Shown here: in pieces, positions 1 through 64,000 of the stretch | Layout: each line of letters starts with the position of its first letter | How positions within the stretch are numbered: the first letter of the stretch is position 1 | Assembly: GCF_004364165.1 (NCBI RefSeq) | Contig: NZ_SOAY01000011.1 | Span: 372,001 to 436,000 of the forward strand | Source: Maribacter spongiicola | GTDB lineage: Bacteria > Bacteroidota > Bacteroidia > Flavobacteriales > Flavobacteriaceae | DNA length: 64,000 nucleotides | Direction of reading: 5' to 3' | Notes under the pieces: generated by a model | Told to the model about the DNA's origin: nothing | The model's database searches: none | What the model saw: the letters and a program-made list of their open reading frames with translations, nothing else | Position numbers and translations under genes: made by a program

Positions 1-184
1 ACTGGTTGTATTTGCTTGGAATGATCAAGTGAATTGGAAAATTGGTTTAATACTGGCAATTGGTAATGGCAGTGGTGCTTGGGTAGCTAGTAGGGTGTCT
101 GTAAATATGGGTGATGGCTTCGTGAAAAAGTTCTTGATATTTATGGTATCGATACTAGCAGTAAAACTTTGGTTTTACCAATAA
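1..184 (+). CDS. TSUP (TauE/SafE) family permease, C-terminal fragment
   Basis: The 3' end of a gene enters from the left edge and reads open from base 2 to the TAA at 182-184, giving 60 residues. The fragment has a glycine-rich segment (GNGSGAWVASR) followed by a final hydrophobic helix. That is the usual C-terminal layout of the TSUP/TauE/SafE membrane permeases, which move sulfite, sulfonates or other small organic anions. Substrate cannot be judged from the fragment. It lies 38 bp before the DegT-family gene on the same strand and may be co-transcribed with it. The family call rests on the short C-terminal pattern only. Confidence 0.6.
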   Translation, partial: LVVFAWNDQVNWKIGLILAIGNGSGAWVASRVSVNMGDGFVKKFLIFMVSILAVKLWFYQ

Positions 185-222
185 TTTAAACAAGATTTGT
201 AGTATAATATAAAATAGATAGC

Positions 223-1416
223 ATGCCAGGTTTTGAGTTGTTTGGAGAGAGTGAGAAAAGTCAAGTTCAAGATGTTCTAGATTCTGGGGTATTAATGCGT
301 TACGGCTTTGACGGAATGCGAAATAACCATTGGAAGGCATTAGAACTTGAGGAGGCTTTATCTAAGCGCATGGAATCTAAGTATTCACAATTGGTAAGTA
401 GTGGTACTGCAGCGTTAACAGTTGCGCTTGCAAGTGCAGGTGTTGGGGCTGGTGACGAAGTCATAATGCCAACTTTTACATTTGTAGCTAGTTTTGAATC
501 TATTTTGGCTATTGGTGCAATTCCTATCTTGGTAGATGTAGATGATACGCTGACTTTAGATCCGGCGGCTGTAGAAAGCGCTATTACCGATAGGACCAAA
601 GTAGTCATGCCGGTTCATATGTGCGGTTCTATGGCAGATTTGGGTGCATTGAAGGCTATTTGTGATAAACATCATTTATTGCTGTTAGAAGATGCCTGTC
701 AGGCAATTGGTGGTAGTTATGACGGTAAGCCTTTGGGTAGTTATGGAGATTTAGGTTGTTTTTCTTTTGATTACGTGAAAACGATAACTTGTGGAGAAGG
801 CGGAGCAATTATAACCAACAACGAACAATATAAAACGAATGCAGATCATTACTCCGATCACGGTCATGATCATGTGGGTAACAATCGCGGAACGGAGACA
901 CATCCGTTTTTAGGATATAATTATAGAATTTCAGAATTGCATGCAGCTGTAGGTTGTGCGCAAATTGAGCGACTAGATAATTTCCTGTCTATTCAAAAGA
1001 AAAATTACACCGTTTTAAGAGATTCATTATCCCCGCTTTCTAATATCACGTTTAGAAAAGTGCCAGAAGGGGGAGTGGAGAATTATTCGTTTATCTCTTT
1101 CTTTCTGCCAACTACAGAAATAGCAAAAAAGGCACATGCAGCTTTAAGTGAAGCTGGTGTAGATGCTTGTTTTTATTGGTTTGATAATAACTGGCATTAC
1201 TACAAAAAGTGGGAGCATTTAACCCATAAAAGATCTTTAGGTAAGTTGCCGCAAGAGATTGTGAATCAGTTACCTGACTATTCGAAATCGGATTTTTCAA
1301 AATCTGATGCGTGGATAGGAAGAACCATCTCGTGTCTGGTTAAGCTAAGCTGGACAGATGAAGAGGTTGTTGAACGTGCAGCAAAAATGAAAGATGTATT
1401 AGAAAAGTTTATTTAA
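223..1416 (+). CDS. DegT/DnrJ/EryC1-family PLP-dependent aminotransferase
   Basis: This 397-residue protein belongs to the sugar-aminotransferase (DegT/DnrJ/EryC1/StrS) fold-type I PLP enzymes. An SSGTAAL segment near residue 60 binds the cofactor phosphate, and EDACQA near residue 155 holds the aspartate that contacts the pyridine nitrogen. The motif SFDYVKTITCGEGGA contains the probable Schiff-base lysine, Lys186. Members transfer an amino group to keto-sugars for surface polysaccharides or secondary metabolites, and a few act as sugar dehydratases. Length is normal for the family. It is convergent with ribB, 4 bp away, with no clear terminator between them. No other sugar-nucleotide genes are adjacent, so the substrate is unknown. 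Confidence 0.88.
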   Translation: MPGFELFGESEKSQVQDVLDSGVLMRYGFDGMRNNHWKALELEEALSKRMESKYSQLVSSGTAALTVALASAGVGAGDEVIMPTFTFVASFESILAIGAIPILVDVDDTLTLDPAAVESAITDRTKVVMPVHMCGSMADLGALKAICDKHHLLLLEDACQAIGGSYDGKPLGSYGDLGCFSFDYVKTITCGEGGAIITNNEQYKTNADHYSDHGHDHVGNNRGTETHPFLGYNYRISELHAAVGCAQIERLDNFLSIQKKNYTVLRDSLSPLSNITFRKVPEGGVENYSFISFFLPTTEIAKKAHAALSEAGVDACFYWFDNNWHYYKKWEHLTHKRSLGKLPQEIVNQLPDYSKSDFSKSDAWIGRTISCLVKLSWTDEEVVERAAKMKDVLEKFI

Positions 1417-1420
1417 AACT

Positions 1421-2557
1421 TTAATACTTCACGTATTCTAAAATTTCTAAACCATAACCAATAATACCTACGCGCTTTGATTGGGTGCTATTGGTCATCA
1501 ATTTCATTTTGTGAATCCCTAAATCATGTAGTATCTGAGCTCCGATTCCGAAGTCACGATTATCCATTTCTATTTTAGGTGCTTTGTGAACGCCTTGTTT
1601 TTGCAATTCTTTCAATTCTTTTAACCTAGAAAGTAAATTAAGAGATTCTGAATCTTGATTGATGAAAACAATTGCTCCTTTACCTTCTTCATTGATTTTA
1701 TTGAACATATCCTCTAGCTTTTCGTCTGGGTTATGTGTCAACGTTCCTAAAATATCATTGTTGATAAGGGTAGAGTTGATTCTGGTTAAGATTTTTTCAT
1801 CCGAAGACCAAGAACCTTTAGTTAATGCAATATGAATATGATTATTTGTAGTTTGCTTATAAGCTCGTAATCTAAATTCGCCAAAACGAGTGGTAATATC
1901 AAAATCAACTTCTTTGTCGATTAAGCTGTCATGCTCCATTCTATAGGCAACAAGATCTTCGATAGAAACAATTTTAAGATTGAACTTTTTCGCAACATCT
2001 ACCAATTGAGGTAGGCGTGCCATGGTACCATCTTCATTCATGATTTCTACAATGATTCCGGCTGGTTGTAATCCTGCTAGTCGTGCAAAATCAATGGCAG
2101 CTTCGGTGTGGCCTGTTCTTCTTAGAACGCCACCTTCTTTAGCTACTAACGGAAAAATATGTCCTGGTCTCGCTAAATCATGGGGTTTTGTATCACTTTC
2201 GGTTAATGCAATAACAGTTTTAGACCTATCACCGGCAGAAATACCTGTGGTAACTCCTTTTCCTCTTAAATCTACAGATACCGTAAAAGCAGTTTCTAAA
2301 GGGTCTGTATTGGTGCTGACCATCATATGTAGACCTAAATCTTTACAACGACCTTCAGTTAAGGGAGCGCATATAAGACCTCTCCCGTGAGTTGCCATAA
2401 AATTGACCGTCTCTGGTGTAGCAAGTTCAGCTGCTGCTAAAAAATCTCCTTCATTTTCACGATTTTCATCATCAACGACGATAATTACCTTACCGGCGCG
2501 TATATCTTCAATCGCTTCTTCTATCGTATTCAATTGTATGGTACTAAGATCTGTCAT
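1421..2557 (-). CDS. ribB: 3,4-dihydroxy-2-butanone-4-phosphate synthase with a degenerate GTP cyclohydrolase II-like half
   Basis: This is a 378-residue RibBA-type fusion. The N-terminal half (about 1-205) is an intact RibB domain, which converts ribulose-5-phosphate to the four-carbon riboflavin precursor. It has the acidic metal/substrate loop DDENRENEGD (residues 29-38), THGRGLICAPL and RRTGHTEA. The C-terminal half aligns in outline with GTP cyclohydrolase II and keeps RDFGIGAQILHDLG and the terminal GYGLEI. It lacks the cysteine-rich zinc motif (C-x10-C-x-C) and the surrounding HSEC-type residues, so GTP ring opening is unlikely. A separate ribA elsewhere would be required. The gene starts 2 bp after the lptF stop, so the two are probably one transcript. 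Confidence 0.9.
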   Translation of the reverse strand: MTDLSTIQLNTIEEAIEDIRAGKVIIVVDDENRENEGDFLAAAELATPETVNFMATHGRGLICAPLTEGRCKDLGLHMMVSTNTDPLETAFTVSVDLRGKGVTTGISAGDRSKTVIALTESDTKPHDLARPGHIFPLVAKEGGVLRRTGHTEAAIDFARLAGLQPAGIIVEIMNEDGTMARLPQLVDVAKKFNLKIVSIEDLVAYRMEHDSLIDKEVDFDITTRFGEFRLRAYKQTTNNHIHIALTKGSWSSDEKILTRINSTLINNDILGTLTHNPDEKLEDMFNKINEEGKGAIVFINQDSESLNLLSRLKELKELQKQGVHKAPKIEMDNRDFGIGAQILHDLGIHKMKLMTNSTQSKRVGIIGYGLEILEYVKY

Positions 2558-2559
2558 GG

Positions 2560-4068
2560 TTATGAATCAGCTTTATCTTTTTTCTTAAATATTTTTTTGA
2601 AGAAATCGGCTATAAATCCGAAATCCATCATTCCTTTATCCTCTGTGGCTCTTTTGGTTAAAATGAACCCTAGAGGCAGCATAATCAACGTAGAAAGCCA
2701 AGCACCTAACATTGGGTGTATATTGCCTTCTTTAGCATAGTTTCCTGCAAAAACTCCTATAAAATAATAAATTAAAAAGAGTACTATGGCGATTACCATA
2801 GGCAATCCTAATCCTCCTTTTCTGATAATTGCACCTAACGGAGCGCCTACGAAGAATAGAATAATACAAGAGAATGCTAATGCATATTTATTGTGAAGTG
2901 AAAGAATATGCATGTTGTAAATTTTATATCTCTTTTGCATTTCTTCTTTTTTGCCACTCACGGTACCCAATATACTTGTGGTGGCATTTTTAGCGCTACT
3001 TAAGATTTGTATCTGTTGCCAATCGGGGAAAAGCATTAGTATATTATCTTGAATAGAGTCTTGCAGAACTAAATTTGCCTTTGATTTTTCGGCTTTTATA
3101 TTAAAGAGACTATCTTTTTTAGTAATTTTCTGGCTTTTTGTGGAATCTATATTTTTAGCGACTAGGGGCACGAACATACCTGTTCTGCTTTCCACATTTT
3201 TAGAAAATGCACGTACAACCCGATAATTATCGCCTCGTAGTGAATCTATATCTTTCGATAGACGAGAAATATTTTTCATTTTATCGGTACTAATATCTCG
3301 CTCTTCTTCTAACTCGTCATTATTAATTTCAGGTATTTCAATATTCATGGTGTAAGTATCGAAATCTGCTTGAGCAAAGGGGAATTTCATTTTGCTATCA
3401 TTGCTTTTAGAGGTGATATCCTCATAGTAATGACCGTCTTTTAATACCAGTTGAATAAGGTCAGACTCTTCGCTGCTTATTAATTCTCCCGTTTTAGATT
3501 TAATAACGGTAGTGTTTAGGTTGTTTGCAGATTTTCTATGGATGATTACGTTTTTAAGAAAACGGTCATTATCGCCATACTTCTCATCTACCTTAATGTT
3601 CATGCCCTCAAAATCACTAAAAACTCCTTCGGATACTACTGCAGCTGGTTTTACCTTGGCAATATTTCTACGAAGGTTATATATTTTTCGTTGTGATAGG
3701 GGGATGACGTTATTGGCAAAGAAAAAAGTGACACCACCTAAGAGGGTCACGAATATGATTAAACTCAACATAGAGCGCTGCAGAGAAATACCTGATGCCT
3801 TCATGGCAGCGAATTCATAATTTTCTGCGATTGAGCCAAAGGTTAAAATGGAAGATAAAAGTACGGTAAGCGGCAGTACTTTTTCGGTAAGATCTGGCAT
3901 TAAATAAAACAAGAACTTACCAATAATGACAATGTCTAAACCTTTTCCCGCCAAATCATCAATAAAAAGCCAAATCGTTTGGAATATGAAGATGAACATC
4001 AATATTACAAACGAACTGACAAAATTAAAGACGAACCTTGATAGGATATATCGGTCTAGAATTCTCAA
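2560..4068 (-). CDS. LptF/LptG-family lipopolysaccharide export permease
   Basis: This 502-residue inner-membrane protein is of the YjgP/YjgQ family. The N-terminal ILDRYILSRFVFNF is the usual start of LptF/LptG proteins. Three hydrophobic helices follow within the first about 125 residues, then a long periplasmic region of beta-jellyroll type (about 130-385), then three C-terminal helices including GAPLGAIIRKGGLG. LptF and LptG form the membrane part of the LptB2FG ABC transporter, which pulls LPS out of the inner membrane. The periplasmic part is longer than in enterobacterial LptF, as is common in Bacteroidota. It lies 5 bp downstream of lolA, so both outer-membrane biogenesis genes are probably expressed together. 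Confidence 0.88.
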   Translation of the reverse strand: MRILDRYILSRFVFNFVSSFVILMFIFIFQTIWLFIDDLAGKGLDIVIIGKFLFYLMPDLTEKVLPLTVLLSSILTFGSIAENYEFAAMKASGISLQRSMLSLIIFVTLLGGVTFFFANNVIPLSQRKIYNLRRNIAKVKPAAVVSEGVFSDFEGMNIKVDEKYGDNDRFLKNVIIHRKSANNLNTTVIKSKTGELISSEESDLIQLVLKDGHYYEDITSKSNDSKMKFPFAQADFDTYTMNIEIPEINNDELEEERDISTDKMKNISRLSKDIDSLRGDNYRVVRAFSKNVESRTGMFVPLVAKNIDSTKSQKITKKDSLFNIKAEKSKANLVLQDSIQDNILMLFPDWQQIQILSSAKNATTSILGTVSGKKEEMQKRYKIYNMHILSLHNKYALAFSCIILFFVGAPLGAIIRKGGLGLPMVIAIVLFLIYYFIGVFAGNYAKEGNIHPMLGAWLSTLIMLPLGFILTKRATEDKGMMDFGFIADFFKKIFKKKDKADS

Positions 4069-4073
4069 TAGTT

Positions 4074-4718
4074 CTAATTTCTTAGAATGAAATAGCCTTC
4101 ATCCTTATATTTAGCTTCATCAAAAGTAAATAAGGTTTCGGACAATGTTTGATCTGTTTTAAAAGAATTAACAGTGATCGTTGTTTTTGTACCGTTTTTG
4201 CCTGTTTCAATTAAGTTGTAAATGTGCTTAGTGCCCATATCAATACCTAATAATCTCGATTTAATTTCGGTGTCAGAATCGATAGGAGTCAATTTTACAT
4301 ATTGTATTTTTCTGCCTTGAATATCCTGTAGAATATCCCAAGCATAATTGTGCCCTTCTTTGTAGAAAGTCAACATTTTTGAAGGGGTCATAGCGTTTTC
4401 ATCATCAGACTTGTCTTCGATAGTAACTTCTTCGTTTTCTGGTACAATAGTATATACTTTATTCCCGTCAAAAATTTGTTGAGAACCTAAGTAATTGAAC
4501 ATGTATTTATTGCCTGCAAGGGTAACATCACCTCTTGTTTCTTGGTTAATACCTGCATCTGCATTTTTTAAATCGAATTTAAAGTCTACAAAGATGTTGT
4601 CATAACTCTGTACTTTGTTATAAACTTCATCTAATAGTGCTTTTGCTTTATCTGAACCTTGTGCATTTACAAAGGTTGCTGTAAGCATAATCGTCAAAAC
4701 AATAATAATTTTCTTCAT
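4074..4718 (-). CDS. lolA: LolA-like outer-membrane lipoprotein carrier
   Basis: This is a 214-residue periplasmic protein. I start it at the ATG at 4718, because MKKIIIVLTIMLTATFVNA then gives a clean signal peptide. A longer frame opening at 4760 would overlap ftsK and spoil the signal. The mature part begins with a helix (SDKAKALLDEVYNKVQSY) and continues with alternating beta strands (GDVTLAGNKYMFNYLGSQQI, DGNKVYTIVPE), as in the half-barrel LolA/LolB fold that carries lipoproteins across the periplasm. It sits between ftsK and lptF with gaps of 10 and 5 bp, which supports an envelope-biogenesis operon. A generic LolA-like sigma-regulator fold cannot be excluded. Confidence 0.8.
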   Translation of the reverse strand: MKKIIIVLTIMLTATFVNAQGSDKAKALLDEVYNKVQSYDNIFVDFKFDLKNADAGINQETRGDVTLAGNKYMFNYLGSQQIFDGNKVYTIVPENEEVTIEDKSDDENAMTPSKMLTFYKEGHNYAWDILQDIQGRKIQYVKLTPIDSDTEIKSRLLGIDMGTKHIYNLIETGKNGTKTTITVNSFKTDQTLSETLFTFDEAKYKDEGYFILRN

Positions 4719-4728
4719 CTTTATAATA

Positions 4729-7110
4729 TTATTCATTATCCAAAATTTGTTGAAGGGCAACCATGTCAGCTACATAAACCTGTCTTGCCTTACTACCTTC
4801 AAACGGACCTACAATGCCTGCGGCTTCTAATTGATCAATAATTCTACCGGCTCTGTTGTATCCTAATTTCAATTTACGTTGAATTAATGAGGCTGAACCT
4901 TGTTGAGCAATTACGATAACTTCAGCAGCTTCGCGAAACTTTGCATCCCTTTCAGAGACGTTATTATCAAGACTCGTGCCAGAATCTTCGCCAACGTATT
5001 CAGGTAATTCATGCGCATCGGGGTAAGCACGTTGGCCTCCAATGAAATCAACTATTTTAGCCACCTCAGGGGTGTCTACAAATGCACATTGAATACGGGT
5101 GACATCGTTACCTTGCGTAAATAACATATCTCCTCTACCAATTAATTGATCGGCACCTGCGGTATCTAATATAGTTCTTGAATCTATTTTAGAAGTTACT
5201 CTAAAAGCTAACCTCGCGGGGAAGTTGGCTTTGATGATACCTGTAATAACGTTTACAGATGGTCTTTGCGTTGCTATAATCAAATGTATACCAATTGCTC
5301 TCGCCAATTGTGCAAGTCTTGCTACGGGCGTTTCTACTTCTTTACCAGCGGTCATGATCAAATCGGCAAACTCATCAATAACTAAAACGATGTATGGTAA
5401 AAATTTGTGTCCGTCATTCGGATTCAGTTTTCTTGCCTTAAACTTAGTGTTGTATTCTTTAAGGTTACGAACCATCGCTAATTTCAACAGTTCATATCTA
5501 TTATCCATTTCAATACAAAGTGAATTCAAAGTGTGAATTACTTTTGTATTATCTGTAATTATAGCCTCTTCAGAATCTGGAAGTTTAGCTAAGAAATGAC
5601 GCTCTATTTTATTGTAAAGTGTTAGTTCAACTTTCTTAGGATCGACCAAAATGAATTTCACTTCTGCCGGATGCTTTTTATATAATAACGATGTAAGTAC
5701 CGCATTTAAACCAACAGATTTACCTTGTCCGGTAGCACCTGCCATTAGTAAGTGTGGCATTTTAGCTAAATCGACAACAAAGGTTTCATTACTAATGGTC
5801 TTACCGAATGCGATTGGTAATTCCATTTCTGCTTTTTGAAATTTGCTAGAGGCAATCACCGAACGCATAGATACTATAGATGCGTTTTTGTTCGGTACTT
5901 CAATGCCTATTGTTCCTTTACCAGGAATAGGAGCGATAATACGAATACCCAATGCCGCTAATGATAGTGCAATATCATCTTCAAGATTTTTAATCTTCGA
6001 TATTCTTACACCCGCTTCTGGTACTATTTCGTATAAGGTAACCGTTGGACCAATGGTTGCCTTTATTTGGGCAATACCAATTTTATAGTTTTTTAAAGTT
6101 TCAACAATCTTATTTTTATTTTCCTCTAATTCTTCTTGATTAATAGTAATACCGCCAGTTGCACCGTGTTGGTCTAAAAGGTCTATATGTGGGAATTTGT
6201 AATTTCCTAACTCTAAAGTTGGGTCGAACTCTCCAAAATCATCTACAAGTTTATTGGCAAGAATATCAATTTCTTCTGGTTCTTCAATGACATGCTCAAC
6301 CTCCATAGCCAATGTCTCTTCGGGTTCTGGAGCGGTAATTTCAAAATCTGACACCTCCTTTTCTAAATGCGGAATTTCAGTTTTATGGGTGTAGGTATCT
6401 ATAATTACAGGAGCTTCTTCTTCTAACGAACGTATTAGTAAATCTTCTTCCTCTTGTTCTTGTTGCTCTTTCTTTCTGCTTGCTTTTCGTTCTTGGTTCG
6501 CCTTAAACTCAGTAGAAATAGCTTCTTTTCTTGTTTTAAAGAATGATGAAATTCCCTCAGGGGTAACTTCAAATAATCGCACTAGAATAAATATGAGTCC
6601 GAATACCAATAACAATAGCACTCCAATTTTACCAGCATAATCTTGTAAGAAATCATTCATTTCAAAACCAACCAATCCGCCTAAGAGTGGGCTAGTGGTG
6701 GCAAAGAAACCTAGGGCGATTGAAATCCAAATAATGAATAATAGACCCCAGATCCATTTTTTTAATAATGCTTTTAAAGGAAGGCCTAAAAAGAGGTAAA
6801 TACCTGTAATACAGATAAGAAAAGGTAGAATTAACGATGCTAACCCAAAGCCCTTGTACATAAAAAAGTGGCTAATGCTGGCGCCGAATTTGTTTAATAA
6901 GTTTTTGGCAAGTTCGTTTCTATCTTTAAATTCAGACAACAAGCTTTGGTCATCTTGCCAGTTAAAGTAAAATGATATAAACGAGAAGAACAATGCGATA
7001 CTAAAAAGTATTAACAAACTACCCAAAATAATTTTATTCTGTTTGGATAATTTAAACGGTGATCCTTTTTTAGTAGGTTTTGGCTTTGATTTAGTTGCCT
7101 TTTTTGCCAT
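4729..7110 (-). CDS. ftsK: FtsK/SpoIIIE DNA translocase
   Basis: This is a 793-residue septal DNA pump. The N-terminal about 190 residues contain a basic leader rich in Lys and Pro, then four hydrophobic segments. An acidic, charged linker (about 195-290) follows. The RecA-like motor has Walker A GATGQGKSVG near residue 460 and Walker B LVIDEFADL, and carries the typical ATQRPSVNVITG segment. The final about 65 residues form the winged-helix gamma domain (QGSASLIQRKLKLGYNRAGR) that reads KOPS-like polar sequences. It clears and segregates the chromosome terminus at division and activates XerCD/dif. The linker is short compared with E. coli FtsK, normal for this phylum. It heads the lolA-lptF-ribB run. 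Confidence 0.96.
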   Translation of the reverse strand: MAKKATKSKPKPTKKGSPFKLSKQNKIILGSLLILFSIALFFSFISFYFNWQDDQSLLSEFKDRNELAKNLLNKFGASISHFFMYKGFGLASLILPFLICITGIYLFLGLPLKALLKKWIWGLLFIIWISIALGFFATTSPLLGGLVGFEMNDFLQDYAGKIGVLLLLVFGLIFILVRLFEVTPEGISSFFKTRKEAISTEFKANQERKASRKKEQQEQEEEDLLIRSLEEEAPVIIDTYTHKTEIPHLEKEVSDFEITAPEPEETLAMEVEHVIEEPEEIDILANKLVDDFGEFDPTLELGNYKFPHIDLLDQHGATGGITINQEELEENKNKIVETLKNYKIGIAQIKATIGPTVTLYEIVPEAGVRISKIKNLEDDIALSLAALGIRIIAPIPGKGTIGIEVPNKNASIVSMRSVIASSKFQKAEMELPIAFGKTISNETFVVDLAKMPHLLMAGATGQGKSVGLNAVLTSLLYKKHPAEVKFILVDPKKVELTLYNKIERHFLAKLPDSEEAIITDNTKVIHTLNSLCIEMDNRYELLKLAMVRNLKEYNTKFKARKLNPNDGHKFLPYIVLVIDEFADLIMTAGKEVETPVARLAQLARAIGIHLIIATQRPSVNVITGIIKANFPARLAFRVTSKIDSRTILDTAGADQLIGRGDMLFTQGNDVTRIQCAFVDTPEVAKIVDFIGGQRAYPDAHELPEYVGEDSGTSLDNNVSERDAKFREAAEVIVIAQQGSASLIQRKLKLGYNRAGRIIDQLEAAGIVGPFEGSKARQVYVADMVALQQILDNE

Positions 7111-7173
7111 TAAAACTTAATTCTGATGCTAAATTACAAATTTACGCTGAGCTATGTAAGACTATATGAAGGC

Positions 7174-7539
7174 TTACATAATTTTAGGTAAGTAAATGAT
7201 AAGGCCAATAATAGTTGAAGCAATAGAAACCAACATGACAGCCCCTGCCGAAATATCCTTTATAAATCCGATTTTAACGTCAAATTCCGGCTGAATATAA
7301 TCTGCAATTTTCTCTACGGCAGTATTCATGCCCTCTATGCCTAAAACCATGGCTATGGCAAAGATTTGAAGTATCCACTCTGTATGGGATATGTCAAAAT
7401 AAAAGCCTAGAGCGGTCATTACAATGGCAATGAAAACTTGAATTTTTATACTTGCTTCAGTACGTATTAAAAGCATGGCGCCCTTAAAGGCAAAGCCAAC
7501 ACTTTTAATACGGTTGACCAAAAAGGATTCTTTTGGCAT
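7174..7539 (-). CDS. dgkA: DgkA-type diacylglycerol/undecaprenol kinase
   Basis: This is a 121-residue integral membrane kinase with three hydrophobic helices. The signature EGMNTAVEKIADYI holds the catalytic glutamate and is followed by KDISAGAVML, both diagnostic of the prokaryotic DagK family. Members phosphorylate diacylglycerol or undecaprenol using ATP and so recycle lipid carriers at the inner membrane. Length matches the family. Which lipid is used cannot be told from sequence; Gram-positive-like members prefer undecaprenol. It lies 15 bp downstream of tpx in the same direction and 63 bp upstream of ftsK, so it may link those two transcription units. Confidence 0.92.
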   Translation of the reverse strand: MPKESFLVNRIKSVGFAFKGAMLLIRTEASIKIQVFIAIVMTALGFYFDISHTEWILQIFAIAMVLGIEGMNTAVEKIADYIQPEFDVKIGFIKDISAGAVMLVSIASTIIGLIIYLPKIM

Positions 7540-7554
7540 GAGTGTCGTTTATTA

Positions 7555-8058
7555 TTAGTTCATCAACGCCTCTAACGCTGCTTTGTAATTTGGCTCTTCG
7601 GTAGTTTCTGCTACTTGCTCAGAGTATAATACATTTCCTTTTTCATCAACTACAACAACTGCTCTTGAAAGCAATGGAGCTAATGGTCCGTCAGAAAATG
7701 CTACGCTGTAACCTTTACCGAAATTACCATCTTTAAAATCTGATAGCATTTCAACATTTTCGATTCCTTCTGCACCACAAAATCTTGCTTGCGCGAATGG
7801 TAGATCTTTGGAAATACATAAAACGATTGTATTATCAAGTTCTGCAGCTTCTTTATTGAACTGACGAACAGATTGTGCACAAGTGCCAGTATCAACACTT
7901 GGGAATATATTTAAAACTACTCTTGAACCTTCGTAATCTGAAAGTTTTACCGTAGATAGATCATTTTTAGTCAATTGAAATTCTGGAGCTTTTGCACCTG
8001 TTGCAGGTAAAGTTCCTAAAGTGTGTATTTCATTTCCTTTTAGTGTAACCGAAGCCAT
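7555..8058 (-). CDS. tpx: Thiol peroxidase Tpx
   Basis: This 167-residue atypical 2-Cys peroxiredoxin reduces hydroperoxides using thioredoxin. PSVDTGTCAQS carries the peroxidatic Cys60, and ARFCGAEG carries the resolving Cys94, the spacing expected for the Tpx family. The active-site Thr and Arg neighbours and the helix SVRQFN are present. It is cytoplasmic or possibly periplasmic, but no signal peptide is visible. A thioredoxin and a 2-Cys peroxiredoxin lie just upstream on the same strand, separated by an intrinsic terminator, so this is a peroxide-defence neighbourhood rather than one operon. Confidence 0.95.
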   Translation of the reverse strand: MASVTLKGNEIHTLGTLPATGAKAPEFQLTKNDLSTVKLSDYEGSRVVLNIFPSVDTGTCAQSVRQFNKEAAELDNTIVLCISKDLPFAQARFCGAEGIENVEMLSDFKDGNFGKGYSVAFSDGPLAPLLSRAVVVVDEKGNVLYSEQVAETTEEPNYKAALEALMN

Positions 8059-8130
8059 AATTTTTATCTTTTTAAGATTGAAAGCGTGAAATTATAAAAT
8101 ATATAGTTGAAACGATAGGGAATAGGGTAA

Positions 8131-8163
8131 AAAAAAAGTCCTTTCGAATTTGAAAGGACTTTA
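8131..8163 (-). terminator. Intrinsic terminator after the thioredoxin pair
   Basis: The arms AAAGTCCTTTC (8135-8145) and GAAAGGACTTT (8152-8162) form a perfect 11 bp stem around a six-base loop. Read leftward, the hairpin is followed by an uninterrupted T tract. It lies just past the stop at 8181 of the leftward thioredoxin operon, before tpx. Confidence 0.85.
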
Positions 8164-8180
8164 TGCTTTTTTGAAAGCTA

Positions 8181-8438
8181 TTATTTATCTATGGAACCTA
8201 AAACGCGTTGCATGAATTGATTCATAGCATCTTTTTTAGGTACCCCTTGCTGTATGCTGTTCGCAACTTCTATGGCGCCATACATATTTGAAATAAGTTC
8301 ACCGATTACGTCTAGCTCTTCATCTTTTAAAGAAGGTAACTCTGTTAACGCTTCTAAAGTTTCGATGGTTTCTAGAATGTAATCGCTATCTTTTTCTTCA
8401 ATAAATTCTGTCAGTAATTTAATTATGGGTAATCTCAC
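8181..8438 (-). CDS. Small acidic conserved protein downstream of thioredoxin
   Basis: This is an 85-residue protein with no signal peptide or membrane segment. It is rich in Glu, Asp, Leu and Ile and predicted to be all helical (for example DYILETIETLEALTELP). It overlaps the upstream thioredoxin gene by 20 bp, so the two are translationally coupled, and it ends at a strong terminator. I recall small proteins of this type beside flavobacterial thioredoxins, listed as a domain of unknown function (possibly DUF6952), but I cannot confirm the number. A role in the thioredoxin pathway is inferred only from position. Confidence 0.75.
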   Translation of the reverse strand: MRLPIIKLLTEFIEEKDSDYILETIETLEALTELPSLKDEELDVIGELISNMYGAIEVANSIQQGVPKKDAMNQFMQRVLGSIDK

Positions 8439-8733
8439 TGATCAAATCTTTTAATAGGTCGTACTTATTTGTCTGAACCTGATTTTTAATTTTTCCTTTT
8501 TCGAAAGAAGCGAAAGTAGGTAAGTTACTTACATCTGCCAGTTTTCTAGATTCAGGAAATTTCTCTGCATCTGCCAAAACAAAAGTAATGTTCTCATTTT
8601 GCGAAGCTTCTTTTTTAAATTTTGGCTTCATTATTCTACAGTTGCCACACCAAGTTGCTGAGTACTGTACTACAACATTAGGATTGTTATCTATGATTTC
8701 CTGTAAATTATCTTGTTCTAATTCTAATAACAT
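8419..8733 (-). CDS. Thioredoxin-family protein
   Basis: This 104-residue single-domain thioredoxin fold has the active site WCGNC, with Cys29 and Cys32. GN replaces the classical GP between them, which is expected to alter redox potential. The cis-Pro region is visible as SNLPTFASF. No signal peptide is present, so the protein is cytoplasmic. It sits between a peroxiredoxin gene (upstream) and a small helical partner gene that overlaps its 3' end. It is a plausible reductant for the neighbouring peroxiredoxin or Tpx. The altered active-site dipeptide suggests a specialised rather than housekeeping thioredoxin. Confidence 0.9.
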   Translation of the reverse strand: MLLELEQDNLQEIIDNNPNVVVQYSATWCGNCRIMKPKFKKEASQNENITFVLADAEKFPESRKLADVSNLPTFASFEKGKIKNQVQTNKYDLLKDLISEITHN

Positions 8734-8760
8734 AATATGAAGTTATTTACGGATTAATAA

Positions 8761-8793
8761 AACTAACATGGAGCAAAGAGCTTCATGTTAGTT
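8761..8793 (-). terminator. Terminator after the peroxiredoxin gene
   Basis: The arms AACTAACATG (8761-8770) and CATGTTAGTT (8784-8793) pair perfectly, and the stem can extend inward through GAGC with GCTT. Leftward, the hairpin is followed by TTTATTAAT, a weak U-rich tail. It lies 12 bp past the stop codon of the leftward peroxiredoxin gene. Confidence 0.7.
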
Positions 8794-8804
8794 CAAAATT
8801 TTTA

Positions 8805-9449
8805 TTAGTTTGCGTGTGCAGAAAGATAGCTAGCAACACCGTCTCTATTTGCAGACATGGCATCTTTGCCTTCTTCCCAGTTTGCTGGGCAAACTTCACC
8901 TTTTTCTTGTACGTGCGTTAAAGCGTCTACCAAACGTAAATACTCACCAACGTTTCTACCTAACGGCATATTGTTGATGCTTTCATGTTGTACAACACCT
9001 TCTTCATCAATAATATAAGTAGCTCGGTAAGTAACGTTGTCACCTTCAACTTGAACAGTTTCTGTTTCTTCGTCGTACACTTCGTTTTGAATATCCAAAA
9101 TACCTAAAACGCTAGATAGGTTACGGTTGCTATCTGCTAAAATTGGGTAAGTAACACCTTCAATACCACCGTTGTCCTTATCTGTGCTTAACCATGCAAA
9201 ATGTACTTCTGGAGTATCACAAGAAGCACCGATTACTAGTGTGTTTCTTTTTTCGAACTCACCTATAGCAGCTTGAAATGCGTGAAGTTCAGTAGGGCAT
9301 ACAAAAGTGAAATCTTTTGGGTACCAAAATAAAACAACCTTTTTATTATTTTTTTGAGCTTCTTCTAACACATTAAGCTTAAAAGTATCGCCCATGTCGT
9401 TCATTGCATTAACACTAATATTCGGGAATTTTTTTCCTACAAATGCCAT
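8805..9449 (-). CDS. ahpC: Typical 2-Cys peroxiredoxin (AhpC/Prx1 type)
   Basis: This 214-residue cytoplasmic peroxidase reduces hydrogen peroxide and alkyl hydroperoxides. FTFVCPTEL carries the peroxidatic Cys51, and GEVCPANW near the C-terminus carries the resolving Cys187, marking a typical dimeric 2-Cys enzyme. The C-terminal helix of the floppy Prx1 type is present. No ahpF is adjacent, and the thioredoxin directly downstream is the likely reductant, although a terminator separates them. Upstream is a leftward -7 element, and an 18 bp perfect palindrome resembling a PerR box covers the expected transcription start. Peroxide-responsive repression is therefore plausible. Confidence 0.93.
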   Translation of the reverse strand: MAFVGKKFPNISVNAMNDMGDTFKLNVLEEAQKNNKKVVLFWYPKDFTFVCPTELHAFQAAIGEFEKRNTLVIGASCDTPEVHFAWLSTDKDNGGIEGVTYPILADSNRNLSSVLGILDIQNEVYDEETETVQVEGDNVTYRATYIIDEEGVVQHESINNMPLGRNVGEYLRLVDALTHVQEKGEVCPANWEEGKDAMSANRDGVASYLSAHAN

Positions 9450-9463
9450 AATAAATTTTTCGT

Positions 9464-9490
9464 TTTATAATTAATTATAAAGCAAAATTA
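9464..9490 (-). promoter_or_regulatory. Promoter -7 element with PerR-box-like palindrome upstream of ahpC
   Basis: Read leftward, TAATTTTG (9490-9483) matches the Bacteroidota -7 consensus TAnnTTTG, 34 bp before the ahpC start. Immediately downstream is TTTATAATTAATTATAAA (9464-9481), an 18 bp perfect palindrome. Its two TTATAAT half-sites match the Bacillus PerR box, but with a two-base rather than one-base centre. No -33 TTG is obvious. The position over the expected +1 suits a repressor. That a Fur-family protein binds here is an inference. Confidence 0.5.
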
Positions 9491-9673
9491 AGACTTGATG
9501 GCGCGTTAGAAGACTTTCTAAATTAGAAATTTCAATGGTAGAATAATTATTTTGAATAGCTGATTGTAATGCTAGGTTATAGTAAGAATTACATAATTTT
9601 TAACTTTGAAAATTACCAGATCGACAGAAATATATTATCTGAAGCGATAATAACTTAGAATGGGATTTTTAAA

Positions 9674-11152
9674 TTATTTAGCGGCTAATTTTTTAATCTG
9701 AATATTGAATCCGGCGAAGATGAAAGTCATTATCGGACTCAACCAATTGAAGATTGCGTAAACGAAATATTCAGCTACCCCAACACCTAATACGCCACTA
9801 TGGTAAGCTCCACAGGTATTGTAAGGTATTAGTACTGATGTTACCGTACCTGTATCTTCTAAGGTTCTACTTAAATTTTCGGGTGCTAGACCTCTATCTT
9901 TAAATGCTTTTGAGAACATTTTTCCTGGTACTACAATTGCCAAGTACTGATCAGATGCGGTACCGTTTAAAACGATACAGCTTATACCTGTGCTAAAGAA
10001 TAGACCGAATGTAGATTTAGCCATTTTGAGTAAGGACTTGGTAATTCTTGACAATGCACCAATACCATCCATAATTCCCCCGAAAAACATGGCACAGATA
10101 ATTAGCCAAATGGTACCTAGCATACCTGTCATACCTTTTGAAGAAAACAAATCGCTCAATGCTTTATTGTCAGTTGGCACATCCGTACTAACGGTTATAG
10201 CTTTTAGTATACCTTGGTATCCAGACTGAAAAGTTAATTCTGAAGCTCCTGTTATACCCGCAACTACGTTAGGTTGAAAAATTAAAGCAAATAAAGCAGC
10301 TAATAAGGTACCTACTAATAAGGCTGCTAGCGGTGGAGTCTTTTTAACGATTAAAAATATAACCGCTACAGGTACCAAAAATAACCAGCCGTTAATATCA
10401 AAAGAGGAGTCGATAGACGCCAGTATAGCATCTACATCTGCGTCTCCGCTAGTTTCTAAACTAAAACCGATAATTAAAAATACAACTAGCGTTACAGAAA
10501 TTGTCGGTACGGTGGTCCATAGCATATATTTTATATGAGAAAACAATTCGCCACCTGCCATTGCCGGTGCTAAATTTGTAGTATCACTTAATGGAGAAAG
10601 TTTATCGCCAAAATATGCGCCAGATAATACGGCACCAGCGGTCATTCCTAAAGAAATACCTAAAGCTTCTCCGATACCTATTAATGCAATACCTACGGTG
10701 GCAGAAGTTGTCCAACTGCTACCCGTTGCAACAGAAATCACAGCGCAAATAATTACACAAGCCGCTAAAAATATTGTGGGATTAAGAATTTGTAGTCCGT
10801 AATAGATCATTGCAGGTATAATACCGCTAACAAGCCATGTACCTGCCAGTGCACCGACCATAAGTAATATTAATAATGCACCGGTGGTAGATCGAATGTT
10901 CTCTTCTACTTCGGCAATCATTTGTTGGTATGATACTTTATTTGCAAACCCAACAATAGCAGCAACTGCACCGCCCAATAAAAGTATGAACTGATTTGAG
11001 CCACTTAAAGCGTCATCACCAAATACATAAACGTTATATGCTAACATAGCAACTAGGGCTATAACTGGAATTAAGGCGGCAAATATGCTTAATTCTTTAT
11101 TGTCAACGATATGCTCGTTTTCCCTGTGTTCGTTGGTGCTATGGTCTGACAT
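9674..11152 (-). CDS. nhaC: NhaC-family Na+/H+ antiporter
   Basis: This is a 492-residue polytopic membrane protein with about 11-12 hydrophobic helices after a hydrophilic, His-rich N-terminus. The segments SVATGSSWTTSATVGIALIG and GAVLSGAYFGDKLSPLSDTT are characteristic of the NhaC antiporter family. NhaC proteins exchange sodium for protons at the inner membrane, and some relatives exchange malate and lactate. Length is in the family range. It stands alone, flanked by gaps of about 220 and 75 bp, with no obvious terminator. A sodium-extruding antiporter fits a marine lifestyle. Confidence 0.9.
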   Translation of the reverse strand: MSDHSTNEHRENEHIVDNKELSIFAALIPVIALVAMLAYNVYVFGDDALSGSNQFILLLGGAVAAIVGFANKVSYQQMIAEVEENIRSTTGALLILLMVGALAGTWLVSGIIPAMIYYGLQILNPTIFLAACVIICAVISVATGSSWTTSATVGIALIGIGEALGISLGMTAGAVLSGAYFGDKLSPLSDTTNLAPAMAGGELFSHIKYMLWTTVPTISVTLVVFLIIGFSLETSGDADVDAILASIDSSFDINGWLFLVPVAVIFLIVKKTPPLAALLVGTLLAALFALIFQPNVVAGITGASELTFQSGYQGILKAITVSTDVPTDNKALSDLFSSKGMTGMLGTIWLIICAMFFGGIMDGIGALSRITKSLLKMAKSTFGLFFSTGISCIVLNGTASDQYLAIVVPGKMFSKAFKDRGLAPENLSRTLEDTGTVTSVLIPYNTCGAYHSGVLGVGVAEYFVYAIFNWLSPIMTFIFAGFNIQIKKLAAK

Positions 11153-11227
11153 AAAAAGTGAGTTTGGTTTCTACGTAATATTACGATTTCTGTAACGGTT
11201 GTGCAAACCCATTTTATTATTGAAAAT

Positions 11228-12448
11228 TTAGACGTTTATGCTTTTGACATCCAGTATATTAAGGTCTGTAAGGCATTTTTTCATTAGCGTATAGGTTCTT
11301 TGAATGTCATCATCCAAACCAATTGAAAATCGAATTAATCCATTACCAAGTCCCATTTCCTCTTGTTCCTCTAACGGAATTTCTGATGAAGTAGAGCTTC
11401 CGGGTGCGCTGAACAATGTTTTGTAAAATCCGAGGCTAACTGCTAAATATCCTAATTTTCTTTCTTGCATTAATTCCATTAAAGCATTTGCATTTTCAAG
11501 AGTACCTACATCCATAGTAATCAATCCTCCATATCCGTATTCAGGATTCATTTGATCTTCCATAATCAAATGTCCTGGGTGAGAAGGGAGTCCTGGGTAG
11601 ACAACTCTTAATCCGTCTTTCTCGAAATTCTCGGCTAAATACTGCGCATTTTCACTGTGTTTTTTCATACGAATATGAAGTGTGCGCATGTTTTTTAGAA
11701 TTGAAGCTGCACGCATGCTATCTAGCGTGCTTCCTAAAAGCATACCAGCTCCGTTATTTACATCTTTAAGGCTAAGACAGAATTCTGTAGTACCACAAAC
11801 AACACCGGCAACACAGTCGCTGGTTCCATTAATGAATTTTGTAAGACTATGAATAACGATATCTGCTCCTAGTTTTGCAGGTGAAACAGTTAAAGGAGAA
11901 AATGTATTATCAACGATCAAGGGTAATTCATTCTTCTTTGCAATACGTGATAGTGCAGAGATATCTGCAACCTCTAAAAGCGGATTACTAACACTTTCGC
12001 AATAGATCATTTTGGTGTTTGGTGTAATAGCTGAGGCTACTGCATCAAGATCTGTAATGTCTAAAAAGGTAGTTTTAATTCCGAATTTGATTAAGAAGTT
12101 TTTCATGAAGGCATAGGTACCTCCATAAATAGTTCTACTACTAATAATATGATCACCGGCATTACATAATTGTAAAATTACAGCTGTAATAGCACCCATA
12201 CCACTAGCAGTTACATTGGCACTTTCAGTACCTTCTAATGCTGCTAATGCCTCGCCTAAATATAAATTTGAAGGGGAGGAGTGTCTGCTGTACAAATAAC
12301 AACCTTCGGTATTACCTTCAAAAGTATCAAACATTGTTTTTGCCGATATAAAGGTATAAGTAGATGAATCGGATATAGAAGGATTTACTCCACCATATTC
12401 TCCGAAATATTGTAAATCTTGTAAGTCGTTGCTGTTCTTTTGGCTCAT
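11228..12448 (-). CDS. Cys/Met-metabolism PLP enzyme (methionine gamma-lyase / cystathionine gamma-lyase type)
   Basis: This 406-residue fold-type I PLP enzyme is of the trans-sulfuration family. YSRHSSPSNLYL, the cofactor loop TASGMGAI and VIHSLTKFINGTSD are family hallmarks, the last containing the Schiff-base lysine near residue 205. Members cleave or exchange at the gamma carbon of methionine, homocysteine or cystathionine. The divergent Lrp/AsnC-type regulator next door, a common partner of amino-acid lyases, favours a catabolic gamma-lyase role. Exact substrate cannot be fixed by eye. The N-terminus is somewhat longer than in cystathionine gamma-synthases. Confidence 0.82.
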   Translation of the reverse strand: MSQKNSNDLQDLQYFGEYGGVNPSISDSSTYTFISAKTMFDTFEGNTEGCYLYSRHSSPSNLYLGEALAALEGTESANVTASGMGAITAVILQLCNAGDHIISSRTIYGGTYAFMKNFLIKFGIKTTFLDITDLDAVASAITPNTKMIYCESVSNPLLEVADISALSRIAKKNELPLIVDNTFSPLTVSPAKLGADIVIHSLTKFINGTSDCVAGVVCGTTEFCLSLKDVNNGAGMLLGSTLDSMRAASILKNMRTLHIRMKKHSENAQYLAENFEKDGLRVVYPGLPSHPGHLIMEDQMNPEYGYGGLITMDVGTLENANALMELMQERKLGYLAVSLGFYKTLFSAPGSSTSSEIPLEEQEEMGLGNGLIRFSIGLDDDIQRTYTLMKKCLTDLNILDVKSINV

Positions 12449-12464
12449 TAGATATTATTTTAAG

Positions 12465-12495
12465 TAAAAATAGGGTTTGGTAGTAAGTTTGTCAA
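12465..12495 (-). promoter_or_regulatory. Predicted promoter of the gamma-lyase gene
   Basis: Read leftward, TTG (12495-12493) is followed after 20 bases by TATTTTTA (12472-12465), close to the Bacteroidota TTG-N(17-23)-TAnnTTTG consensus with one mismatch in the last base. It ends 17 bp before the gene's ATG at 12448. Confidence 0.45.
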
Positions 12496-12529
12496 GATGA
12501 ACTTTTTTTATTAGATTTTAAAACTAATA

Positions 12530-12549
12530 TTTAGAATTATTTAGAATTT
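12530..12549. repeat. Tandem 10 bp repeat in the gamma-lyase/Lrp divergent promoter region
   Basis: TTTAGAATTA and TTTAGAATTT lie head to tail, one helical turn apart, between the divergent PLP enzyme and Lrp-type regulator genes. This is a plausible phased binding site for the regulator. Function is inferred from position. Confidence 0.4.
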
Positions 12550-12598
12550 TAATCTGTATTTTCTTAAATTAGTTGGATTAATAAGAATTACAATCATT

Positions 12599-13057
12599 AT
12601 GAAGCTAGATCAAACCGACAATAGTCTTTTAGAACTTTTGCAAGCAGATAGCAAAAAAACCACCAAAGAATATGCTTTGAAATTAGGACTTTCAACAACC
12701 GCGATTTACGAGCGTATAAAAAGGTTAGAAAGAATTGGGGCTATAAGAAGTTATGTGGCTTTGGTAGATAAGGCAGTAGTTGATAGAAACTTCACGGTTT
12801 TTTGCCATGTTAAATTGGTACAGCATGTGAAGGACAATATTGCGCAATTTGAAGCTCAGGTTATGCGTTTACAAGAGGTGGTAGAATGTCATCATTTAAG
12901 TGGTGATTATGATTACCTTTTAAAAATACACGTTCAAGATATGGAGGCGTATCGAAATTTTATGGTCAATAAATTAACGGCTATGAATCATATAGGTAGT
13001 ACCCAAAGCTCTTTTACCATAAAAGAGGTAAAGCATTCTACGGCTATACCCCTTTAA
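12599..13057 (+). CDS. Lrp/AsnC-family transcriptional regulator
   Basis: This 152-residue regulator has an N-terminal winged helix-turn-helix (about 5-55: TTKEYALKLGLSTTAIYERIKRLER). A C-terminal RAM/ACT-like ligand-binding domain follows, containing VECHHLSGDYDYLLKIHVQD. Lrp/AsnC proteins form octamers or dimers and respond to amino acids. It is divergent from the gamma-lyase gene across 150 bp holding a tandem 10 bp repeat. Control of that gene by sulfur amino acids or branched-chain amino acids is a reasonable inference. Length is standard. Confidence 0.93.
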   Translation: MKLDQTDNSLLELLQADSKKTTKEYALKLGLSTTAIYERIKRLERIGAIRSYVALVDKAVVDRNFTVFCHVKLVQHVKDNIAQFEAQVMRLQEVVECHHLSGDYDYLLKIHVQDMEAYRNFMVNKLTAMNHIGSTQSSFTIKEVKHSTAIPL

Positions 13058-13072
13058 AACTAAAAATAGTAT

Positions 13073-13080
13073 TAATTTTG
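13073..13080 (+). promoter_or_regulatory. Predicted -7 element for lpdA
   Basis: TAATTTTG fits the Bacteroidota -7 consensus TAnnTTTG and lies 25 bp upstream of the lpdA ATG at 13106, leaving room for a short leader. No matching -33 TTG is seen. Confidence 0.4.
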
Positions 13081-13105
13081 TAAGACATTAGAAAACAAAT
13101 ATTTT

Positions 13106-14512
13106 ATGGATCAATATGATGTAGCCATTATAGGCTCAGGACCTGGAGGATACGTAGCAGCGATACGTTGTGCACAACTAGGTATGAAAACCGCAATAAT
13201 TGAAAAATATTCCACTTTGGGTGGTACGTGTTTAAATGTTGGTTGTATTCCTTCTAAGGCGATGTTAGATTCTTCTCATCATTATGAAGATGCTACCAAG
13301 CATTTTGAAGAGCATGGTATTGAAATTCCTGGTGAGATTAAAGTGAATTTAGAGAAAATGATTGCACGCAAACAAAGCGTTGTAGATCAAACCACCAAGG
13401 GAATTGAATTCTTGATGGATAAAAATAAAATTACCGTTTATGAAGGTATTGGTAGCTTTAAAGATGCTACTCATATCAATATCAAAAAGAACGACGGTAA
13501 GACAGAAGAAATTGAAGCAAAAAATATCATTATCGCTACAGGTTCTAAGCCATCTACTTTACCTTTTATAACATTAGATAAAGAAAGAGTAATTACTTCT
13601 ACAGAAGCTTTAAAGCTTAAAGAAATACCAAAACACATGATCGTTATTGGTGGTGGTGTAATTGGTCTTGAATTAGGTCAGGTATATAAGAGACTTGGTG
13701 CAGAAGTTACTGTAGTTGAATACATGGATCGTATTATTCCTGGTATGGACGCTGCGCTTTCTAAAGAGCTGACGAAGGTGATGAAAAAGCAAAAAGTAAA
13801 ATTTGCCTTATCGCACAAAGTGAAGTCGGTTGAAAGAAAAGGTGATCAGGTAATTATTAAAGCTGATGATAAAAAAGGTCAAGAAGTAGTTTTTGAAGGT
13901 GATTATTGTTTGGTTGCCGTGGGTAGAAAACCATATACTGACGGATTAAATGCTGATGCTGCAGGTGTAAAATTTGACGAAAGGGGTAAAGTAATTGTTG
14001 ACGAGCATTTGAAAACAAGTGCCGATAACATTTACGCTATTGGCGATGTTATCAAAGGAGCTATGTTAGCTCACAAAGCTGAAGAAGAAGGTACTTTGGT
14101 TGCTGAGATATTAGCGGGTCAAAAACCACATATCGATTATAACTTAATACCTGGTGTAGTTTACACATGGCCAGAGGTTGCTGCTGTTGGTAAAACAGAA
14201 GAAGAACTGAAGGAAGCAGGAGTGGAGTATAAAGCAGGTCAATTTCCGATGCGTGCTTTAGGTCGTGCTAGAGCTAGTATGGATATCGATGGGTTTGTAA
14301 AGATTCTTGCAGATAAAAAGACCGATGAAGTATTAGGTGTGCATATGATCGGTGCACGTTGTGCAGATTTAATTGCTGAAGCAGTAACTGCGATGGAGTT
14401 TAGAGCGTCTGCCGAAGATATTTCTAGAATGAGCCATGCTCACCCAACATATGCAGAAGCGGTTAAAGAAGCGGCGTTAGCGGCTACAGATAATCGTGCT
14501 TTACATGTTTAA
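13106..14512 (+). CDS. lpdA: Dihydrolipoyl dehydrogenase (E3)
   Basis: This is a 468-residue flavoprotein. The N-terminal FAD Rossmann motif GSGPGGYVAAIRCAQLG is followed by the redox-active disulfide GGTCLNVGCIPSK (Cys42, Cys47). The NAD-binding motif GGGVIGLELGQVYKRLGAEVTVVE and the C-terminal HAHPTYAEAVKEA, which carries the catalytic His-Glu pair, complete the family pattern. It reoxidises lipoamide in the pyruvate, 2-oxoglutarate and branched-chain keto-acid dehydrogenase complexes and in glycine cleavage. It stands as a single gene here, with its own -7 element and a strong terminator, so it probably serves several complexes. Confidence 0.97.
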   Translation: MDQYDVAIIGSGPGGYVAAIRCAQLGMKTAIIEKYSTLGGTCLNVGCIPSKAMLDSSHHYEDATKHFEEHGIEIPGEIKVNLEKMIARKQSVVDQTTKGIEFLMDKNKITVYEGIGSFKDATHINIKKNDGKTEEIEAKNIIIATGSKPSTLPFITLDKERVITSTEALKLKEIPKHMIVIGGGVIGLELGQVYKRLGAEVTVVEYMDRIIPGMDAALSKELTKVMKKQKVKFALSHKVKSVERKGDQVIIKADDKKGQEVVFEGDYCLVAVGRKPYTDGLNADAAGVKFDERGKVIVDEHLKTSADNIYAIGDVIKGAMLAHKAEEEGTLVAEILAGQKPHIDYNLIPGVVYTWPEVAAVGKTEEELKEAGVEYKAGQFPMRALGRARASMDIDGFVKILADKKTDEVLGVHMIGARCADLIAEAVTAMEFRASAEDISRMSHAHPTYAEAVKEAALAATDNRALHV

Positions 14513-14535
14513 ATAGAATAGAATTTTTGATATAG

Positions 14536-14570
14536 AAAAAGGCAGCCAATTGGCTGCCTTTTTGTTTTTT
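14536..14570 (+). terminator. Intrinsic terminator after lpdA
   Basis: AAAAAGGCAGCC and GGCTGCCTTTTT (14536-14563) form a perfect stem around AATT, followed by GTTTTTT. It lies between convergent lpdA and the acyltransferase-like gene and can serve both strands. Confidence 0.92.
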
Positions 14571-14584
14571 ATTACTTTGTGAAT

Positions 14585-15769
14585 CTAGTTTTTAATTAAA
14601 CCTAAAACACGTAATACTTTCTCTGTAACCGTTCTTAAAACTTCAAAAGCGATAATTGCAAATTGCTCTAAGTATATTCTTGTAGACGATAAAATTGCAC
14701 GTATGTTTGCTTTTAATCCCGCTTTATGGTCTTCATATTTTAAAGCTAAATAGGTGCTCGCTATCATAAATAGAATCGCGCCAGGTACAACTAAATACGG
14801 ATTCAATGAATGATGAAAAAAACGATACAGACCTATGCCGGTAAAACTGCCGTATAAAATTATAAAATGAATTATATAGATAGATAAAGTGCTTTGACCT
14901 ATTCTTAACCATGTTGCATTCATTAAAACTTTTCTTAAAATAATGAATATGGAGAAAACGATTAGTACATCACCCAAACGAATAAACAGATAGTTATTGT
15001 CATTTATAGCCTTAAATAATTGTATACCCGTAACATCGTAAACCGAAAGGAAGAAATCTGAAGATAGAAACATAAGAATCAATCCTGTTGCAATGTACGT
15101 CGGTACTATGAAATTGTATAAGTTTTTACTTTCTTGATATTTTGAAAATAAAACGGACATAAAACTACCAATAGTAGCGTAGCCCAACCATGGTATAATG
15201 GTAAAAACTGAGCCATTTGCCTTTGTTAAATAGTTTGCGAACACTTGCGGTAAAAAATCAAAACTTGAAGCTTTATAGATAGGTTCGAAAATGAACAGCA
15301 ACAATGTAGTAGATACGAGTATTGTAGGGAAAATCCATTTTTGCCTTGCAAAAGTCAGAATGTAAAATCCGATAATGAATAATAATGAAAGACCAATACA
15401 GTGCAGTACATCTACGAGGTAGAACGAATCATAAATTTCACCTTTGAATAAGCCAAAAAGGTTCATTCTTAATAGGTAGGCGATGACCAATAACTCAAAC
15501 CCGCGTTTAATTCCCTTTTTAACTCTTGGGTTTGCCCAACCGGTTTGCTTCGATCTAATTAACAAGAATGTGAAAATGAATCCTGATACGGTAAAGAATA
15601 CCGGAGCGGTAATTCCTCTAAAATATTTCCAGATATTGAACACCATATTAGAGTTGTCTCTGAAAGCATTATCAAGCAAACCATCAATGAAATGACCTTG
15701 TAGCATCATTAAAATAGCCCATGCCCTAATGGCGTCTAAAAAAAACAATCTTGAATTAGAGTTGCTCAT
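14585..15769 (-). CDS. Polytopic acyltransferase-like membrane protein (heparan-alpha-glucosaminide N-acetyltransferase / OpgC-like)
   Basis: This is a 394-residue membrane protein with about 10 hydrophobic helices. The N-terminal RLFFLDAIRAWAILMMLQGHF has the aromatic-acid-Arg-Ala pattern and a conserved histidine, as in acyltransferase-3/OpgC and DUF1624 (HGSNAT-like) proteins that acylate sugars at the membrane. I start it at the ATG at 15769, because the two codons before it would need a GTG. The C-terminus adds an amphipathic tail. The substrate is unknown and no polysaccharide genes are adjacent. A short AT-rich gap separates it from the divergent FMN reductase gene. Confidence 0.7.
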   Translation of the reverse strand: MSNSNSRLFFLDAIRAWAILMMLQGHFIDGLLDNAFRDNSNMVFNIWKYFRGITAPVFFTVSGFIFTFLLIRSKQTGWANPRVKKGIKRGFELLVIAYLLRMNLFGLFKGEIYDSFYLVDVLHCIGLSLLFIIGFYILTFARQKWIFPTILVSTTLLLFIFEPIYKASSFDFLPQVFANYLTKANGSVFTIIPWLGYATIGSFMSVLFSKYQESKNLYNFIVPTYIATGLILMFLSSDFFLSVYDVTGIQLFKAINDNNYLFIRLGDVLIVFSIFIILRKVLMNATWLRIGQSTLSIYIIHFIILYGSFTGIGLYRFFHHSLNPYLVVPGAILFMIASTYLALKYEDHKAGLKANIRAILSSTRIYLEQFAIIAFEVLRTVTEKVLRVLGLIKN

Positions 15770-15856
15770 TATCACAATTATATCCTATATACTTATAAAA
15801 CAGTATGTTTGGATGTTTAAAGGCGTAAAATTAGATAAAATATTCTAAGGTTCATC

Positions 15857-15881
15857 GTAATTGAATTAAATTCGCAATTAC
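15857..15881. promoter_or_regulatory. Inverted repeat upstream of the FMN reductase gene
   Basis: GTAATTG (15857-15863) and CAATTAC (15875-15881) are perfect inverted arms, with an additional GAAT/ATTC inside. The dyad ends 16 bp before the ATG at 15898 and is a candidate operator. No regulator gene is adjacent. Confidence 0.35.
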
Positions 15882-15897
15882 ACATTAAAATAGGTCT

Positions 15898-16434
15898 ATG
15901 AGTTATATTTTAGCATTTGCAGGTAGTAATTCTTCAGTATCCATTAATTATAAATTGGTAAAGTTTACAGCTAGTTTAATTAAAGGACAAGAAGTGAAGT
16001 TGAGAGATATGTCAAAATATCCGTTTCCAATGTATAGTCAAGACGCAGAAAATGAAAACGGATTCTCTAATTCTTTGGTAGAATTCAAGAATGAAATCAC
16101 TAATGCACAAGGGTTGATTATCTCAGTAAATGAACATAACAGTTATCCGTCTGCATATTTTAAAAACACGATGGATTGGTTGTCTAGGTTAGACGTTAAG
16201 TTTCTTGCAGATAAGAAAATATTGTTAATGGCTACATCTAATGGTGGTCGTGGCGCAATTGGTGCCTTAGAAGTAACTGAAAAGTTACTTGCAAGATTTC
16301 AAGGTACGGTCGTAGAATCTTTCTCTTTGCCTAAATATGGTGAAAATTTTGACGAAGAAAAAGGTATTATTAACAATGAGTTGGCTAAGATTCATGCGGC
16401 GAAGGTAACCTCTTTTTTAAAGGCTATTTCATAA
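15898..16434 (+). CDS. NADPH-dependent FMN reductase family protein
   Basis: This 178-residue flavodoxin-like oxidoreductase is of the FMN_red (SsuE/ChrR-like) family. The start SYILAFAGSNSSVSINYKL is the phosphate-binding loop for FMN. NEHNSYPSAYFKNTMDWLSR is the conserved segment following the second strand, and TSNGGRGAIGALEV lines the flavin edge. Such enzymes transfer electrons from NAD(P)H to FMN, quinones or oxidised metals. Some act only as quinone reductases under stress. It is monocistronic, with a candidate operator upstream. Confidence 0.9.
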   Translation: MSYILAFAGSNSSVSINYKLVKFTASLIKGQEVKLRDMSKYPFPMYSQDAENENGFSNSLVEFKNEITNAQGLIISVNEHNSYPSAYFKNTMDWLSRLDVKFLADKKILLMATSNGGRGAIGALEVTEKLLARFQGTVVESFSLPKYGENFDEEKGIINNELAKIHAAKVTSFLKAIS

Positions 16435-16510
16435 TCTGGTTTAACTAATTACAAGTTAAATAAATCTTAGGCTTCCCTTTTAAATTAGGGGACTTTCTTA
16501 CCTTTATTGC

Positions 16511-17824
16511 GTGTTAAAAGCATTCAAAAAACATATTGAAGATTCTTTTCCAGAATTGTTAGATACTCACTTTATCATTGCATGTAGTGGTGGTCTAGAT
16601 AGTTCTGTGCTTGTGGAGCTTTGCCATCAAGCAAATTTTAAATTTTCTATAGCACATTGTAATTTTAGATTGCGGGGTAAAGCAAGTGATGGCGATGAAG
16701 CCTTTGTACGTGATTATGCCAAAAAGATAGAGAAAGAGGTTTTTATAACTCATTTTGATACGCTTGGCTATGTAAATCAGCATAAAGTTTCTGTACAAAT
16801 GGCGGCACGTGAACTTCGTTATGCTTGGTTCGAGCAATTACTAAAAGAAAATAAGGGTATTTATCTATTAACTGCTCATCATGCAAACGATAATCTAGAA
16901 ACTTTTATAATCAATTTATCTCGAGGTACTGGTATTGATGGCCTAACGGGTATACCTGCCAAAATAAATGATATTCGAAGACCTTTGTTGCCTTTTACTA
17001 GGCAAGAACTGGAATCTTTTGCACAGCTTGAAAAAATGGAGTGGCGTGAAGATGCCAGTAATGCCGATGCGAAATATTTACGTAATAAAATTCGACTAGA
17101 GATTATTCCGAAATTGAATGAATTACATCCTACTTTTTCAGATAACTTTAAAAATACGTTAGACTATCTACAGCAGACCGAAACTATTGCTTCAGCTTAC
17201 CTTAAGAAATTAAAAGAAAAACTTTTTGTTGATAAAGATGGTAGGTTTGAAATTGAAATCGCAAAATTGAAAGAATTACATCCGCTTTCTACTTATTTAC
17301 ATGGATTGTTTGGTGCTTACGGATTTAAAGAAATGGATAATCTTGAAGTATTGCTAGACGGACTTTCTGGTAAGCAATTGGCTTCAAGTTCACATGTTTT
17401 GGTTAAGAATCGAGATGTATTGATTTTAACTTCGAGCAAGGAAAGTAAATTGGATGCTCAAGAGTATCTGATTACGGAAGAAGAAGTACCTTTGAATCTT
17501 CCGTTAAATTTAAAATTTTCGGTGGTAGCCGAACGTTATGAAAATACAGATAATGTAATATTCGTTCAAAAGAATGCATTAAAGTATCCGCTGACAGTAA
17601 GAAAATGGAAAACCGGCGACTATTTTTATCCGATAGGTTTAAACCGGAAAAAGAAATTGTCAAAGTATTTTAAAGACGAAAAAGTTGATGTTTTGTCTAA
17701 AGAAGATACTTGGTTATTATGCTCAGAAGGGCAAATTGTTTGGGTTATTGGTATGCGTGCAGACCATCGTTTTAGAGTTGACGATACTACTCAAGAGATT
17801 TTAAAAATAGAATTACATGATTAG
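16511..17824 (+). CDS. tilS: tRNA(Ile)-lysidine synthase
   Basis: This 437-residue N-type ATP pyrophosphatase attaches lysine to C34 of the CAU-anticodon tRNA-Ile, so that it reads AUA. The P-loop ACSGGLDSSV starts near residue 25, AHCNFRLRGKASDGDE and TAHHANDNLETFIINLSRGTG are TilS signatures, and the C-terminal domain has VRKWKTGDYFYPIGLNRKKKLSKYF. The predicted start is GTG at 16511; no better ATG keeps the N-terminal helix. A sequence resembling a -7 element (TACCTTTA, 16499-16506) lies unusually close to this start. The 3' end overlaps dsbD by 8 bp, implying translational coupling. Confidence 0.95.
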   Translation: MLKAFKKHIEDSFPELLDTHFIIACSGGLDSSVLVELCHQANFKFSIAHCNFRLRGKASDGDEAFVRDYAKKIEKEVFITHFDTLGYVNQHKVSVQMAARELRYAWFEQLLKENKGIYLLTAHHANDNLETFIINLSRGTGIDGLTGIPAKINDIRRPLLPFTRQELESFAQLEKMEWREDASNADAKYLRNKIRLEIIPKLNELHPTFSDNFKNTLDYLQQTETIASAYLKKLKEKLFVDKDGRFEIEIAKLKELHPLSTYLHGLFGAYGFKEMDNLEVLLDGLSGKQLASSSHVLVKNRDVLILTSSKESKLDAQEYLITEEEVPLNLPLNLKFSVVAERYENTDNVIFVQKNALKYPLTVRKWKTGDYFYPIGLNRKKKLSKYFKDEKVDVLSKEDTWLLCSEGQIVWVIGMRADHRFRVDDTTQEILKIELHD

Positions 17825-19781
17825 ATTTTTTGCTTTACTACTTTTTATTGTTGTGTTACCATTGGGTGTTTTTGCACAAACAGAAGATGAGCCCGTAGTA
17901 TGGGAACAACAAGTTAATAAAATATCTGAATCGGAATATGAGCTGGTAATGCATGCCAAAATATTAGATGGTTGGCACATGTATTCTCAATTTACATCTG
18001 AATTCGGTTCTTTACCGAGCGAGTTTACCTATAACGGTAATGGTACTATATACGAACTTATTGATGGTACAGAAGAGAGTGAGACTATAAAAGAATATAG
18101 TGAGATTTTTGAAGTTGAAGAAACTTATTTTAAAGAAGATGCAACCTTTACACAGCGTATTAAATTAGTAGATCCTGCAATAAATCAAATTGATGTTGAC
18201 TTGTTTTTTCAAGTATGTGAAGAAGTTTGTATCCCTATGGATAAGAAGTTCATCTTTACCTTAGATGGTTCTGCAGCTGAAGCAGTTGTAGCGACTATTG
18301 ATGATAGAAGTCTAGCGCTAGGGCAAAAGTTACGATTAAATTTAAAGAACAGAGAACTGCTGACTCAGGGTCAAGATAATATTGCCGAGACTACTAATAT
18401 TTGGGTAATTTTCGGATTAGGTTTTCTTGGAGGATTAATAGCGTTATTGACTCCCTGTGTGTTTCCAATGATTCCGTTAACGGTATCATTCTTCACTAAA
18501 CATTCTCAGAATAAATCGAAAGGGGTTGTAAATGCATTGCTTTATGGCTTCTTTATTATTTTAATCTATTTTTTATTGAGCTTACCGTTTCATTTGTTCG
18601 ATTCTGTAGATTCTCAAATTCTAAATTCCATCGCTACAAATGTATGGTTGAATTTATTATTCTTCGTGATATTCATATTCTTCGCTTTTTCGTTTTTCGG
18701 ATATTATGAACTGACCTTACCAAGCTCATGGGCAAATAAAATGGATGATGCATCGTCTAAGGTTGGTGGTGTGTTAGGCATCTTTTTTATGGCCGTTACA
18801 TTGGCTATTGTATCTTTCTCATGTACAGGTCCTATTTTAGGAGGATTACTTGGAGGAACTACTTTGGCAGAGGGAGAAGTTGCTACGAATCTTACAGCGG
18901 GTATGACAGGTTTTGGTGTTGCATTGGCACTACCTTTTGCATTGTTTGCTTTATTCCCAGCATGGTTAAATTCACTTCCTAAATCTGGTGGATGGATGAC
19001 TACTGTTAAAGTAGTGTTGGGTTTCTTAGAAATAGGTTTAGCGCTAAAATTCTTGTCGAACGCAGATTTAGTGGGTCACTGGGGTATTCTAAAAAGAGAA
19101 GTATTCTTAGGAATTTGGATTCTTCTAGGAATAGCTATGACATTTTACTTGTTCGGGTTATATAAGTTTCCACATGATGGTCCGGTGAAAAAGTTATCAC
19201 TTAGTAGAAAAGTAGCCGCCTTTATAAGCGCTGCCTTTACAATATATATGATATTGGGAGTGACTAATATCACAAATTTGAAACTGTTAAGCGGCTTTCA
19301 GCCACCAGAGTTTTATAGCATTTTTGAGCAAGAAAGCGATTGTCCTTTAGGTATTGATTGCTTTAAAGATTTTGATGAAGGTCTTGCGTATGCCAAAGAG
19401 GTCAACAAGCCTATTCTATTAGATTTTACGGGTTGGGCTTGTGTCAACTGTAGAAAGATGGAAGAGAATGTTTGGAGCGATGCTGAGGTATTCCCAATTA
19501 TAAAGGAGAATTACGTGCTTATTTCACTGTATACCGATGATAGAGAAGAACTGCCCGAAGCTGAACAATTTAATTTTCAGTATGATAGCGGTCGCGTTAA
19601 AGAAATTAACAACATTGCCCAAAAATGGGGAACCTTTCAAGATGTAAACTTTAGCTCTATCTCTCAGCCATTTTATGTGTTGCTTTCTCCTGATTTAAAA
19701 GTACTAAATACATCTATTCAAAATTCAGATGTACCAACCTATAAGAACTGGTTGTTAGACGGTTTGAAAAATAATAATTGA
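17817..19781 (+). CDS. dsbD: DsbD-type thiol:disulfide transmembrane reductase
   Basis: This is a 654-residue three-part protein. A signal peptide (about 1-20) precedes an N-terminal DsbD-alpha-like domain with the disulfide motif VCEEVCIPM. A central eight-helix region holds the paired cysteines in LLTPCVFPMIPLTVSFF and SFSCTGPILGG. The C-terminal thioredoxin domain has WACVNCRKMEENVW with Cys542 and Cys545. It carries electrons from cytoplasmic thioredoxin to periplasmic partners. All three cysteine pairs are present, so it should be functional. It overlaps tilS by 8 bp, although the functions are unrelated. Confidence 0.93.
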   Translation: MIRFFALLLFIVVLPLGVFAQTEDEPVVWEQQVNKISESEYELVMHAKILDGWHMYSQFTSEFGSLPSEFTYNGNGTIYELIDGTEESETIKEYSEIFEVEETYFKEDATFTQRIKLVDPAINQIDVDLFFQVCEEVCIPMDKKFIFTLDGSAAEAVVATIDDRSLALGQKLRLNLKNRELLTQGQDNIAETTNIWVIFGLGFLGGLIALLTPCVFPMIPLTVSFFTKHSQNKSKGVVNALLYGFFIILIYFLLSLPFHLFDSVDSQILNSIATNVWLNLLFFVIFIFFAFSFFGYYELTLPSSWANKMDDASSKVGGVLGIFFMAVTLAIVSFSCTGPILGGLLGGTTLAEGEVATNLTAGMTGFGVALALPFALFALFPAWLNSLPKSGGWMTTVKVVLGFLEIGLALKFLSNADLVGHWGILKREVFLGIWILLGIAMTFYLFGLYKFPHDGPVKKLSLSRKVAAFISAAFTIYMILGVTNITNLKLLSGFQPPEFYSIFEQESDCPLGIDCFKDFDEGLAYAKEVNKPILLDFTGWACVNCRKMEENVWSDAEVFPIIKENYVLISLYTDDREELPEAEQFNFQYDSGRVKEINNIAQKWGTFQDVNFSSISQPFYVLLSPDLKVLNTSIQNSDVPTYKNWLLDGLKNNN

Positions 19782-19889
19782 TGGGTGGGTTTTGTAGGAT
19801 GTTGACTACTTGTCAATAAAAAGCAGAGCTGCGAGGTGTTTAATGTAAAAAATAGTTTTAACTTGGGACCGATTCCCCCAAACTGAACT

Positions 19890-22280
19890 ATGAAAGCATT
19901 AAAAAAAATAGGAGCGTTCCTGTTGGTTATTGTTACCCTTCTGATTATTGTTATCGGAGTATTTGTATACACTTTAAAACCAGATTATTCTGGTAATAAA
20001 GAACTAGTAGACCTCAAAAAAGAGGTTGCCGTATATTACGATGAATACGGTATTCCACATATTTACGGTGAAAATGAAAAAGACGCCTTTAGAACTTTAG
20101 GCTATGTGCATGCGCAAGATCGTTTGTGGCAAATGGAGCTATTGCGAAGAATTGCAAGTGGTGGTTTATCTGAAGTTTTTGGTGCCGATTTAATTGGAAC
20201 AGATAAATTCTTTTTATCTCTTGGTATTGCAGATGCATCTAAAGTGTCCGCCACCAATGCCGATCAGAATGATGAAGGTGTAATTTTGGCCAAAGCTTAT
20301 TTAGACGGAATTAATCAATTTATAAAAGAAGGACCAACACCTGTTGAATTTTATCTGACAGGTATTGAAAAGAAAGAATTTGTTTTAGAGGATGTCTATA
20401 ATACTATTGGGTATATGGCTTTTAGTTTTGCAATGGCACACAAAACAGATCCTCTTTTAACGACCATAAATACCAAACTAGGCACTGAATATTTGAACGA
20501 TTTACATGTTGGCTCAAGTACAGAAACGGAGTGGATAAAGAATTACAATCCGTCGCAGTCAGATACTATTCAGAATAACCTAACTGCGGCTGTCAATAAA
20601 GCATTGGGTGCCTTAGATATTCCCTTATTCGAAGGCAGTAATAGTTGGGTAATCGCACCAGAAAAAACAAAGAATGGCAAGGTTATTTTAGCTAATGACC
20701 CTCATATTGGTTTTGCTCAGCCGTCTGTTTGGTATGAAGCTCATATAGAAACACCGACATATTCAAAATATGGCTATCATATTGCAGGTATACCATTTCC
20801 GCTTTTAGGTCATAATAGAAAAGTGGCCTACGGTATAACGATGTTCGAGAATGATGATGTTGATTTCTATTATGAGCAAAACAATCCTGAAAATGAGAAT
20901 CAATATTTATCTGAAAATGGATATGTAGATTATGAAATTATCACAAAGAGTTTCAAAGTAAAAGATGCGTCTGAAGTTGAGTTTTCGTATAAAAAATCGA
21001 ACCACGGACCAATTTTAAACGGAATTGCTGATCAGGTGCAAGGTGAAAGACCAATTGCCATATCGTGGTTGTATACTCAAATGGATAACAAAGTTATAGA
21101 TGCTTTATTTGGTTTGAGTCATTCTAATAACCTTACGGAGTTTAAGTCTGCTTTACCAAAAATTCATGCGCCAGGTTTAAATATTATGTACGGTGATGAT
21201 GAAGGTAATGTTGCATGGTTTGCCACTGCCCAGCTTTATAAAATTCCTGATTCAATAAATACAAAGTTGGTATTTGAAGTAGGTGAGGGACTTCCGGTAG
21301 AAAAAGAATTTATTGATTTTAATGAGAATCCGCAGGCAATAAATCCTCCGAATAATTATGTGTACTCAGCCAACAATCAACCAGATTCTATTGCAGGTAT
21401 GTTGTACCCAGGTTACTATTTACCTGAAAATAGAGGAAAACGAATAGTACAGTTGTTAGAACCTAAGAATGATTGGGATTTAGATGCTGCAAGTGAAATG
21501 ATTACTGATGTTATTTCAGCCGTAGATCCAGAAATAGTTACCAATTTATCTAAATATCTAGATGTTTCATTATTAAGTGAAAACGGATTAAAAGCTATAG
21601 ACAGTTTAAAAATGTGGACAGGTAATTATGAGCTATCATCTATAGAGGCTACGATTTATAACAGATGGGTGTATTACTTTTTAGAGAATACTTTTAAAGA
21701 TGAACTGGAAAAAGAGCTTTTTGATCAGCTATTAGAGACTCATTTTTCAAAAAGATTAATAGCACCAATGTCTAAGGATGAGGAGTCTGTTTGGTTAGAT
21801 AATGTAAATACTGCCGATGTTCAAGAAACTATGGCAGATATCGTAAATAGCTCTTTTATGGAAGCAGTAAAGTCTTTAGAAAAAGACTTTGGCAATAATA
21901 TGGATTATTGGCGATGGGAGAGAGTTCATAGTATTGAACATCCACATCCTATTGGTCAAATAGCAGCCTTGCGTTCTTTCTTTAATGTAGGTCCATTTCC
22001 GGTGAATGGTACTAGAGAAGTAATTAATAATCTAGGATTTTCTTATGATGCTACTGGTTTTTATAAAACAACCTCGGGTCCTTCAACTAGAAGACTTATT
22101 GATTTTTCTGATGTAGAAAATAGTATCAGTATTCTACCTACTGGGCAATCTGGTAATCCGTTTAGTAAACACTACAGAGATCAGGCAGAAATGTACATCA
22201 ATGGGGAGTTTCGTAAAATGATGATGAATGAGGTTGAGATTAAAGATACTGCTAAATCAATTCTTGTCTTTAGACCATAA
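19890..22280 (+). CDS. Penicillin acylase family Ntn-hydrolase
   Basis: This is a 796-residue secreted hydrolase. An N-terminal hydrophobic helix (residues 5-30) is a signal peptide or anchor. The alpha-chain region contains DEYGIPHIYGENEKDAFRTLGYVHAQDR, conserved in the family. Autocleavage is expected before Ser250 in EGSNSWVIAP, which becomes the catalytic N-terminal serine, followed by ANDPHIGF. Members cleave amide bonds of penicillins, acyl-homoserine lactones or other N-acyl compounds. Quorum-quenching or peptide-amide roles are possible, but the substrate cannot be read from sequence. A small hairpin (TTGGG...CCCAA, 19863-19881) lies just upstream of the start. Confidence 0.9.
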   Translation: MKALKKIGAFLLVIVTLLIIVIGVFVYTLKPDYSGNKELVDLKKEVAVYYDEYGIPHIYGENEKDAFRTLGYVHAQDRLWQMELLRRIASGGLSEVFGADLIGTDKFFLSLGIADASKVSATNADQNDEGVILAKAYLDGINQFIKEGPTPVEFYLTGIEKKEFVLEDVYNTIGYMAFSFAMAHKTDPLLTTINTKLGTEYLNDLHVGSSTETEWIKNYNPSQSDTIQNNLTAAVNKALGALDIPLFEGSNSWVIAPEKTKNGKVILANDPHIGFAQPSVWYEAHIETPTYSKYGYHIAGIPFPLLGHNRKVAYGITMFENDDVDFYYEQNNPENENQYLSENGYVDYEIITKSFKVKDASEVEFSYKKSNHGPILNGIADQVQGERPIAISWLYTQMDNKVIDALFGLSHSNNLTEFKSALPKIHAPGLNIMYGDDEGNVAWFATAQLYKIPDSINTKLVFEVGEGLPVEKEFIDFNENPQAINPPNNYVYSANNQPDSIAGMLYPGYYLPENRGKRIVQLLEPKNDWDLDAASEMITDVISAVDPEIVTNLSKYLDVSLLSENGLKAIDSLKMWTGNYELSSIEATIYNRWVYYFLENTFKDELEKELFDQLLETHFSKRLIAPMSKDEESVWLDNVNTADVQETMADIVNSSFMEAVKSLEKDFGNNMDYWRWERVHSIEHPHPIGQIAALRSFFNVGPFPVNGTREVINNLGFSYDATGFYKTTSGPSTRRLIDFSDVENSISILPTGQSGNPFSKHYRDQAEMYINGEFRKMMMNEVEIKDTAKSILVFRP

Positions 22281-22382
22281 AATAACTTATTCAGTATCAT
22301 TTATGTTAAATTTCTAAACTTAATTTATTAAAATCATTAAACGCTATAATATTCTTAATTCTTAATTTTAAAAACGTGATTT

Positions 22383-22431
22383 GGTTTAGGTATTTCTAAT
22401 TTATTGTTATTTTTAAAACAATAACCAAACC
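22383..22431 (+). other. Hairpin in the 5' leader of the 22433 gene
   Basis: TTATTGTT (22401-22408) and AACAATAA (22417-22424) pair perfectly around an 8-base loop. An outer GGTTT (22383-22387) can pair with AAACC (22427-22431). The structure ends one base before the ATG at 22433 and would cover the ribosome entry site. Confidence 0.4.
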
Positions 22432-22432
22432 T

Positions 22433-23164
22433 ATGAAAACCAACCAACTAATATTTTTGCTGGTTTTGGCTTTAATGACATCAATTAATGTGATTAGTCA
22501 AGATTTGCAAAAAGAACCGAAATTTTATAATTGGTTCGATAATAATGTTAATAGATATAATACTTCTCTTTACAACGGAATCGAATATATAGAGTTATTT
22601 AGAACCATAAACGAAAGACACAAGTTTTTTGAAAGTAGTGAATTTCAACCTGGATCAATTGTTTATGATAATCAATTTTATAATCAAGTTCCTTTAAAGT
22701 ATGACTTAAATACCGATGACATACTTTTTAATGTAGGGTACAATTATGATTACCCGACCTTAATTCTTCATAAATCTAAAATTGAAAGCTTTCAGATCAA
22801 TAAGAGTAATTTTATCCAGATTAATACAATTGGAGATAATGTTGAAATGAATGGTTTTTACCAAGTTTTATTAAAAAAACTGCCATTAAAACTGCTTAAA
22901 AAAACCAAGAAGAAAAATTTTAAGCGAATAAAGGGTAACACAGTGTATTATGAGTTTGATTATGATAATAGCTACTATGTAGAGTATCACGAAAAATTTT
23001 ATCCCATTGGCTCAAAAAACGATGTAATTAGAATGTTGCCTGAAAAGAAAGAATATATAAATGAATATTTTAATTCGGCATTAAAAAAGTCTAATGAAGA
23101 TAATTTTTGGATTAGTTTTTTTGAAAAATTAGCAGATACATTTAATACCCAAAACAAAGAATAA
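22433..23164 (+). CDS. Exported protein of unknown function, upstream of a TonB receptor
   Basis: This is a 243-residue protein with a clear signal peptide ending near VISQ at about residue 22. The mature part is rich in Tyr, Asn, Phe and Lys and looks mainly beta (for example TVYYEFDYDNSYYVEYHEKFYP). I recognise no domain. It ends 4 bp before the TonB-receptor gene and shares its direction. It is probably a periplasmic or surface accessory of the TonB/DUF4249 operon that follows. Confidence 0.75.
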   Translation: MKTNQLIFLLVLALMTSINVISQDLQKEPKFYNWFDNNVNRYNTSLYNGIEYIELFRTINERHKFFESSEFQPGSIVYDNQFYNQVPLKYDLNTDDILFNVGYNYDYPTLILHKSKIESFQINKSNFIQINTIGDNVEMNGFYQVLLKKLPLKLLKKTKKKNFKRIKGNTVYYEFDYDNSYYVEYHEKFYPIGSKNDVIRMLPEKKEYINEYFNSALKKSNEDNFWISFFEKLADTFNTQNKE

Positions 23165-23168
23165 AGAT

Positions 23169-25937
23169 ATGAGAAAGTATATAAAATTACTCATGCTTTT
23201 ATTAAGTGTCGGGGTTTTTGCACAAGAAAATGAGACAAAGTATAGTTTTCAAATAGAGAATAAGAATATTTTAAATGTTCTTAACGAAATTGAAAATAAA
23301 GCAGGTGTTACCTTCTATTTTGATGAAAAGTGGTTAGAAAATAAAAACTATTCTGGAAGTTTCACCAATGAAACTATCGAAAACATCTTAGATACGATTT
23401 TTAAAGAAACCAATTTAAATTTTTTTAAACTGAGTGACACTAAAATAATTCTAACCCAAAATAATATCATTTATAAAGAGTTACCCGAAGGTTTTTTTGG
23501 AAGAGAATTAGATACATTAAACGAGATTAAAAACTACACTAGAATAACAAGTAATCCGGTGTTTTCGAATATCGAAGCTTCTAATAAAAATTCAATTACT
23601 AGAACTGTTCGTATTGGTAAAGAAAATTTGACAAATGCAAAAAGTGCGTATTTTATTAAAGGGTATGCAAGAACGGCAGAACAAGGTCAACCAATTTCTA
23701 ATTTATCAATTATATTAAATGGAAGAAATTCTGGAGCTGTAACTGACGATAATGGTTATTATGAGTTAGAAGTTCCTGTAGGAACAAATATTATTAAAAC
23801 AAGTTCTCTAGGTATTGAGCCTACTACAACACGAGTAGTTGTATTTAACGATGGTGATTTAAATTTTAATTTAAACGAAAGTGTTGAATTTTTAGATGAA
23901 GTTGTAGTCGAAGCAAATGCAGCCAAAAATGTTGAAGAAGCATTGTCTGGTAGTACAGAGCTGAATGTTGAAGAAACTAAAAATATTCCTTTGGTGCTCG
24001 GAGAAAGAGATGTTCTTAAGGTAGCAACAACCTTGCCAGGTATTTCAACCGCAGGTGAAGGAGCTGCAGGTTTTAATGTTCGTGGTGGTAGTACAGATCA
24101 AAACCTTATTTTGTTAGATAATGCTGTAATGTACAACCCATCTCACTTTTTTGGAATCTTTCAAGCACTAAACCCATTTACTACCAAAGATCTTAAAGTG
24201 TTAAAAGGTGGTATACCTGCCCAATATGGTGGTCGTCTTTCTTCTGTTTTTGATATTACTTCTAAAGATGCTAATAATGAGAAATTTGCAGGTGAAGCAG
24301 CTGTGGGGCCGGTAACATCTAATGTAGCTTTAGAAATACCTGTAGTAAAAGGTAAATCTGGCTTATTGGTCGGTGGTAGAGGAACGTATTCTGGTTGGAT
24401 TTTAAGATCACTAAAAGACGAATCTTTAAGTAATAGTCAAGCTTCTTTTTATGATGCTATTGCTAAATATACGCATGTAATAAATGATAAGAATACCGTA
24501 AAAGCCATGGGGTATTATAGTGATGATGCTTTTAGTATAACATCAGATTCTGTTTATGGGTATAACAATAGACTTCTTTCTTTTCAATGGGATCATCAAT
24601 TTAATGAAAAGAATACAGGTAGTTTAATTGTTGCCAATAGTAACTACAAATTTAATATTGGCTACGAAGGCAATTCTGATAGTAATTTTGACTTGGGTTT
24701 TGTAGTTGATGAAACTGAGGCGAAATTTAAGTTTACATATCTACATAGTAAGGCACACAAGTTTGATTATGGTCTTTCTGCTAAATTATATAATGTACAA
24801 CCTGGTAATTTAGAACCTAACGGAAGTAACTCAATTGTAAACGCTAAAATAATACCAACTGAAAAAGCAATTGAGACTGCATTTTATCTATCAGATAATT
24901 GGGAAATTAATGATAAGCTACTTATTGACATAGGTCTACGTTATTCGATCTTTGCTACTTTAGGTGTTGCAGATGTACGTGTTTATGAAGAAAACATGCC
25001 TAAAAACGAGGAAACTTTAATAGAAACAGTTTCTTATAAAAATAATGAAATTGTTGACACCTACGGTGGACCAGAAGTTAGATTGTCTGCACGGTATTTT
25101 TTAGGACAAGATTTATCTGTAAAAGCTAGCTATAATACTACATACCAATATATACATAGGTTATCGAATACTACAACAATTAGCCCTATAGATACATGGA
25201 AGTTATCTGATAATAATTTAAAGCCACAAAAAGGAAGACAATTAGGTCTTGGGTTTTATAAGAATCTAGAAGGTAATCAATACGAGATAAGTTTAGAGGG
25301 GTATTATAAAGAGTCAGATAATTTTTTAGACTTTAAAGTTGGTTCTGAACTGCTATTGAATGAAACTATAGAAACAGAAACGCTACAAGGCGATGGTCAA
25401 GCATATGGTTTAGAATTTCTAATTCGAAAAAATTCAGGTAAACTTAATGGATGGTTGGGGTATACCTACTCGCGATCTTTCTTAAAATTAGATAGTGATT
25501 TTGCTGAAGAGCGTGTAAACAACGGCGAGTACTTTCCAACCAACTATGATAAGCCTCATGACTTTAGCGCAGTAATGAACTATAAACTAACAAAGAGATA
25601 TAGTTTTTCTGCAAATCTTTCTTACCAAACCGGTAGACCTGTTACATACCCAGTAGCACGCTATAATTTTAATAACTCAGAGTATGTAGTGTATAGTAAC
25701 CGTAATGAGTTTAGAATACCAGATTATTACAGATTAGACCTTGGCGTGAATATAGAAGGCAACCACAAGAAAAACAAATTAGCACATAGTTTTTGGAATA
25801 TTTCGGTGTATAATGTGCTTGGTAGAAACAACCCATATTCGGTATTTTTTGTAACAGAGAATGGCGAATTAAACGCATATCAAAGTTCTATATTTTCAAT
25901 TCCTGTACCTACAATTACTTATAATTTTAAATTCTAG
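23169..25937 (+). CDS. TonB-dependent receptor with STN and carboxypeptidase-regulatory-like domains
   Basis: This is a 922-residue outer-membrane receptor. A signal peptide (about 1-18) precedes an N-terminal STN (secretin/TonB short N-terminal) domain (about 25-90: NVLNEIENKAGVTFYFDEKWL). A CarboxypepD_reg-like beta-sandwich (about 163-245) includes GAVTDDNGYYELEVP. The Plug (about 250-380) has GFNVRGGSTDQNLILLDNA, and a beta-barrel ends in an aromatic residue (YNFKF). STN domains normally signal to FecR/sigma pairs, but none is adjacent. Two DUF4249 lipoproteins follow directly, a recurrent flavobacterial pairing. The imported substrate is unknown. Confidence 0.93.
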   Translation: MRKYIKLLMLLLSVGVFAQENETKYSFQIENKNILNVLNEIENKAGVTFYFDEKWLENKNYSGSFTNETIENILDTIFKETNLNFFKLSDTKIILTQNNIIYKELPEGFFGRELDTLNEIKNYTRITSNPVFSNIEASNKNSITRTVRIGKENLTNAKSAYFIKGYARTAEQGQPISNLSIILNGRNSGAVTDDNGYYELEVPVGTNIIKTSSLGIEPTTTRVVVFNDGDLNFNLNESVEFLDEVVVEANAAKNVEEALSGSTELNVEETKNIPLVLGERDVLKVATTLPGISTAGEGAAGFNVRGGSTDQNLILLDNAVMYNPSHFFGIFQALNPFTTKDLKVLKGGIPAQYGGRLSSVFDITSKDANNEKFAGEAAVGPVTSNVALEIPVVKGKSGLLVGGRGTYSGWILRSLKDESLSNSQASFYDAIAKYTHVINDKNTVKAMGYYSDDAFSITSDSVYGYNNRLLSFQWDHQFNEKNTGSLIVANSNYKFNIGYEGNSDSNFDLGFVVDETEAKFKFTYLHSKAHKFDYGLSAKLYNVQPGNLEPNGSNSIVNAKIIPTEKAIETAFYLSDNWEINDKLLIDIGLRYSIFATLGVADVRVYEENMPKNEETLIETVSYKNNEIVDTYGGPEVRLSARYFLGQDLSVKASYNTTYQYIHRLSNTTTISPIDTWKLSDNNLKPQKGRQLGLGFYKNLEGNQYEISLEGYYKESDNFLDFKVGSELLLNETIETETLQGDGQAYGLEFLIRKNSGKLNGWLGYTYSRSFLKLDSDFAEERVNNGEYFPTNYDKPHDFSAVMNYKLTKRYSFSANLSYQTGRPVTYPVARYNFNNSEYVVYSNRNEFRIPDYYRLDLGVNIEGNHKKNKLAHSFWNISVYNVLGRNNPYSVFFVTENGELNAYQSSIFSIPVPTITYNFKF

Positions 25938-25955
25938 AATTAAAATTCAAAATTG

Positions 25956-27167
25956 ATGAAAATTTTAAAATATATTCTTTTATTAATTAGTGTTTTAACT
26001 ATTGTAAACTGTATTGATCCTTTTGAAATAGAAGAAACAGAATTTAAAAGCGCAATGGTTATTGAAGGTACTATTACAGATGAAGATAAAATACAACAAA
26101 TTTTAGTATCTCAAACATTTGCTCTTGATACAGTGTTAATGACTGGTATAGGTTCTGCAAAAGTATCGGTAACTAGTAGTAATGGAGAGGTTTTTAATTT
26201 TGATGAGGTTTCAGCTGGTGTATATCAGTCTAATACATCTTTTGCGGCAGTTTCGGGTCTTTCTTACACTTTAAAAGTAGAAACTTCAGATGGAAAAAGT
26301 TTTACCTCTGAGGAAGCTGTGGCGCCTGCTAAAACTAATATTGATAATTTATATGCAGAAAGAAATTTTTTAAATGATGGCGAAAAAGAGGGTATGTTTA
26401 TAAATGTTGATAGTTATGACCCAACTGGTCAGTCTAAATATTATCGATATGAATATGAAGAAACCTATAAAATAATCGCTCCAAATTGGAGTGCTTCTGA
26501 AGCATATATAGTATCACCATTACCAAACCCAGAGGTAGACTCAAGAACAAAAGATATAGACGATAGAGTAGCCTATAATACTGTGACTTCAAATACAATT
26601 ATTCAAGAGAACACTACTGAGTTAGGAGAAGATAGGGTGAGTAAATTTCCGGTACGTTTTATTGATAAAGAAAATTTTATTTTGTCTCATCGGTACAGTA
26701 TTCTAGTTAAGCAATTTGTGCAAAGTAGAGCTGCATTTTCTTATTATGAAACACTTGAGTTGCTTTCAGGCACCGAAAGTTTATTTTCACAAAGGCAATC
26801 TGGATTTTTAGAAGGAAATATAAAGTCTGATTCAAATACAAATGAAGATGTAGTTGGTTTTTTTCAAGTAAGTTCTGTAGCAGAAAAGAGGTTGTTTTTT
26901 GATTATGTCGATTTCTTTCCAGGGGAGAATTTACCAGATTATCCAGTAGATTGTTTTTTAGTTTCTCCTCCTATAATTACAGAAGGTGGACAGTCACCTT
27001 TATTGGTGTCCATAGAATTAGGGCTTCTAAGCTATATTGAAGATTATGATCAAGTCACTAATCCATTAAATTTTAGTGAATACGGCCCTTTCTTAATGGT
27101 CGCTACGCCGTGTGGCGATGCAACGTTCTATGGAAGTATTCAAGTACCTGATTTTTGGGTAGAATAA
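25956..27167 (+). CDS. DUF4249-family outer-membrane lipoprotein (copy 1)
   Basis: This is a 403-residue lipoprotein. The start is the ATG at 25956, which gives MKILKYILLLISVLTIVNC, a lipoprotein signal with the lipidated Cys at residue 19 followed by IDPFEIEE. The mature part starts with a beta-sandwich typical of DUF4249 (VIEGTITDEDKIQQILVSQTF). It closely resembles the next gene along its whole length (shared TNIDNLYAERNF-like, YYRYEYEETYKIIAP and ESLFSQ segments), so the pair arose by tandem duplication. It lies 18 bp after the TonB receptor and probably forms its surface-exposed partner. Confidence 0.88.
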   Translation: MKILKYILLLISVLTIVNCIDPFEIEETEFKSAMVIEGTITDEDKIQQILVSQTFALDTVLMTGIGSAKVSVTSSNGEVFNFDEVSAGVYQSNTSFAAVSGLSYTLKVETSDGKSFTSEEAVAPAKTNIDNLYAERNFLNDGEKEGMFINVDSYDPTGQSKYYRYEYEETYKIIAPNWSASEAYIVSPLPNPEVDSRTKDIDDRVAYNTVTSNTIIQENTTELGEDRVSKFPVRFIDKENFILSHRYSILVKQFVQSRAAFSYYETLELLSGTESLFSQRQSGFLEGNIKSDSNTNEDVVGFFQVSSVAEKRLFFDYVDFFPGENLPDYPVDCFLVSPPIITEGGQSPLLVSIELGLLSYIEDYDQVTNPLNFSEYGPFLMVATPCGDATFYGSIQVPDFWVE

Positions 27168-27209
27168 GTAAGTGTTTTATTTAGTATAGGATTAATTAAA
27201 TTATATAAA

Positions 27210-28433
27210 GTGCGCTATTTTAAAACATCGATGCAAGTACTTTTGGCTCTTAGCCTAGGCATTTTTATGCACAGTTGTATTGACCCGTTTGAAATTGAAG
27301 CTACGGAATTTAACAGTGCTTTGGTGGTAGAAGGTACCATTACTAACCAATATAAAACTCAACGTATTTTGGTTTCAAGGACATTTCCGTTAGATACGGT
27401 TTTAATGTCTGGGGTGAGCAGGGCAAAAGTTGAAGTAAAGGATAGTAATGGTAATTTATATGAATTTAAAGAATCTTCTGCAGGTGTTTATACTTCTAAA
27501 GAGCCCTTTACGGTTGTTTTTGGACATACATATGTGTTAACAATACAGTCAAATGATGGGAAAACATATGTGTCTGAAGATACTGCAGTGCCTGCAACTA
27601 GTTCTATCGATAATTTATATGCTGAAAGAAATTTCAAGGACGATGGCGCCGAAGAAGGTATGTTTATTTATTTAGATAGTTATGATGCTACTGGTGAATC
27701 TAAATATTATAGATACGAATATGATGAAACTTATAAAATTATTGCACCATTTTATAGTTTCGCAGATGCCTATGTAGTTTCCCGAACGCCTAATCCTGCA
27801 GTAGACATAAGAGTAAGAACAAAAGAAGAGCGGGTTTGTTATAAAACAGTTTCTTCAAATACCATAATACAAGAAAATACTACAAACCTAAGTGAAGACA
27901 AAGTCAATAAATTTCCAATAAGGTTTATTAATAGAGATAATTTCATTCTGTCGCATAGGTACAGTGTATTAGTTAGACAATATGTGCAAAACAGAGCTGC
28001 ATTTGCCTATTATAAGACTTTAGAAACATTATCTGGTACTGAGAGCCTTTTTTCGCAAATACAGACAGGTTTATTAGAAGGCAATATAAAAGCTCTGACA
28101 GATGAAGAAAATGTAATTGGTTTTTTTCAAGTAAGTACGGTTTCAGAAAAACGGCTGTTTTTTAATTATACAGATTTTTTTCCTAATGAAGAATTACCAA
28201 ATTTTGTAAGCGATTGCCCAATAGTATCACCGCCAATAGTGGTAGAGGGGGGCGCCACTCCATTACTTGATGCTATTGAAAATAATTTGTTAAAGTATTA
28301 TGGTGAATATACACCACCACAAGATGGCTTAATACAGACACAGCCCCATGGGCCATATGACATGGTGTATACCGTTTGTGGAGATTGTACAGTTTTAGGT
28401 AGTAATGTAGTGCCCGATTTTTGGATAGAATAA
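27210..28433 (+). CDS. DUF4249-family outer-membrane lipoprotein (copy 2)
   Basis: This is a 407-residue paralogue of the upstream protein. The start codon is GTG at 27210. MRYFKTSMQVLLALSLGIF leads to the lipobox MHSC, and IDPFEIEATEF is nearly identical to copy 1 after the cysteine. Conserved blocks include VVEGTITNQYKTQRILVSRTF, ERNFKDDGAEEGMF and the C-terminal VVPDFWIE. The two copies have diverged most in loops and near the C-terminus, which suggests different ligands for a shared receptor. Its stop lies 11 bp before the start of the next gene. Confidence 0.87.
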   Translation: MRYFKTSMQVLLALSLGIFMHSCIDPFEIEATEFNSALVVEGTITNQYKTQRILVSRTFPLDTVLMSGVSRAKVEVKDSNGNLYEFKESSAGVYTSKEPFTVVFGHTYVLTIQSNDGKTYVSEDTAVPATSSIDNLYAERNFKDDGAEEGMFIYLDSYDATGESKYYRYEYDETYKIIAPFYSFADAYVVSRTPNPAVDIRVRTKEERVCYKTVSSNTIIQENTTNLSEDKVNKFPIRFINRDNFILSHRYSVLVRQYVQNRAAFAYYKTLETLSGTESLFSQIQTGLLEGNIKALTDEENVIGFFQVSTVSEKRLFFNYTDFFPNEELPNFVSDCPIVSPPIVVEGGATPLLDAIENNLLKYYGEYTPPQDGLIQTQPHGPYDMVYTVCGDCTVLGSNVVPDFWIE

Positions 28434-28444
28434 AAAAGTTAGAT

Positions 28445-30199
28445 ATGAAAAAGAATTTTAATTATATTTTATTGTTAGTAGCTCAATTTGCACTGTTACA
28501 AATTAGCGCACAAGGTACTACTGCTAGCTTTGTAGAATCGGATAAGTTAGTTCCAAACCAAGAACAAGTATTTGTACATGCTAATTCTACATTGGCCTTT
28601 GTGGGGGAGTATATTTATTACTCCATTTATTGCTTAAAAGATAATACTGGGGTACTTAGCGATGTTAGTAAAATCGCCTATTTAAAACTTGTCAACGAAA
28701 ACCAAGAGATTGTTTTAAACCAAAAAATAAAGTTGATTAATGGTAAGGGGAATAGCAACTTTTTTATACCCTCAACCGTACCTTCAGGAAATTATAAGTT
28801 AATAGCCTATACTCAGTGGATGCTTAATAATGGGCATAATTATTTTTATAATATTGATATCACAGTGCTGAATCCATATACAAGTGACCAAGCTGTATTT
28901 AGAGACAAGAGCACTAATTTATCAGAAAACTCCGGTAATTTGCCGAAACAAAATACACGTAATGCAATTGGTAATGCACCTTTGAAACTAGAGTTAGATA
29001 AAACTATTTTTCCAACGCGTCAACCTATAGATTTGACTATTGAATCGACATCTTCAACTGGTCTAGGAAGTTACTCTATTTCAGTTCGCAAATTAGATGA
29101 GTTGGATACGAAGAAGAGTGTGACTACTGTCGATTATAAGAAAGTATATCCGAAAAAAAATAAAATTGAAACTATTATTTTACCAGAATTAAGGGGAGAG
29201 TTATTTGTTGGTGAATTATCGAGTACTAGTGATTCAATATCAGTACAGAATAAAATTGTGGGTCTTTCATTTCCAGGAGAGGATTATCTTTTTAAAATAG
29301 CAACAACAAATAAGGATGGGCGTTTTTATACCAGTGTTGATGAAGATTATTCTACCGAAGATGTTTATGTTCAGGTAATTGACGAAACACCTGAGAATTA
29401 CGAAATCGGACTGCAATCAGAAACTGATCTTAATTTATCGAATTTAAAATTTGATAAATTTAATATCAATAGAGATATGGAAACTATAATTCAAGAACGG
29501 AGTATCTTCAACCAAATAGAGAATGCATATTATAGTAGTAAGCCAGATACTATACTAATTGGTAAACCTAATAAAAGGTTTTATGGTGAGGGTACAATGA
29601 ATTACATGCTTGATGAGTATACAAGGTTCTCTTCAATTAAGGAAACTTTCGTAGAGGTGGTCGAACATGTTTGGATTCAACAAAATAAAAAAGGCAAAAG
29701 TGAATTTCATGTACGTCCAATTTTACCATATATGGAGTCAGGTAAATTGCCTTTGGTTTTTATAGATGGCATTTTAGTTCAAGATCATGATAGACTAATT
29801 AATCTTTCTTCTGCTCAGGTACAATCTATAAATATTTCAAGAAATCAACATTTTTATGGAACCAAGGCCTTTCAGGGTGTGGTAGACGTAATGACATTTA
29901 AAACAAATTATTTTGAGAATTATTATAACTCAGATATGTTGACTCAAAAATTATTTAAGCCTAGAGAGAATAAAAATTACTATCAACAAACTTATGATGG
30001 CAGTTTTTCTGAAAAATATGCACGTTTACCAGATTTTAGATATCAGTTAATTTGGTTGCCATCTTTTAATATGACCGAAAATGAGGAGCATATCGAATTT
30101 TACACTTCTGATATCACTGGTGAATTTGAGGTTTCTTTAGAAGGTTTTACAGACCAAGGTATTCCTGTTTCTTTAAAAAAGAAATTCATGGTTAAATAG
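28445..30199 (+). CDS. Exported protein with macroglobulin-like and TonB Plug-like segments
   Basis: This is a 584-residue exported protein. I start it at the ATG at 28445, since MKKNFNYILLLVAQFALLQISA is a good signal peptide; a frame opening at 28421 would overlap the previous gene. The N-terminal about 130 residues resemble an MG2-like beta-sandwich (VFVHANSTLAFVGEYIYYSIYCL, PSGNYKLIAYTQWML). Residues about 435-500 look like an isolated TonB-receptor Plug core (PLVFIDGILVQDHDRLINLS and YGTKAFQGVVDVMTF), with no beta-barrel after it. It closes the TonB/DUF4249 cluster and probably works with it. Function is unknown. Confidence 0.8.
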   Translation: MKKNFNYILLLVAQFALLQISAQGTTASFVESDKLVPNQEQVFVHANSTLAFVGEYIYYSIYCLKDNTGVLSDVSKIAYLKLVNENQEIVLNQKIKLINGKGNSNFFIPSTVPSGNYKLIAYTQWMLNNGHNYFYNIDITVLNPYTSDQAVFRDKSTNLSENSGNLPKQNTRNAIGNAPLKLELDKTIFPTRQPIDLTIESTSSTGLGSYSISVRKLDELDTKKSVTTVDYKKVYPKKNKIETIILPELRGELFVGELSSTSDSISVQNKIVGLSFPGEDYLFKIATTNKDGRFYTSVDEDYSTEDVYVQVIDETPENYEIGLQSETDLNLSNLKFDKFNINRDMETIIQERSIFNQIENAYYSSKPDTILIGKPNKRFYGEGTMNYMLDEYTRFSSIKETFVEVVEHVWIQQNKKGKSEFHVRPILPYMESGKLPLVFIDGILVQDHDRLINLSSAQVQSINISRNQHFYGTKAFQGVVDVMTFKTNYFENYYNSDMLTQKLFKPRENKNYYQQTYDGSFSEKYARLPDFRYQLIWLPSFNMTENEEHIEFYTSDITGEFEVSLEGFTDQGIPVSLKKKFMVK

Positions 30200-30236
30200 T
30201 ATGGTTTAAACCTTTGCAATAAAAGCGTTACATTTA

Positions 30237-30253
30237 AAAACCTAAAAGGTTTT
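30237..30253 (+). other. Short hairpin just upstream of comM
   Basis: AAAACCT (30237-30243) and AGGTTTT (30247-30253) pair around AAA and end 3 bp before the comM ATG. It could be a weak terminator for the upstream operon or could limit comM translation. Confidence 0.4.
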
Positions 30254-30256
30254 AGA

Positions 30257-31108
30257 ATGCTTACAAAAGTTTATGGGAGTGCAGTATTTGGTGTTGAAGC
30301 CACAACAATAATTGTAGAAGTAAATATCGACAAGGGAATTGGTTATCATTTAGTAGGGTTGCCCGATAATGCCATTAAAGAAAGTAATTATAGAATAGCT
30401 GCCGCATTACAGAATAATGGCTATAAAATTCCAGGTAAAAAAATCACTATAAATATGGCGCCTGCAGATCTTCGAAAAGAGGGTTCTGCGTATGATCTTA
30501 CCTTGGCTATCGGAATTTTGGCTGCATCTAGTCAAATTAAATCTGAAGATATTGAGAAGTATATCATCATGGGCGAATTGTCTTTAGATGGTAGTTTGCA
30601 GCCAATAACAGGAGCATTGCCTATTGCTATAAAAGCACAACAAGAAGGGTTTGCCGGATTCATTTTGCCTACTGCAAATGCAAAAGAAGCTGCTATTGTT
30701 GGAGATTTGAAAGTATACGGCATAGATAATATTAAACAGGTTTTAGATTTCTTTGATCAAGGTATTCCGCTTGAGCAGACTATAATTGATACAAGAGAAG
30801 AATTTTATAAGAATTTAGATTTTCCAGAATTTGATTTCTCTGATGTTAAAGGACAAGAAAGTATTAAACGCTGTATGGAGATTGCCGCAGCAGGCGGACA
30901 TAATATCATTTTAATTGGTCCGCCAGGCGCAGGTAAAACCATGTTGGCGAAGCGATTACCTTCTATTTTACCACCAATGACTTTGCATGAAGCTTTAGAA
31001 ACTACTAAAATACATAGCGTAGTTGGCAAAATTAAGAATATGGGTTTAATGAGTCAACGACCATTTAGAAGTCCCCACCACACAATTTCCGATGTTATAT
31101 TATTGTAA
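30257..31108 (+). pseudogene. comM: comM (yifB), 5' half, interrupted by the mobile element
   Basis: The first 280 codons of a ComM/YifB-type AAA+ helicase (Mg-chelatase-like), which drives branch migration when single-stranded DNA integrates during natural transformation. The N-terminal ChlI-like domain (KVYGSAVFGVEATTIIVEV, AAALQNNGYKIPGKKITIN) is complete, and Walker A IGPPGAGKTMLAKRLPS lies near residue 220. The host frame ends at FRSPHHTISDV. The last codons (ATA TTA TTG TAA) come from the inserted element. Walker B, sensors and the C-terminal domain lie 12.3 kb away, so this fragment cannot be an active ATPase. Joining at GATGTT gives 511 codons, the normal length. Confidence 0.95.
31075..31096. 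other. Left attachment junction (host half of attB plus core)
   Basis: The host arm CCACCAC (31075-31081) is followed by nine bases and the core GATGTT (31091-31096), where comM sequence ends and element sequence begins. The same core recurs at the right end, at 43402-43407. Confidence 0.8.
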
Positions 31109-31142
31109 TGTGATATAATCCAATTTATATTATATTTGGAGT

Positions 31143-32936
31143 ATGATAGGTATATATACAAGGCTTTCCGTAGAGGATGATATTAGTACATCGATTGAAA
31201 ACCAAATCAATGAGGGCAAGGTTTTTGCAAAGAATCGTAAATATGAAATTTATAATGAGGGTGAGGGCATAAGTGGTCGAGCAGATATAAAAGATAGACC
31301 CGTACTTGATAAACTTATGCGAGATATTGCCACCGATAAAATTAATATAGTTTGGTTCAGGAATCAAAATAGGTTAGAGCGAAATAGTGAAACTTTCATT
31401 GCATTTTCTTCTTTAGCTAAACGAAAAAAGATTGAAGTTTATTTCAATGATAAACAAATGGATTGGAACGACCCGACCAATTATTTACAGTCCTCAATTC
31501 TTACTGCCATTAATAGTTATCAAGCTGAATTACAAAGTTACCAAACAAAGAAAGTTTTACTTAATAGAGTTTTGGAGGGCAAAGCACATGGTAAGAGTAC
31601 CCCGTTAGGTTATACCAAAGATGATGAGGGCTATTTAATAATTAATAATGAAGAAAAGCCCATTGTCGAAAAGATATATGAAATGTGCTTAGAGGGTAAC
31701 GGTTCTACAACTATTAAGCATTGGTTGAACGATAACAATATACCAACTAGGTACAGTAAAAGAGATGGTACATTTAAAATCAAGAATGCAAATACTGGTA
31801 AGATAACCCACAAGAAAAAAAGTGATGTTATCTGGTCGGATAAACAAGTACAGGATATTTTAAAAAATCCAATGTATAAGGGTAAAAGAAGGTGGAAAGA
31901 TAAGTTGATTGATTGCCCTAAAATATTCAATGAGTTTTATTGGGAAAAGGTACAGGTGCAGTATGAGAAAAATAAAGATTCAAATAATACAGGAAAGAAG
32001 GTAGACCACTTGTATTTGTTGAAGGGTTTGTTAGAATGTGGTGAATGTGGACGTAATTATTACGGGCGTACCAGAATAAGTAAAAAAGATAATTACTACA
32101 TGTGTTCCTCTAAAAGGTACAAGCAAGAAAAATGTACCAATAGGAGCATTAACATTGATGTACTGGAAAGTTTTGTATGGACTACCATCTTTGAAAATAG
32201 AACCATATTTCAAAAGGTACAAACAGCCTTTAAAGATGGTGGACTGGATAAAAAGAAGGTTGAGTTAGAAAACAAGATTAAAGACTATCAGAAGACCTTA
32301 AAAGCCCTCGATAAAGAGTATAAGAAATCTATAGATTTAGTAGTTAGGGGTGTGGTAGAAGAAAGTGATATTACAGAAACTAAAAATAGGGTAGTTAGGG
32401 AAACCAATAAGATAAATGAACATCTTACCAATGATGAGAACGAACTAAAGAGCCTAGTCAATGAAACATTTATATTAACTCAAATAAAACATGACTTAGA
32501 TTTTGGTGTTCAAACAGGTATCGACTGGGGTATAATTAACGAGATTGTCGGAAACGGGCAATTTGAAGATATTACAGACCTAAAAAGGAGAAAGTTGGCA
32601 AAAGATAGATACGACCAGTTAAACAAAGATGTTATTGATAATAGAGAAAAATCCGCAATTGTTGAACATACCCCATACAACAAGAAGAAAGAAGTATTAA
32701 CCAAGTACCTAAAGAGAATATATATACAATACGATAAGGAAAGTAAGATATACACCTTAAAAATTGATTACGACCTACCAATTGAAGATGAGAGCTATTA
32801 TATAGATAGTAACTACATAGCAGCGTATGCCCCACAACAACAAAAGATAGTGGACTGGCATTTTATAGGTAGACACTTTACCAATGAAAAGATTGAAGAT
32901 ACATACAATCAGCTCAAAAATTACGTAAGTAACTGA
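31143..32936 (+). CDS. Large serine recombinase (integrase)
   Basis: This 597-residue site-specific recombinase is probably responsible for integration into comM. The N-terminal resolvase domain (about 1-150) begins MIGIYTRLS with catalytic Ser9, and WFRNQNRLERN holds the conserved arginines. A Recombinase domain follows (about 160-270: GYTKDDEGYLIINNEEKPIVEKIYEMC). The zinc ribbon has Cys299, Cys302, Cys321 and a fourth Cys near 331. A coiled coil spans about 360-450. Layout and length are standard for phiC31/TP901-type integrases. The gene lies next to the left junction, the usual place. No recombination directionality factor is recognised. Confidence 0.93.
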   Translation: MIGIYTRLSVEDDISTSIENQINEGKVFAKNRKYEIYNEGEGISGRADIKDRPVLDKLMRDIATDKINIVWFRNQNRLERNSETFIAFSSLAKRKKIEVYFNDKQMDWNDPTNYLQSSILTAINSYQAELQSYQTKKVLLNRVLEGKAHGKSTPLGYTKDDEGYLIINNEEKPIVEKIYEMCLEGNGSTTIKHWLNDNNIPTRYSKRDGTFKIKNANTGKITHKKKSDVIWSDKQVQDILKNPMYKGKRRWKDKLIDCPKIFNEFYWEKVQVQYEKNKDSNNTGKKVDHLYLLKGLLECGECGRNYYGRTRISKKDNYYMCSSKRYKQEKCTNRSINIDVLESFVWTTIFENRTIFQKVQTAFKDGGLDKKKVELENKIKDYQKTLKALDKEYKKSIDLVVRGVVEESDITETKNRVVRETNKINEHLTNDENELKSLVNETFILTQIKHDLDFGVQTGIDWGIINEIVGNGQFEDITDLKRRKLAKDRYDQLNKDVIDNREKSAIVEHTPYNKKKEVLTKYLKRIYIQYDKESKIYTLKIDYDLPIEDESYYIDSNYIAAYAPQQQKIVDWHFIGRHFTNEKIEDTYNQLKNYVSN

Positions 32937-33145
32937 TATTAAGTTATTTGTATTTACTAGGGTAGGGTCTCCATTAGTTTATATGACATACTTTCTATTG
33001 TCGAACCCACTTTATAAGGTATTTGTCGGGGGCTTTACCAATGAAAACAGGTATTCGCACCACCTTCACACCCTCTTGTTGATAAGAAAAATGACCTCAT
33101 GCCAACATCCTTACACGTACACGGTAAATAAGACTTTTTGGATAT

Positions 33146-33421
33146 TTAAGTAAAGTGAAGGAAGCACAGACCTAATAAGCTAAAGACTGTCAACCATAGC
33201 CCTATTTTACCAATACTTTTCCATAAAGTCCATTTAGAGCCTAAGCTCCTAGATTCTTTATAACTTTCAAATTCCATGTTACCACTTGAATTTCGTCGGT
33301 TGAACATTTCTTCTTCTGACTTGTAATTATATCTTCCTCCAATTACAAAAAGAGGAAATCCAATAAAAAATGCAATGCTGAAAATTCCATGACCTACAAA
33401 AAAATCCCAAATAACTCCCAT
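33146..33421 (-). CDS. Small two-TM protein of unknown function
   Basis: This is a 91-residue protein with a hydrophobic segment at residues 8-28, a charged middle and a second segment near the C-terminus (IGLWLTVFSLLGLCFL). The middle contains MFNRRNSSGNMEFESY. Its layout (TM, a Gly/aromatic-Ser-Tyr central motif, TM) resembles the 34309, 34720 and 34970 loci, suggesting a divergent family. I recall similar small proteins in Bacteroidota, often with misleading transporter annotations, but know no function. It is leftward, between the integrase and resolvase genes. Confidence 0.6.
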   Translation of the reverse strand: MGVIWDFFVGHGIFSIAFFIGFPLFVIGGRYNYKSEEEMFNRRNSSGNMEFESYKESRSLGSKWTLWKSIGKIGLWLTVFSLLGLCFLHFT

Positions 33422-33556
33422 AAATTAATTTTTTGTGTTGAGCGAACAATTTAAAAAAAAATTAAAAGCTAAATGTAATTTGTTGAAAATTTGTTGATTA
33501 AGTAAGGGAATAGTACTAAGAATACCTTTAATCGAATATAATTACAAAACAACAAC

Positions 33557-33600
33557 GAACGTTCTAGTAATGTAAAATATAGTTCTATCTTAGCTATATG
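33557..33600. promoter_or_regulatory. Palindromes upstream of the resolvase gene
   Basis: GAACGTTC (33557-33564) is a perfect palindrome. ATATAG (33577-33582) and CTATAT (33594-33599) are inverted arms running into the start codon. They are candidate resolvase-binding or autoregulatory sites, by position only. Confidence 0.35.
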
Positions 33601-34236
33601 CAATACATAACCTACTACAGAGTATCGACCAAGAAACAGGATTTAGGCTTAGAAGCCCAACAAACGATTATCAGAAATTACTTAAAAGATGATGATGAGG
33701 TACTGGCATCTTATAGCGAGAAGGAAACTGGTACTAAGAAAAGGGTACAGTTGGAATTGGAAAAGGCTATAGAACATTGTAAGCAAACTGGTAGTACTCT
33801 TTTAATTGCCAAATTGGATAGGTTAGCCCGTAACGTGTCGTTTATATCCACTCTAATGGACAGTAATGTTGAATTTAAGGCATTGGATATGCCACACGCT
33901 AATAAATTAACTATACACATCTTTGCAGCTATTGCGGAACATGAAGCCGAACTAATAAGCCAAAGAACCAAAGCAGCTTTACAGGAACTTAAAAAGAAAG
34001 GTGTTGTACTGGGTAAGCCCGAAAACTTTAATCAAGTTGGCAGGGATAAAGGGGTACGGACTAATAAGGCTAAGGCATCCAACAATGAGAACAACCGAAA
34101 GGCTAAGGCGTATATCAAATCTTTACTTGTACAGGGGCTAAATCATTCGCAGATAGCAAAAGAACTCAATACAAATGGATTTACTACAAGTAGGGGTAAG
34201 AGGTTTCAAGCCGTACAGGTGCAGAGGTTGAGCTAA
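33598..34236 (+). CDS. Small serine recombinase (resolvase/invertase family)
   Basis: This is a 212-residue serine recombinase. MQYITYYRVSTKKQDLGLEAQ carries catalytic Ser10, and LLIAKLDRLARNVSF is the conserved arginine block. The dimerisation helix (KLTIHIFAAIAEHEAELISQRTKAAL) is followed by a C-terminal helix-turn-helix (GLNHSQIAKELNTNGFTTSRGK). The size is that of DNA invertases and resolvases rather than integrases. It could resolve element multimers, invert a promoter or act on another site. Palindromes lie directly upstream. It is distinct from the large recombinase at the left end. Confidence 0.93.
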   Translation: MQYITYYRVSTKKQDLGLEAQQTIIRNYLKDDDEVLASYSEKETGTKKRVQLELEKAIEHCKQTGSTLLIAKLDRLARNVSFISTLMDSNVEFKALDMPHANKLTIHIFAAIAEHEAELISQRTKAALQELKKKGVVLGKPENFNQVGRDKGVRTNKAKASNNENNRKAKAYIKSLLVQGLNHSQIAKELNTNGFTTSRGKRFQAVQVQRLS

Positions 34237-34308
34237 TAAATGAATTCTCTACTTCTATTTTATTATAATTTAACTTAAATTGTAAGAATAATATAATTCA
34301 GGATAAGA

Positions 34309-34548
34309 ATGAATACAAATGGATGGTTGGGAGTTGTTTTAGCAGTCACTGGTTTAGCTTTTGTAATTTTAAAAAAGAATTACGAGTTCAAAAATAGAAC
34401 GGATAGTGGTGTTGTTCAGTATACAAGTTCTTTTGTTGCCTTTTTGTGGTACTTGTTAGGGATGTTGGGTGGATTTATGTTTATTGCTGGTTTAGTTATG
34501 GCTATTTTTAATTTTGGTTTGAGTGGTAGCAGATTAAGATACTGGTAA
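34309..34548 (+). CDS. Small two-TM protein of unknown function
   Basis: This is a 79-residue protein with two hydrophobic helices (about 5-22 and 42-68) around KKNYEFKNRTDSGVVQYTSS. The next 400 bp contain a frameshifted copy (34720) with the matching segment YNYEFKNRT, so this is a duplicated gene. Short length, an ATG start, codon use like its surroundings and the existence of a paralogue support it as real. No function is known. It resembles the leftward genes at 33146 and 34970 in layout. Confidence 0.6.
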   Translation: MNTNGWLGVVLAVTGLAFVILKKNYEFKNRTDSGVVQYTSSFVAFLWYLLGMLGGFMFIAGLVMAIFNFGLSGSRLRYW

Positions 34549-34719
34549 AAGGAGTAGTTACTAATAATTTTTTCATAAACTAAACTATTTAGATGCCAAC
34601 ATTAGTTACCGAACTAAAGGAAGGAGCTGTGTACATATGAAAGGAAACTTAGTTAAACAATGTCAGACTAGGAACTGTAATGAAGGTTAAAGGATTAATT
34701 AATTTTAAAGTTGTTTAGA

Positions 34720-34945
34720 ATGAGTAAATATACTTATGGTTGGTTAGGCTTAGTGGTAGGTATTGTTGGAATTATTATCCTAATAATTAAATACAATTAC
34801 GAATTTAAAAATCGTACTAGTGGGGGGTGTTAGGTTTAATAGTTTTTTTTAGTTCTTTTCTTTCATATTTTATAGGTGGAGTTGGATTATCCTAACTGTA
34901 GGTGGTGTGCTTATGGGAATATTTATCTTTTCATTTGGTAAATGA
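34720..34945 (+). pseudogene. Frameshifted paralogue of the 34309 small membrane protein
   Basis: The ATG at 34720 reads GWLGLVVGIVGIIILI, then YNYEFKNRTSGG, and stops at a TAG after a run of six G. One base shift restores GVLGLIVFFSSFLSYFIGG, and a second near 34888 restores ILTVGGVLMGIFIFSFGK up to TGA at 34943-34945. The three pieces together align with the 79-residue protein at 34309. The first shift is at a homopolymer, so phase variation or a sequencing error there should also be considered. As read, the copy is broken twice. Confidence 0.65.
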
Positions 34946-34969
34946 TATATAAATAATCTTTAAATTTTT

Positions 34970-35236
34970 TTATAAAACAATGCCGAGAACCCAATAAAAG
35001 ACTAACATACTAAATAATATAAATACTACTCCAACCATACCTAAACAACCATACCTTTTTTCTTTTCTTTCCCTCTTTAATTTATTGTCGTAAGTTTCAT
35101 ATGCATTGACCCCAGGATTGTCATGTAATTTTTTTTTACGTTTATAATCAGCTTTTCTGCTCTTGTTAAACAGAAGTAAGCCAATTATGAAAAAAACTAT
35201 ACAAATTGCAAATAGTATAGGTTTATACTTTACCAT
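34970..35236 (-). CDS. Small two-TM protein of unknown function
   Basis: This is an 88-residue protein with a first helix at residues 6-24 (ILFAICIVFFIIGLLLF), a strongly basic middle (KADYKRKKKLHDNPGVNAYETYDNKLKRERKEKRY) and a second helix at residues 66-86. The central GVNAYETY recalls GVVQYTSS in the 34309 protein and NMEFESYK in the 33146 protein. It is leftward and convergent with the frameshifted copy. The basic loop suggests cytoplasmic exposure of the middle. No function can be named. Confidence 0.6.
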   Translation of the reverse strand: MVKYKPILFAICIVFFIIGLLLFNKSRKADYKRKKKLHDNPGVNAYETYDNKLKRERKEKRYGCLGMVGVVFILFSMLVFYWVLGIVL

Positions 35237-35443
35237 AAAATTATTGTGTTTAATTTATATTGGTACTAATATACTAATTTTAAGAAATAATAAATTCGCT
35301 TGTTGTGGTTATCAAAGGCACTACCAACCAAACTACAGCGAACAATAACCATTCATACCAAACCATAGAGCGTTTATACATGAATTTTGGTTAAGGGAAT
35401 TATCATTATCGGTTTCTAGATTTTTTAAAATTTCAACCTAAAC

Positions 35444-36049
35444 TTATGGTTCACTATCTTCAATTTTTGGTTTACTTTTTTCTTCCTTTTCCTTCTGCTT
35501 CTTTATTTTTTCTGCTTCCTTGACTAATTCTAAAAAAGTTTCACCTTTATACTTAGTTTCTGCATCAATATAAATTTGATTTTTGTGATACCATAGGAAG
35601 AATCCTATATTCATCATAATTAAACCAAATAGAAACAGAATTTTCATTTCCCATGAATCAGAACTATTAATTAAGTACTCAATTTTATTCTTTTCTTTCT
35701 CTAGTTTATATTGCACATTATCGGCTTCAACTTTTTCTATGGCTAATTCAGCTTGTCGCAACGATTTTATAATTTCTTTTAGCTCTGTTGAATCTTTGGC
35801 GGAAATAATTACATTTATAGAATCAGTATTACGTTCTATATGGTACTTTTCTAGAAGTTGGTTATACTCTTCCCAAACTTTATCGTACCTTCTATTGAAG
35901 TTAGAGTTTTCATGATTGTATTGAATTATTAAGTCATTGGCATTGCTTCTTAAAGAAGTGATTAAATAAAGCGAAAACACAAAAATAATTAAACCGAAAA
36001 TAGCCATGAACTTGTAGAGGTTATCGGTAGGAAGGTTAGGTACATTCAT
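35444..36049 (-). CDS. Membrane-anchored coiled-coil protein of unknown function
   Basis: This is a 201-residue protein. A hydrophobic helix at residues 14-30 (IFGLIIFVFSLYLITSL) is followed by a long charged heptad-rich region (about 35-130, for example IKSLRQAELAIEKVEADNVQYKLEKEKNKIEY). A second helix (about 137-157) and a Lys/Glu-rich tail complete it. The layout of two membrane segments enclosing a coiled coil suggests an oligomerising inner-membrane protein. I recognise no family. It lies leftward upstream of 34970 with a 207 bp gap in which I see no further gene. Confidence 0.65.
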   Translation of the reverse strand: MNVPNLPTDNLYKFMAIFGLIIFVFSLYLITSLRSNANDLIIQYNHENSNFNRRYDKVWEEYNQLLEKYHIERNTDSINVIISAKDSTELKEIIKSLRQAELAIEKVEADNVQYKLEKEKNKIEYLINSSDSWEMKILFLFGLIMMNIGFFLWYHKNQIYIDAETKYKGETFLELVKEAEKIKKQKEKEEKSKPKIEDSEP

Positions 36050-36130
36050 ATTATAAAGCTATCTAAAGTTCTGGTTGACAGTGGATAAATTGAATTTTGG
36101 TTATTCACATAAGTATCAACAATATATTAA

Positions 36131-36403
36131 TCATTTTACTCTCAACATTTCCCATCCATGATGAGGTATAGCCCAATACCCTAGTGAATCAATAATAAAT
36201 ATGCTAATTCCTGACGGGTAACGATGATATAAAGAGATGTTACCTGTATTACACTCATATTCAATATAAAAGCCTTTCATGCTAAGTGGTTTTTGAATTA
36301 TACCTGCATCCTTTAAAGCTCCTTCATACCTTTCTTTGCCTATTTCCTTTAATAGGTTTTTTATAGCTTTTAAATCGTAATTTCTAAATACTAATTTGGA
36401 CAT
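36131..36403 (-). CDS. Hypothetical protein
   Basis: This is a 90-residue soluble protein. The N-terminal half is helical (LKAIKNLLKEIGKERYEGALKDAGI) and the C-terminal half looks beta-rich with many aromatics (KGFYIEYECNTGNISLYHRYPSG, GYWAIPHHGWEMLRVK). It has no signal peptide, membrane segment or recognised motif. It is leftward in the element's cargo region, 81 bp upstream of the coiled-coil membrane gene, and may be co-expressed with it. Confidence 0.55.
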   Translation of the reverse strand: MSKLVFRNYDLKAIKNLLKEIGKERYEGALKDAGIIQKPLSMKGFYIEYECNTGNISLYHRYPSGISIFIIDSLGYWAIPHHGWEMLRVK

Positions 36404-36488
36404 TTTCCAAAATTATGGAATAAATCCTAATTAGGTGATTAGATTTAATATATTATTTTAACAACTTTATTTTTTGACTAAAACGGAT

Positions 36489-37097
36489 ATGAATAGATAT
36501 ATAAAGGCAATGGAAATTGGAATGGCTAATGAACAGAATGGTATTAGTTATTTTGAATTGGTAAAACAAATTGAAAAATTTCAAGGTTATAGTTTTGGAA
36601 AAGAGTCGGAATTATCATTCTTATTTTGGTTTTCACAAAATTTCAGTCGAAGTGACCAAAAAATTAAATCGACTGATATTAAAAATTATCGGCTTGTTTT
36701 GGATAAGAAATATGGTAAAACGGTGGCAGATGTGAATAAGGGGCAGATGGAACTGGCTAAGAAATTTTTAAGATATAAGTATTGGTTGGATGGTACGGCT
36801 TCCAAGCAATATTTGGATTATTTAGAACTACAAGAATCTCGTATAGCATCCACACAAGCCCGTAAACAGTCTAACATTTCAATTTGGATAGCATTAGTGG
36901 CAATTATTTTGAGTACAGCTTTGGGAGCTTATTCTATCTATTCAAGCCCTAAAACACCCTATGACGTAAAAATTATAGAGGATAAAACAAAAAACATAAA
37001 ATTTGAAAAGGAAAATAAGCAACTAAAGGAAAAACTATATAAAGCTGAATTGTTAATTAAGGTATTAGAGAAGAATGACAGTTTAAACTTAGGTTAG
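36489..37097 (+). CDS. Hypothetical protein with C-terminal membrane helix and coiled coil
   Basis: This is a 202-residue protein. I place the start at the ATG at 36489; a TTG at 36474 would add five residues. The N-terminal about 115 residues are soluble and mixed in charge (MANEQNGISYFELVKQIEKF). A single helix follows near residues 135-152 (ISIWIALVAIILSTALGAYSIY), then a charged coiled coil to the end (KTKNIKFEKENKQLKEKLYKAELLIKVLEK). This tail-anchored arrangement with an N-terminal sensor-like domain is seen in various cargo genes of mobile islands. I recognise no family and assign no function. Confidence 0.65.
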   Translation: MNRYIKAMEIGMANEQNGISYFELVKQIEKFQGYSFGKESELSFLFWFSQNFSRSDQKIKSTDIKNYRLVLDKKYGKTVADVNKGQMELAKKFLRYKYWLDGTASKQYLDYLELQESRIASTQARKQSNISIWIALVAIILSTALGAYSIYSSPKTPYDVKIIEDKTKNIKFEKENKQLKEKLYKAELLIKVLEKNDSLNLG

Positions 37098-37232
37098 GTA
37101 ATTGGCACTTGTTAATAACTAAATTACATTTCCAATTAAATTGTAAAACAGAGGTAAATATTACATTGATATTGGGTAATAGTGGTAAATTTTAGATTCG
37201 ATACTTCTTGTAATCTGTTAATAAGTTTGTTT

Positions 37233-37343
37233 CCTCCTAAGTGTCTAAAGTTGTTACCTTTACAAAAGAGAAATGCACCCGTAAAAGGTGCATCTATTGT
37301 AAGGAGGGTTAAACCGTTTACTAAACACTATTAGAGTAGTGTT
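37233..37343 (+). ncRNA. Candidate structured RNA (hairpin cluster)
   Basis: CCTCCT (37233-37238) can pair with AGGAGG (37302-37307). Inside it ATGCACC (37273-37279) and GGTGCAT (37287-37293) form a perfect 7 bp hairpin. Directly after it AACACTA (37324-37330) and TAGTGTT (37337-37343) form another. Three stems within 111 bases of AT-rich sequence suggest a folded transcript. The strand is a guess. Confidence 0.35.
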
Positions 37344-37847
37344 AACATTTTTAGAAAGATGTGTAATAGTCTAAAGATGATAATGTAAAAGGTTCTTAAT
37401 CCTCTTTTTTATTTATTCTTTATTGAGACAAATATAAAAATTAAAGTGGTCTATTGTACCACATTTGTTTACTACTTGTAAACAATTTTTTACTTGACAT
37501 TGTTTTAGGTGGGTTTCCTTGTCAATGACTTTAATTGTGGTTCTGGTGGTTTGCTTATTGAATGCTAAATAAGGGTAGGCGTATAGCTCTAAAATCGATT
37601 ATCTTTTCTTTTAGGTACAAATACCCTGCTCGATATAGTTGAGCGGTTATTGGGGGTAATGCTACTAGAATTTGCTATTTGAGTCATTCAACATAAACAC
37701 GACTTTTTAATTTAATCACTAAACTTTACTTTTTACTTTCTATAGGCTTACCAACCGACTTTAGGAGGTGGTATTTATAAATATTGACCTAGTGCAAGAA
37801 GTTGTCCAACAAGAAGATAATTTATAAGATTTTAAGTACACTTTTCT

Positions 37848-37971
37848 TTGTTTAACTCGATTTTAAAAATGCAAAACCTAGTCCAACAAATGGTTAGCAT
37901 TTAGGGTTTATGGTTACGTTCGCTGCGCTCTCTTTCTATTGTTTAACTCGATAGGAAAATGCACAATTTAG
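37848..37971. repeat. Two about 34 bp direct repeats, 91 bp apart
   Basis: Copy 1 (37848-37881) and copy 2 (37939-37971) share the exact 14 bases TTGTTTAACTCGAT and then a looser match (AAAATGCA.AA..TAG). GTCCAACAA also occurs twice nearby (37804-37812, 37881-37889), and CTTTGTTTAACT recurs near 42921. They may be binding sites for an element-encoded regulator or replication factor. Confidence 0.5.
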
Positions 37972-38330
37972 ATAATTAATGTACTATCTCTTGTTTTACA
38001 TATTTAAGAATTCAAAGTATCGGTAAATATTTGATTTTAAGTAGTTTATTTTTTTTTAATTATTGTAGCAAGTAGCTCATTCTAGTATATATACATATAA
38101 GATTGCACATTCAAATTTTAACAATGTTAACAAAAAGTTAAAGAATAAATTTTAAATAAACTCATTTAAAACTAGTAGGGAAACAGCTATAAACTATTAG
38201 TATATAGTTTTGGATATATTATTGTAATTTTGTATTTTTGTAAACTAATTAGTTAATTATATAAATTATTTTTACCAAAACGTATTTTGTATTAACTAAT
38301 ATGTAATATTTTAACATAATAATCCAAGAG

Positions 38331-38459
38331 TAGGTTTAGAACCTCGCCAACCGAGAATTACGGTGGTACATTACTTTAGTTAGTATGGATTAGGCAACAG
38401 CAAAATTAAATACCAAAAGTATAATAACCTCGGCTGTTAATTCAGTTCGGGGTTTTTTT
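38331..38459 (+). promoter_or_regulatory. Candidate attenuating leader upstream of the HTH operon
   Basis: An intrinsic terminator (AACCTCGGCTG at 38426-38436 with CAGTTCGGGGTT at 38443-38454, one bulge, then seven T from 38453) sits about 30 bp before the ATG at 38489. AACCTCG also occurs at 38340-38346, in a zone with alternative small stems (GGTT/AACC, CTCG/CGAG). The 3' arm of the terminator could therefore pair with either copy. This suggests an attenuator or riboswitch-like leader; the ligand is unknown. Confidence 0.45.
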
Positions 38460-38488
38460 AAGCCCAATTTTCAAAATGTAACCAAACT

Positions 38489-38668
38489 ATGGAAAAACTA
38501 AGAATATTTATACAAGAACGTAAAGCATTTAATCATAGCTATTTAGCTAGGGAGTCCCAATGGGACAAACTTGATTTTTCGAAATGGATAAGAAACAAAA
38601 TAGATGTAGTGCCACAACGGGTACTAGATAACCTTAAAAAGGTTTTATCTCTTTACGGTTATGAGTAG
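38489..38668 (+). CDS. Small HTH-like protein
   Basis: This 59-residue protein is too short for many gene finders. The sequence MEKLRIFIQERKAFN, then SYLARES and KWIRNKIDVVPQRVLDNLKKVL, has the helix spacing and the small Leu-Ala-Arg helix of Cro/XRE-type DNA-binding proteins. Its stop overlaps the start of the next gene (ATGAGTAG at 38661-38668), so the two are translationally coupled. It follows a terminator-like leader. A role as regulator of the operon or the element is likely but unproven. Confidence 0.65.
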   Translation: MEKLRIFIQERKAFNHSYLARESQWDKLDFSKWIRNKIDVVPQRVLDNLKKVLSLYGYE

Positions 38669-39464
38669 TGCTAACTGGTGGGAACAAACCCCTGAACAAG
38701 ATGCTGTACTTATAGTAAAAATAGACACAATAATATCTAAAGCAAAGTATAGAAACAACCTTAAAAGGAATGGCAAGAGTAAGGAAGCTAAGCAACAAGA
38801 AATAAAAAATAAGTATAGAAACCAATTTAAAAAAAATGATTTTGAACAGAAGTGGGCAAAGCTAAAAGATAGTGGGTTAATTCAGCTGGATAACTTAGAA
38901 TCAGTTGCAAAAGAAAACTATCATTTGTTTAACGGAGAAGCAGCAATATATGACCCAAAAGGTATAAAGTATATAAAAGTTAATTTACCTATAGGTAAAG
39001 TTGATTACTTCATTTATGGTACTTTCTTAAAAAAAATAGGTTTTCAATTTAGGTTCTGTAATCCTGACATTACTATTCAAGATTTAAACGATTATTTAAT
39101 TCACCTTTTTACCACATATGTAAAAGCCACACCTAAAAAGAACTTTGTTTATGATATTGATTTAATCGAAAAGATAGCACAATCAATATTTGATGAAAGA
39201 AGTTATCCAGTATATAGTAAAATTAAAGTTTTGTTCAACTCTGATTACAATTTAAACGAGAATGAAAAACAAGGAATTAGAAATAAACTAAGTGGAGCAT
39301 ATAAATCTAGTCAGGGCTTAGATAGGGTTGAAAAAATAAGTCAGCAATCCAATCTAACCCAACAACAAATGGCAGATAAAATAAAAATTAGCTTAGCCAC
39401 TTTTAAAAGAAAATTAAAGCTTTTAAGAGAATTACAAAAAGAGCAATTTCAAGAAGCAGCCTAA
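38661..39464 (+). CDS. Protein of unknown function with C-terminal HTH
   Basis: This is a 267-residue soluble protein. The N-terminal part is very basic (about 25-60, many Lys/Asn/Arg). A central mixed region (about 75-200) contains KYIKVNLPIGKVDYFIYGTFL. The C-terminal SNLTQQQMADKIKISLATFKRKLKLLREL is a clear helix-turn-helix, with the recognition helix in ATFKRKLKLL. It overlaps the small HTH gene by 8 bp. A basic body plus HTH suits a DNA-binding regulator or a replication or partition factor for the element, but no catalytic motif is visible. The family is not recognised. Confidence 0.7.
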   Translation: MSSANWWEQTPEQDAVLIVKIDTIISKAKYRNNLKRNGKSKEAKQQEIKNKYRNQFKKNDFEQKWAKLKDSGLIQLDNLESVAKENYHLFNGEAAIYDPKGIKYIKVNLPIGKVDYFIYGTFLKKIGFQFRFCNPDITIQDLNDYLIHLFTTYVKATPKKNFVYDIDLIEKIAQSIFDERSYPVYSKIKVLFNSDYNLNENEKQGIRNKLSGAYKSSQGLDRVEKISQQSNLTQQQMADKIKISLATFKRKLKLLRELQKEQFQEAA

Positions 39465-39488
39465 ACCAAAATTAACCTACTTATTAAT

Positions 39489-39827
39489 ATGAAGCAACCA
39501 AAAGAACTACCCAAAATCTTCACAAAAAGTTCTAAAACTTATACTCAAATATGTAAAACCGATAATGTTTACCAGTATGAGGTTGCCGACAATGACCCAA
39601 ACCACGAAAACATTTATTTTGAGGTGTTTTATAGACGAATAGCTAACGCCAAAACCTTTCCTAATGGTAATACAATGCCAGAGAGAATACTGTACCCCAA
39701 TAACGAAGCCTTTGGTAATTGGGCTTGGTGTATTTCAAGGGGTAACGATTATTTTTCTGCACTTAGAATAGCAAAAAAAAAGTTCAGCTTTATTGACGAG
39801 AAGAAAAGAATAAAACAATCAGCATAG
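39489..39827 (+). CDS. Hypothetical protein, third gene of the HTH operon
   Basis: This is a 112-residue soluble protein starting 24 bp after the HTH-protein stop. It is predicted mixed alpha/beta, with YQYEVADNDPNHENIYFEVFYRRIANAKTF and an aromatic stretch (NWAWCISRGNDYFSAL) before a basic C-terminus (KKKFSFIDEKKRIKQSA). There is no signal peptide or membrane segment. Position implies co-transcription with the two HTH genes. Function is unknown. Confidence 0.6.
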   Translation: MKQPKELPKIFTKSSKTYTQICKTDNVYQYEVADNDPNHENIYFEVFYRRIANAKTFPNGNTMPERILYPNNEAFGNWAWCISRGNDYFSALRIAKKKFSFIDEKKRIKQSA

Positions 39828-39878
39828 GTGAATAGAAAATGATAAATATTTTAATATGTCATTCTGTGCTTCTGATTT

Positions 39879-40274
39879 TTAAACATTTACTCCTAATTTA
39901 CTTAGAGCTATGTTAATAGGTATCCATATTATAAGCTTGTGTAATTCGTAGTATAAAAAATACAGTAGTATTGCTCCTAAAATGATTGAAATATAGTTTA
40001 AAATTCCTTTTTCAGTCTTAATTTGTTGATAGAATAACTTTATAAAAAAAATGTCCATTAGGCAGATAAAGCTTAATATCATTGCGTAAATAGGAACTCC
40101 GAAGATAATAGCAATGAGTTTTATTGTTAGACCTAAAACACCTTCTTTTGAATCAAATTTTATATTGATTAATGAGGGAATGAATAATAATAAAGAATAA
40201 GCAAAGAATATATAGGAAATTTTAGACTCTAAGAAGTCCTGTTTTACTTCTGATATTTTTTCTTTAAGATTCAT
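39879..40274 (-). CDS. Four-TM membrane protein of unknown function
   Basis: This is a 131-residue protein with about four hydrophobic helices (near residues 18-36, 46-75, 90-108 and 110-126). A short charged N-terminus (MNLKEKISEVKQDFLESK) precedes the first. It is leftward, between the R-M system and the HTH operon. No motif or family is recognised. The 225 bp to the methyltransferase stop (40275-40499) hold no further gene that I can support. Confidence 0.6.
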   Translation of the reverse strand: MNLKEKISEVKQDFLESKISYIFFAYSLLLFIPSLINIKFDSKEGVLGLTIKLIAIIFGVPIYAMILSFICLMDIFFIKLFYQQIKTEKGILNYISIILGAILLYFLYYELHKLIIWIPINIALSKLGVNV

Positions 40275-40499
40275 TTATTGAAAATAATAGAAACAGGGAT
40301 TTTGACAAATAGTTTTAAGTTTTTAAGGTTTATAATTAGGGGTAAGGCTATTGTTGTGGGGTATGGTATAACTTTTATAAAGGGCGTTGGTGAAGTTTGA
40401 GTATAGGATTCTTTTATTTTTACTATCAATATAGTGATAAAATGGTGTTTTTAGGTGTAGGTAAAAAAAAGTTTACTAAAAATTAAGCAAACAAATTTA

Positions 40500-41726
40500 T
40501 CATTCTTGTTCAATTTTATTCATAAAATCAACCAAACTTAAACCTAGTGCATAAGCCAGATTCACAGGAACAGCATTGCCTATTTGCTTATACTGTTGAC
40601 CTTTTGCGCCCTGAAATTCCCAACTATCAGGAAACGTTTGAATTCTAGCACTCTCCCTAACAGTTAAAGGTCTTGTTTCTTTAGGATGACACCTTTCTGT
40701 TTGTTTCATAGCAGGTGAGCAAACTATGGTCAATGCTGGTTTCTTCATAGATAACCTTCTGGCTAATCCAGTTTTTCCACCTCCTAGAAAATAACTACCA
40801 TTCATATATTCTCTTTGCAAGTCATCCGTCAAATTCTTCCAGTTTCCACCTTCTGGAACTTTTTCCATTATTTCTTTTTTTCTTTTCGGATATTCTACTC
40901 CTTCACTTTTACCTACATTTTTATCATACAACTCTCCCTTTTTAAAAGCATCGGAAACAGTCAGAACCTTATGATATTTACTAGGAAACGTATACTTCTC
41001 GATATTCTTTGCCAAATCATTCCTTATTCCAACAAGTATTAATCTCTCCCTTTTTTGTGGGACTTTATAATACATTGCTTTTAAAACCCTAGGCTCAATT
41101 AAAGTGTAACCAATATCTTTTATTGATTGTTTTATAACTTCAAGTGTTTTTCCCTTATCATGAGTGAAAAGACCTTTGACATTCTCTCCTATAAATATTT
41201 TCGGCTTTACTTCATTTATACATCTTGCAAAATCAAAAAACAAAGTCCCTCTAGTGTCTTCAAATCCTAATTTCTTCCCTGCGTGTGAAAATGCCTGACA
41301 AGGGAAACCACCCGTAACTATATCGACTTTATCTTTATATTCTAAAAAATCAACATTTTGAATATCATCCTCCAAGACATTCCATTTTGGACGATTGTAT
41401 CTTAATGTTTTACAAGCATTTTTTTCAAATTCGTTCAACAAAACATGCTCAACACCAGCCATTTCCATTCCTAATGCCATACCACCTGCTCCTGCAAATA
41501 ATTCAATTGAAGTGTATTCCCTGTTCGGCTTTATCTTAATAAATTCATCCCATTCAGAATTAAAGACTTCTTTAGCTATCTCAAATCTTAATAAACTTTG
41601 TTTATCATATTGTTTTACTCCATTAGACTTTACAGGAATAAGCTTGCCATTATTAGCCCAAGCATTCAATCGATGAATAGAAACATCTAAAAGGTTGCTA
41701 ACCTCATATTCATTAAATAACTCCAT
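40500..41726 (-). CDS. Type II DNA (cytosine-5) methyltransferase with N-terminal HTH
   Basis: This is a 408-residue modification enzyme. Residues 1-50 form a MerR/excisionase-like helix-turn-helix (YEVSNLLDVSIHRLNAWANNGKL). The catalytic domain then shows motif I IELFAGAGGMALGME (from residue 74), motif IV GGFPCQAFSHAG with nucleophile Cys143, GENVKG, motif VIII QKRERLILVG, motif IX RPLTVRESARIQTFPDSW and motif X QIGNAVPVNLAYAL. It methylates C5 of cytosine at the cognate restriction site. It starts 3 bp after the endonuclease stop. The HTH may let it repress its own operon, as described for M.SsoII/M.EcoRII-like enzymes. Recognition GGNCC is inferred from the partner nuclease family. Confidence 0.93.
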   Translation of the reverse strand: MELFNEYEVSNLLDVSIHRLNAWANNGKLIPVKSNGVKQYDKQSLLRFEIAKEVFNSEWDEFIKIKPNREYTSIELFAGAGGMALGMEMAGVEHVLLNEFEKNACKTLRYNRPKWNVLEDDIQNVDFLEYKDKVDIVTGGFPCQAFSHAGKKLGFEDTRGTLFFDFARCINEVKPKIFIGENVKGLFTHDKGKTLEVIKQSIKDIGYTLIEPRVLKAMYYKVPQKRERLILVGIRNDLAKNIEKYTFPSKYHKVLTVSDAFKKGELYDKNVGKSEGVEYPKRKKEIMEKVPEGGNWKNLTDDLQREYMNGSYFLGGGKTGLARRLSMKKPALTIVCSPAMKQTERCHPKETRPLTVRESARIQTFPDSWEFQGAKGQQYKQIGNAVPVNLAYALGLSLVDFMNKIEQE

Positions 41727-41729
41727 TAA

Positions 41730-42476
41730 TTAAAACTTAAATTTATTAAATCCTTCATATTTCTTGAATGATAATAGGTATATACTAGTTAGTAGGTCAG
41801 AGGATAATTCCTTCAATTCCTTAAAAACTGTATTTTCTTTACTTCTTAATTTAATACTATCAACAGCGTCTTTAATTACTGTAGGAAGAACTGAACATAA
41901 TTTTTGAAAAGCAAGTTCATCTCCTGTCACAATTTCATAAAATTTATCTATTGAGACTCTTCTGATATTTTTGTTTGAGGGTTGTTTGACTCCATCTAAT
42001 GTAATTACCCAAGGGATATTTTGACTTTTTTTAGCAATTATTTCAACTAAATAGCACTCGGAATCTGGATTTTTGATAATTGTACCTTGAAACCTCATAA
42101 AAGTCTTTGCGCCTGATGAGGAATTCATTGTATTATGTTTATTCTTCATTTCCACATAAATGTTATCCGTTACATTTTCAACGTCATAACCAGATTTAGG
42201 AACTTCCCATTTGTCGGAAAAATATTCGAATATATTTTGGTGGAAGTATCCAATTAGGTTGGAGTTCGTCTTGTCCAACTGTCTTAGAACTTCATTTTCA
42301 ATTGTCTCTTCATACTTTTGGTCATAAACAATGGAGTCAAATGTTAACTTAATCGGGTCTATTAAATTCTTATTAAATTTTTTTAAATCCATCTCAAAAC
42401 TGTAAGCCTGAACAGTCACAAGAACGTGATTGAATAAATCATCATCTGAAATAAACTCTAAACCATATTTACTCAT
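41730..42476 (-). CDS. Type II restriction endonuclease, Eco47II/Sau96I-like
   Basis: This is a 248-residue nuclease. The N-terminal SKYGLEFISDDDLFNHV and NLIDPIKLTFDS resemble, from memory, the RE_Eco47II family (GGNCC cutters). The PD-(D/E)XK core is visible as GYDV with Asp98, then YVEMKNKHNTMNSSSGAKT with Glu109 and Lys111. It lies immediately upstream of the methyltransferase in the same direction, so the nuclease gene comes first, with no control-protein gene. Translation probably starts at the second of two tandem ATGAGTAAAT copies. Specificity GGNCC is inferred by family only. Confidence 0.85.
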   Translation of the reverse strand: MSKYGLEFISDDDLFNHVLVTVQAYSFEMDLKKFNKNLIDPIKLTFDSIVYDQKYEETIENEVLRQLDKTNSNLIGYFHQNIFEYFSDKWEVPKSGYDVENVTDNIYVEMKNKHNTMNSSSGAKTFMRFQGTIIKNPDSECYLVEIIAKKSQNIPWVITLDGVKQPSNKNIRRVSIDKFYEIVTGDELAFQKLCSVLPTVIKDAVDSIKLRSKENTVFKELKELSSDLLTSIYLLSFKKYEGFNKFKF

Positions 42477-42486
42477 ATTTACTCAT
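42467..42486 (-). repeat. Duplicated start region of the endonuclease gene
   Basis: Leftward, ATGAGTAAAT occurs twice in tandem (42486-42477 and 42476-42467). The second ATG opens the endonuclease frame. The first, 10 bp earlier, opens a five-codon frame (Met-Ser-Lys-Tyr-Glu, then TAA, 42486-42469) that overlaps the true start and could lower nuclease translation. Confidence 0.6.
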
Positions 42487-42966
42487 ATTGATTTATGAAA
42501 AGAGACAAATTTAATCAAATACTTCTGAAGTTATTTAGTTCAAATAGCTGTTTACCTTAATTAATCAGATTCTTTTTAGTTCATTTCAATTGTAGCCTAC
42601 AAAACAGATTATTATAAATTTTAATGTAAGAAGGAAATTTTATAGCCAAATTCATTTCGAATACTATTGAATAAAATAAATCTCTTTTTATTTTGAGTTA
42701 GCCGTTATAATTAAATTACTTTAGGTAGGACTTGGTTAATTTGATAGGGGGTACGGGTAATTGGTGGGGGTGTATGGCAGTACTTTTTTAATGGACGGGG
42801 GTGTTATAGATAAATATTCATTTTTGTTCTATTCTGCTATAGTGTGTAGGATGTAATATAAAAAAAGGAGGGGGTAGTTTTGAATGAATTATTGAGGTTT
42901 GGGGGTAGGTAGATATATTTCTTTGTTTAACTTGTTTATGTAGATTTATTTCTCGTATTTGTCGGA
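42487..42966. other. 480 bp non-coding region with repeated G tracts
   Basis: The left half is plain AT-rich DNA upstream of the R-M operon. From 42747 to 42905 the plus strand has six G tracts of three to five bases (42747-42751, 42755-42757, 42766-42770, 42797-42801, 42870-42874, 42901-42905), unlike anything else in the window. I see no protein gene. Confidence 0.6.
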
Positions 42967-43362
42967 ATGAATAGAGTAAGTGTTAAACCCTTCAAAGCAA
43001 TTATTACCATAGGCTTACAAGTAGGCTATACCGATAAGCTAATTTCTAAAGCTGAAATAGTTGGTGCTATTCAATCATATCAAAACAGCCTAATTAAAGA
43101 TAAAAGTATCTATCTTAGTGTTGCATTGTCTGAATGTGATATAGTGTTAAGTGGTCAATTAGAACCACATCTACAGCTAAGTATTATAAACTATCCTAAG
43201 TTTCCAAATCATATTAGTATACTTAAAAAAGAGGTTGAAAACCTTACCACTTTTCTGATGGACAAGTACAATCAAAACAGAGTTGTTATTGAGTATTTAA
43301 ATGATGAAACGGTTATGTTGGAAAAATCGAAGGAGATAGATTTACGTATTAATAGTTTATAA
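42967..43362 (+). CDS. Hypothetical protein at the right end of the element
   Basis: This is a 131-residue soluble protein. It looks alpha/beta, with FKAIITIGLQVGYTDKLISKAEIVGAIQSYQ, then IYLSVALSECDIVLSGQ and LQLSIINYPKFP. It has no signal peptide and no recognised motif. It is the last gene before the right junction (43402) and reads outward toward it. Genes at this position can encode directionality factors or cargo, but there is no HTH to support a directionality role. Confidence 0.6.
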   Translation: MNRVSVKPFKAIITIGLQVGYTDKLISKAEIVGAIQSYQNSLIKDKSIYLSVALSECDIVLSGQLEPHLQLSIINYPKFPNHISILKKEVENLTTFLMDKYNQNRVVIEYLNDETVMLEKSKEIDLRINSL

Positions 43363-43373
43363 TCAACTGTTTA

Positions 43374-43398
43374 AATAGTATTACATTCAAATACTATT
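43374..43398. repeat. Inverted repeat next to the right junction
   Basis: AATAGTATT (43374-43382) and AATACTATT (43390-43398) are perfect inverted arms around ACATTCA, ending 3 bp before the junction core. ATTACA occurs twice here. This is a candidate recombinase-binding arm of the element's own attachment site. Confidence 0.55.
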
Positions 43399-43401
43399 AC
43401 A

Positions 43402-43424
43402 GATGTTGCTTTAGTAGGTGGTGG
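43402..43424. other. Right attachment junction (core plus host half of attB)
   Basis: The core GATGTT (43402-43407) is followed by ten host bases and GTGGTGG (43418-43424), the exact inverse complement of CCACCAC at the left junction. Rejoined, the two halves make a 39 bp imperfect dyad centred on the core. Confidence 0.8.
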
Positions 43425-44103
43425 CTCATACCCACAACCCGGTGAAATTTCTCTTTCGCATAACGGAGTATTATTTTTAGACGAATTACCTGAATTTAAG
43501 CGTGGCGTATTAGAGGTAATGCGTCAGCCTTTAGAAGATAGGGAGGTTACGATTTCTCGAGCTCGTTTTACGGTAACCTACCCAAGTAGTTTTATGTTGG
43601 TGGCTAGTATGAATCCTAGTCCGGGTGGGTATTTCAATGACCCAGATGCTCCAGTAACTTCATCACCTGCAGAAATGCAACGGTATTTAAGTAAAATATC
43701 TGGTCCGCTTTTGGATCGTATCGATATTCATATTGAGGTTACTCCGGTTCCGTTCGAAAAGTTATCCGAAGAAAGAAAGGGTGAGAGTAGTGTCGAAATA
43801 CGAAAACGTGTTACTGCAGCGAGGGAATTACAGACTGTTAGATTTGAATCCATGGAAAATGTGCACTATAATGCACAAATGAATACGAAACAGATTCGCG
43901 AATATTGTAAGCTAGACGATAAGTCTAAGGCATTATTGAAAAATGCAATGGAGCGTTTAAATCTATCGGCACGTGCGTATGATAGAATTTTGAAGGTAGC
44001 AAGAACTATTGCTGATTTAGCCGGTGAGCAGGCACTGAACGGTAATCATATTTCAGAGGCCATTCAATACCGTTCACTCGACAGAGAGGGTTGGTTGGGG
44101 TAA
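43402..44103 (+). pseudogene. comM: comM (yifB), 3' half, separated from its start by the element
   Basis: Reading from GATGTT in frame gives DVALVGGGSYPQPGEISLSH, then Walker B NGVLFLDELPEFKRGVLEV, the sensor region PLEDREVTISRARFTVTYP and MLVASMNPSPGGYF, and the C-terminal Mg_chelatase_C domain (NAQMNTKQIREYC, YDRILKVARTIADLAGEQ). These are the missing parts of the 30257 fragment: 234 codons to the stop at 44101-44103. No RBS/ATG is well placed at the junction; the first in-frame ATG is at 43519, after Walker B. The fragment should be inactive unless the element excises. Confidence 0.95.
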
Positions 44104-44130
44104 AATTTTAATTCATAAAGAGTTGTTCAT

Positions 44131-44694
44131 TTAAGAATATAGCTCCTCATTATTAGTATCGTCTTCGTTATTTTTTGGTGCCGTAAAAATATCTTTGAGT
44201 ATGTAACTGGTTACAATGGTTAGACCAAGGGTAAGGGTCGGTATTGCGTAATCCCAACTTAATAATTTCATGAGACCACCACAGATTAGGGTGATAACAC
44301 CTATCACCATTACAAAATTCCATATGATTTCGGTCGTGCTATTCTTAACACGATCTTCTTTAGACATGAAGTAAGAAGTACCTTCCATCGCAAACCATGC
44401 TACGAAAGTAAATGCGGTGCCGATTTGAAAAAACAGCGTATGGGTAAAATCTAAAATAGTTAGTAATCCATTGGTCGTCCAAAAAAGTACCAATGCCATT
44501 TTAATTAAATCGACGGTCTTTTTTTCTTCCTTTTTCAAAAAACGCAGTCCATAAAGAATAAGAATTGCTGCAAAGGAGATGAAAATTATTCCTTTAGAAA
44601 ATGGCCAGTCAAGTATTCGCATCACCATACCTATTAAAAGGGTGGCTATTGCTGCTCTAATCGGATTTCTAAATGCTTTTTTAGAATTTTCCAT
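44131..44694 (-). CDS. Polytopic membrane protein of unknown function
   Basis: This is a 187-residue protein with about six short hydrophobic helices in pairs. It has a charged cytoplasmic loop (KKEEKKTVDLIK) and an acidic C-terminus (APKNNEDDTNNEELYS). The repeated pattern ILDWPFSKGIIF and KLLSWDYAIPTL, a helix ending in D/S-W then P, faintly recalls the GldL gliding-motility membrane segment, but the protein lacks the GldL C-terminal domain. It starts 10 bp downstream of the zinc-finger gene, in the same direction, and the two are probably co-transcribed. Confidence 0.7.
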   Translation of the reverse strand: MENSKKAFRNPIRAAIATLLIGMVMRILDWPFSKGIIFISFAAILILYGLRFLKKEEKKTVDLIKMALVLFWTTNGLLTILDFTHTLFFQIGTAFTFVAWFAMEGTSYFMSKEDRVKNSTTEIIWNFVMVIGVITLICGGLMKLLSWDYAIPTLTLGLTIVTSYILKDIFTAPKNNEDDTNNEELYS

Positions 44695-44704
44695 ATCTGG
44701 ATTT

Positions 44705-45151
44705 TTAGTTAATAACTTTAATGTTGGCTTTTAGACCTTGCATTATTCCGATGATATTGTTTACGGTTTCATTTAGGTAATACCGTACTACGATATGCGG
44801 AATTCTAATGGTTGTAAAGCCATTTTTGAAGGAGTGCATCGCTTCTTCTAAATTGTTGATAGCCTCGTGTTCGGTCAGCTTATCATATTCAGAGTCAATT
44901 TCAATATTAAGTTTTACACGAGAAATGGCGATATCGATAGATTTTTTACCATCCCACCATTCTAACATGGGGTTTACACCAGCTTCTTTCAGCGCATAAT
45001 AAAGCTGAATAGCTTCTAAAGGTGTATTGTGTTTATTGATCAATAACTTAATACGTTCATGGTGCTTCATGCAAAGCTCTACGCCAGCACTCTCCATTGC
45101 ATTTTTGTGATCTAAATAACCGAGTTCTTTGTTACATTCTAAGCAAATCAT
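44705..45151 (-). CDS. Zinc-finger plus PD-(D/E)XK nuclease-like protein
   Basis: This is a 148-residue protein. The N-terminal CLECNKELGYLDHKNAMESAGVELCMKHH has a CxxC...CxxxH pattern suited to a zinc site. The C-terminal part (about 55-140) has KKSIDIAISRVKLNIEIDSEYDKL followed by LEEAMHSFKNGFTTIRIPHIVV. This resembles the core of DUF559/Vsr-like nuclease folds (a strand with D, then IEID, then a Gly-Phe-x-x-x-Arg strand). Catalytic capacity is not certain, because the usual Gln/Lys is not obvious. It is a plausible DNA-processing protein; the call is by pattern only. Confidence 0.55.
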   Translation of the reverse strand: MICLECNKELGYLDHKNAMESAGVELCMKHHERIKLLINKHNTPLEAIQLYYALKEAGVNPMLEWWDGKKSIDIAISRVKLNIEIDSEYDKLTEHEAINNLEEAMHSFKNGFTTIRIPHIVVRYYLNETVNNIIGIMQGLKANIKVIN

Positions 45152-45365
45152 TAATAGGTTAAGTTTAAGGTTTGGGGATAGCTATAACCCAGTTATTTTG
45201 GGATTAGTATGTAATCTCGATGAACGACATCCAAGTTTTAGACGAACTGCATTTTTTTAGATAAACGGCATTTTGAAATGTTAAAATTGTGGTGAAATTG
45301 ATTCTGGGTATGGTGAGAAAACTCAGATTATCCAATTATATTTACAAGAACTATAATTTAACTAC

Positions 45366-46559
45366 ATGTTCAAGAAATTAGGTCCGGGTGTACTGGTAGC
45401 CGCAGCGTTTATTGGTCCTGGTACGGTTACGGCATGTACCTTGGCAGGAGTCAATTTTGGATTTAGTTTACTGTGGGCCATGTTGTTATCTATTATAGCT
45501 ACCTACGTTCTTCAAGAAATGTCTGCCCGTTTAGGTATCGTAACACAGAAGGGATTGGCAAATATAATCAAACAAGAGCTGCATAATCCTTGGATGCGTA
45601 ATAGCGTCATAGCACTTATTTTTTCTGCCATTATTATAGGTAATGCCTCTTATGAAGCGGGTAATATAGGGGGCGCTACATTGGGTATGGAAGCTTTATT
45701 TGGATTGACCTATAGTAATCTATATCCTTTTATATTAGGCGGATTGGCTTTTATACTATTGTATCTGGGCAGTTACAAGTCTTTGGAGAAGGTCTTTATC
45801 GTTCTTGTCCTCATTATGAGTTTATCTTTTGTAATGACGGCAATTTTGACAAAGCCAGATATGTGGCAACTTATTAAAGGATTGTTCATGCCTACTATCC
45901 CTGAAAAAGGTATTCTTACTATTATTGCTTTGGTTGGTACTACGGTAGTACCTTATAATCTTTTTCTACATGCAGCATTGGTAAGTGAGAAGTGGAAATC
46001 GAAAGCCGATATAAAATTAGCTAAGCGAGATACGCTTGTTTCCATTATTTTAGGTGGGCTCGTTTCTGTCAGTATAATTATATCTGCTGCAGCAATCAAT
46101 TCTACAGAAATAAATAATGTAATGGATATGGCAAAAGCTTTAGAACCGTTATTTGGTTCTGCAGCTTTGTATTTTTTAGGTATTGGTATGTTTGCTGCCG
46201 GTATTACCTCTGCGATTACTGCACCTTTGGCTGCTGCCTATGTAGCAAATAGCTGTTTTGGGTGGAATGCAGGTTTTAAAGATGCCAAGTTTAGAATGAT
46301 ATGGATAATGATTCTAATATTGGGAGTTTTCTTTTTATCCTTTGGAATTAAACCTATTGAGATTATAAAATTTGCCCAGATTACTAATGGCTTGTTGCTA
46401 CCTATAATTGCGATCTTTTTATTATGGGTTGTAAATAGAGTGGGAGTGATGGGGAAATATAAGAACAACATGATGCAGAATATATTCGGAGGATTGATTA
46501 TTCTGCTTTCCATTTTATTGGGTGCTAAAAGTATTTTAACTGTAATAGGTTTTTTATAG
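45366..46559 (+). CDS. Nramp-like transporter lacking metal-binding residues, in the 5-oxoprolinase operon
   Basis: This 397-residue, roughly 11-helix transporter is of the Nramp superfamily (GPGVLVAAAFIGPGT in helix 1, NLFLHAAL in helix 6). Metal-transporting Nramps have DPGN in helix 1 and MPHN in helix 6; here these are GPGT and VPYN, so the Asp, Asn and Met ligands are absent. The stop directly abuts the pxpA start. In Bacillus subtilis the Nramp-like ycsG lies in the ycsF-kipI-kipA cluster. The likely cargo is therefore 5-oxoproline or a related molecule rather than Mn2+ or Fe2+. The family call is firm; the substrate is inference. Confidence 0.85.
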   Translation: MFKKLGPGVLVAAAFIGPGTVTACTLAGVNFGFSLLWAMLLSIIATYVLQEMSARLGIVTQKGLANIIKQELHNPWMRNSVIALIFSAIIIGNASYEAGNIGGATLGMEALFGLTYSNLYPFILGGLAFILLYLGSYKSLEKVFIVLVLIMSLSFVMTAILTKPDMWQLIKGLFMPTIPEKGILTIIALVGTTVVPYNLFLHAALVSEKWKSKADIKLAKRDTLVSIILGGLVSVSIIISAAAINSTEINNVMDMAKALEPLFGSAALYFLGIGMFAAGITSAITAPLAAAYVANSCFGWNAGFKDAKFRMIWIMILILGVFFLSFGIKPIEIIKFAQITNGLLLPIIAIFLLWVVNRVGVMGKYKNNMMQNIFGGLIILLSILLGAKSILTVIGFL

Positions 46560-47279
46560 ATGACGAAAAGAACTATAGATATTAATTGTGATGTCGGGGA
46601 AGGTGTAGATAATGAAGAAGCGCTATTTCCGCTTATTAGTTCTTGTAATATTGCTTGTGGTGGTCATGCGGGTTCTAAAAAGAGTATACTATTCTGTTTA
46701 GAGTTGGCAAAGAAGTATGGTGTAAAGGTTGGTGCACATCCATCGTATCCTGATAGGGAAAATTTTGGTCGTGTTTCAATGAATATATCTAGTGATGCAT
46801 TAATCCAAAGTATAAAAGAACAATTACAATTATTTACTTCTTTATGTGATCAGATGCATGTAGTGTTGCATCATATTAAACCTCATGGGGCTCTTTATAA
46901 CGATATTGCAAAAGACGAACATCTAGCGAAAACGTTTTTAACTGGTATAGAAGAATTCAAAAAAGGGGTAGTATTATATGTTCCTTATGGTAGTGTCATT
47001 CAAATATTGGCAACCAATCAAGGCTTTAAAATAGCTATAGAGGCCTTTGCTGATAGAAATTATAATACTGATTTAAGTTTAGTGTCTAGAAAAGAAAGTA
47101 ATGCCTTAATAACCGACGGTAAAGAGGTATTGGCTCATCTATTAAGAATGTATAACGAGAAGGAGGTTAAAACGGTTATTGGAGATAATATTCCCATAAA
47201 AGCAAATACCTATTGTATTCATGGCGATACACCATCTGCATTGCAAATTTTGGCGTATCTTACAAAGCATCTTTCTTAA
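46560..47279 (+). CDS. pxpA: 5-oxoprolinase subunit A (LamB/YcsF family)
   Basis: This is a 239-residue protein of the LamB/YcsF family. DINCDVGEG, SSCNIACGGHAGSKKS and GAHPSYPDRENFGR are signature segments, with HHIKPHGALYN and AFADRNYNTDLSLVSR later. With PxpB and PxpC it forms the bacterial ATP-dependent 5-oxoprolinase, which opens 5-oxoproline (pyroglutamate) to glutamate. The ATG follows the transporter stop without a gap. The complete set of subunits follows in the order A, B, C. Confidence 0.95.
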   Translation: MTKRTIDINCDVGEGVDNEEALFPLISSCNIACGGHAGSKKSILFCLELAKKYGVKVGAHPSYPDRENFGRVSMNISSDALIQSIKEQLQLFTSLCDQMHVVLHHIKPHGALYNDIAKDEHLAKTFLTGIEEFKKGVVLYVPYGSVIQILATNQGFKIAIEAFADRNYNTDLSLVSRKESNALITDGKEVLAHLLRMYNEKEVKTVIGDNIPIKANTYCIHGDTPSALQILAYLTKHLS

Positions 47280-47299
47280 CATAATCTACAAGTAAAATC

Positions 47300-48037
47300 G
47301 TGAATTCCCCTAAAATACATATCAAACCATTTGGAGTACATTCCGTTTTAATTGAATGGTCAAATGAGGTAAGTGAAATCATATTAGAAAAAATATTACA
47401 TTTCGAACGCTTTTTAAGTAGAGAGGTGTTTAGTAATAAAGAGTGGGAGTTAGTGCCCGCCTATAATTCTCTTTTATTAATTAATAGAACGAAACAGATT
47501 GATTTTGAGAAAATTTCAAATGATATCAATAATTGGTATACGCAATTAAAAGAGTCACCGAAGCCTGATCGATACTTATGGCGTTTGCCCGTATCTTATG
47601 ATGCGGAGTATGCGTTAGATCTTGATGAAGTTGCGATTACATTACATAAAACAAAAGAAGAAATTATTGCCTTGCATACTGGAGTAACATATACGGTATA
47701 TGGTATAGGTTTTTTACCAGGGTTTATGTATTTAGGTGGTATACATAAAGATTTAGAATTACCAAGAAAAGCAACACCTAGACCAAAAGTGGTAAAGGGT
47801 GCTGTTGGTATTGCAGGTAAGCAGGCAGGTATTTATCCACAAGAATCACCCGGTGGGTGGAATATTATAGGCAATTGCTCAGTGCCCATTTTTGATGCTA
47901 CGAAAGAGAATCCATGTTTTGTAAGTGTTGGCGATAAAATTCAATTTTATCAAGTATCTAAAGCAGAGCATAATCTGCATAAAATTGAAGCAGAAGTTGG
48001 AATTTATAAACCTGAAAAAATTAAAATAGATGCTTAG
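47300..48037 (+). CDS. pxpB: 5-oxoprolinase subunit B (KipI family)
   Basis: This is a 245-residue protein of the KipI/AHS1 family. GIGFLPGFMYLGGIHKDLELPRKATPRPKVVKGAVGIAG and YPQESPGGWNIIGN are the conserved cyclophilin-like core. The start is GTG at 47300, 20 bp after pxpA. In Bacillus the homologue KipI also inhibits the sporulation kinase KinA, but that pathway is absent in Bacteroidota, so a 5-oxoprolinase role is favoured. It overlaps pxpC by 8 bp. Confidence 0.94.
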   Translation: MNSPKIHIKPFGVHSVLIEWSNEVSEIILEKILHFERFLSREVFSNKEWELVPAYNSLLLINRTKQIDFEKISNDINNWYTQLKESPKPDRYLWRLPVSYDAEYALDLDEVAITLHKTKEEIIALHTGVTYTVYGIGFLPGFMYLGGIHKDLELPRKATPRPKVVKGAVGIAGKQAGIYPQESPGGWNIIGNCSVPIFDATKENPCFVSVGDKIQFYQVSKAEHNLHKIEAEVGIYKPEKIKIDA

Positions 48038-48869
48038 AGTTCTAAAAGCAGGTTTTTATACCACCGTACAAGATTCGGGCAGATTTCATTATAGAAATAA
48101 GGGTGTACCTGTTTCTGGGGTAATGGACGAAATGTCTGTATTTAAAATAAACTCATTGTTAGAAAATAATGAGTCTGCTGCCGTGTTAGAAATTACCATG
48201 ACGGGACCAACACTTATTTTTGAAGAAGAAACATATATGGCGCTTGGCGGTGCAAAAATGTCTGCGACTCTTAATAATCTACCTATAAAAAATTATAAGG
48301 TTTATGAAATTAACGTCGGCGACATCTTATCTTTTGGTCGATTAGAAAAGGGCTTTCGGGCTTATCTAGGGGTAAAGGACGGTTTTACTACAAAAGAGGT
48401 ATTAGGTAGTAAATCATTTTATAAGCCAATAACAAAGGCAAATAGACTTGCAGATAATGATATGGTTCCTTTTGAAGTACAAAAGCTTTTTCGACCTAAA
48501 ATATCAGAAATAAAGGTTTCCTCATTTTTGGATGATTCCGTTTTAGAAGTAGGTAAGGGTCCGGAGTTTGATATGTTAAATGATAAGCAACTAGAGGGTA
48601 TTTTTTCTAAAACGTTTACCGTAGCCCACGAAAATAACAGAATGGCGTATCAGCTGACTGAAACGATTGAAACGCATTCAATTTCAATGTTGACATCGGC
48701 AACGATACCAGGTACCGTACAATTGACTCCTGCAGGTAAATTAATGGTGCTTATGAAAGACGGACAAACTACTGGTGGTTACCCTAGAGTAATTCAATTG
48801 ACCGATAAAGCAATCTGTATTTTAGCTCAAAAAAAAGGTGGAGATTCTATAAGTTTCAAATTGTTGTAG
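48030..48869 (+). CDS. pxpC: 5-oxoprolinase subunit C (KipA/AHS2, biotin-dependent carboxyltransferase-like)
   Basis: This is a 279-residue protein of the AHS2 family. LRVLKAGFYTTVQDSGRFHYRNKGVPVSGVMDEMS is the standard start, with ALGGAKMSATLNN and the C-terminal PGTVQLTPAGKLMVLMKDGQTTGGYPRV. It completes the PxpABC complex. Its length is slightly below the roughly 310-330 residues usual for the family. Coupling to pxpB is by an 8 bp overlap. The ilv leader begins about 10 bp after its stop. Confidence 0.94.
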   Translation: MLRVLKAGFYTTVQDSGRFHYRNKGVPVSGVMDEMSVFKINSLLENNESAAVLEITMTGPTLIFEEETYMALGGAKMSATLNNLPIKNYKVYEINVGDILSFGRLEKGFRAYLGVKDGFTTKEVLGSKSFYKPITKANRLADNDMVPFEVQKLFRPKISEIKVSSFLDDSVLEVGKGPEFDMLNDKQLEGIFSKTFTVAHENNRMAYQLTETIETHSISMLTSATIPGTVQLTPAGKLMVLMKDGQTTGGYPRVIQLTDKAICILAQKKGGDSISFKLL

Positions 48870-48881
48870 TTTGATACTTTT

Positions 48882-48909
48882 TTGAGCCATTTTGTGAATG
48901 TATTTTTTG
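48882..48909 (+). promoter_or_regulatory. Possible promoter for the ilv leader transcript
   Basis: TTG (48882-48884), 16 bases, then TA (48901) and TTTG (48906-48909), one base off the Bacteroidota spacing. It would start transcription about 20-25 bp before the leader-peptide ATG. The match is imperfect. Confidence 0.3.
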
Positions 48910-48937
48910 TGAGCTGTATTTTCACTATTATTGTAGT

Positions 48938-48994
48938 ATGAAATTAACGAATTTATTTATTGATGTAGTCATTGTCATTCCTAATCAGGGATGA
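48938..48994 (+). CDS. ilv operon leader peptide
   Basis: This 18-codon frame, ATG to TGA, reads MKLTNLFIDVVIVIPNQG. Eight of the 18 residues are branched-chain (Leu3, Leu6, Ile8, Val10, Val11, Ile12, Val13, Ile14), and five are consecutive. A strong intrinsic terminator follows 20 bp later, then the isoleucine/valine genes. This is the organisation of a translation-coupled attenuator: stalling at scarce Val/Ile-tRNA codons would prevent terminator formation. The peptide itself has no other function. It is too short for standard gene calling. A chance reading frame is possible but unlikely given this composition and place. Confidence 0.75.
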   Translation: MKLTNLFIDVVIVIPNQG

Positions 48995-49014
48995 TATAGC
49001 TTTTCATTATGTAG

Positions 49015-49058
49015 AAAAACCTGTGTCAGATATATTTGATGCAGGTTTTTTTGTGTTT
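49015..49058 (+). terminator. Attenuator terminator upstream of ilvD
   Basis: AAAAACCTG (49015-49023) pairs with CAGGTTTTT (49042-49050). In RNA the stem continues through two G-U pairs and UCA/UGA to a UAUA loop, giving a 16 bp helix. TTTTTTT follows. CAGG in the leader-peptide end (48986-48989) could pair with CCTG of the 5' arm as part of an antiterminator. Confidence 0.85.
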
Positions 49059-49205
49059 TACAAGTAATTAAAGACTGTTTTGAAGTATTGAATATGGGAT
49101 TAAACATTGCTTTAAATGCTTTAAAATCAATTATTTAAGTAGTTTTTTTAGAAAGTGAATTTGTATTGTCAATTATTGTTAAAATTAGAAATTTTTATAA
49201 ACTTT

Positions 49206-49213
49206 TATCTTTG
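49206..49213 (+). promoter_or_regulatory. Possible second promoter -7 element before ilvD
   Basis: TATCTTTG matches TAnnTTTG exactly and lies 47 bp before the ilvD ATG. The nearest upstream TTG (49176-49178) is 27 bases away, longer than usual. If active it would bypass the attenuator. Confidence 0.4.
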
Positions 49214-49260
49214 ATTAACTAGTACACAAAAAATCAAGATAAGTATACGAGATTTAGATT

Positions 49261-50937
49261 ATGGAATTAAATAAATACAGTAAAAACGTTACTCAAGATC
49301 CAACACAACCGGCAGCACAGGCAATGCTATATGCAATTGGTTTTAAAGATGAAGATTTTAATAAACCATTGGTTGGTATTGCAAGTACTGGTTATGAAGG
49401 TAACCCTTGTAATATGCACTTAAATGATTTGGCGAAATTGGTCAAAGAAGGGGTAAACTCTAAAGAGACTGTAGGCTTAATTTTCAATACTATTGGTGTT
49501 AGTGATGGTATTTCTATGGGCACACCAGGAATGCGTTTTTCATTACCATCTAGGGATATTATTGCAGATTCTATGGAAACTGTAGTACAAGGAATGTCTT
49601 ATGATGCATTGGTAACAGTTGTAGGTTGTGATAAGAATATGCCAGGAGCATTAATGGCAATGTTACGATTAAACCGTCCTGCAATTTTAGTGTATGGAGG
49701 AACAATAGCCTCTGGTTGTCATGAAGATAGAAAATTGGACATTGTTTCTGCTTTCGAGGCATGGGGAGAAAAGGTAGCTGGTACCATGGATGAAAAAAAC
49801 TATAGATCCATCATCAAAAAATCTATACCAGGAGCTGGTGCTTGTGGTGGTATGTATACAGCAAATACAATGGCTTCTGCAATAGAGGCGCTGGGAATGT
49901 CTATGCCTTATAATTCTTCTAACCCTGCAATCAGTAATAATAAAGAAGAAGAGTGTATTGCAGCAGGAAAGCAAATGCGTTTTCTTATAGAAAAAGATAT
50001 TAAACCTTTAGATATTGTTACCCGTAAGTCTTTAGAGAATGCTATTCGTTTGGTAACCATTATGGGAGGTTCTACAAATGCAGTATTACATTTCTTGGCA
50101 ATTGCAAGAGCTGCAGATATAGATTTTACGCTAAAAGATTTTCAGCATATAAGTGATACTACACCATTTATTGCAGATTTAAAACCTAGTGGTAAATATT
50201 TAATGGAAGATGTTCATAGAATAGGTGGGATACCAGCTGTTTTAAAATACTTATTAGCAAATGGTCTATTGCATGGAGATTGTTTAACCGTAACCGGGAA
50301 AACTTTAGCGGAGAATTTAAAAAATGTTCCGGATTTAGAAGAAGGTCAAGATGTTATTATGCCTTTAGATAAGCCAATTAAGGCAACTGGGCATTTAAGA
50401 ATGTTATATGGTAATTTGGCAGAGAATGGTTCTGTAGCAAAAATTACGGGAAAAGAAGGTTTGTTGTTTAAAGGAACGGCAAAAGTATTTAATAGTGAGT
50501 ATGATGCTAATGATGCGATAAGAGGTGGTAAAGTAGAAAAAGGAAATGTAGTTGTCATTAGATATGAAGGTCCTAAAGGAGGTCCAGGAATGCCCGAAAT
50601 GCTGAAACCTACTGCTGCCATTATGGGGGCAGGATTAGGTAAAGAGGTGGCGTTAATTACAGATGGTCGTTTCTCAGGAGGTACACACGGATTTGTAGTA
50701 GGGCATATTTCGCCAGAAGCACAAGAAGGTGGTACTATTGCTTTGGTTGAAGATGGAGACACAATTATTATAGATGCAGAAACAAATGCTATTAATGTAG
50801 AAGTTTCTGATGAAGAGTTGGCTAAGCGTAAAGAAGCATGGGTAGAGCCAGCTTTAAAGTTTAAGAAAGGGGTATTATACAAATATGCTCGTTCCGTATC
50901 TTCTGCTGCACAAGGTTGTGTTACCGATGAATTTTAA
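49261..50937 (+). CDS. ilvD: Dihydroxy-acid dehydratase
   Basis: This 558-residue enzyme performs the third common step of valine and isoleucine synthesis, dehydrating dihydroxy-acids to keto-acids. The three iron-sulfur ligands are visible: GNPCNMH (Cys50), GCDKNMPG (Cys123) and [12 protein letters not shown] (Cys195), consistent with a cluster-containing IlvD. The C-terminal [21 protein letters not shown] is conserved. Length is normal. It is the first structural gene after the leader-peptide attenuator and is followed after 92 bp by ilvB, which is probably part of the same operon. Confidence 0.97.
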
Positions 50938-51029
50938 ATAACACCGGCTAGATTTTAATTAATTCTAGAAGGATTTAATGTCAGGTATTTGTAACTCTTG
51001 AATGCGATACTTGAATTTGATTATTAATT

Positions 51030-52763
51030 ATGGAAACAGTAAAAGAGAAGAAAAAAAGTACAGATTCCAAGAAAGCTATAAAGATTTCTGGAGCAGAGGC
51101 AATAATTCATTGTTTGTTGGCCGAGGGGGTCGACACAATGTATGGTTACCCAGGTGGTGCTATTATGCCCGTCTATGACGAGCTATATAAATTTCAAGAT
51201 AAACTAACGCATATTCTTACAAGACACGAACAGGGTGCTACGCACGCTGCTCAAGGGTATGCTCGTGTTTCTGGTAGAGTTGGTGTTGCTATAGCAACTT
51301 CTGGACCTGGAGCGACAAATTTAGTTACTGGTCTTGCCGATGCGCAGATAGACTCTACTCCTATGGTTTGCATTACAGGTCAAGTTACAAGGCAACTGCT
51401 AGGTACAGATGCTTTTCAAGAAACTGATATTATTGGTATTTCTACCCCGGTAACGAAATGGAACTACCAAATAACCGAAGCTTCTGAAATTCCAGAAGTA
51501 ATGGCAAAGGCTTTTTATATTGCCAAATCTGGTAGACCCGGTCCCGTTTTAATTGATATCACTAAGAATGCTCAAATAGACAAGTTCGATTTCTCTTATA
51601 AGAAATGTACTGGTGTTCGAAGTTATAAGCCGGTTCCTAAACCAGAAATGAGTGCCATACAAGCAGCTGCCGATTTAATCAACAGTGCTAAAAAACCTTT
51701 TATCGTTTGGGGTCAAGGTGTAATTCTAGGTCAGGCTGAGAAAGAATTGAAAGAATTGGTTGAAAAAGCAAATATACCAGCGGCTTGGACTATTATGGGT
51801 GCTTCTGCCTTAGATACAGCTCACCCTTTAAATGTGGGTATGGTTGGTATGCACGGTAATTACGGTCCTAATCTAATGACCAACGAATGCGACTTATTGC
51901 TTGCCATAGGAATGCGTTTTGATGATCGTGTAACGGGTAGATTAGAAGATTACGCCAAACAGGCAAAGGTTATTCACTTTGAAATTGACCCTGCGGAGGT
52001 AAATAAAAATGTGCATGCTGATGTTGCCGTTTTGGGAAATTCAAAGGATACATTAGGCTTGATCTTGCCATTAATAAATGAAAATAAGCATGAAGCTTGG
52101 CACAACATATTCAAAGAGAAATATAAAATTGAGTACGATACGATTATAAAAAATGATATTCACCCAACTAAAGATGGTTTGACTATGGGTGAGGTAATCG
52201 AAGAAATCAATTTGGCTTCAAATAATAAGGCGGTTATTGTTTCTGATGTTGGTCAGCACCAAATGATTGCTTGTAGGTATGCTAAATTCTCTCAATCTAA
52301 AAGTAATATTACCTCTGGCGGATTAGGTACAATGGGCTTTGCTTTGCCAGCTGCAATAGGAGCAAAAATGGGTGCTATGGATAGGGAAGTAGTTGCTATT
52401 ATTGGCGATGGTGGTTTTCAAATGACCATTCAAGAATTAGGAGTTATTTTTCAACATAAAGTACCTGTAAAGATTGTTGTATTAAACAATGAGCATTTAG
52501 GTATGGTACGCCAATGGCAAGAATTGTTCTTTGAGAAAAGATATGCGTCGACCGTAATGGTAAATCCTGATTTTGTAAAAATAGCTGAAGGTTATAGCAT
52601 TGAAGCAAAACGAATTTCTGAACGTAAAGATTTAAAATCTACTATTCAAGAAATGATGGCTTCTAAAGAACCTTACTTTTTAGAAGTCAAGGTAGAACAA
52701 GAAGATAATGTTTTTCCAATGATCCCTTCTGGTGCTTCGGTTTCTGAGGTTAGATTGAAATAA
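51030..52763 (+). CDS. ilvB: Acetolactate synthase large (catalytic) subunit
   Basis: This is a 577-residue thiamine-diphosphate enzyme. The N-terminal pyrimidine-binding domain includes GYPGGAIMPVYDEL and RHEQGATHAAQGYAR with the catalytic Glu. A central FAD-binding domain follows. The C-terminal GDGGFQMTIQELGVIFQHKVPVKIVVLNNEHLGMVRQWQELF is the Mg/ThDP-binding motif. It condenses two pyruvates, or pyruvate and 2-oxobutyrate, for Val/Leu and Ile. Its regulatory subunit is not directly next to it but follows one gene later, which is unusual. Confidence 0.97.
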   Translation: METVKEKKKSTDSKKAIKISGAEAIIHCLLAEGVDTMYGYPGGAIMPVYDELYKFQDKLTHILTRHEQGATHAAQGYARVSGRVGVAIATSGPGATNLVTGLADAQIDSTPMVCITGQVTRQLLGTDAFQETDIIGISTPVTKWNYQITEASEIPEVMAKAFYIAKSGRPGPVLIDITKNAQIDKFDFSYKKCTGVRSYKPVPKPEMSAIQAAADLINSAKKPFIVWGQGVILGQAEKELKELVEKANIPAAWTIMGASALDTAHPLNVGMVGMHGNYGPNLMTNECDLLLAIGMRFDDRVTGRLEDYAKQAKVIHFEIDPAEVNKNVHADVAVLGNSKDTLGLILPLINENKHEAWHNIFKEKYKIEYDTIIKNDIHPTKDGLTMGEVIEEINLASNNKAVIVSDVGQHQMIACRYAKFSQSKSNITSGGLGTMGFALPAAIGAKMGAMDREVVAIIGDGGFQMTIQELGVIFQHKVPVKIVVLNNEHLGMVRQWQELFFEKRYASTVMVNPDFVKIAEGYSIEAKRISERKDLKSTIQEMMASKEPYFLEVKVEQEDNVFPMIPSGASVSEVRLK

Positions 52764-52780
52764 CGGTTACATATAATCTC

Positions 52781-53359
52781 ATGAACGATACTAACATACA
52801 GGACATTCCTAAAATACATACGGAGATAGCCCGTAAATCTGAGGAAATCGGATTTACGATGCCGTCAGACTTGTACGTTGGTAGCTTTCTCAAAACATTG
52901 ATTGCTTCAAAACCAAACGGTCGATTTTTAGAAATAGGAACTGGTATTGGTCTTAGCCTTTCTTGGATGATAGAAGGTATGGATGCTGATTCTAAATTAA
53001 TATCCGTAGATAACGATCAAGAGCTAATTTCTATTGCTACTAGTTATTTCGGCAATGATGATAGGGTTGAGGTTATTTGTAAAGATGGTACTGACTGGAT
53101 CAAGGAATATTCAGGTGCAAAATTTGATTTGATTTTTGCCGATGCCTGGCCAGGTAAGTATAGTGAGATCGATGAGGTTTTAGACTTGATTAAAGTTGGC
53201 GGATTTTACATTATTGATGATATGACAAAACAACCCAATTGGCCAGAAGGTCATGAGGATAATGTGATAGCTCTTACGGCATATTTAGAACAACGTGAAG
53301 ATTTACAATTGACCAAAATGAATTGGTCTACAGGCTTGATAATGGCCGTTAAGAAATAG
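52781..53359 (+). CDS. Class I SAM-dependent methyltransferase inside the ilv operon
   Basis: This 192-residue protein resembles the O-methyltransferase family 3/COMT-like fold. GRFLEIGTGIGLSLSWM is the SAM-binding motif I, LISVDNDQEL is motif II with the acidic ribose ligand, and FDLIFADAWPGKYSEIDEVLDLIKVGGFYIIDDM follows. It lies 17 bp after ilvB and 63 bp before ilvN, so it must be co-transcribed with branched-chain amino acid genes. The substrate is unknown. Position suggests a branched-chain intermediate or a coupled detoxification step, but this is speculation. Confidence 0.82.
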   Translation: MNDTNIQDIPKIHTEIARKSEEIGFTMPSDLYVGSFLKTLIASKPNGRFLEIGTGIGLSLSWMIEGMDADSKLISVDNDQELISIATSYFGNDDRVEVICKDGTDWIKEYSGAKFDLIFADAWPGKYSEIDEVLDLIKVGGFYIIDDMTKQPNWPEGHEDNVIALTAYLEQREDLQLTKMNWSTGLIMAVKK

Positions 53360-53422
53360 TATAGAATAATTATAATGACACCATAAAATCCTTTTGTAAA
53401 AAGGAATAGGTAATTAAAGCTT

Positions 53423-53941
53423 ATGGAAAATAAATGGTTTACAATATCGGTATATTCAGAAAATAATGTTGGATTACTGAACAGAATATCAGGTATATTT
53501 TTAAAGAGACATATTAATATAGAGAGTTTAAATGTCTCTAAATCAGAAATCGATGATGTTTCTAAATTTACGATTGTAGCTCATACAACAGAGAAATGGG
53601 TGCATAATATCGTCGGTCAGATCGAGAAGCAAATTGAAGTTATTAAAGCATATTACCATACTGATGATGAAACTATTTATCAAGAATCTGCTTTGTTCAA
53701 AATAGCATCGGGTCTTCTTTTTGACGAGCGTCAAATTCAGAACATCATAAAAGATAATAATGCACAGATTGTCACGGTATCCAGAGACTTTTTTGTTATC
53801 GCCAAAAGCGGTAGAAGAAATGAAATTGATGATATGCACGATCAACTAAAACCGTACGGCATTATGCAGTTTGTTCGCTCTGGCCGTATTTCGGTTACAA
53901 AAGATGAAATGAAAATTTCAGCGATACTAAAAGAATTTTAA
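53423..53941 (+). CDS. ilvN: Acetolactate synthase small (regulatory) subunit
   Basis: This is a 172-residue regulatory subunit. An ACT domain (about 1-75: WFTISVYSENNVGLLNRISGIFLKRHINIESLNVSKSE) is followed by a second ACT-like half. It activates IlvB and mediates feedback inhibition by valine. Length is as in the IlvH-type subunits. It is separated from ilvB by the methyltransferase gene and precedes ilvC by 39 bp. Confidence 0.94.
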   Translation: MENKWFTISVYSENNVGLLNRISGIFLKRHINIESLNVSKSEIDDVSKFTIVAHTTEKWVHNIVGQIEKQIEVIKAYYHTDDETIYQESALFKIASGLLFDERQIQNIIKDNNAQIVTVSRDFFVIAKSGRRNEIDDMHDQLKPYGIMQFVRSGRISVTKDEMKISAILKEF

Positions 53942-53980
53942 TAAAGAATCTAAACAATAATCAAATAAAGTAAATACAAA

Positions 53981-55456
53981 ATGGCCAATTATTTTAATAC
54001 GCTATCATTAAGAGATAAATTAACGCAACTTGGAAAATGCCGCTTCATGGATTCGTCTGAGTTTGCAGATGGTGTAAATGCTTTAAAAGGCAAAAAGATT
54101 GTTATCGTAGGTTGTGGGGCACAAGGGTTGAATCAAGGTTTGAACATGAGAGATTCTGGTTTAGATATTTCTTACACACTACGTGATGCTGCCATAAAAG
54201 AGAAAAGACAATCTTTTGTAAATGCATCTGAAAACGGATTCACAGTGGGTACTTACCAAGAATTGATACCTACTGCCGATGTTGTAATTAATCTTACTCC
54301 AGACAAGCAACATACTGCTGTTGTTAGCACGGTTATGCCATTAATGAAAAAAGGTGCAACGCTTTCTTATTCTCACGGTTTTAATATCGTTGAAGAAGGT
54401 ATGCAAATACGTGAAGATATTACGGTAATAATGGTTGCTCCAAAATGTCCGGGATCTGAGGTACGTGAAGAATATAAAAGAGGTTTTGGTGTACCAACAT
54501 TAATTGCGGTTCACCCAGATAACGATCCTCAAGGTAAAGGTTTAGAACAGGCCAAAGCTTATGCAGTTGGTACTGGTGGTGATAGAGCAGGTGTGTTGAT
54601 GTCTTCTTTTGTTGCTGAAGTAAAATCAGATTTAATGGGAGAGCAGACTATTCTTTGTGGTTTGTTACAAACAGGTTCTATTCTTTGTTTCGATAAAATG
54701 ATCGAGAAGGGAATTGATGCAGGTTATGCTTCTAAATTGATACAGTACGGATGGGAAACTATTACAGAGGGTATGAAATATGGTGGAATCACTCACATGA
54801 TGGATCGTCTTTCAAATCCTTCAAAAGTGAAGGCATTTGAACTTTCGGAAGAATTAAAAGATATTATGCGTCCATTGTTTCAAAAGCATATGGATGATAT
54901 TATGACCGGTCATTTCTCAAAAACAATGATGGAAGATTGGGCAAATGATGATAAAAACTTATTAACGTGGAGAGCTGCAACGGGTGAAACTGCTTTCGAG
55001 AAAACTCCTGCAGGTAGTCAAGAAATTACCGAGCAAGAGTTTTATGACAACGGAGTTTTAATGGTAGCCATGGTTAGAGCTGGTGTTGAATTGGCTTTTG
55101 AGGCTATGACTGAGTCTGGTATTATTGCAGAATCTGCTTACTACGAGTCTTTACATGAAACTCCCTTAATTGCGAACACCATCGCTCGTAAGAAATTGTT
55201 TGAAATGAACCGTGTTATTTCTGATACTGCAGAATATGGTTGCTATTTGTTTGATCATGCATGTAAGCCTTTATTAACAGATTTCATGAAGGGTATAGAT
55301 ACAGATGTTATTGGTACAAACTTCTCTGGAGATATTGATAACGACGTTGATAATGCACAGCTAATTGCTATAAACAAAGCATTACGTACGCATCCGGTAG
55401 AGATTGTTGGTACACGTTTACGTGAGTCAATGACAGCTATGAAACCTATCGTATAG
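53981..55456 (+). CDS. ilvC: Ketol-acid reductoisomerase, class II
   Basis: This is a 491-residue enzyme. Length and the duplicated helical C-terminal domain mark the long class II form, as in E. coli. The NADPH-binding Rossmann motif is [26 protein letters not shown], and [24 protein letters not shown] is conserved. It rearranges and reduces acetolactate or acetohydroxybutyrate, needing Mg2+. It is followed by a 157 bp gap that can form nested RNA helices before ilvA. Confidence 0.97.
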
Positions 55457-55482
55457 ATTTATAATCTTTTATAGATATACCG

Positions 55483-55563
55483 ATTGTCCGGTTGAGTGCC
55501 TCTTAAAATTTGTAATCCTTTGTGGTATTACAGTTTCTAAAGAGCTGCCCTTAAACGGACAAT
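55483..55563 (+). ncRNA. Candidate structured RNA between ilvC and ilvA
   Basis: Three nested helices: ATTGTCCG (55483-55490) with CGGACAAT (55556-55563), CTCTT (55500-55504) with AAGAG (55540-55544), and TGTAAT (55511-55516) with ATTACA (55527-55532) closing a 10-base loop. No T tract follows, so it is not a simple terminator. It could adjust ilvA translation or RNA processing. Function is unknown. Confidence 0.45.
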
Positions 55564-55613
55564 TTAGGTTTTATACTAGTTTTCAAAAAAATCAATAATA
55601 GAAATCAAATAAT

Positions 55614-56879
55614 ATGAAAGGGACAAAGCCAGTATATTTTCCTAAATTAGATGATGTACTACAAGCTGCTCTGACCATTTCTGAAATTTCAGAAGTAACT
55701 CCGCTAACAGATAGTATTAGACTATCAAAACAGTTTAATTGTCAAGTACGATTAAAACGAGAAGATTTACAAAGAGTACGTTCGTATAAAATTAGGGGAG
55801 CTTTCAATAAAATAAGCTCTTTAACTGGAGAAGAACGCGCTAAAGGTGTTATTTGTGCCAGTGCAGGAAACCATGCACAGGGTGTTGCTTTTGCATGTTT
55901 TCACTTAAAAATTAAAGGGACTATTTATATGCCATCGGTAACGCCAAAACAAAAGGTTGAACAGACAAAACTTTTTGGTGGCGAATGGGTAGAAATTGTT
56001 TTGGAAGGCGATACGTTTGATGATGCTTCTTTGGCTGCAAGATCCTATGGTGATAAACACGAAAAGATATTTGTGCATCCGTTCGATGATCCTAAAATTA
56101 TAGAAGGTCAGGCTACTGTCGGACTTGAGTTAATTTCTCAATCAAAAGCACCCATAGATTACCTTTTTGTATGCATTGGCGGTGGAGGTCTAGCATCTGG
56201 ACTCATTAGTGTTTTTAGTGAGCTTTCGCCGGATACAAAAATTATTGGCGTTGAACCTAAAGGTGCTCCATCTATGAAAACGTCTATAGAAGCAGGAGAG
56301 GTAGTTGCGCTTGATCATATTGATAAATTTATTGATGGCGCAGCGGTCAAAAAAGTAGGTAGCTTAACCTATGCCATCTGTAATTATTATTTAGATAATA
56401 TGATTACGGTCGACGAAGGCAAAGCTTGCCAAACTATTCTAGATCTCTATAATAGAGATGCTATTGTGGTAGAACCTGCAGGTGCTTTATCGATTGCAGC
56501 TTTAGATGATTATAAAGAAGAAATTGCTGGTAAAAATGTAGTGTGTATTATTGGCGGAAGTAATAATGACATTACTAGAACGGCAGAAATAAAGGAAAGA
56601 GCATTGCTATATGGAAAATTAAAGCACTACTTTATCATTAGGTTCCCGCAAAGACCTGGAGCCTTAAAAGAGTTTGTGGTAGATATTTTAGGACCTACGG
56701 ATGACATTACCCATTTTGAATATTCTAAGAAATCTAGCAGGGAAAATGCACCTGCAGTAGTAGGTATTGAGCTGAAAAACCCTGAAGATTTAAAGCCTTT
56801 GATTGAACGTATGAAAACAAACAATTTTTATGGCGATTATATAAATGATAAACCAGATTTGTTTGAATATTTGGTTTAA
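55614..56879 (+). CDS. ilvA: Threonine ammonia-lyase (threonine dehydratase), biosynthetic
   Basis: This 421-residue PLP enzyme makes 2-oxobutyrate from threonine for isoleucine. KREDLQRVRSYKIRGAFNKI carries the PLP lysine, ASAGNHAQGVAFAC binds the cofactor phosphate, and CIGGGGLASGL is the glycine loop. The C-terminal about 85 residues (HYFIIRFPQRPGALKEFV) form a single ACT-like regulatory domain, shorter than the double domain of E. coli IlvA. It ends the ilv gene group. Feedback by isoleucine is likely. Confidence 0.95.
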   Translation: MKGTKPVYFPKLDDVLQAALTISEISEVTPLTDSIRLSKQFNCQVRLKREDLQRVRSYKIRGAFNKISSLTGEERAKGVICASAGNHAQGVAFACFHLKIKGTIYMPSVTPKQKVEQTKLFGGEWVEIVLEGDTFDDASLAARSYGDKHEKIFVHPFDDPKIIEGQATVGLELISQSKAPIDYLFVCIGGGGLASGLISVFSELSPDTKIIGVEPKGAPSMKTSIEAGEVVALDHIDKFIDGAAVKKVGSLTYAICNYYLDNMITVDEGKACQTILDLYNRDAIVVEPAGALSIAALDDYKEEIAGKNVVCIIGGSNNDITRTAEIKERALLYGKLKHYFIIRFPQRPGALKEFVVDILGPTDDITHFEYSKKSSRENAPAVVGIELKNPEDLKPLIERMKTNNFYGDYINDKPDLFEYLV

Positions 56880-56970
56880 ACTACTTTTAATATATTAGAT
56901 TCAATTTCTAGTTATTTATAGAAATCAATCCTAAGTACGATTATCAATCATAGTGTAAAATATAAAAGAA

Positions 56971-58557
56971 ATGAGTGATATTAAAATTCCAGAAGAATTT
57001 CAGATTACATCAACAATAGACCAAAAGCATTATTTGGTCAACGGAGAATTAAAGGAATGGAAGGGTGAAACTACAGAAGTATTTTCTACTATTTCTTCAA
57101 CTAAAGAATACAAGCCAACATTATTAGGTAGTATTCCAGATCTACAAGAGGCAGAAGCATTAGATGCTTTAAACGGAGCATTAAAGGCCTATGATAAGGG
57201 AAAGGGAATTTGGCCAACCATGCATGTGAAAGACCGTATTGAATGTATGGAGGTTTTTGTTACAAAAATGAAGACCAAAAGAGAAGAAGTGGTTAATTTG
57301 CTCATGTGGGAAATTGGTAAGTCTTTACCAGACTCTCAAAAAGAATTTGATCGTACGGTAGAGTATATTGAAGATACCATTGAAGATTATAAGCAGCTAG
57401 ATCGTGATGCTGCTAAGTTTACGAAACACGATGGTGTGTATGCGCATATTAAAAGAGGACCGTTAGGGGTTGTTTTATGTTTAGGACCTTATAACTACCC
57501 GTTGAACGAAACTTTTGCATTGTTGATTCCTGCAATTATCATGGGAAACACCACCATATTTAAGCCTGCAAAACATGGCGTTTTATTAATTACTCCGCTT
57601 TTAGAAGCTTTTCAAACTAGTTTTCCAAAAGGGGTAGTCAATGTAATTTTCGGTAGAGGTAGAACTGTTGCTGCGCCAATTATGCAAACAGGTAAAGTAG
57701 ATGTACTTGCTTTAATTGGTAATAGTAAATCTGCAAATGCCCTACAAGATCAACACCCTAAAAGTAACAGACTGCGTTTGGTATTAGGTTTGGAAGCAAA
57801 AAACCCTGCAATCATTTTACCAGATGCTGATTTAGATTTAACCATAAATGAATGTTTAGCTGGTACGCTTTCTTTTAATGGTCAACGTTGCACGGCATTA
57901 AAAGTGGTGTATGTTCATGAAGAAATTAGGTCTAAATTCAATGAAAGCTTCGCTAGAAAGGTAGATGAGTTAAAATTTGGAAATCCGTGGGAAGATGGAG
58001 TGAAATTAACTCCACTGCCTGAACCAGATAAGGCCGCTTATATTCAAGGTTTAATTGATGATGCACTTTCTAAAGGAGCAAAGATTATCAATAAAAAAGG
58101 AGGGAAGCATTTTGATAATTTTATATGGCCTGCAGTCCTATATCCGGTAACGAAAGACATGCGTGTGTACCAAGAAGAGCAATTCGGACCCATTATACCC
58201 ATCGTACCTTTTACAGATATCGAAGAGCCTTTAGATGATATGGCAGAAAGCAACTATGGCCAACAAGTAAGCTTGTTTGGTAAAGATGTGTATGCACTTT
58301 CTCCGTTAATAGATACTTTGGTGAATTTAGTTTGTCGTGTTAACTTAAACAGTTCTTGCCAGAGAGGACCAGATGTATATCCTTTCACCGGAAGAAAAGA
58401 TTCTGCACAAGCAACCTTAAGTGTTCATGATGCGTTGCGTTCGTTCTCTATTAGAACTTTTGTAGCGTTCAAAGACAATGAATTGAATACCGAAATTATT
58501 CAGAATTTATTAGAAGCTAAGCTTTCTAATTTTGTAAGTACAGATTATATATTATAA
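56971..58557 (+). CDS. gapN: NADP-dependent glyceraldehyde-3-phosphate dehydrogenase (non-phosphorylating, GapN-type)
   Basis: This 528-residue protein belongs to the aldehyde dehydrogenase superfamily. The cofactor region [32 protein letters not shown] and GNSKSANAL fit GapN. The general base is Glu275 in [11 protein letters not shown], and the nucleophile is Cys307 in [13 protein letters not shown], with [23 protein letters not shown] later. It oxidises glyceraldehyde-3-phosphate directly to 3-phosphoglycerate, making NADPH but no ATP. It is monocistronic and ends at a strong terminator. Confidence 0.9.
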
Positions 58558-58578
58558 TAGTACATAGTTAAGACTATA

Positions 58579-58616
58579 AAAAACCTCTCCTATTAATTAG
58601 GGGAGGTTTCTTTTTT
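58579..58616. terminator. Bidirectional terminator between gapN and the TPR-like gene
   Basis: AAACCTCTCCTA (58581-58592) pairs with TAGGGGAGGTTT (58598-58609) with one G-U, loop TTAAT. TTTTTT follows on the plus strand, and a T run follows on the minus strand. The stop codon of the leftward gene (58593-58595) lies in the loop. Confidence 0.9.
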
Positions 58617-59231
58617 ACAGTTGCTGCTGATCTCATTTGCTCTTTCTAAACCTGAGTAAGGGTAATATGGTATCGTTTGCTCTTCTTTATTGAATAATAT
58701 AATGGCACGTTCAACATCTTCGCAATAGGGAGCGATAGATTTACCAAAGAATTTTGCTGTTCCCATATCCCATTCCGTTTTTCCTAATAATACTCTTGGG
58801 TTGTTTGGTGCTATATCTTGTGCTTTTTGATAGATAGCCACGTTTTCACCCGATAAGGTCATACCGTATTTTGCACCGTCAAAAGCAATGTATGCTGTAT
58901 TTAAAAGGGCATAAGAAATCATTATTTCTGGGTTGTCTTGCGATATTACCGATGCGTTGTCTAGAAAGCCTTTTGCTCTGGTTAGTTTGGAAGTTAATAG
59001 TGCTTCATCTTTTAATCCAAAACTGCTTATTATTTCTATTAATCCGGCATAATATGATGGTAACCAGTTATCGGTTTCTGCAGCCGCTATTCTTTCAAAT
59101 AGTTGTATGGCTTCTGTATTTTTTTGTTGCTCCCATAAGGCAAATGCCTCATTCATCCCTTTTTCATAAGGTGTTTGGGCATTTAAGCTAAATGTAAAAA
59201 TAAACGTGGCAATTAATAGAAGTGATTTCAT
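58593..59231 (-). CDS. Exported TPR-like protein
   Basis: This is a 212-residue protein with a signal peptide (MKSLLLIATFIFTFSLNAQ). The mature part has helix pairs spaced like TPR repeats (ALWEQQKNTEAIQLFERIAAAETDNWLPSYYAGL, ENVAIYQKAQDIAPNNPRVLLGKTEW). The location is probably periplasmic. It lies 110 bp downstream of the TonB receptor in the same direction and may be co-expressed. No specific function is known. Its stop lies within the shared terminator hairpin. Confidence 0.8.
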   Translation of the reverse strand: MKSLLLIATFIFTFSLNAQTPYEKGMNEAFALWEQQKNTEAIQLFERIAAAETDNWLPSYYAGLIEIISSFGLKDEALLTSKLTRAKGFLDNASVISQDNPEIMISYALLNTAYIAFDGAKYGMTLSGENVAIYQKAQDIAPNNPRVLLGKTEWDMGTAKFFGKSIAPYCEDVERAIILFNKEEQTIPYYPYSGLERANEISSNCKKETSPN

Positions 59232-59341
59232 GATGTATAGTTTTTTGATGTTATTTATTGTTATTCAAATATCTTTTTATTCCCTCGTATTTGATAAAAT
59301 AGATGACCCAGTTGTAGGTTTTTTGTAGTGAACTGTAATTT

Positions 59342-61495
59342 TTAAAGGTTATCTAGTTGATTGTCATCTTTATTGTCACTTATCGTCCAAAAGAAACCAA
59401 TGAAAAAGAAACGGTCTGTTGCAGGTGTAATGGTTCTTCTATCAAACATTCCATCTATATTGGCTTGGCTGGCGTATTGATATCCGTTTACATTTTTAGT
59501 TCCTAATACGTTACTTACAGATAGATATAATATTTTCTGCGGACTGATTAAATAAGCATAGTTGGCATTCAACGAATTGAAGCTTTTTGCCTGTTCGGTT
59601 AAGAATCCTCCTTTATTTGGGTCGGTATAGCTGCGACCCGAAGCATAATTATAACTCAAACCTACTTGGCTTTTCCAATCTTCTATCCATCGCTTTAAAA
59701 CTAAAGATGCATTGTGTTTTGAAGCAAAATCAGGCGTAGCAGATGTTGGGTAGTTCTGGTAGTCCCTTTCAGTATCTAAGTAAGAGTACGACATCCAATA
59801 CTCTGTATTTTTGATTGATTTATTATCCCTCCAGAAAATATCCAATCCTTTTGCAAATCCACTTCCAGAGTTATTATAGGAAGAAGTTGGCAGTGCGAAC
59901 GGAGTATCATATTTTACTAAGTCTCCGTAATTTTTGTAGTATGCTTCAGCTCTAAAAATCTGTTTGTTTTTTACATATTGATAGTTGGCAATGTAATGGG
60001 TAGTATTCTCGGCAGTAAAATCAGAATTATATTTCAAGTAATCATTCTTCGGGTTTTGAAAGAACTCACCATATGCTAATGAGAATTGCGAGTTTGAGCC
60101 GGCTTTGTATGCTAATGATAATCTTGGTGAAATATTAAGCTCTTGCAATAGCTCAGAGTATTCTCCTCTAATTCCAATTTTAGTGGCGAATTTTTTGGAG
60201 AAGAAAATATCAGTCTCAACAAAACTGCTGAAAATATTATTATCGAATTCAAAATCATTTTCAAAGATAACATCTTGGTAGTCTTCTGTAAAATTGGTTA
60301 TGAAATATTCTGCACCAAAGTTTAATTTATAGCGACTAGAAAAAAACTTTTTGAAAGCGATTTTTAGATGTGCTGAGTTTTCAACATCTGTAATGTCAGA
60401 ATTATTATATTTTATTTCAGAGCGGTCATTGGCGAAACTTACTCCTGTGGCAATGCTCCAGTCTTTTTCTAAGAAATCTTGGTAAGACGTGTTGATGTAG
60501 AGATTTCTATTTTTAAGTCCGAAGCGAATACCATCTACTTCATTAATATCTTCTTGTGTTAAGTCAAAATTTACTGAACTATAGGCTCCGTAAACCTTTA
60601 GTAACCCGTCGTTATTGAATTTATATCGATACACAGCTTCTCCACCGATAGATTCAATAGGCTTGTGCCATTCATTATTATCAGGATACAGATTTTGATA
60701 AGGCGCTAAATTTATATAAGATGTGTTTAAACTCAGAGAACTCTTCTTCCATTTTTGGGTATTCCCAAGTCCTAGTCCCACAGTCATTATAGAAATTTCA
60801 GTTTTTTCTTCTTGTGGTTCACTTATACTATTTAAAAGTAGAACACTTGATAATGCTTGCCCGTATTCAGCTGAGTAACCACCTGTTGAAAATGTTATCC
60901 CCTTAAATAAGAAAGGAGATAATCTACCTCTTGACGGAATGTTATTTGCAGAAGGGGAGTAGGGCGTAAATACGCGCATATCATCTACAAAAATCTGAGT
61001 TTCTTCGGCATCACCACCTCTTACGAATAATCTACCATCTTCTGCTACGTTCGAGGTTCCCGGCAAGGTTTGTAATGCTCCCACGAAATCTCCAAGTGCT
61101 CCTGCAGTAGTTACAATATCTAGGGGTTTTAATGCTGTTACTTTGGCATTATCTCCAGCATTGAAGGTTCCGGCATTTACGGTAACGGCATCTAAGGTAT
61201 TTACATCATCTTTAAGTTTAATTGTAATGCCCTTAAAGCTAGTGATGTCGGCAGATTTGGAATAGGGCTCAAATGAAATTGATGATGCAATCAATGTTTG
61301 TGTACCAGCGGTAGTAGTTTCAAAAGAGAATAGCCCTTCATCATTTGTAGCAGTACCATCATAAGTACCGTTTAGATACACGTTGGCACCCATAATGGGT
61401 ATGCCCTGTTGGTCAATGACTTTACCTGAAATAGTGGATTGAGCAAATAAATTATAACTGCAAAAGGTAAGTAATAAAAATAATAGCGTCTTCAT
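59342..61495 (-). CDS. TonB-dependent receptor with carboxypeptidase-regulatory-like domain
   Basis: This is a 717-residue outer-membrane protein. A signal peptide (about 1-18) precedes a CarboxypepD_reg_2-like domain (about 20-95: STISGKVIDQQGIPIMGANVYLNGTYDG). The Plug (about 115-220: RLFVRGGDAEETQIFVDDMRVF) is followed by a beta-barrel. It is shorter than SusC-type receptors and lacks an STN domain. No SusD or DUF4249 partner is adjacent; the exported TPR-like gene follows. Substrate is unknown; small receptors like this often import metal chelates or vitamins. Confidence 0.92.
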   Translation of the reverse strand: MKTLLFLLLTFCSYNLFAQSTISGKVIDQQGIPIMGANVYLNGTYDGTATNDEGLFSFETTTAGTQTLIASSISFEPYSKSADITSFKGITIKLKDDVNTLDAVTVNAGTFNAGDNAKVTALKPLDIVTTAGALGDFVGALQTLPGTSNVAEDGRLFVRGGDAEETQIFVDDMRVFTPYSPSANNIPSRGRLSPFLFKGITFSTGGYSAEYGQALSSVLLLNSISEPQEEKTEISIMTVGLGLGNTQKWKKSSLSLNTSYINLAPYQNLYPDNNEWHKPIESIGGEAVYRYKFNNDGLLKVYGAYSSVNFDLTQEDINEVDGIRFGLKNRNLYINTSYQDFLEKDWSIATGVSFANDRSEIKYNNSDITDVENSAHLKIAFKKFFSSRYKLNFGAEYFITNFTEDYQDVIFENDFEFDNNIFSSFVETDIFFSKKFATKIGIRGEYSELLQELNISPRLSLAYKAGSNSQFSLAYGEFFQNPKNDYLKYNSDFTAENTTHYIANYQYVKNKQIFRAEAYYKNYGDLVKYDTPFALPTSSYNNSGSGFAKGLDIFWRDNKSIKNTEYWMSYSYLDTERDYQNYPTSATPDFASKHNASLVLKRWIEDWKSQVGLSYNYASGRSYTDPNKGGFLTEQAKSFNSLNANYAYLISPQKILYLSVSNVLGTKNVNGYQYASQANIDGMFDRRTITPATDRFFFIGFFWTISDNKDDNQLDNL

Positions 61496-61659
61496 TGTTG
61501 ATTATATTTTGATTGATGCCACAAATATGAATCGTTCTTTAAGGTTTCAATAAATTGGTTTTCTCAATTGTAGATTTTCTCTACTGAATTGGTGAAATTC
61601 ACTATGAAGGGAAATTTAAGGAGGTTAATTTTTTACAGATATATGGTAATTAATGAGAG

Positions 61660-61688
61660 TTGTTAACGACATATGCGTTCTAACTTTG
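61660..61688 (+). promoter_or_regulatory. Promoter of the MFS exporter gene
   Basis: TTG (61660-61662), 18 bases, TAACTTTG (61681-61688): an exact match to the Bacteroidota TTG-N(17-23)-TAnnTTTG consensus, 55 bp before the ATG at 61744. Confidence 0.7.
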
Positions 61689-61743
61689 CTTTTTTAATTG
61701 CGTGGGTTAAACAGATTAATGTAGAAGAATTAAAATTTGAAGT

Positions 61744-62943
61744 ATGGAAAATTTAAAATCAAATAAAAAAGCATTATTTGCTTTAGCTATAGGAGGTTTT
61801 GGGATAGGGCTTACCGAGTTTGTTATTATGGGAATTTTGACCGAAGTGTCAGGTTCTTTGGGTATTACAATTCCGCAAGCGGGTCACTTTATTGCAGCCT
61901 ATGCTTTGGGTGTAGTAGTGGGCGCGCCGCTATTAACGGGTTTAGGTTCTAAACTTACACCTAAGAAAATGCTGTTCCTTTTAATGATATGGTTTACGGT
62001 ATTTAATACTCTATCTGGACTAGCCACCGGCTATACCAGTTTGTTGTTTATGAGATTTTTATCAGGTATTCCGCATGGTGCTTTTTTTGGTATTGGTGCT
62101 GTAGTAGCTACCAAATTAGCCAAAAAGGGAAAAGGGGCTCAAGCGATTTCAATAATGTTTTCAGGTCTTACGGTTGCCAATGTAATTGGAGTGCCGATTG
62201 GTACTTATTTAGGACAACAGTTTAGCTGGAGTGTTTCTTTTTACCTAGTAGGCTTTGTTGGTTTATTAGCTTTAGGAAGTATTTACCTTTGGATGCCAAA
62301 GATAGAAGTTGATGAGTCGGAAGAGAAACTAAGTGTTTCGCAAGGATTAAAAAATACAGAACTCTGGGCTTTAATTGCGCTGACTACAATCGGTACTGGC
62401 GGATTCTTTGCATGGTACAGTTATGTAGCTCCACTAATTACCGATGTTGCCGGGTTGCCAAACCATTTTGTGGGCTATGCTATGATGTTGGCCGGTTTAG
62501 GTATGGTAGTCGGTAACTTTTTAGGTGCGAAGATGGCGGAATTGTTTTCTCCTTTGAAAGCGGTAATCATAAGTTTATCTGTGATGTGTGGTATTCTTGT
62601 TTTAAACATGTTTATTGCCACTAACCCATATTTGCTAATGATAATGACCTTTGTTATTGGAGCAATCTCATTTACGGTAGCAACCCCAATTCAGATGGCT
62701 ATAATTAATACTTCTAAAGGCTCTGAGATGTTGGGGTCTTCTATGAACCAAAGTGCTTTTAACATGGGTAATGCTTCTGGCGCTTATTTAGCCGGGTTGC
62801 CAATAGCTTTTGGGTATGGTATTATTTATTCTAGTTTGGTTGGTGCTGTACTAGCTTTTTCCGGTGTTGCCATTGCGGTTGCTATTTTAATTGTTAGAAA
62901 GAGAAAAGAAATAAAATATAGAAAAATGGCGATGAGCTGTTAA
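61744..62943 (+). CDS. MFS transporter, DHA1 (AraJ-like) family
   Basis: This is a 399-residue exporter with 12 hydrophobic helices. GIGLTEFVIMGILTEVSGSLGITIPQAG at the first helix and the loop GSKLTPKKMLFLLM are typical of AraJ/YdhP-type DHA1 transporters. SGIPHGAFFGIGAVVATKLAKKGKGAQAISIMFSGLTVANVIGVPIGT carries the antiporter motif. Members export sugars or drugs in exchange for protons. A consensus promoter lies upstream and a terminator follows, so it is monocistronic. The physiological substrate is unknown. Confidence 0.92.
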   Translation: MENLKSNKKALFALAIGGFGIGLTEFVIMGILTEVSGSLGITIPQAGHFIAAYALGVVVGAPLLTGLGSKLTPKKMLFLLMIWFTVFNTLSGLATGYTSLLFMRFLSGIPHGAFFGIGAVVATKLAKKGKGAQAISIMFSGLTVANVIGVPIGTYLGQQFSWSVSFYLVGFVGLLALGSIYLWMPKIEVDESEEKLSVSQGLKNTELWALIALTTIGTGGFFAWYSYVAPLITDVAGLPNHFVGYAMMLAGLGMVVGNFLGAKMAELFSPLKAVIISLSVMCGILVLNMFIATNPYLLMIMTFVIGAISFTVATPIQMAIINTSKGSEMLGSSMNQSAFNMGNASGAYLAGLPIAFGYGIIYSSLVGAVLAFSGVAIAVAILIVRKRKEIKYRKMAMSC

Positions 62944-62965
62944 TCTTAAATAGATTATAAATTTC

Positions 62966-62999
62966 AAAAAGGAATATCAAAGTGATCTTCCTTTTTTTT
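62966..62999 (+). terminator. Intrinsic terminator after the MFS gene
   Basis: AAAAAGGAA (62966-62974) pairs with TTCCTTTTT (62988-62996), with an inner ATCA/TGAT stem, followed by more T residues. Confidence 0.8.
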
Positions 63000-63148
63000 G
63001 TGTTCAATTTTTAAGTTGTGCATGGAAGGTAGATAATCTTCAAGTCCTAAAATCAAGTTGTTCGGATGTTAAATTTTTCATTTTGCGTAGTTCATCGATA
63101 ATTTATTCCATTTTACCACGTTGTTAGAGAACCAAAACCTACAATGCT

Positions 63149-64000
63149 GTGTCACGTACAAAACTATTTCTTGGAGCCATAATTATGGTTCTTTTACTTT
63201 TTGTTCTTACCGCTTCTTCATTTAAGCCAGAACATTCTAAAGCAATCATCGCTAATCCTAATCCCGTTAAAACTCTTGCAGAGAAGAGGGAAATCAAACT
63301 ATATAACATTCGCCAAAAAGCATTGAACGATGCCTTGACCGATTATTTCAATAAAGCTATTGCCTCTGGTGATATCGTTGGAGCGGGAGTAAGTATTGTT
63401 AGTGGAGATTCTGTTATACTTTCTGATGGATATGGTAAAAGAAGTTTCAACAGTAAAGAAACTGTTAACGGAGAAACCTTATTTAGACTAGGTTCTATCT
63501 CAAAAGGTTTTACAGGCATTTTAGCTGCCAACTTAGAAAGTGAAGGTAAGCTACATTTTAATGATAAAGTGGCTGATTATTTACCAAACTTCCATTTTGG
63601 AAATCAAAAGAATACTCAAAAAATTGAGGTTGCCCATTTGCTTTCGCATACAACAGGTACTCCGTATCATAGTTATACGGATTTAGTGGAAGCAGGACTT
63701 TCTATGTCATCCATTAGTGAGAAGTTCGATAAAATAAACCCAATTGCATCACCTGGTTCTCAATATAGCTATCAAAATGCTATGTTTTCTGTAGCACAAG
63801 AAGTGATGTTTAAGGCGACCGGTAAAGATATTCAAACGCTATTAACGGATAAATTCTTTACTCCGTTAGGTATGAGTTCTGTTTCTATGGATCATAAAAC
63901 ATTAATGAGCAATGAGAATATTGCGTTGCCACATGTAAGAAGAGGGCGTAGTTTTAGAACTGTTTTACCTAGAGATAATTATTATAACGCAATTGCGGCT
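63149..64000 (+). CDS. Serine beta-lactamase / penicillin-binding-protein-like hydrolase (3' end outside the window)
   Basis: The frame stays open for 284 codons from a GTG at 63149 to the window edge. MSRTKLFLGAIIMVLLLFVLTASS is a signal peptide or anchor; the alternative ATG at 63185 would leave it without its basic start. The mature part fits the class C beta-lactamase/PBP4*-like family. The nucleophile motif is SISK (Ser116, Lys119), followed by LLSHTTG and the YQN motif (Tyr208 to Asn210). The KTG-like third motif should lie beyond the edge. Members hydrolyse peptides, esters or beta-lactams; this class is usually not a resistance determinant. Confidence 0.85.
   Translation, partial: MSRTKLFLGAIIMVLLLFVLTASSFKPEHSKAIIANPNPVKTLAEKREIKLYNIRQKALNDALTDYFNKAIASGDIVGAGVSIVSGDSVILSDGYGKRSFNSKETVNGETLFRLGSISKGFTGILAANLESEGKLHFNDKVADYLPNFHFGNQKNTQKIEVAHLLSHTTGTPYHSYTDLVEAGLSMSSISEKFDKINPIASPGSQYSYQNAMFSVAQEVMFKATGKDIQTLLTDKFFTPLGMSSVSMDHKTLMSNENIALPHVRRGRSFRTVLPRDNYYNAIAA

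Follow-up and report, generated by a model that had tools for sequence, protein, structure and literature searches.

We report that a 12,311 bp mobile element, at positions 31091-43401 of the window (the whole 64,000-nucleotide stretch of the Maribacter spongiicola genome analysed here), lies inside the comM gene at codon 279, and that relatives of its large serine recombinase (LSR) are lodged at this codon in a further 14 genomes (15 with the window genome). By sequence comparison, it is a member of a family of LSR elements that target comM. We consider it highly probable that it is an integrative element whose own LSR joins a dyad-symmetric attP to an attB within comM, and that recombinase and site together furnish a landing pad for varied cargo. 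The genomes compared place a precise and conserved attB in the comM gene of the Flavobacteriaceae, along with a predicted attP and core. A sequence-only reading of the window had previously recognized that a 12.3 kb element splits comM, and this stands; the span given for it, 30257-44103, is however that of the whole split gene.

Scripted joining of the comM flanks yields 511 codons with one terminal stop, the same number as in the intact comM of a same-genus genome, and thereby upholds the earlier statement that the frame breaks and resumes at GATGTT with no loss of a base. The two halves match consecutive stretches of the "YifB family Mg chelatase-like AAA ATPase" model TIGR00368 (positions 1-276, then 278-499), and both also match Pfam Mg_chelatase. 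In the joined protein the Walker A motif (GPPGAGKT) begins at residue 221, the junction aspartate is residue 279, and the Walker B motif (LFLDE) begins at residue 302; these positions bear out the claim that Walker A lies to the left of the element and Walker B to its right. The left open frame extends to 283 codons, because four codons of the element precede the stop. As the insertion parts Walker A from Walker B, it should abolish ComM. That the split is more than a chance occurrence follows from the recombinase relatives at the same codon in the 14 other genomes and from the lower GC content of the element (0.305 versus 0.341 in the flanks). The sequence-only reading had named an inactive recombinase and a second intact comM as findings that would speak against it: the LSR frame is uninterrupted with all three expected domains present (Pfam), and the N-terminal half of comM has a single match in the genome, the split copy itself, with no second comM.

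Table 1. Features of the comM locus and the integrated element (positions in the window)
Feature	Position	Strand	Remarks
comM 5' part	30257..31092	+	codons 1-278 and GA of codon 279; Pfam ChlI, Mg_chelatase; Walker A
Integrated element	31091..43401	.	12,311 bp; GC 0.305
attL core copy GATGTT	31091..31096	+	putative crossover dinucleotide GA at 31091-31092
attP right arm and recombinase leader	31093..31142	+	contains AATGTG; dyad with other end
Large serine recombinase (LSR), 597 aa	31143..32936	+	Pfam Resolvase, Recombinase, Zn_ribbon_recom
Small serine recombinase, 212 aa	33598..34236	+	Pfam Resolvase 2.9e-27
201-aa protein	35444..36049	-	weak relative in element G039
207-aa protein	36474..37097	+	weak relative in element G399
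59-aa ORF	38489..38668	+	overlaps next gene; no family match
267-aa protein	38661..39464	+	weak C-terminal helix-turn-helix; sub-threshold Xre-like-HTH, RstR
C5 cytosine DNA methyltransferase, 408 aa	40500..41726	-	Pfam DNA_methylase 1.4e-87
Eco47II-family restriction endonuclease, 248 aa	41730..42476	-	Pfam RE_Eco47II 2.3e-85
131-aa protein	42967..43362	+	end opposite recombinase; no Pfam/NCBIfam match
attP left arm	43363..43401	+	dyad with opposite end
attR core copy GATGTT	43402..43407	+	repeat of attL core
comM 3' part	43402..44103	+	233 codons from Asp279; Walker B, natural stop; Pfam Mg_chelatase, Mg_chelatase_C

The gene content of the element (Table 1) confirms the proposal of a serine-recombinase element with its own restriction system, in the form of the LSR, an Eco47II-type enzyme and a C5 methyltransferase detected by Pfam, the last two making up a type II restriction-modification pair. 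The residues of the LSR that we take to be catalytic are invariant in 12 of 12 recombinases, and a 73% identical copy of the small serine recombinase occurs in the element of genome G155. No virion genes were recovered in the window element (Pfam and NCBIfam, each on 10 element or comM proteins), and no relaxase or conjugation genes among the window proteins scanned with the same libraries, several short ORFs lying outside the scan. The gene-poor stretch at about 37.1-38.5 kb yielded no Rfam family at the gathering threshold when positions 30000-44500 were scanned.

The repeat shared by the two ends is exactly six bases long; there is no long duplication, and removal of the element restores the site exactly in the joined frame. 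The element ends form a dyad attP centered on the GA of this core, with matches at 18 of 25 positions, and a same-genus genome carries the intact attB; against that genome, the comM halves of the window genome have a dN/dS of 0.016. Both junctions have GA at the codon start in 14 of the 15 occupied genomes, the misfit being G086, with GC in attL and GA in attR on different contigs. Likewise, the dyad score peaks at the GA center in 14 of the 15 (sum 232 of 375, against 156 for the next best offset); here the exception is G155, whose best dyad is three bases off. Of the 10 genomes in the family sample known to be occupied, a strict attL pattern recovered only 4, and it was hence not used as a census. 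We posit that the LSR recombines the dyad attP with a single attB in the stretch of comM coding for the conserved SPHHTISDVALVGGG motif, and that crossover probably takes place at the GA of codon 279, the use of the site being shown by the comparison and the chemistry being inferred from the recombinase family.

In keeping with the proposal that related genomes be searched, we found both uninterrupted comM genes and, in the 14 genomes, other elements at codon 279. Of 397 sampled genomes of the family, 12 have an LSR relative (E<=1e-60): in 10 of these it sits at codon 279, and in the remaining two (G200 and G229) it lies elsewhere and comM is intact. The 12 elements that could be fully recovered range from 6.8 to 32.9 kb, are found in both orientations, and have little in common beyond their recombinases, a serine recombinase being common to all 12. 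Predicted defence genes are present in 8 of the 12, as scored on chosen proteins, with two prophage-like elements (G039 and G399) outside the defence scan; these two carry virion genes. Since the relatives at the same codon among these 12 bring different defence systems or phage genes with them, recombinase and site behave as a landing pad. In G398, a second LSR element resides within the same comM gene. Phage and plasmid records yielded distant LSRs only (25.8% identity for the best place listed, in phages), and none had a single place covering at least 80% at the joining rule used. The literature searched returned no paper on this LSR family at comM codon 279, which is no proof of absence.

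The likeliest beneficiary of the arrangement would be the element, which would find a conserved target in nearly every host. Moreover, an occupied host might be less able to shed the element via transformation with homologous DNA, as passages of earlier studies argue (PMC4774983, PMC11472951). Excision with the help of an accessory factor would bring comM back as a side effect of transfer.

The state of comM in occupied genomes bears on a different account, in which regulated excision and re-entry toggle comM, and efficient transformation with it, within the lineage, as in the precedent of the Listeria comK prophage (passages of PMC6872733). The sequence-only reading had cast the element as such a switch on DNA uptake. 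Its choice of comM as the target holds, but "uptake" is imprecise, because passages of two studies place ComM after uptake, in the recombination of the incoming strand (PMC11472951, PMC4774983). That excision could restore the gene is supported in principle: the intact same-genus comM aligns with the joined window flanks without gaps (89.5% nucleotide identity over 1536 bp), because of which precise excision would be expected to regenerate comM. The switch is further favored by the open frames of both comM halves in 13 of the 15 occupied genomes, by the comM of the window genome, which on a simple bound would have been without constraint for no more than about 4% of its branch, and by the presence of ComEC and DprA genes in the window genome. 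However, a recent insertion would leave the halves intact just as well, so that they do not prove a reversible switch. In 11 of 12 comparisons, in which the intact rows were picked for closeness to the window, the occupied side shows more replacement changes than the intact one, hinting that occupied comM genes are under slightly relaxed constraint. These substitution tests cover 12 of the 15 genomes, leaving out G398 and G399, whose comM could not be compared, and G086, whose core is mismatched; dS was finite in 4 of 6 same-genus occupied/intact pairs and 3 of 6 intact pairs, and the bound test used 5 of 6 pairs. Also against a switch, the comM of G399 is decayed by a frameshift and a stop, the only such case among the 15, and that of G398 holds the second LSR element; the stops in the N-terminal half of the latter reflect a start set 36 bases early, into that second insertion, and were not counted as decay. 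Finally, no excision factor was recognized: none of the small proteins in the window element is widespread among the relatives, and the 59-aa ORF has neither a relative in the loci examined nor a Pfam match. A search of viral contigs for the 24-base junction of the predicted excised circle gave 0 exact matches, which is a weak test. It is possible, from the sequences compared, that the element acts as a reversible comM switch, and as the explanation of the locus we deem this unlikely.

At the other extreme, the element might be a dead or domesticated island, fixed in the genome with comM simply lost. G399 illustrates such a fate, and no comM is detectable in the same-genus genome G075; nevertheless, the recombinase of the window is intact, as are the two att arms and the two comM halves, and the excess of replacement changes is too small for a long dead period, making this account very unlikely. 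Insertion by a Tn7-like or other transposase, akin to AbaR in the comM of Acinetobacter, would share the target gene (passages of PMC11472951, PMC7508600). It is scarcely credible for the window, where a serine recombinase sits at the element end, as one is found in all 12 recovered elements, and where Pfam scans of 10 window proteins detected no transposase or Tns-type transposition genes; a Tn7-like origin was rejected on the latter basis. A bolder version of the LSR-driven landing pad is that the elements come and go frequently enough for comM to stay under selection. A Bacteroidota-wide LSR family would use one codon as a shared landing pad where defence islands and prophages are interchangeable; the attP arms would be nearly symmetric with GA alone setting direction, leading to repeated flips relative to the recombinase gene, and anti-phage cargo and competence would alternate in the population. 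We regard this extension as rather unlikely.

To our knowledge, the trade-off between defence islands and natural transformation is little studied in the phylum of this element. The predicted attB, attP and core are directly usable for testing it, and the comM genes compared here, some occupied and some empty, offer a means of gauging the persistence of such insertions.

LSRs aimed at magnesium-chelatase-type genes were previously reported as common: in passages of Durrant et al. (PMC10083194), 12.4% of predicted site-specific integrases target homologues of magnesium chelatase/ATP-dependent protease, and the target genes show an enrichment for DNA competence. The likeness lies in the convergence of distantly related LSRs on a comM-type gene; to those passages the present comparison adds the codon itself, the GA core and dyad attP, and the mixed orientation and cargo of the 12 elements. 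In Acinetobacter baumannii, according to passages of PMC11472951 and PMC7508600, comM is likewise interrupted by AbaR and other insertions whose cargo is often defence systems, and removal of the insertion with repair of comM restored high transformability; AbaR is described there as Tn7-like and belongs to another phylum, in contrast to the serine-recombinase element of the window. The Listeria comK prophages A118/phi10403S similarly place an integrase element in a competence gene, with precise excision restoring the frame (passages of PMC6872733). For them regulated excision has been shown, whereas for the window element it is a possibility; their target is a regulator rather than a recombination helicase, and, unlike them, the window element has no recognized virion genes. 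Closest in proposed advantage are the mobile elements in competence genes viewed as weapons against loss by transformation, which also recur at an orthologous place in comM (passages of PMC4774983); the integrase common to those comM elements resembles CF65_00446.

The comM gene of the window genome (G000, a 4.46 Mb draft; window at G000:C2:372001-436000) is split by an element of 12,311 bp, with a GC content of 0.305 vs 0.341 in its flanks. The coordinates and the joined flanks confirm the sequence-only reading that the comM frame is broken at GATGTT and yields 511 codons when rejoined, with Walker A (residue 221) and Walker B (302) on opposite sides of the junction Asp (279). The joined flanks align without gaps to the uninterrupted comM of a congeneric genome, G286 (89.5% over 1536 bp), and the N-terminal half has a single match across the G000 genome, which speaks against a second comM. 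As had also been proposed, the element encodes a large serine recombinase (LSR) and its own restriction system; the remaining scanned proteins have no clear family assignment, and Rfam gave no match in the element.

Features of the split comM and the window element
Feature	Position	Strand	Remarks
comM 5' frame	starts 30257		stops after four element codons
Left GATGTT	31091-31096		
Element	31091-43401		
LSR	31143-32936		left-end gene; Resolvase, Recombinase and zinc-ribbon domains
Small serine recombinase			further inside than the LSR
C5 methyltransferase		minus	adjoins the endonuclease
Eco47II-family endonuclease		minus	adjoins the methyltransferase
ORF-free stretch	37100-38480		about 1.4 kb; no ORF of 60 aa, no Rfam family
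Right GATGTT	43402-43407		comM 3' frame picks up again

The proposed check for other islands at the same codon was positive: using the comM halves as probes, we located comM genes interrupted at codon 279 in 15 distinct genomes, the window genome counted. A sample of 397 genomes from the family, taken to be Flavobacteriaceae, contained LSR relatives at E<=1e-60 in 12 genomes including G000, and ten of these carry the insertion (G000, G039, G049, G063, G086, G090, G155, G188, G304 and G360; the halves lie on separate contigs in G086, G188 and G360). For G200 and G229, the retrieved 19.9 kb surrounding the LSR contains no comM, and the gene stands elsewhere in these genomes as open frames of 517 and 512 codons. 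A genome-contig scan for LSR relatives yielded six, of which G397 (Aquimarina agarilytica), G398, G399 (Galbibacter pacificus), G401 (Christiangramia lutea) and G402 are codon-279 carriers, while the sixth, L008 (a Flavobacteriaceae MAG), is the same genome as G188 and is counted once. Three genomes passed E<=1e-70 in a phylum sample of 385, namely G000 and two from other families, G614 and G749, in which the LSR adjoins a comM half starting or ending at the codon-279 place; on the viral contig L109 a comM 3' fragment adjoins a distant LSR. A site-specific LSR element in comM is strongly supported.

Certain other breaks were also observed. In G384 (L084:575-1473; L085, G384:C1:886574-916483), comM, which has Ser and not Asp at codon 279, is broken about 15 codons downstream, next to a distant LSR (24% identity). 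Contig ends break comM near codon 279 in G048 (C280, residue 274; C236, residue 1 of the 3' part), and may conceal another insertion. A second LSR of the window genome (G000:C4:185309-187021; L032:9310-11022; 24-25% identity) starts beside a 187-aa ORF that may be the first part of a disrupted TonB-dependent receptor.

At both junctions GA opens the codon in 14 of the 15 genomes. Because the bases that follow differ between junctions in some genomes, be it in the rest of the codon (GAT vs GAC in G402 and G090) or in the next one (GT vs AT in G360), GA is left as the shared core. When the element ends were joined and symmetry was scored per offset across the 15 genomes, GA scored 232/375 matches against 156 for the next best offset, and was the best dyad centre in all but G155; in most of these joined ends (attP) the arms contain CACATT and AATGTG, 13-14 bases away from GA. 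G086 (C11, C18; L022, L091) has GC at one junction and GA at the other, on separate contigs, for which two elements in tandem or later mutation are candidate readings. The LSR is co-directional with comM in eight of 12 whole elements and opposed in G063, where it sits 4.8 kb inward from the right end, G397, G398 and G401. Both orientations are intermixed in a tree of the 12 recombinases. Parsimony counts four changes, and the branches with good support, only two of the nine inner ones, require no fewer than two. As the core is invariably GA when read along comM, we infer that the attP direction probably flipped relative to the LSR gene more than once.

The 12 recovered elements range from 6.8 to 32.9 kb, and the LSR is the sole gene that every one of them has; at least seven also encode a small serine recombinase, and no other ORF cluster occurs in more than three. 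Among the selected proteins scanned, from ten of the 12 elements, defence genes were predicted in eight elements: type II R-M in the window element, a C5 methyltransferase with an MvaI/BcnI endonuclease (G401), type III R-M (G304), type I R-M with PDC-M01 (G049), a type II methyltransferase (G063), LmuB (G397), PDC-M63B (G402) and ShosA by a DprA-like model (G090). PADLOC at 1e-30 matched neither the one protein scanned from G155 nor the two from G398; the elements of G039 and G399 encode phage proteins of the head, portal, terminase or tail. The element is likely to be selfish or a defence island.

The sequence-only reading had further suggested a reversible switch on DNA uptake, with excision restoring comM. 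Both comM halves are open-framed in 13 of the 15 occupied genomes; comM of G399 has a frameshift and stops, and that of G398 (G398:C1; L090:5423-17864) has two LSR elements, near codon 21 (LSR 32% identical to that of the window) and at codon 279. The dN/dS of the window comM vs the intact congeneric gene is 0.016, within or below the 0.024-0.037 of intact pairs (three of six with finite dS), and a simple bound places the branch fraction without constraint at <=3.6% for G000 and <=8.5% over five finite pairs. These frame and substitution results mean that the insertion is either young or often reversed, and agree with both alike. Against the switch, 11 of 12 comparisons gave the occupied side the larger number of replacement changes, the intact rows having been picked for closeness to the window; moreover, no excision factor was recognised in the element, and the excised-circle junction has no exact match in viral contigs. 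We consider a regulated switch improbable. Natural transformation in G000 is possible, given its ComEC and DprA genes. Neither comM half was matched at E<=1e-10 in the congeneric, 99% complete G075.

Comparable insertions are described in several sources. In A. baumannii comM is interrupted by AbaR and other defence-bearing elements, and the role of ComM is placed in recombination of incoming DNA (PMC11472951); removal of AbaR restores transformability (PMC7508600). Insertions in competence genes have been argued to shield elements against loss through transformation (PMC4774983), and excision from comK is regulated (PMC6872733). The type of insertion is therefore already known, and the window element adds a well-delimited case.
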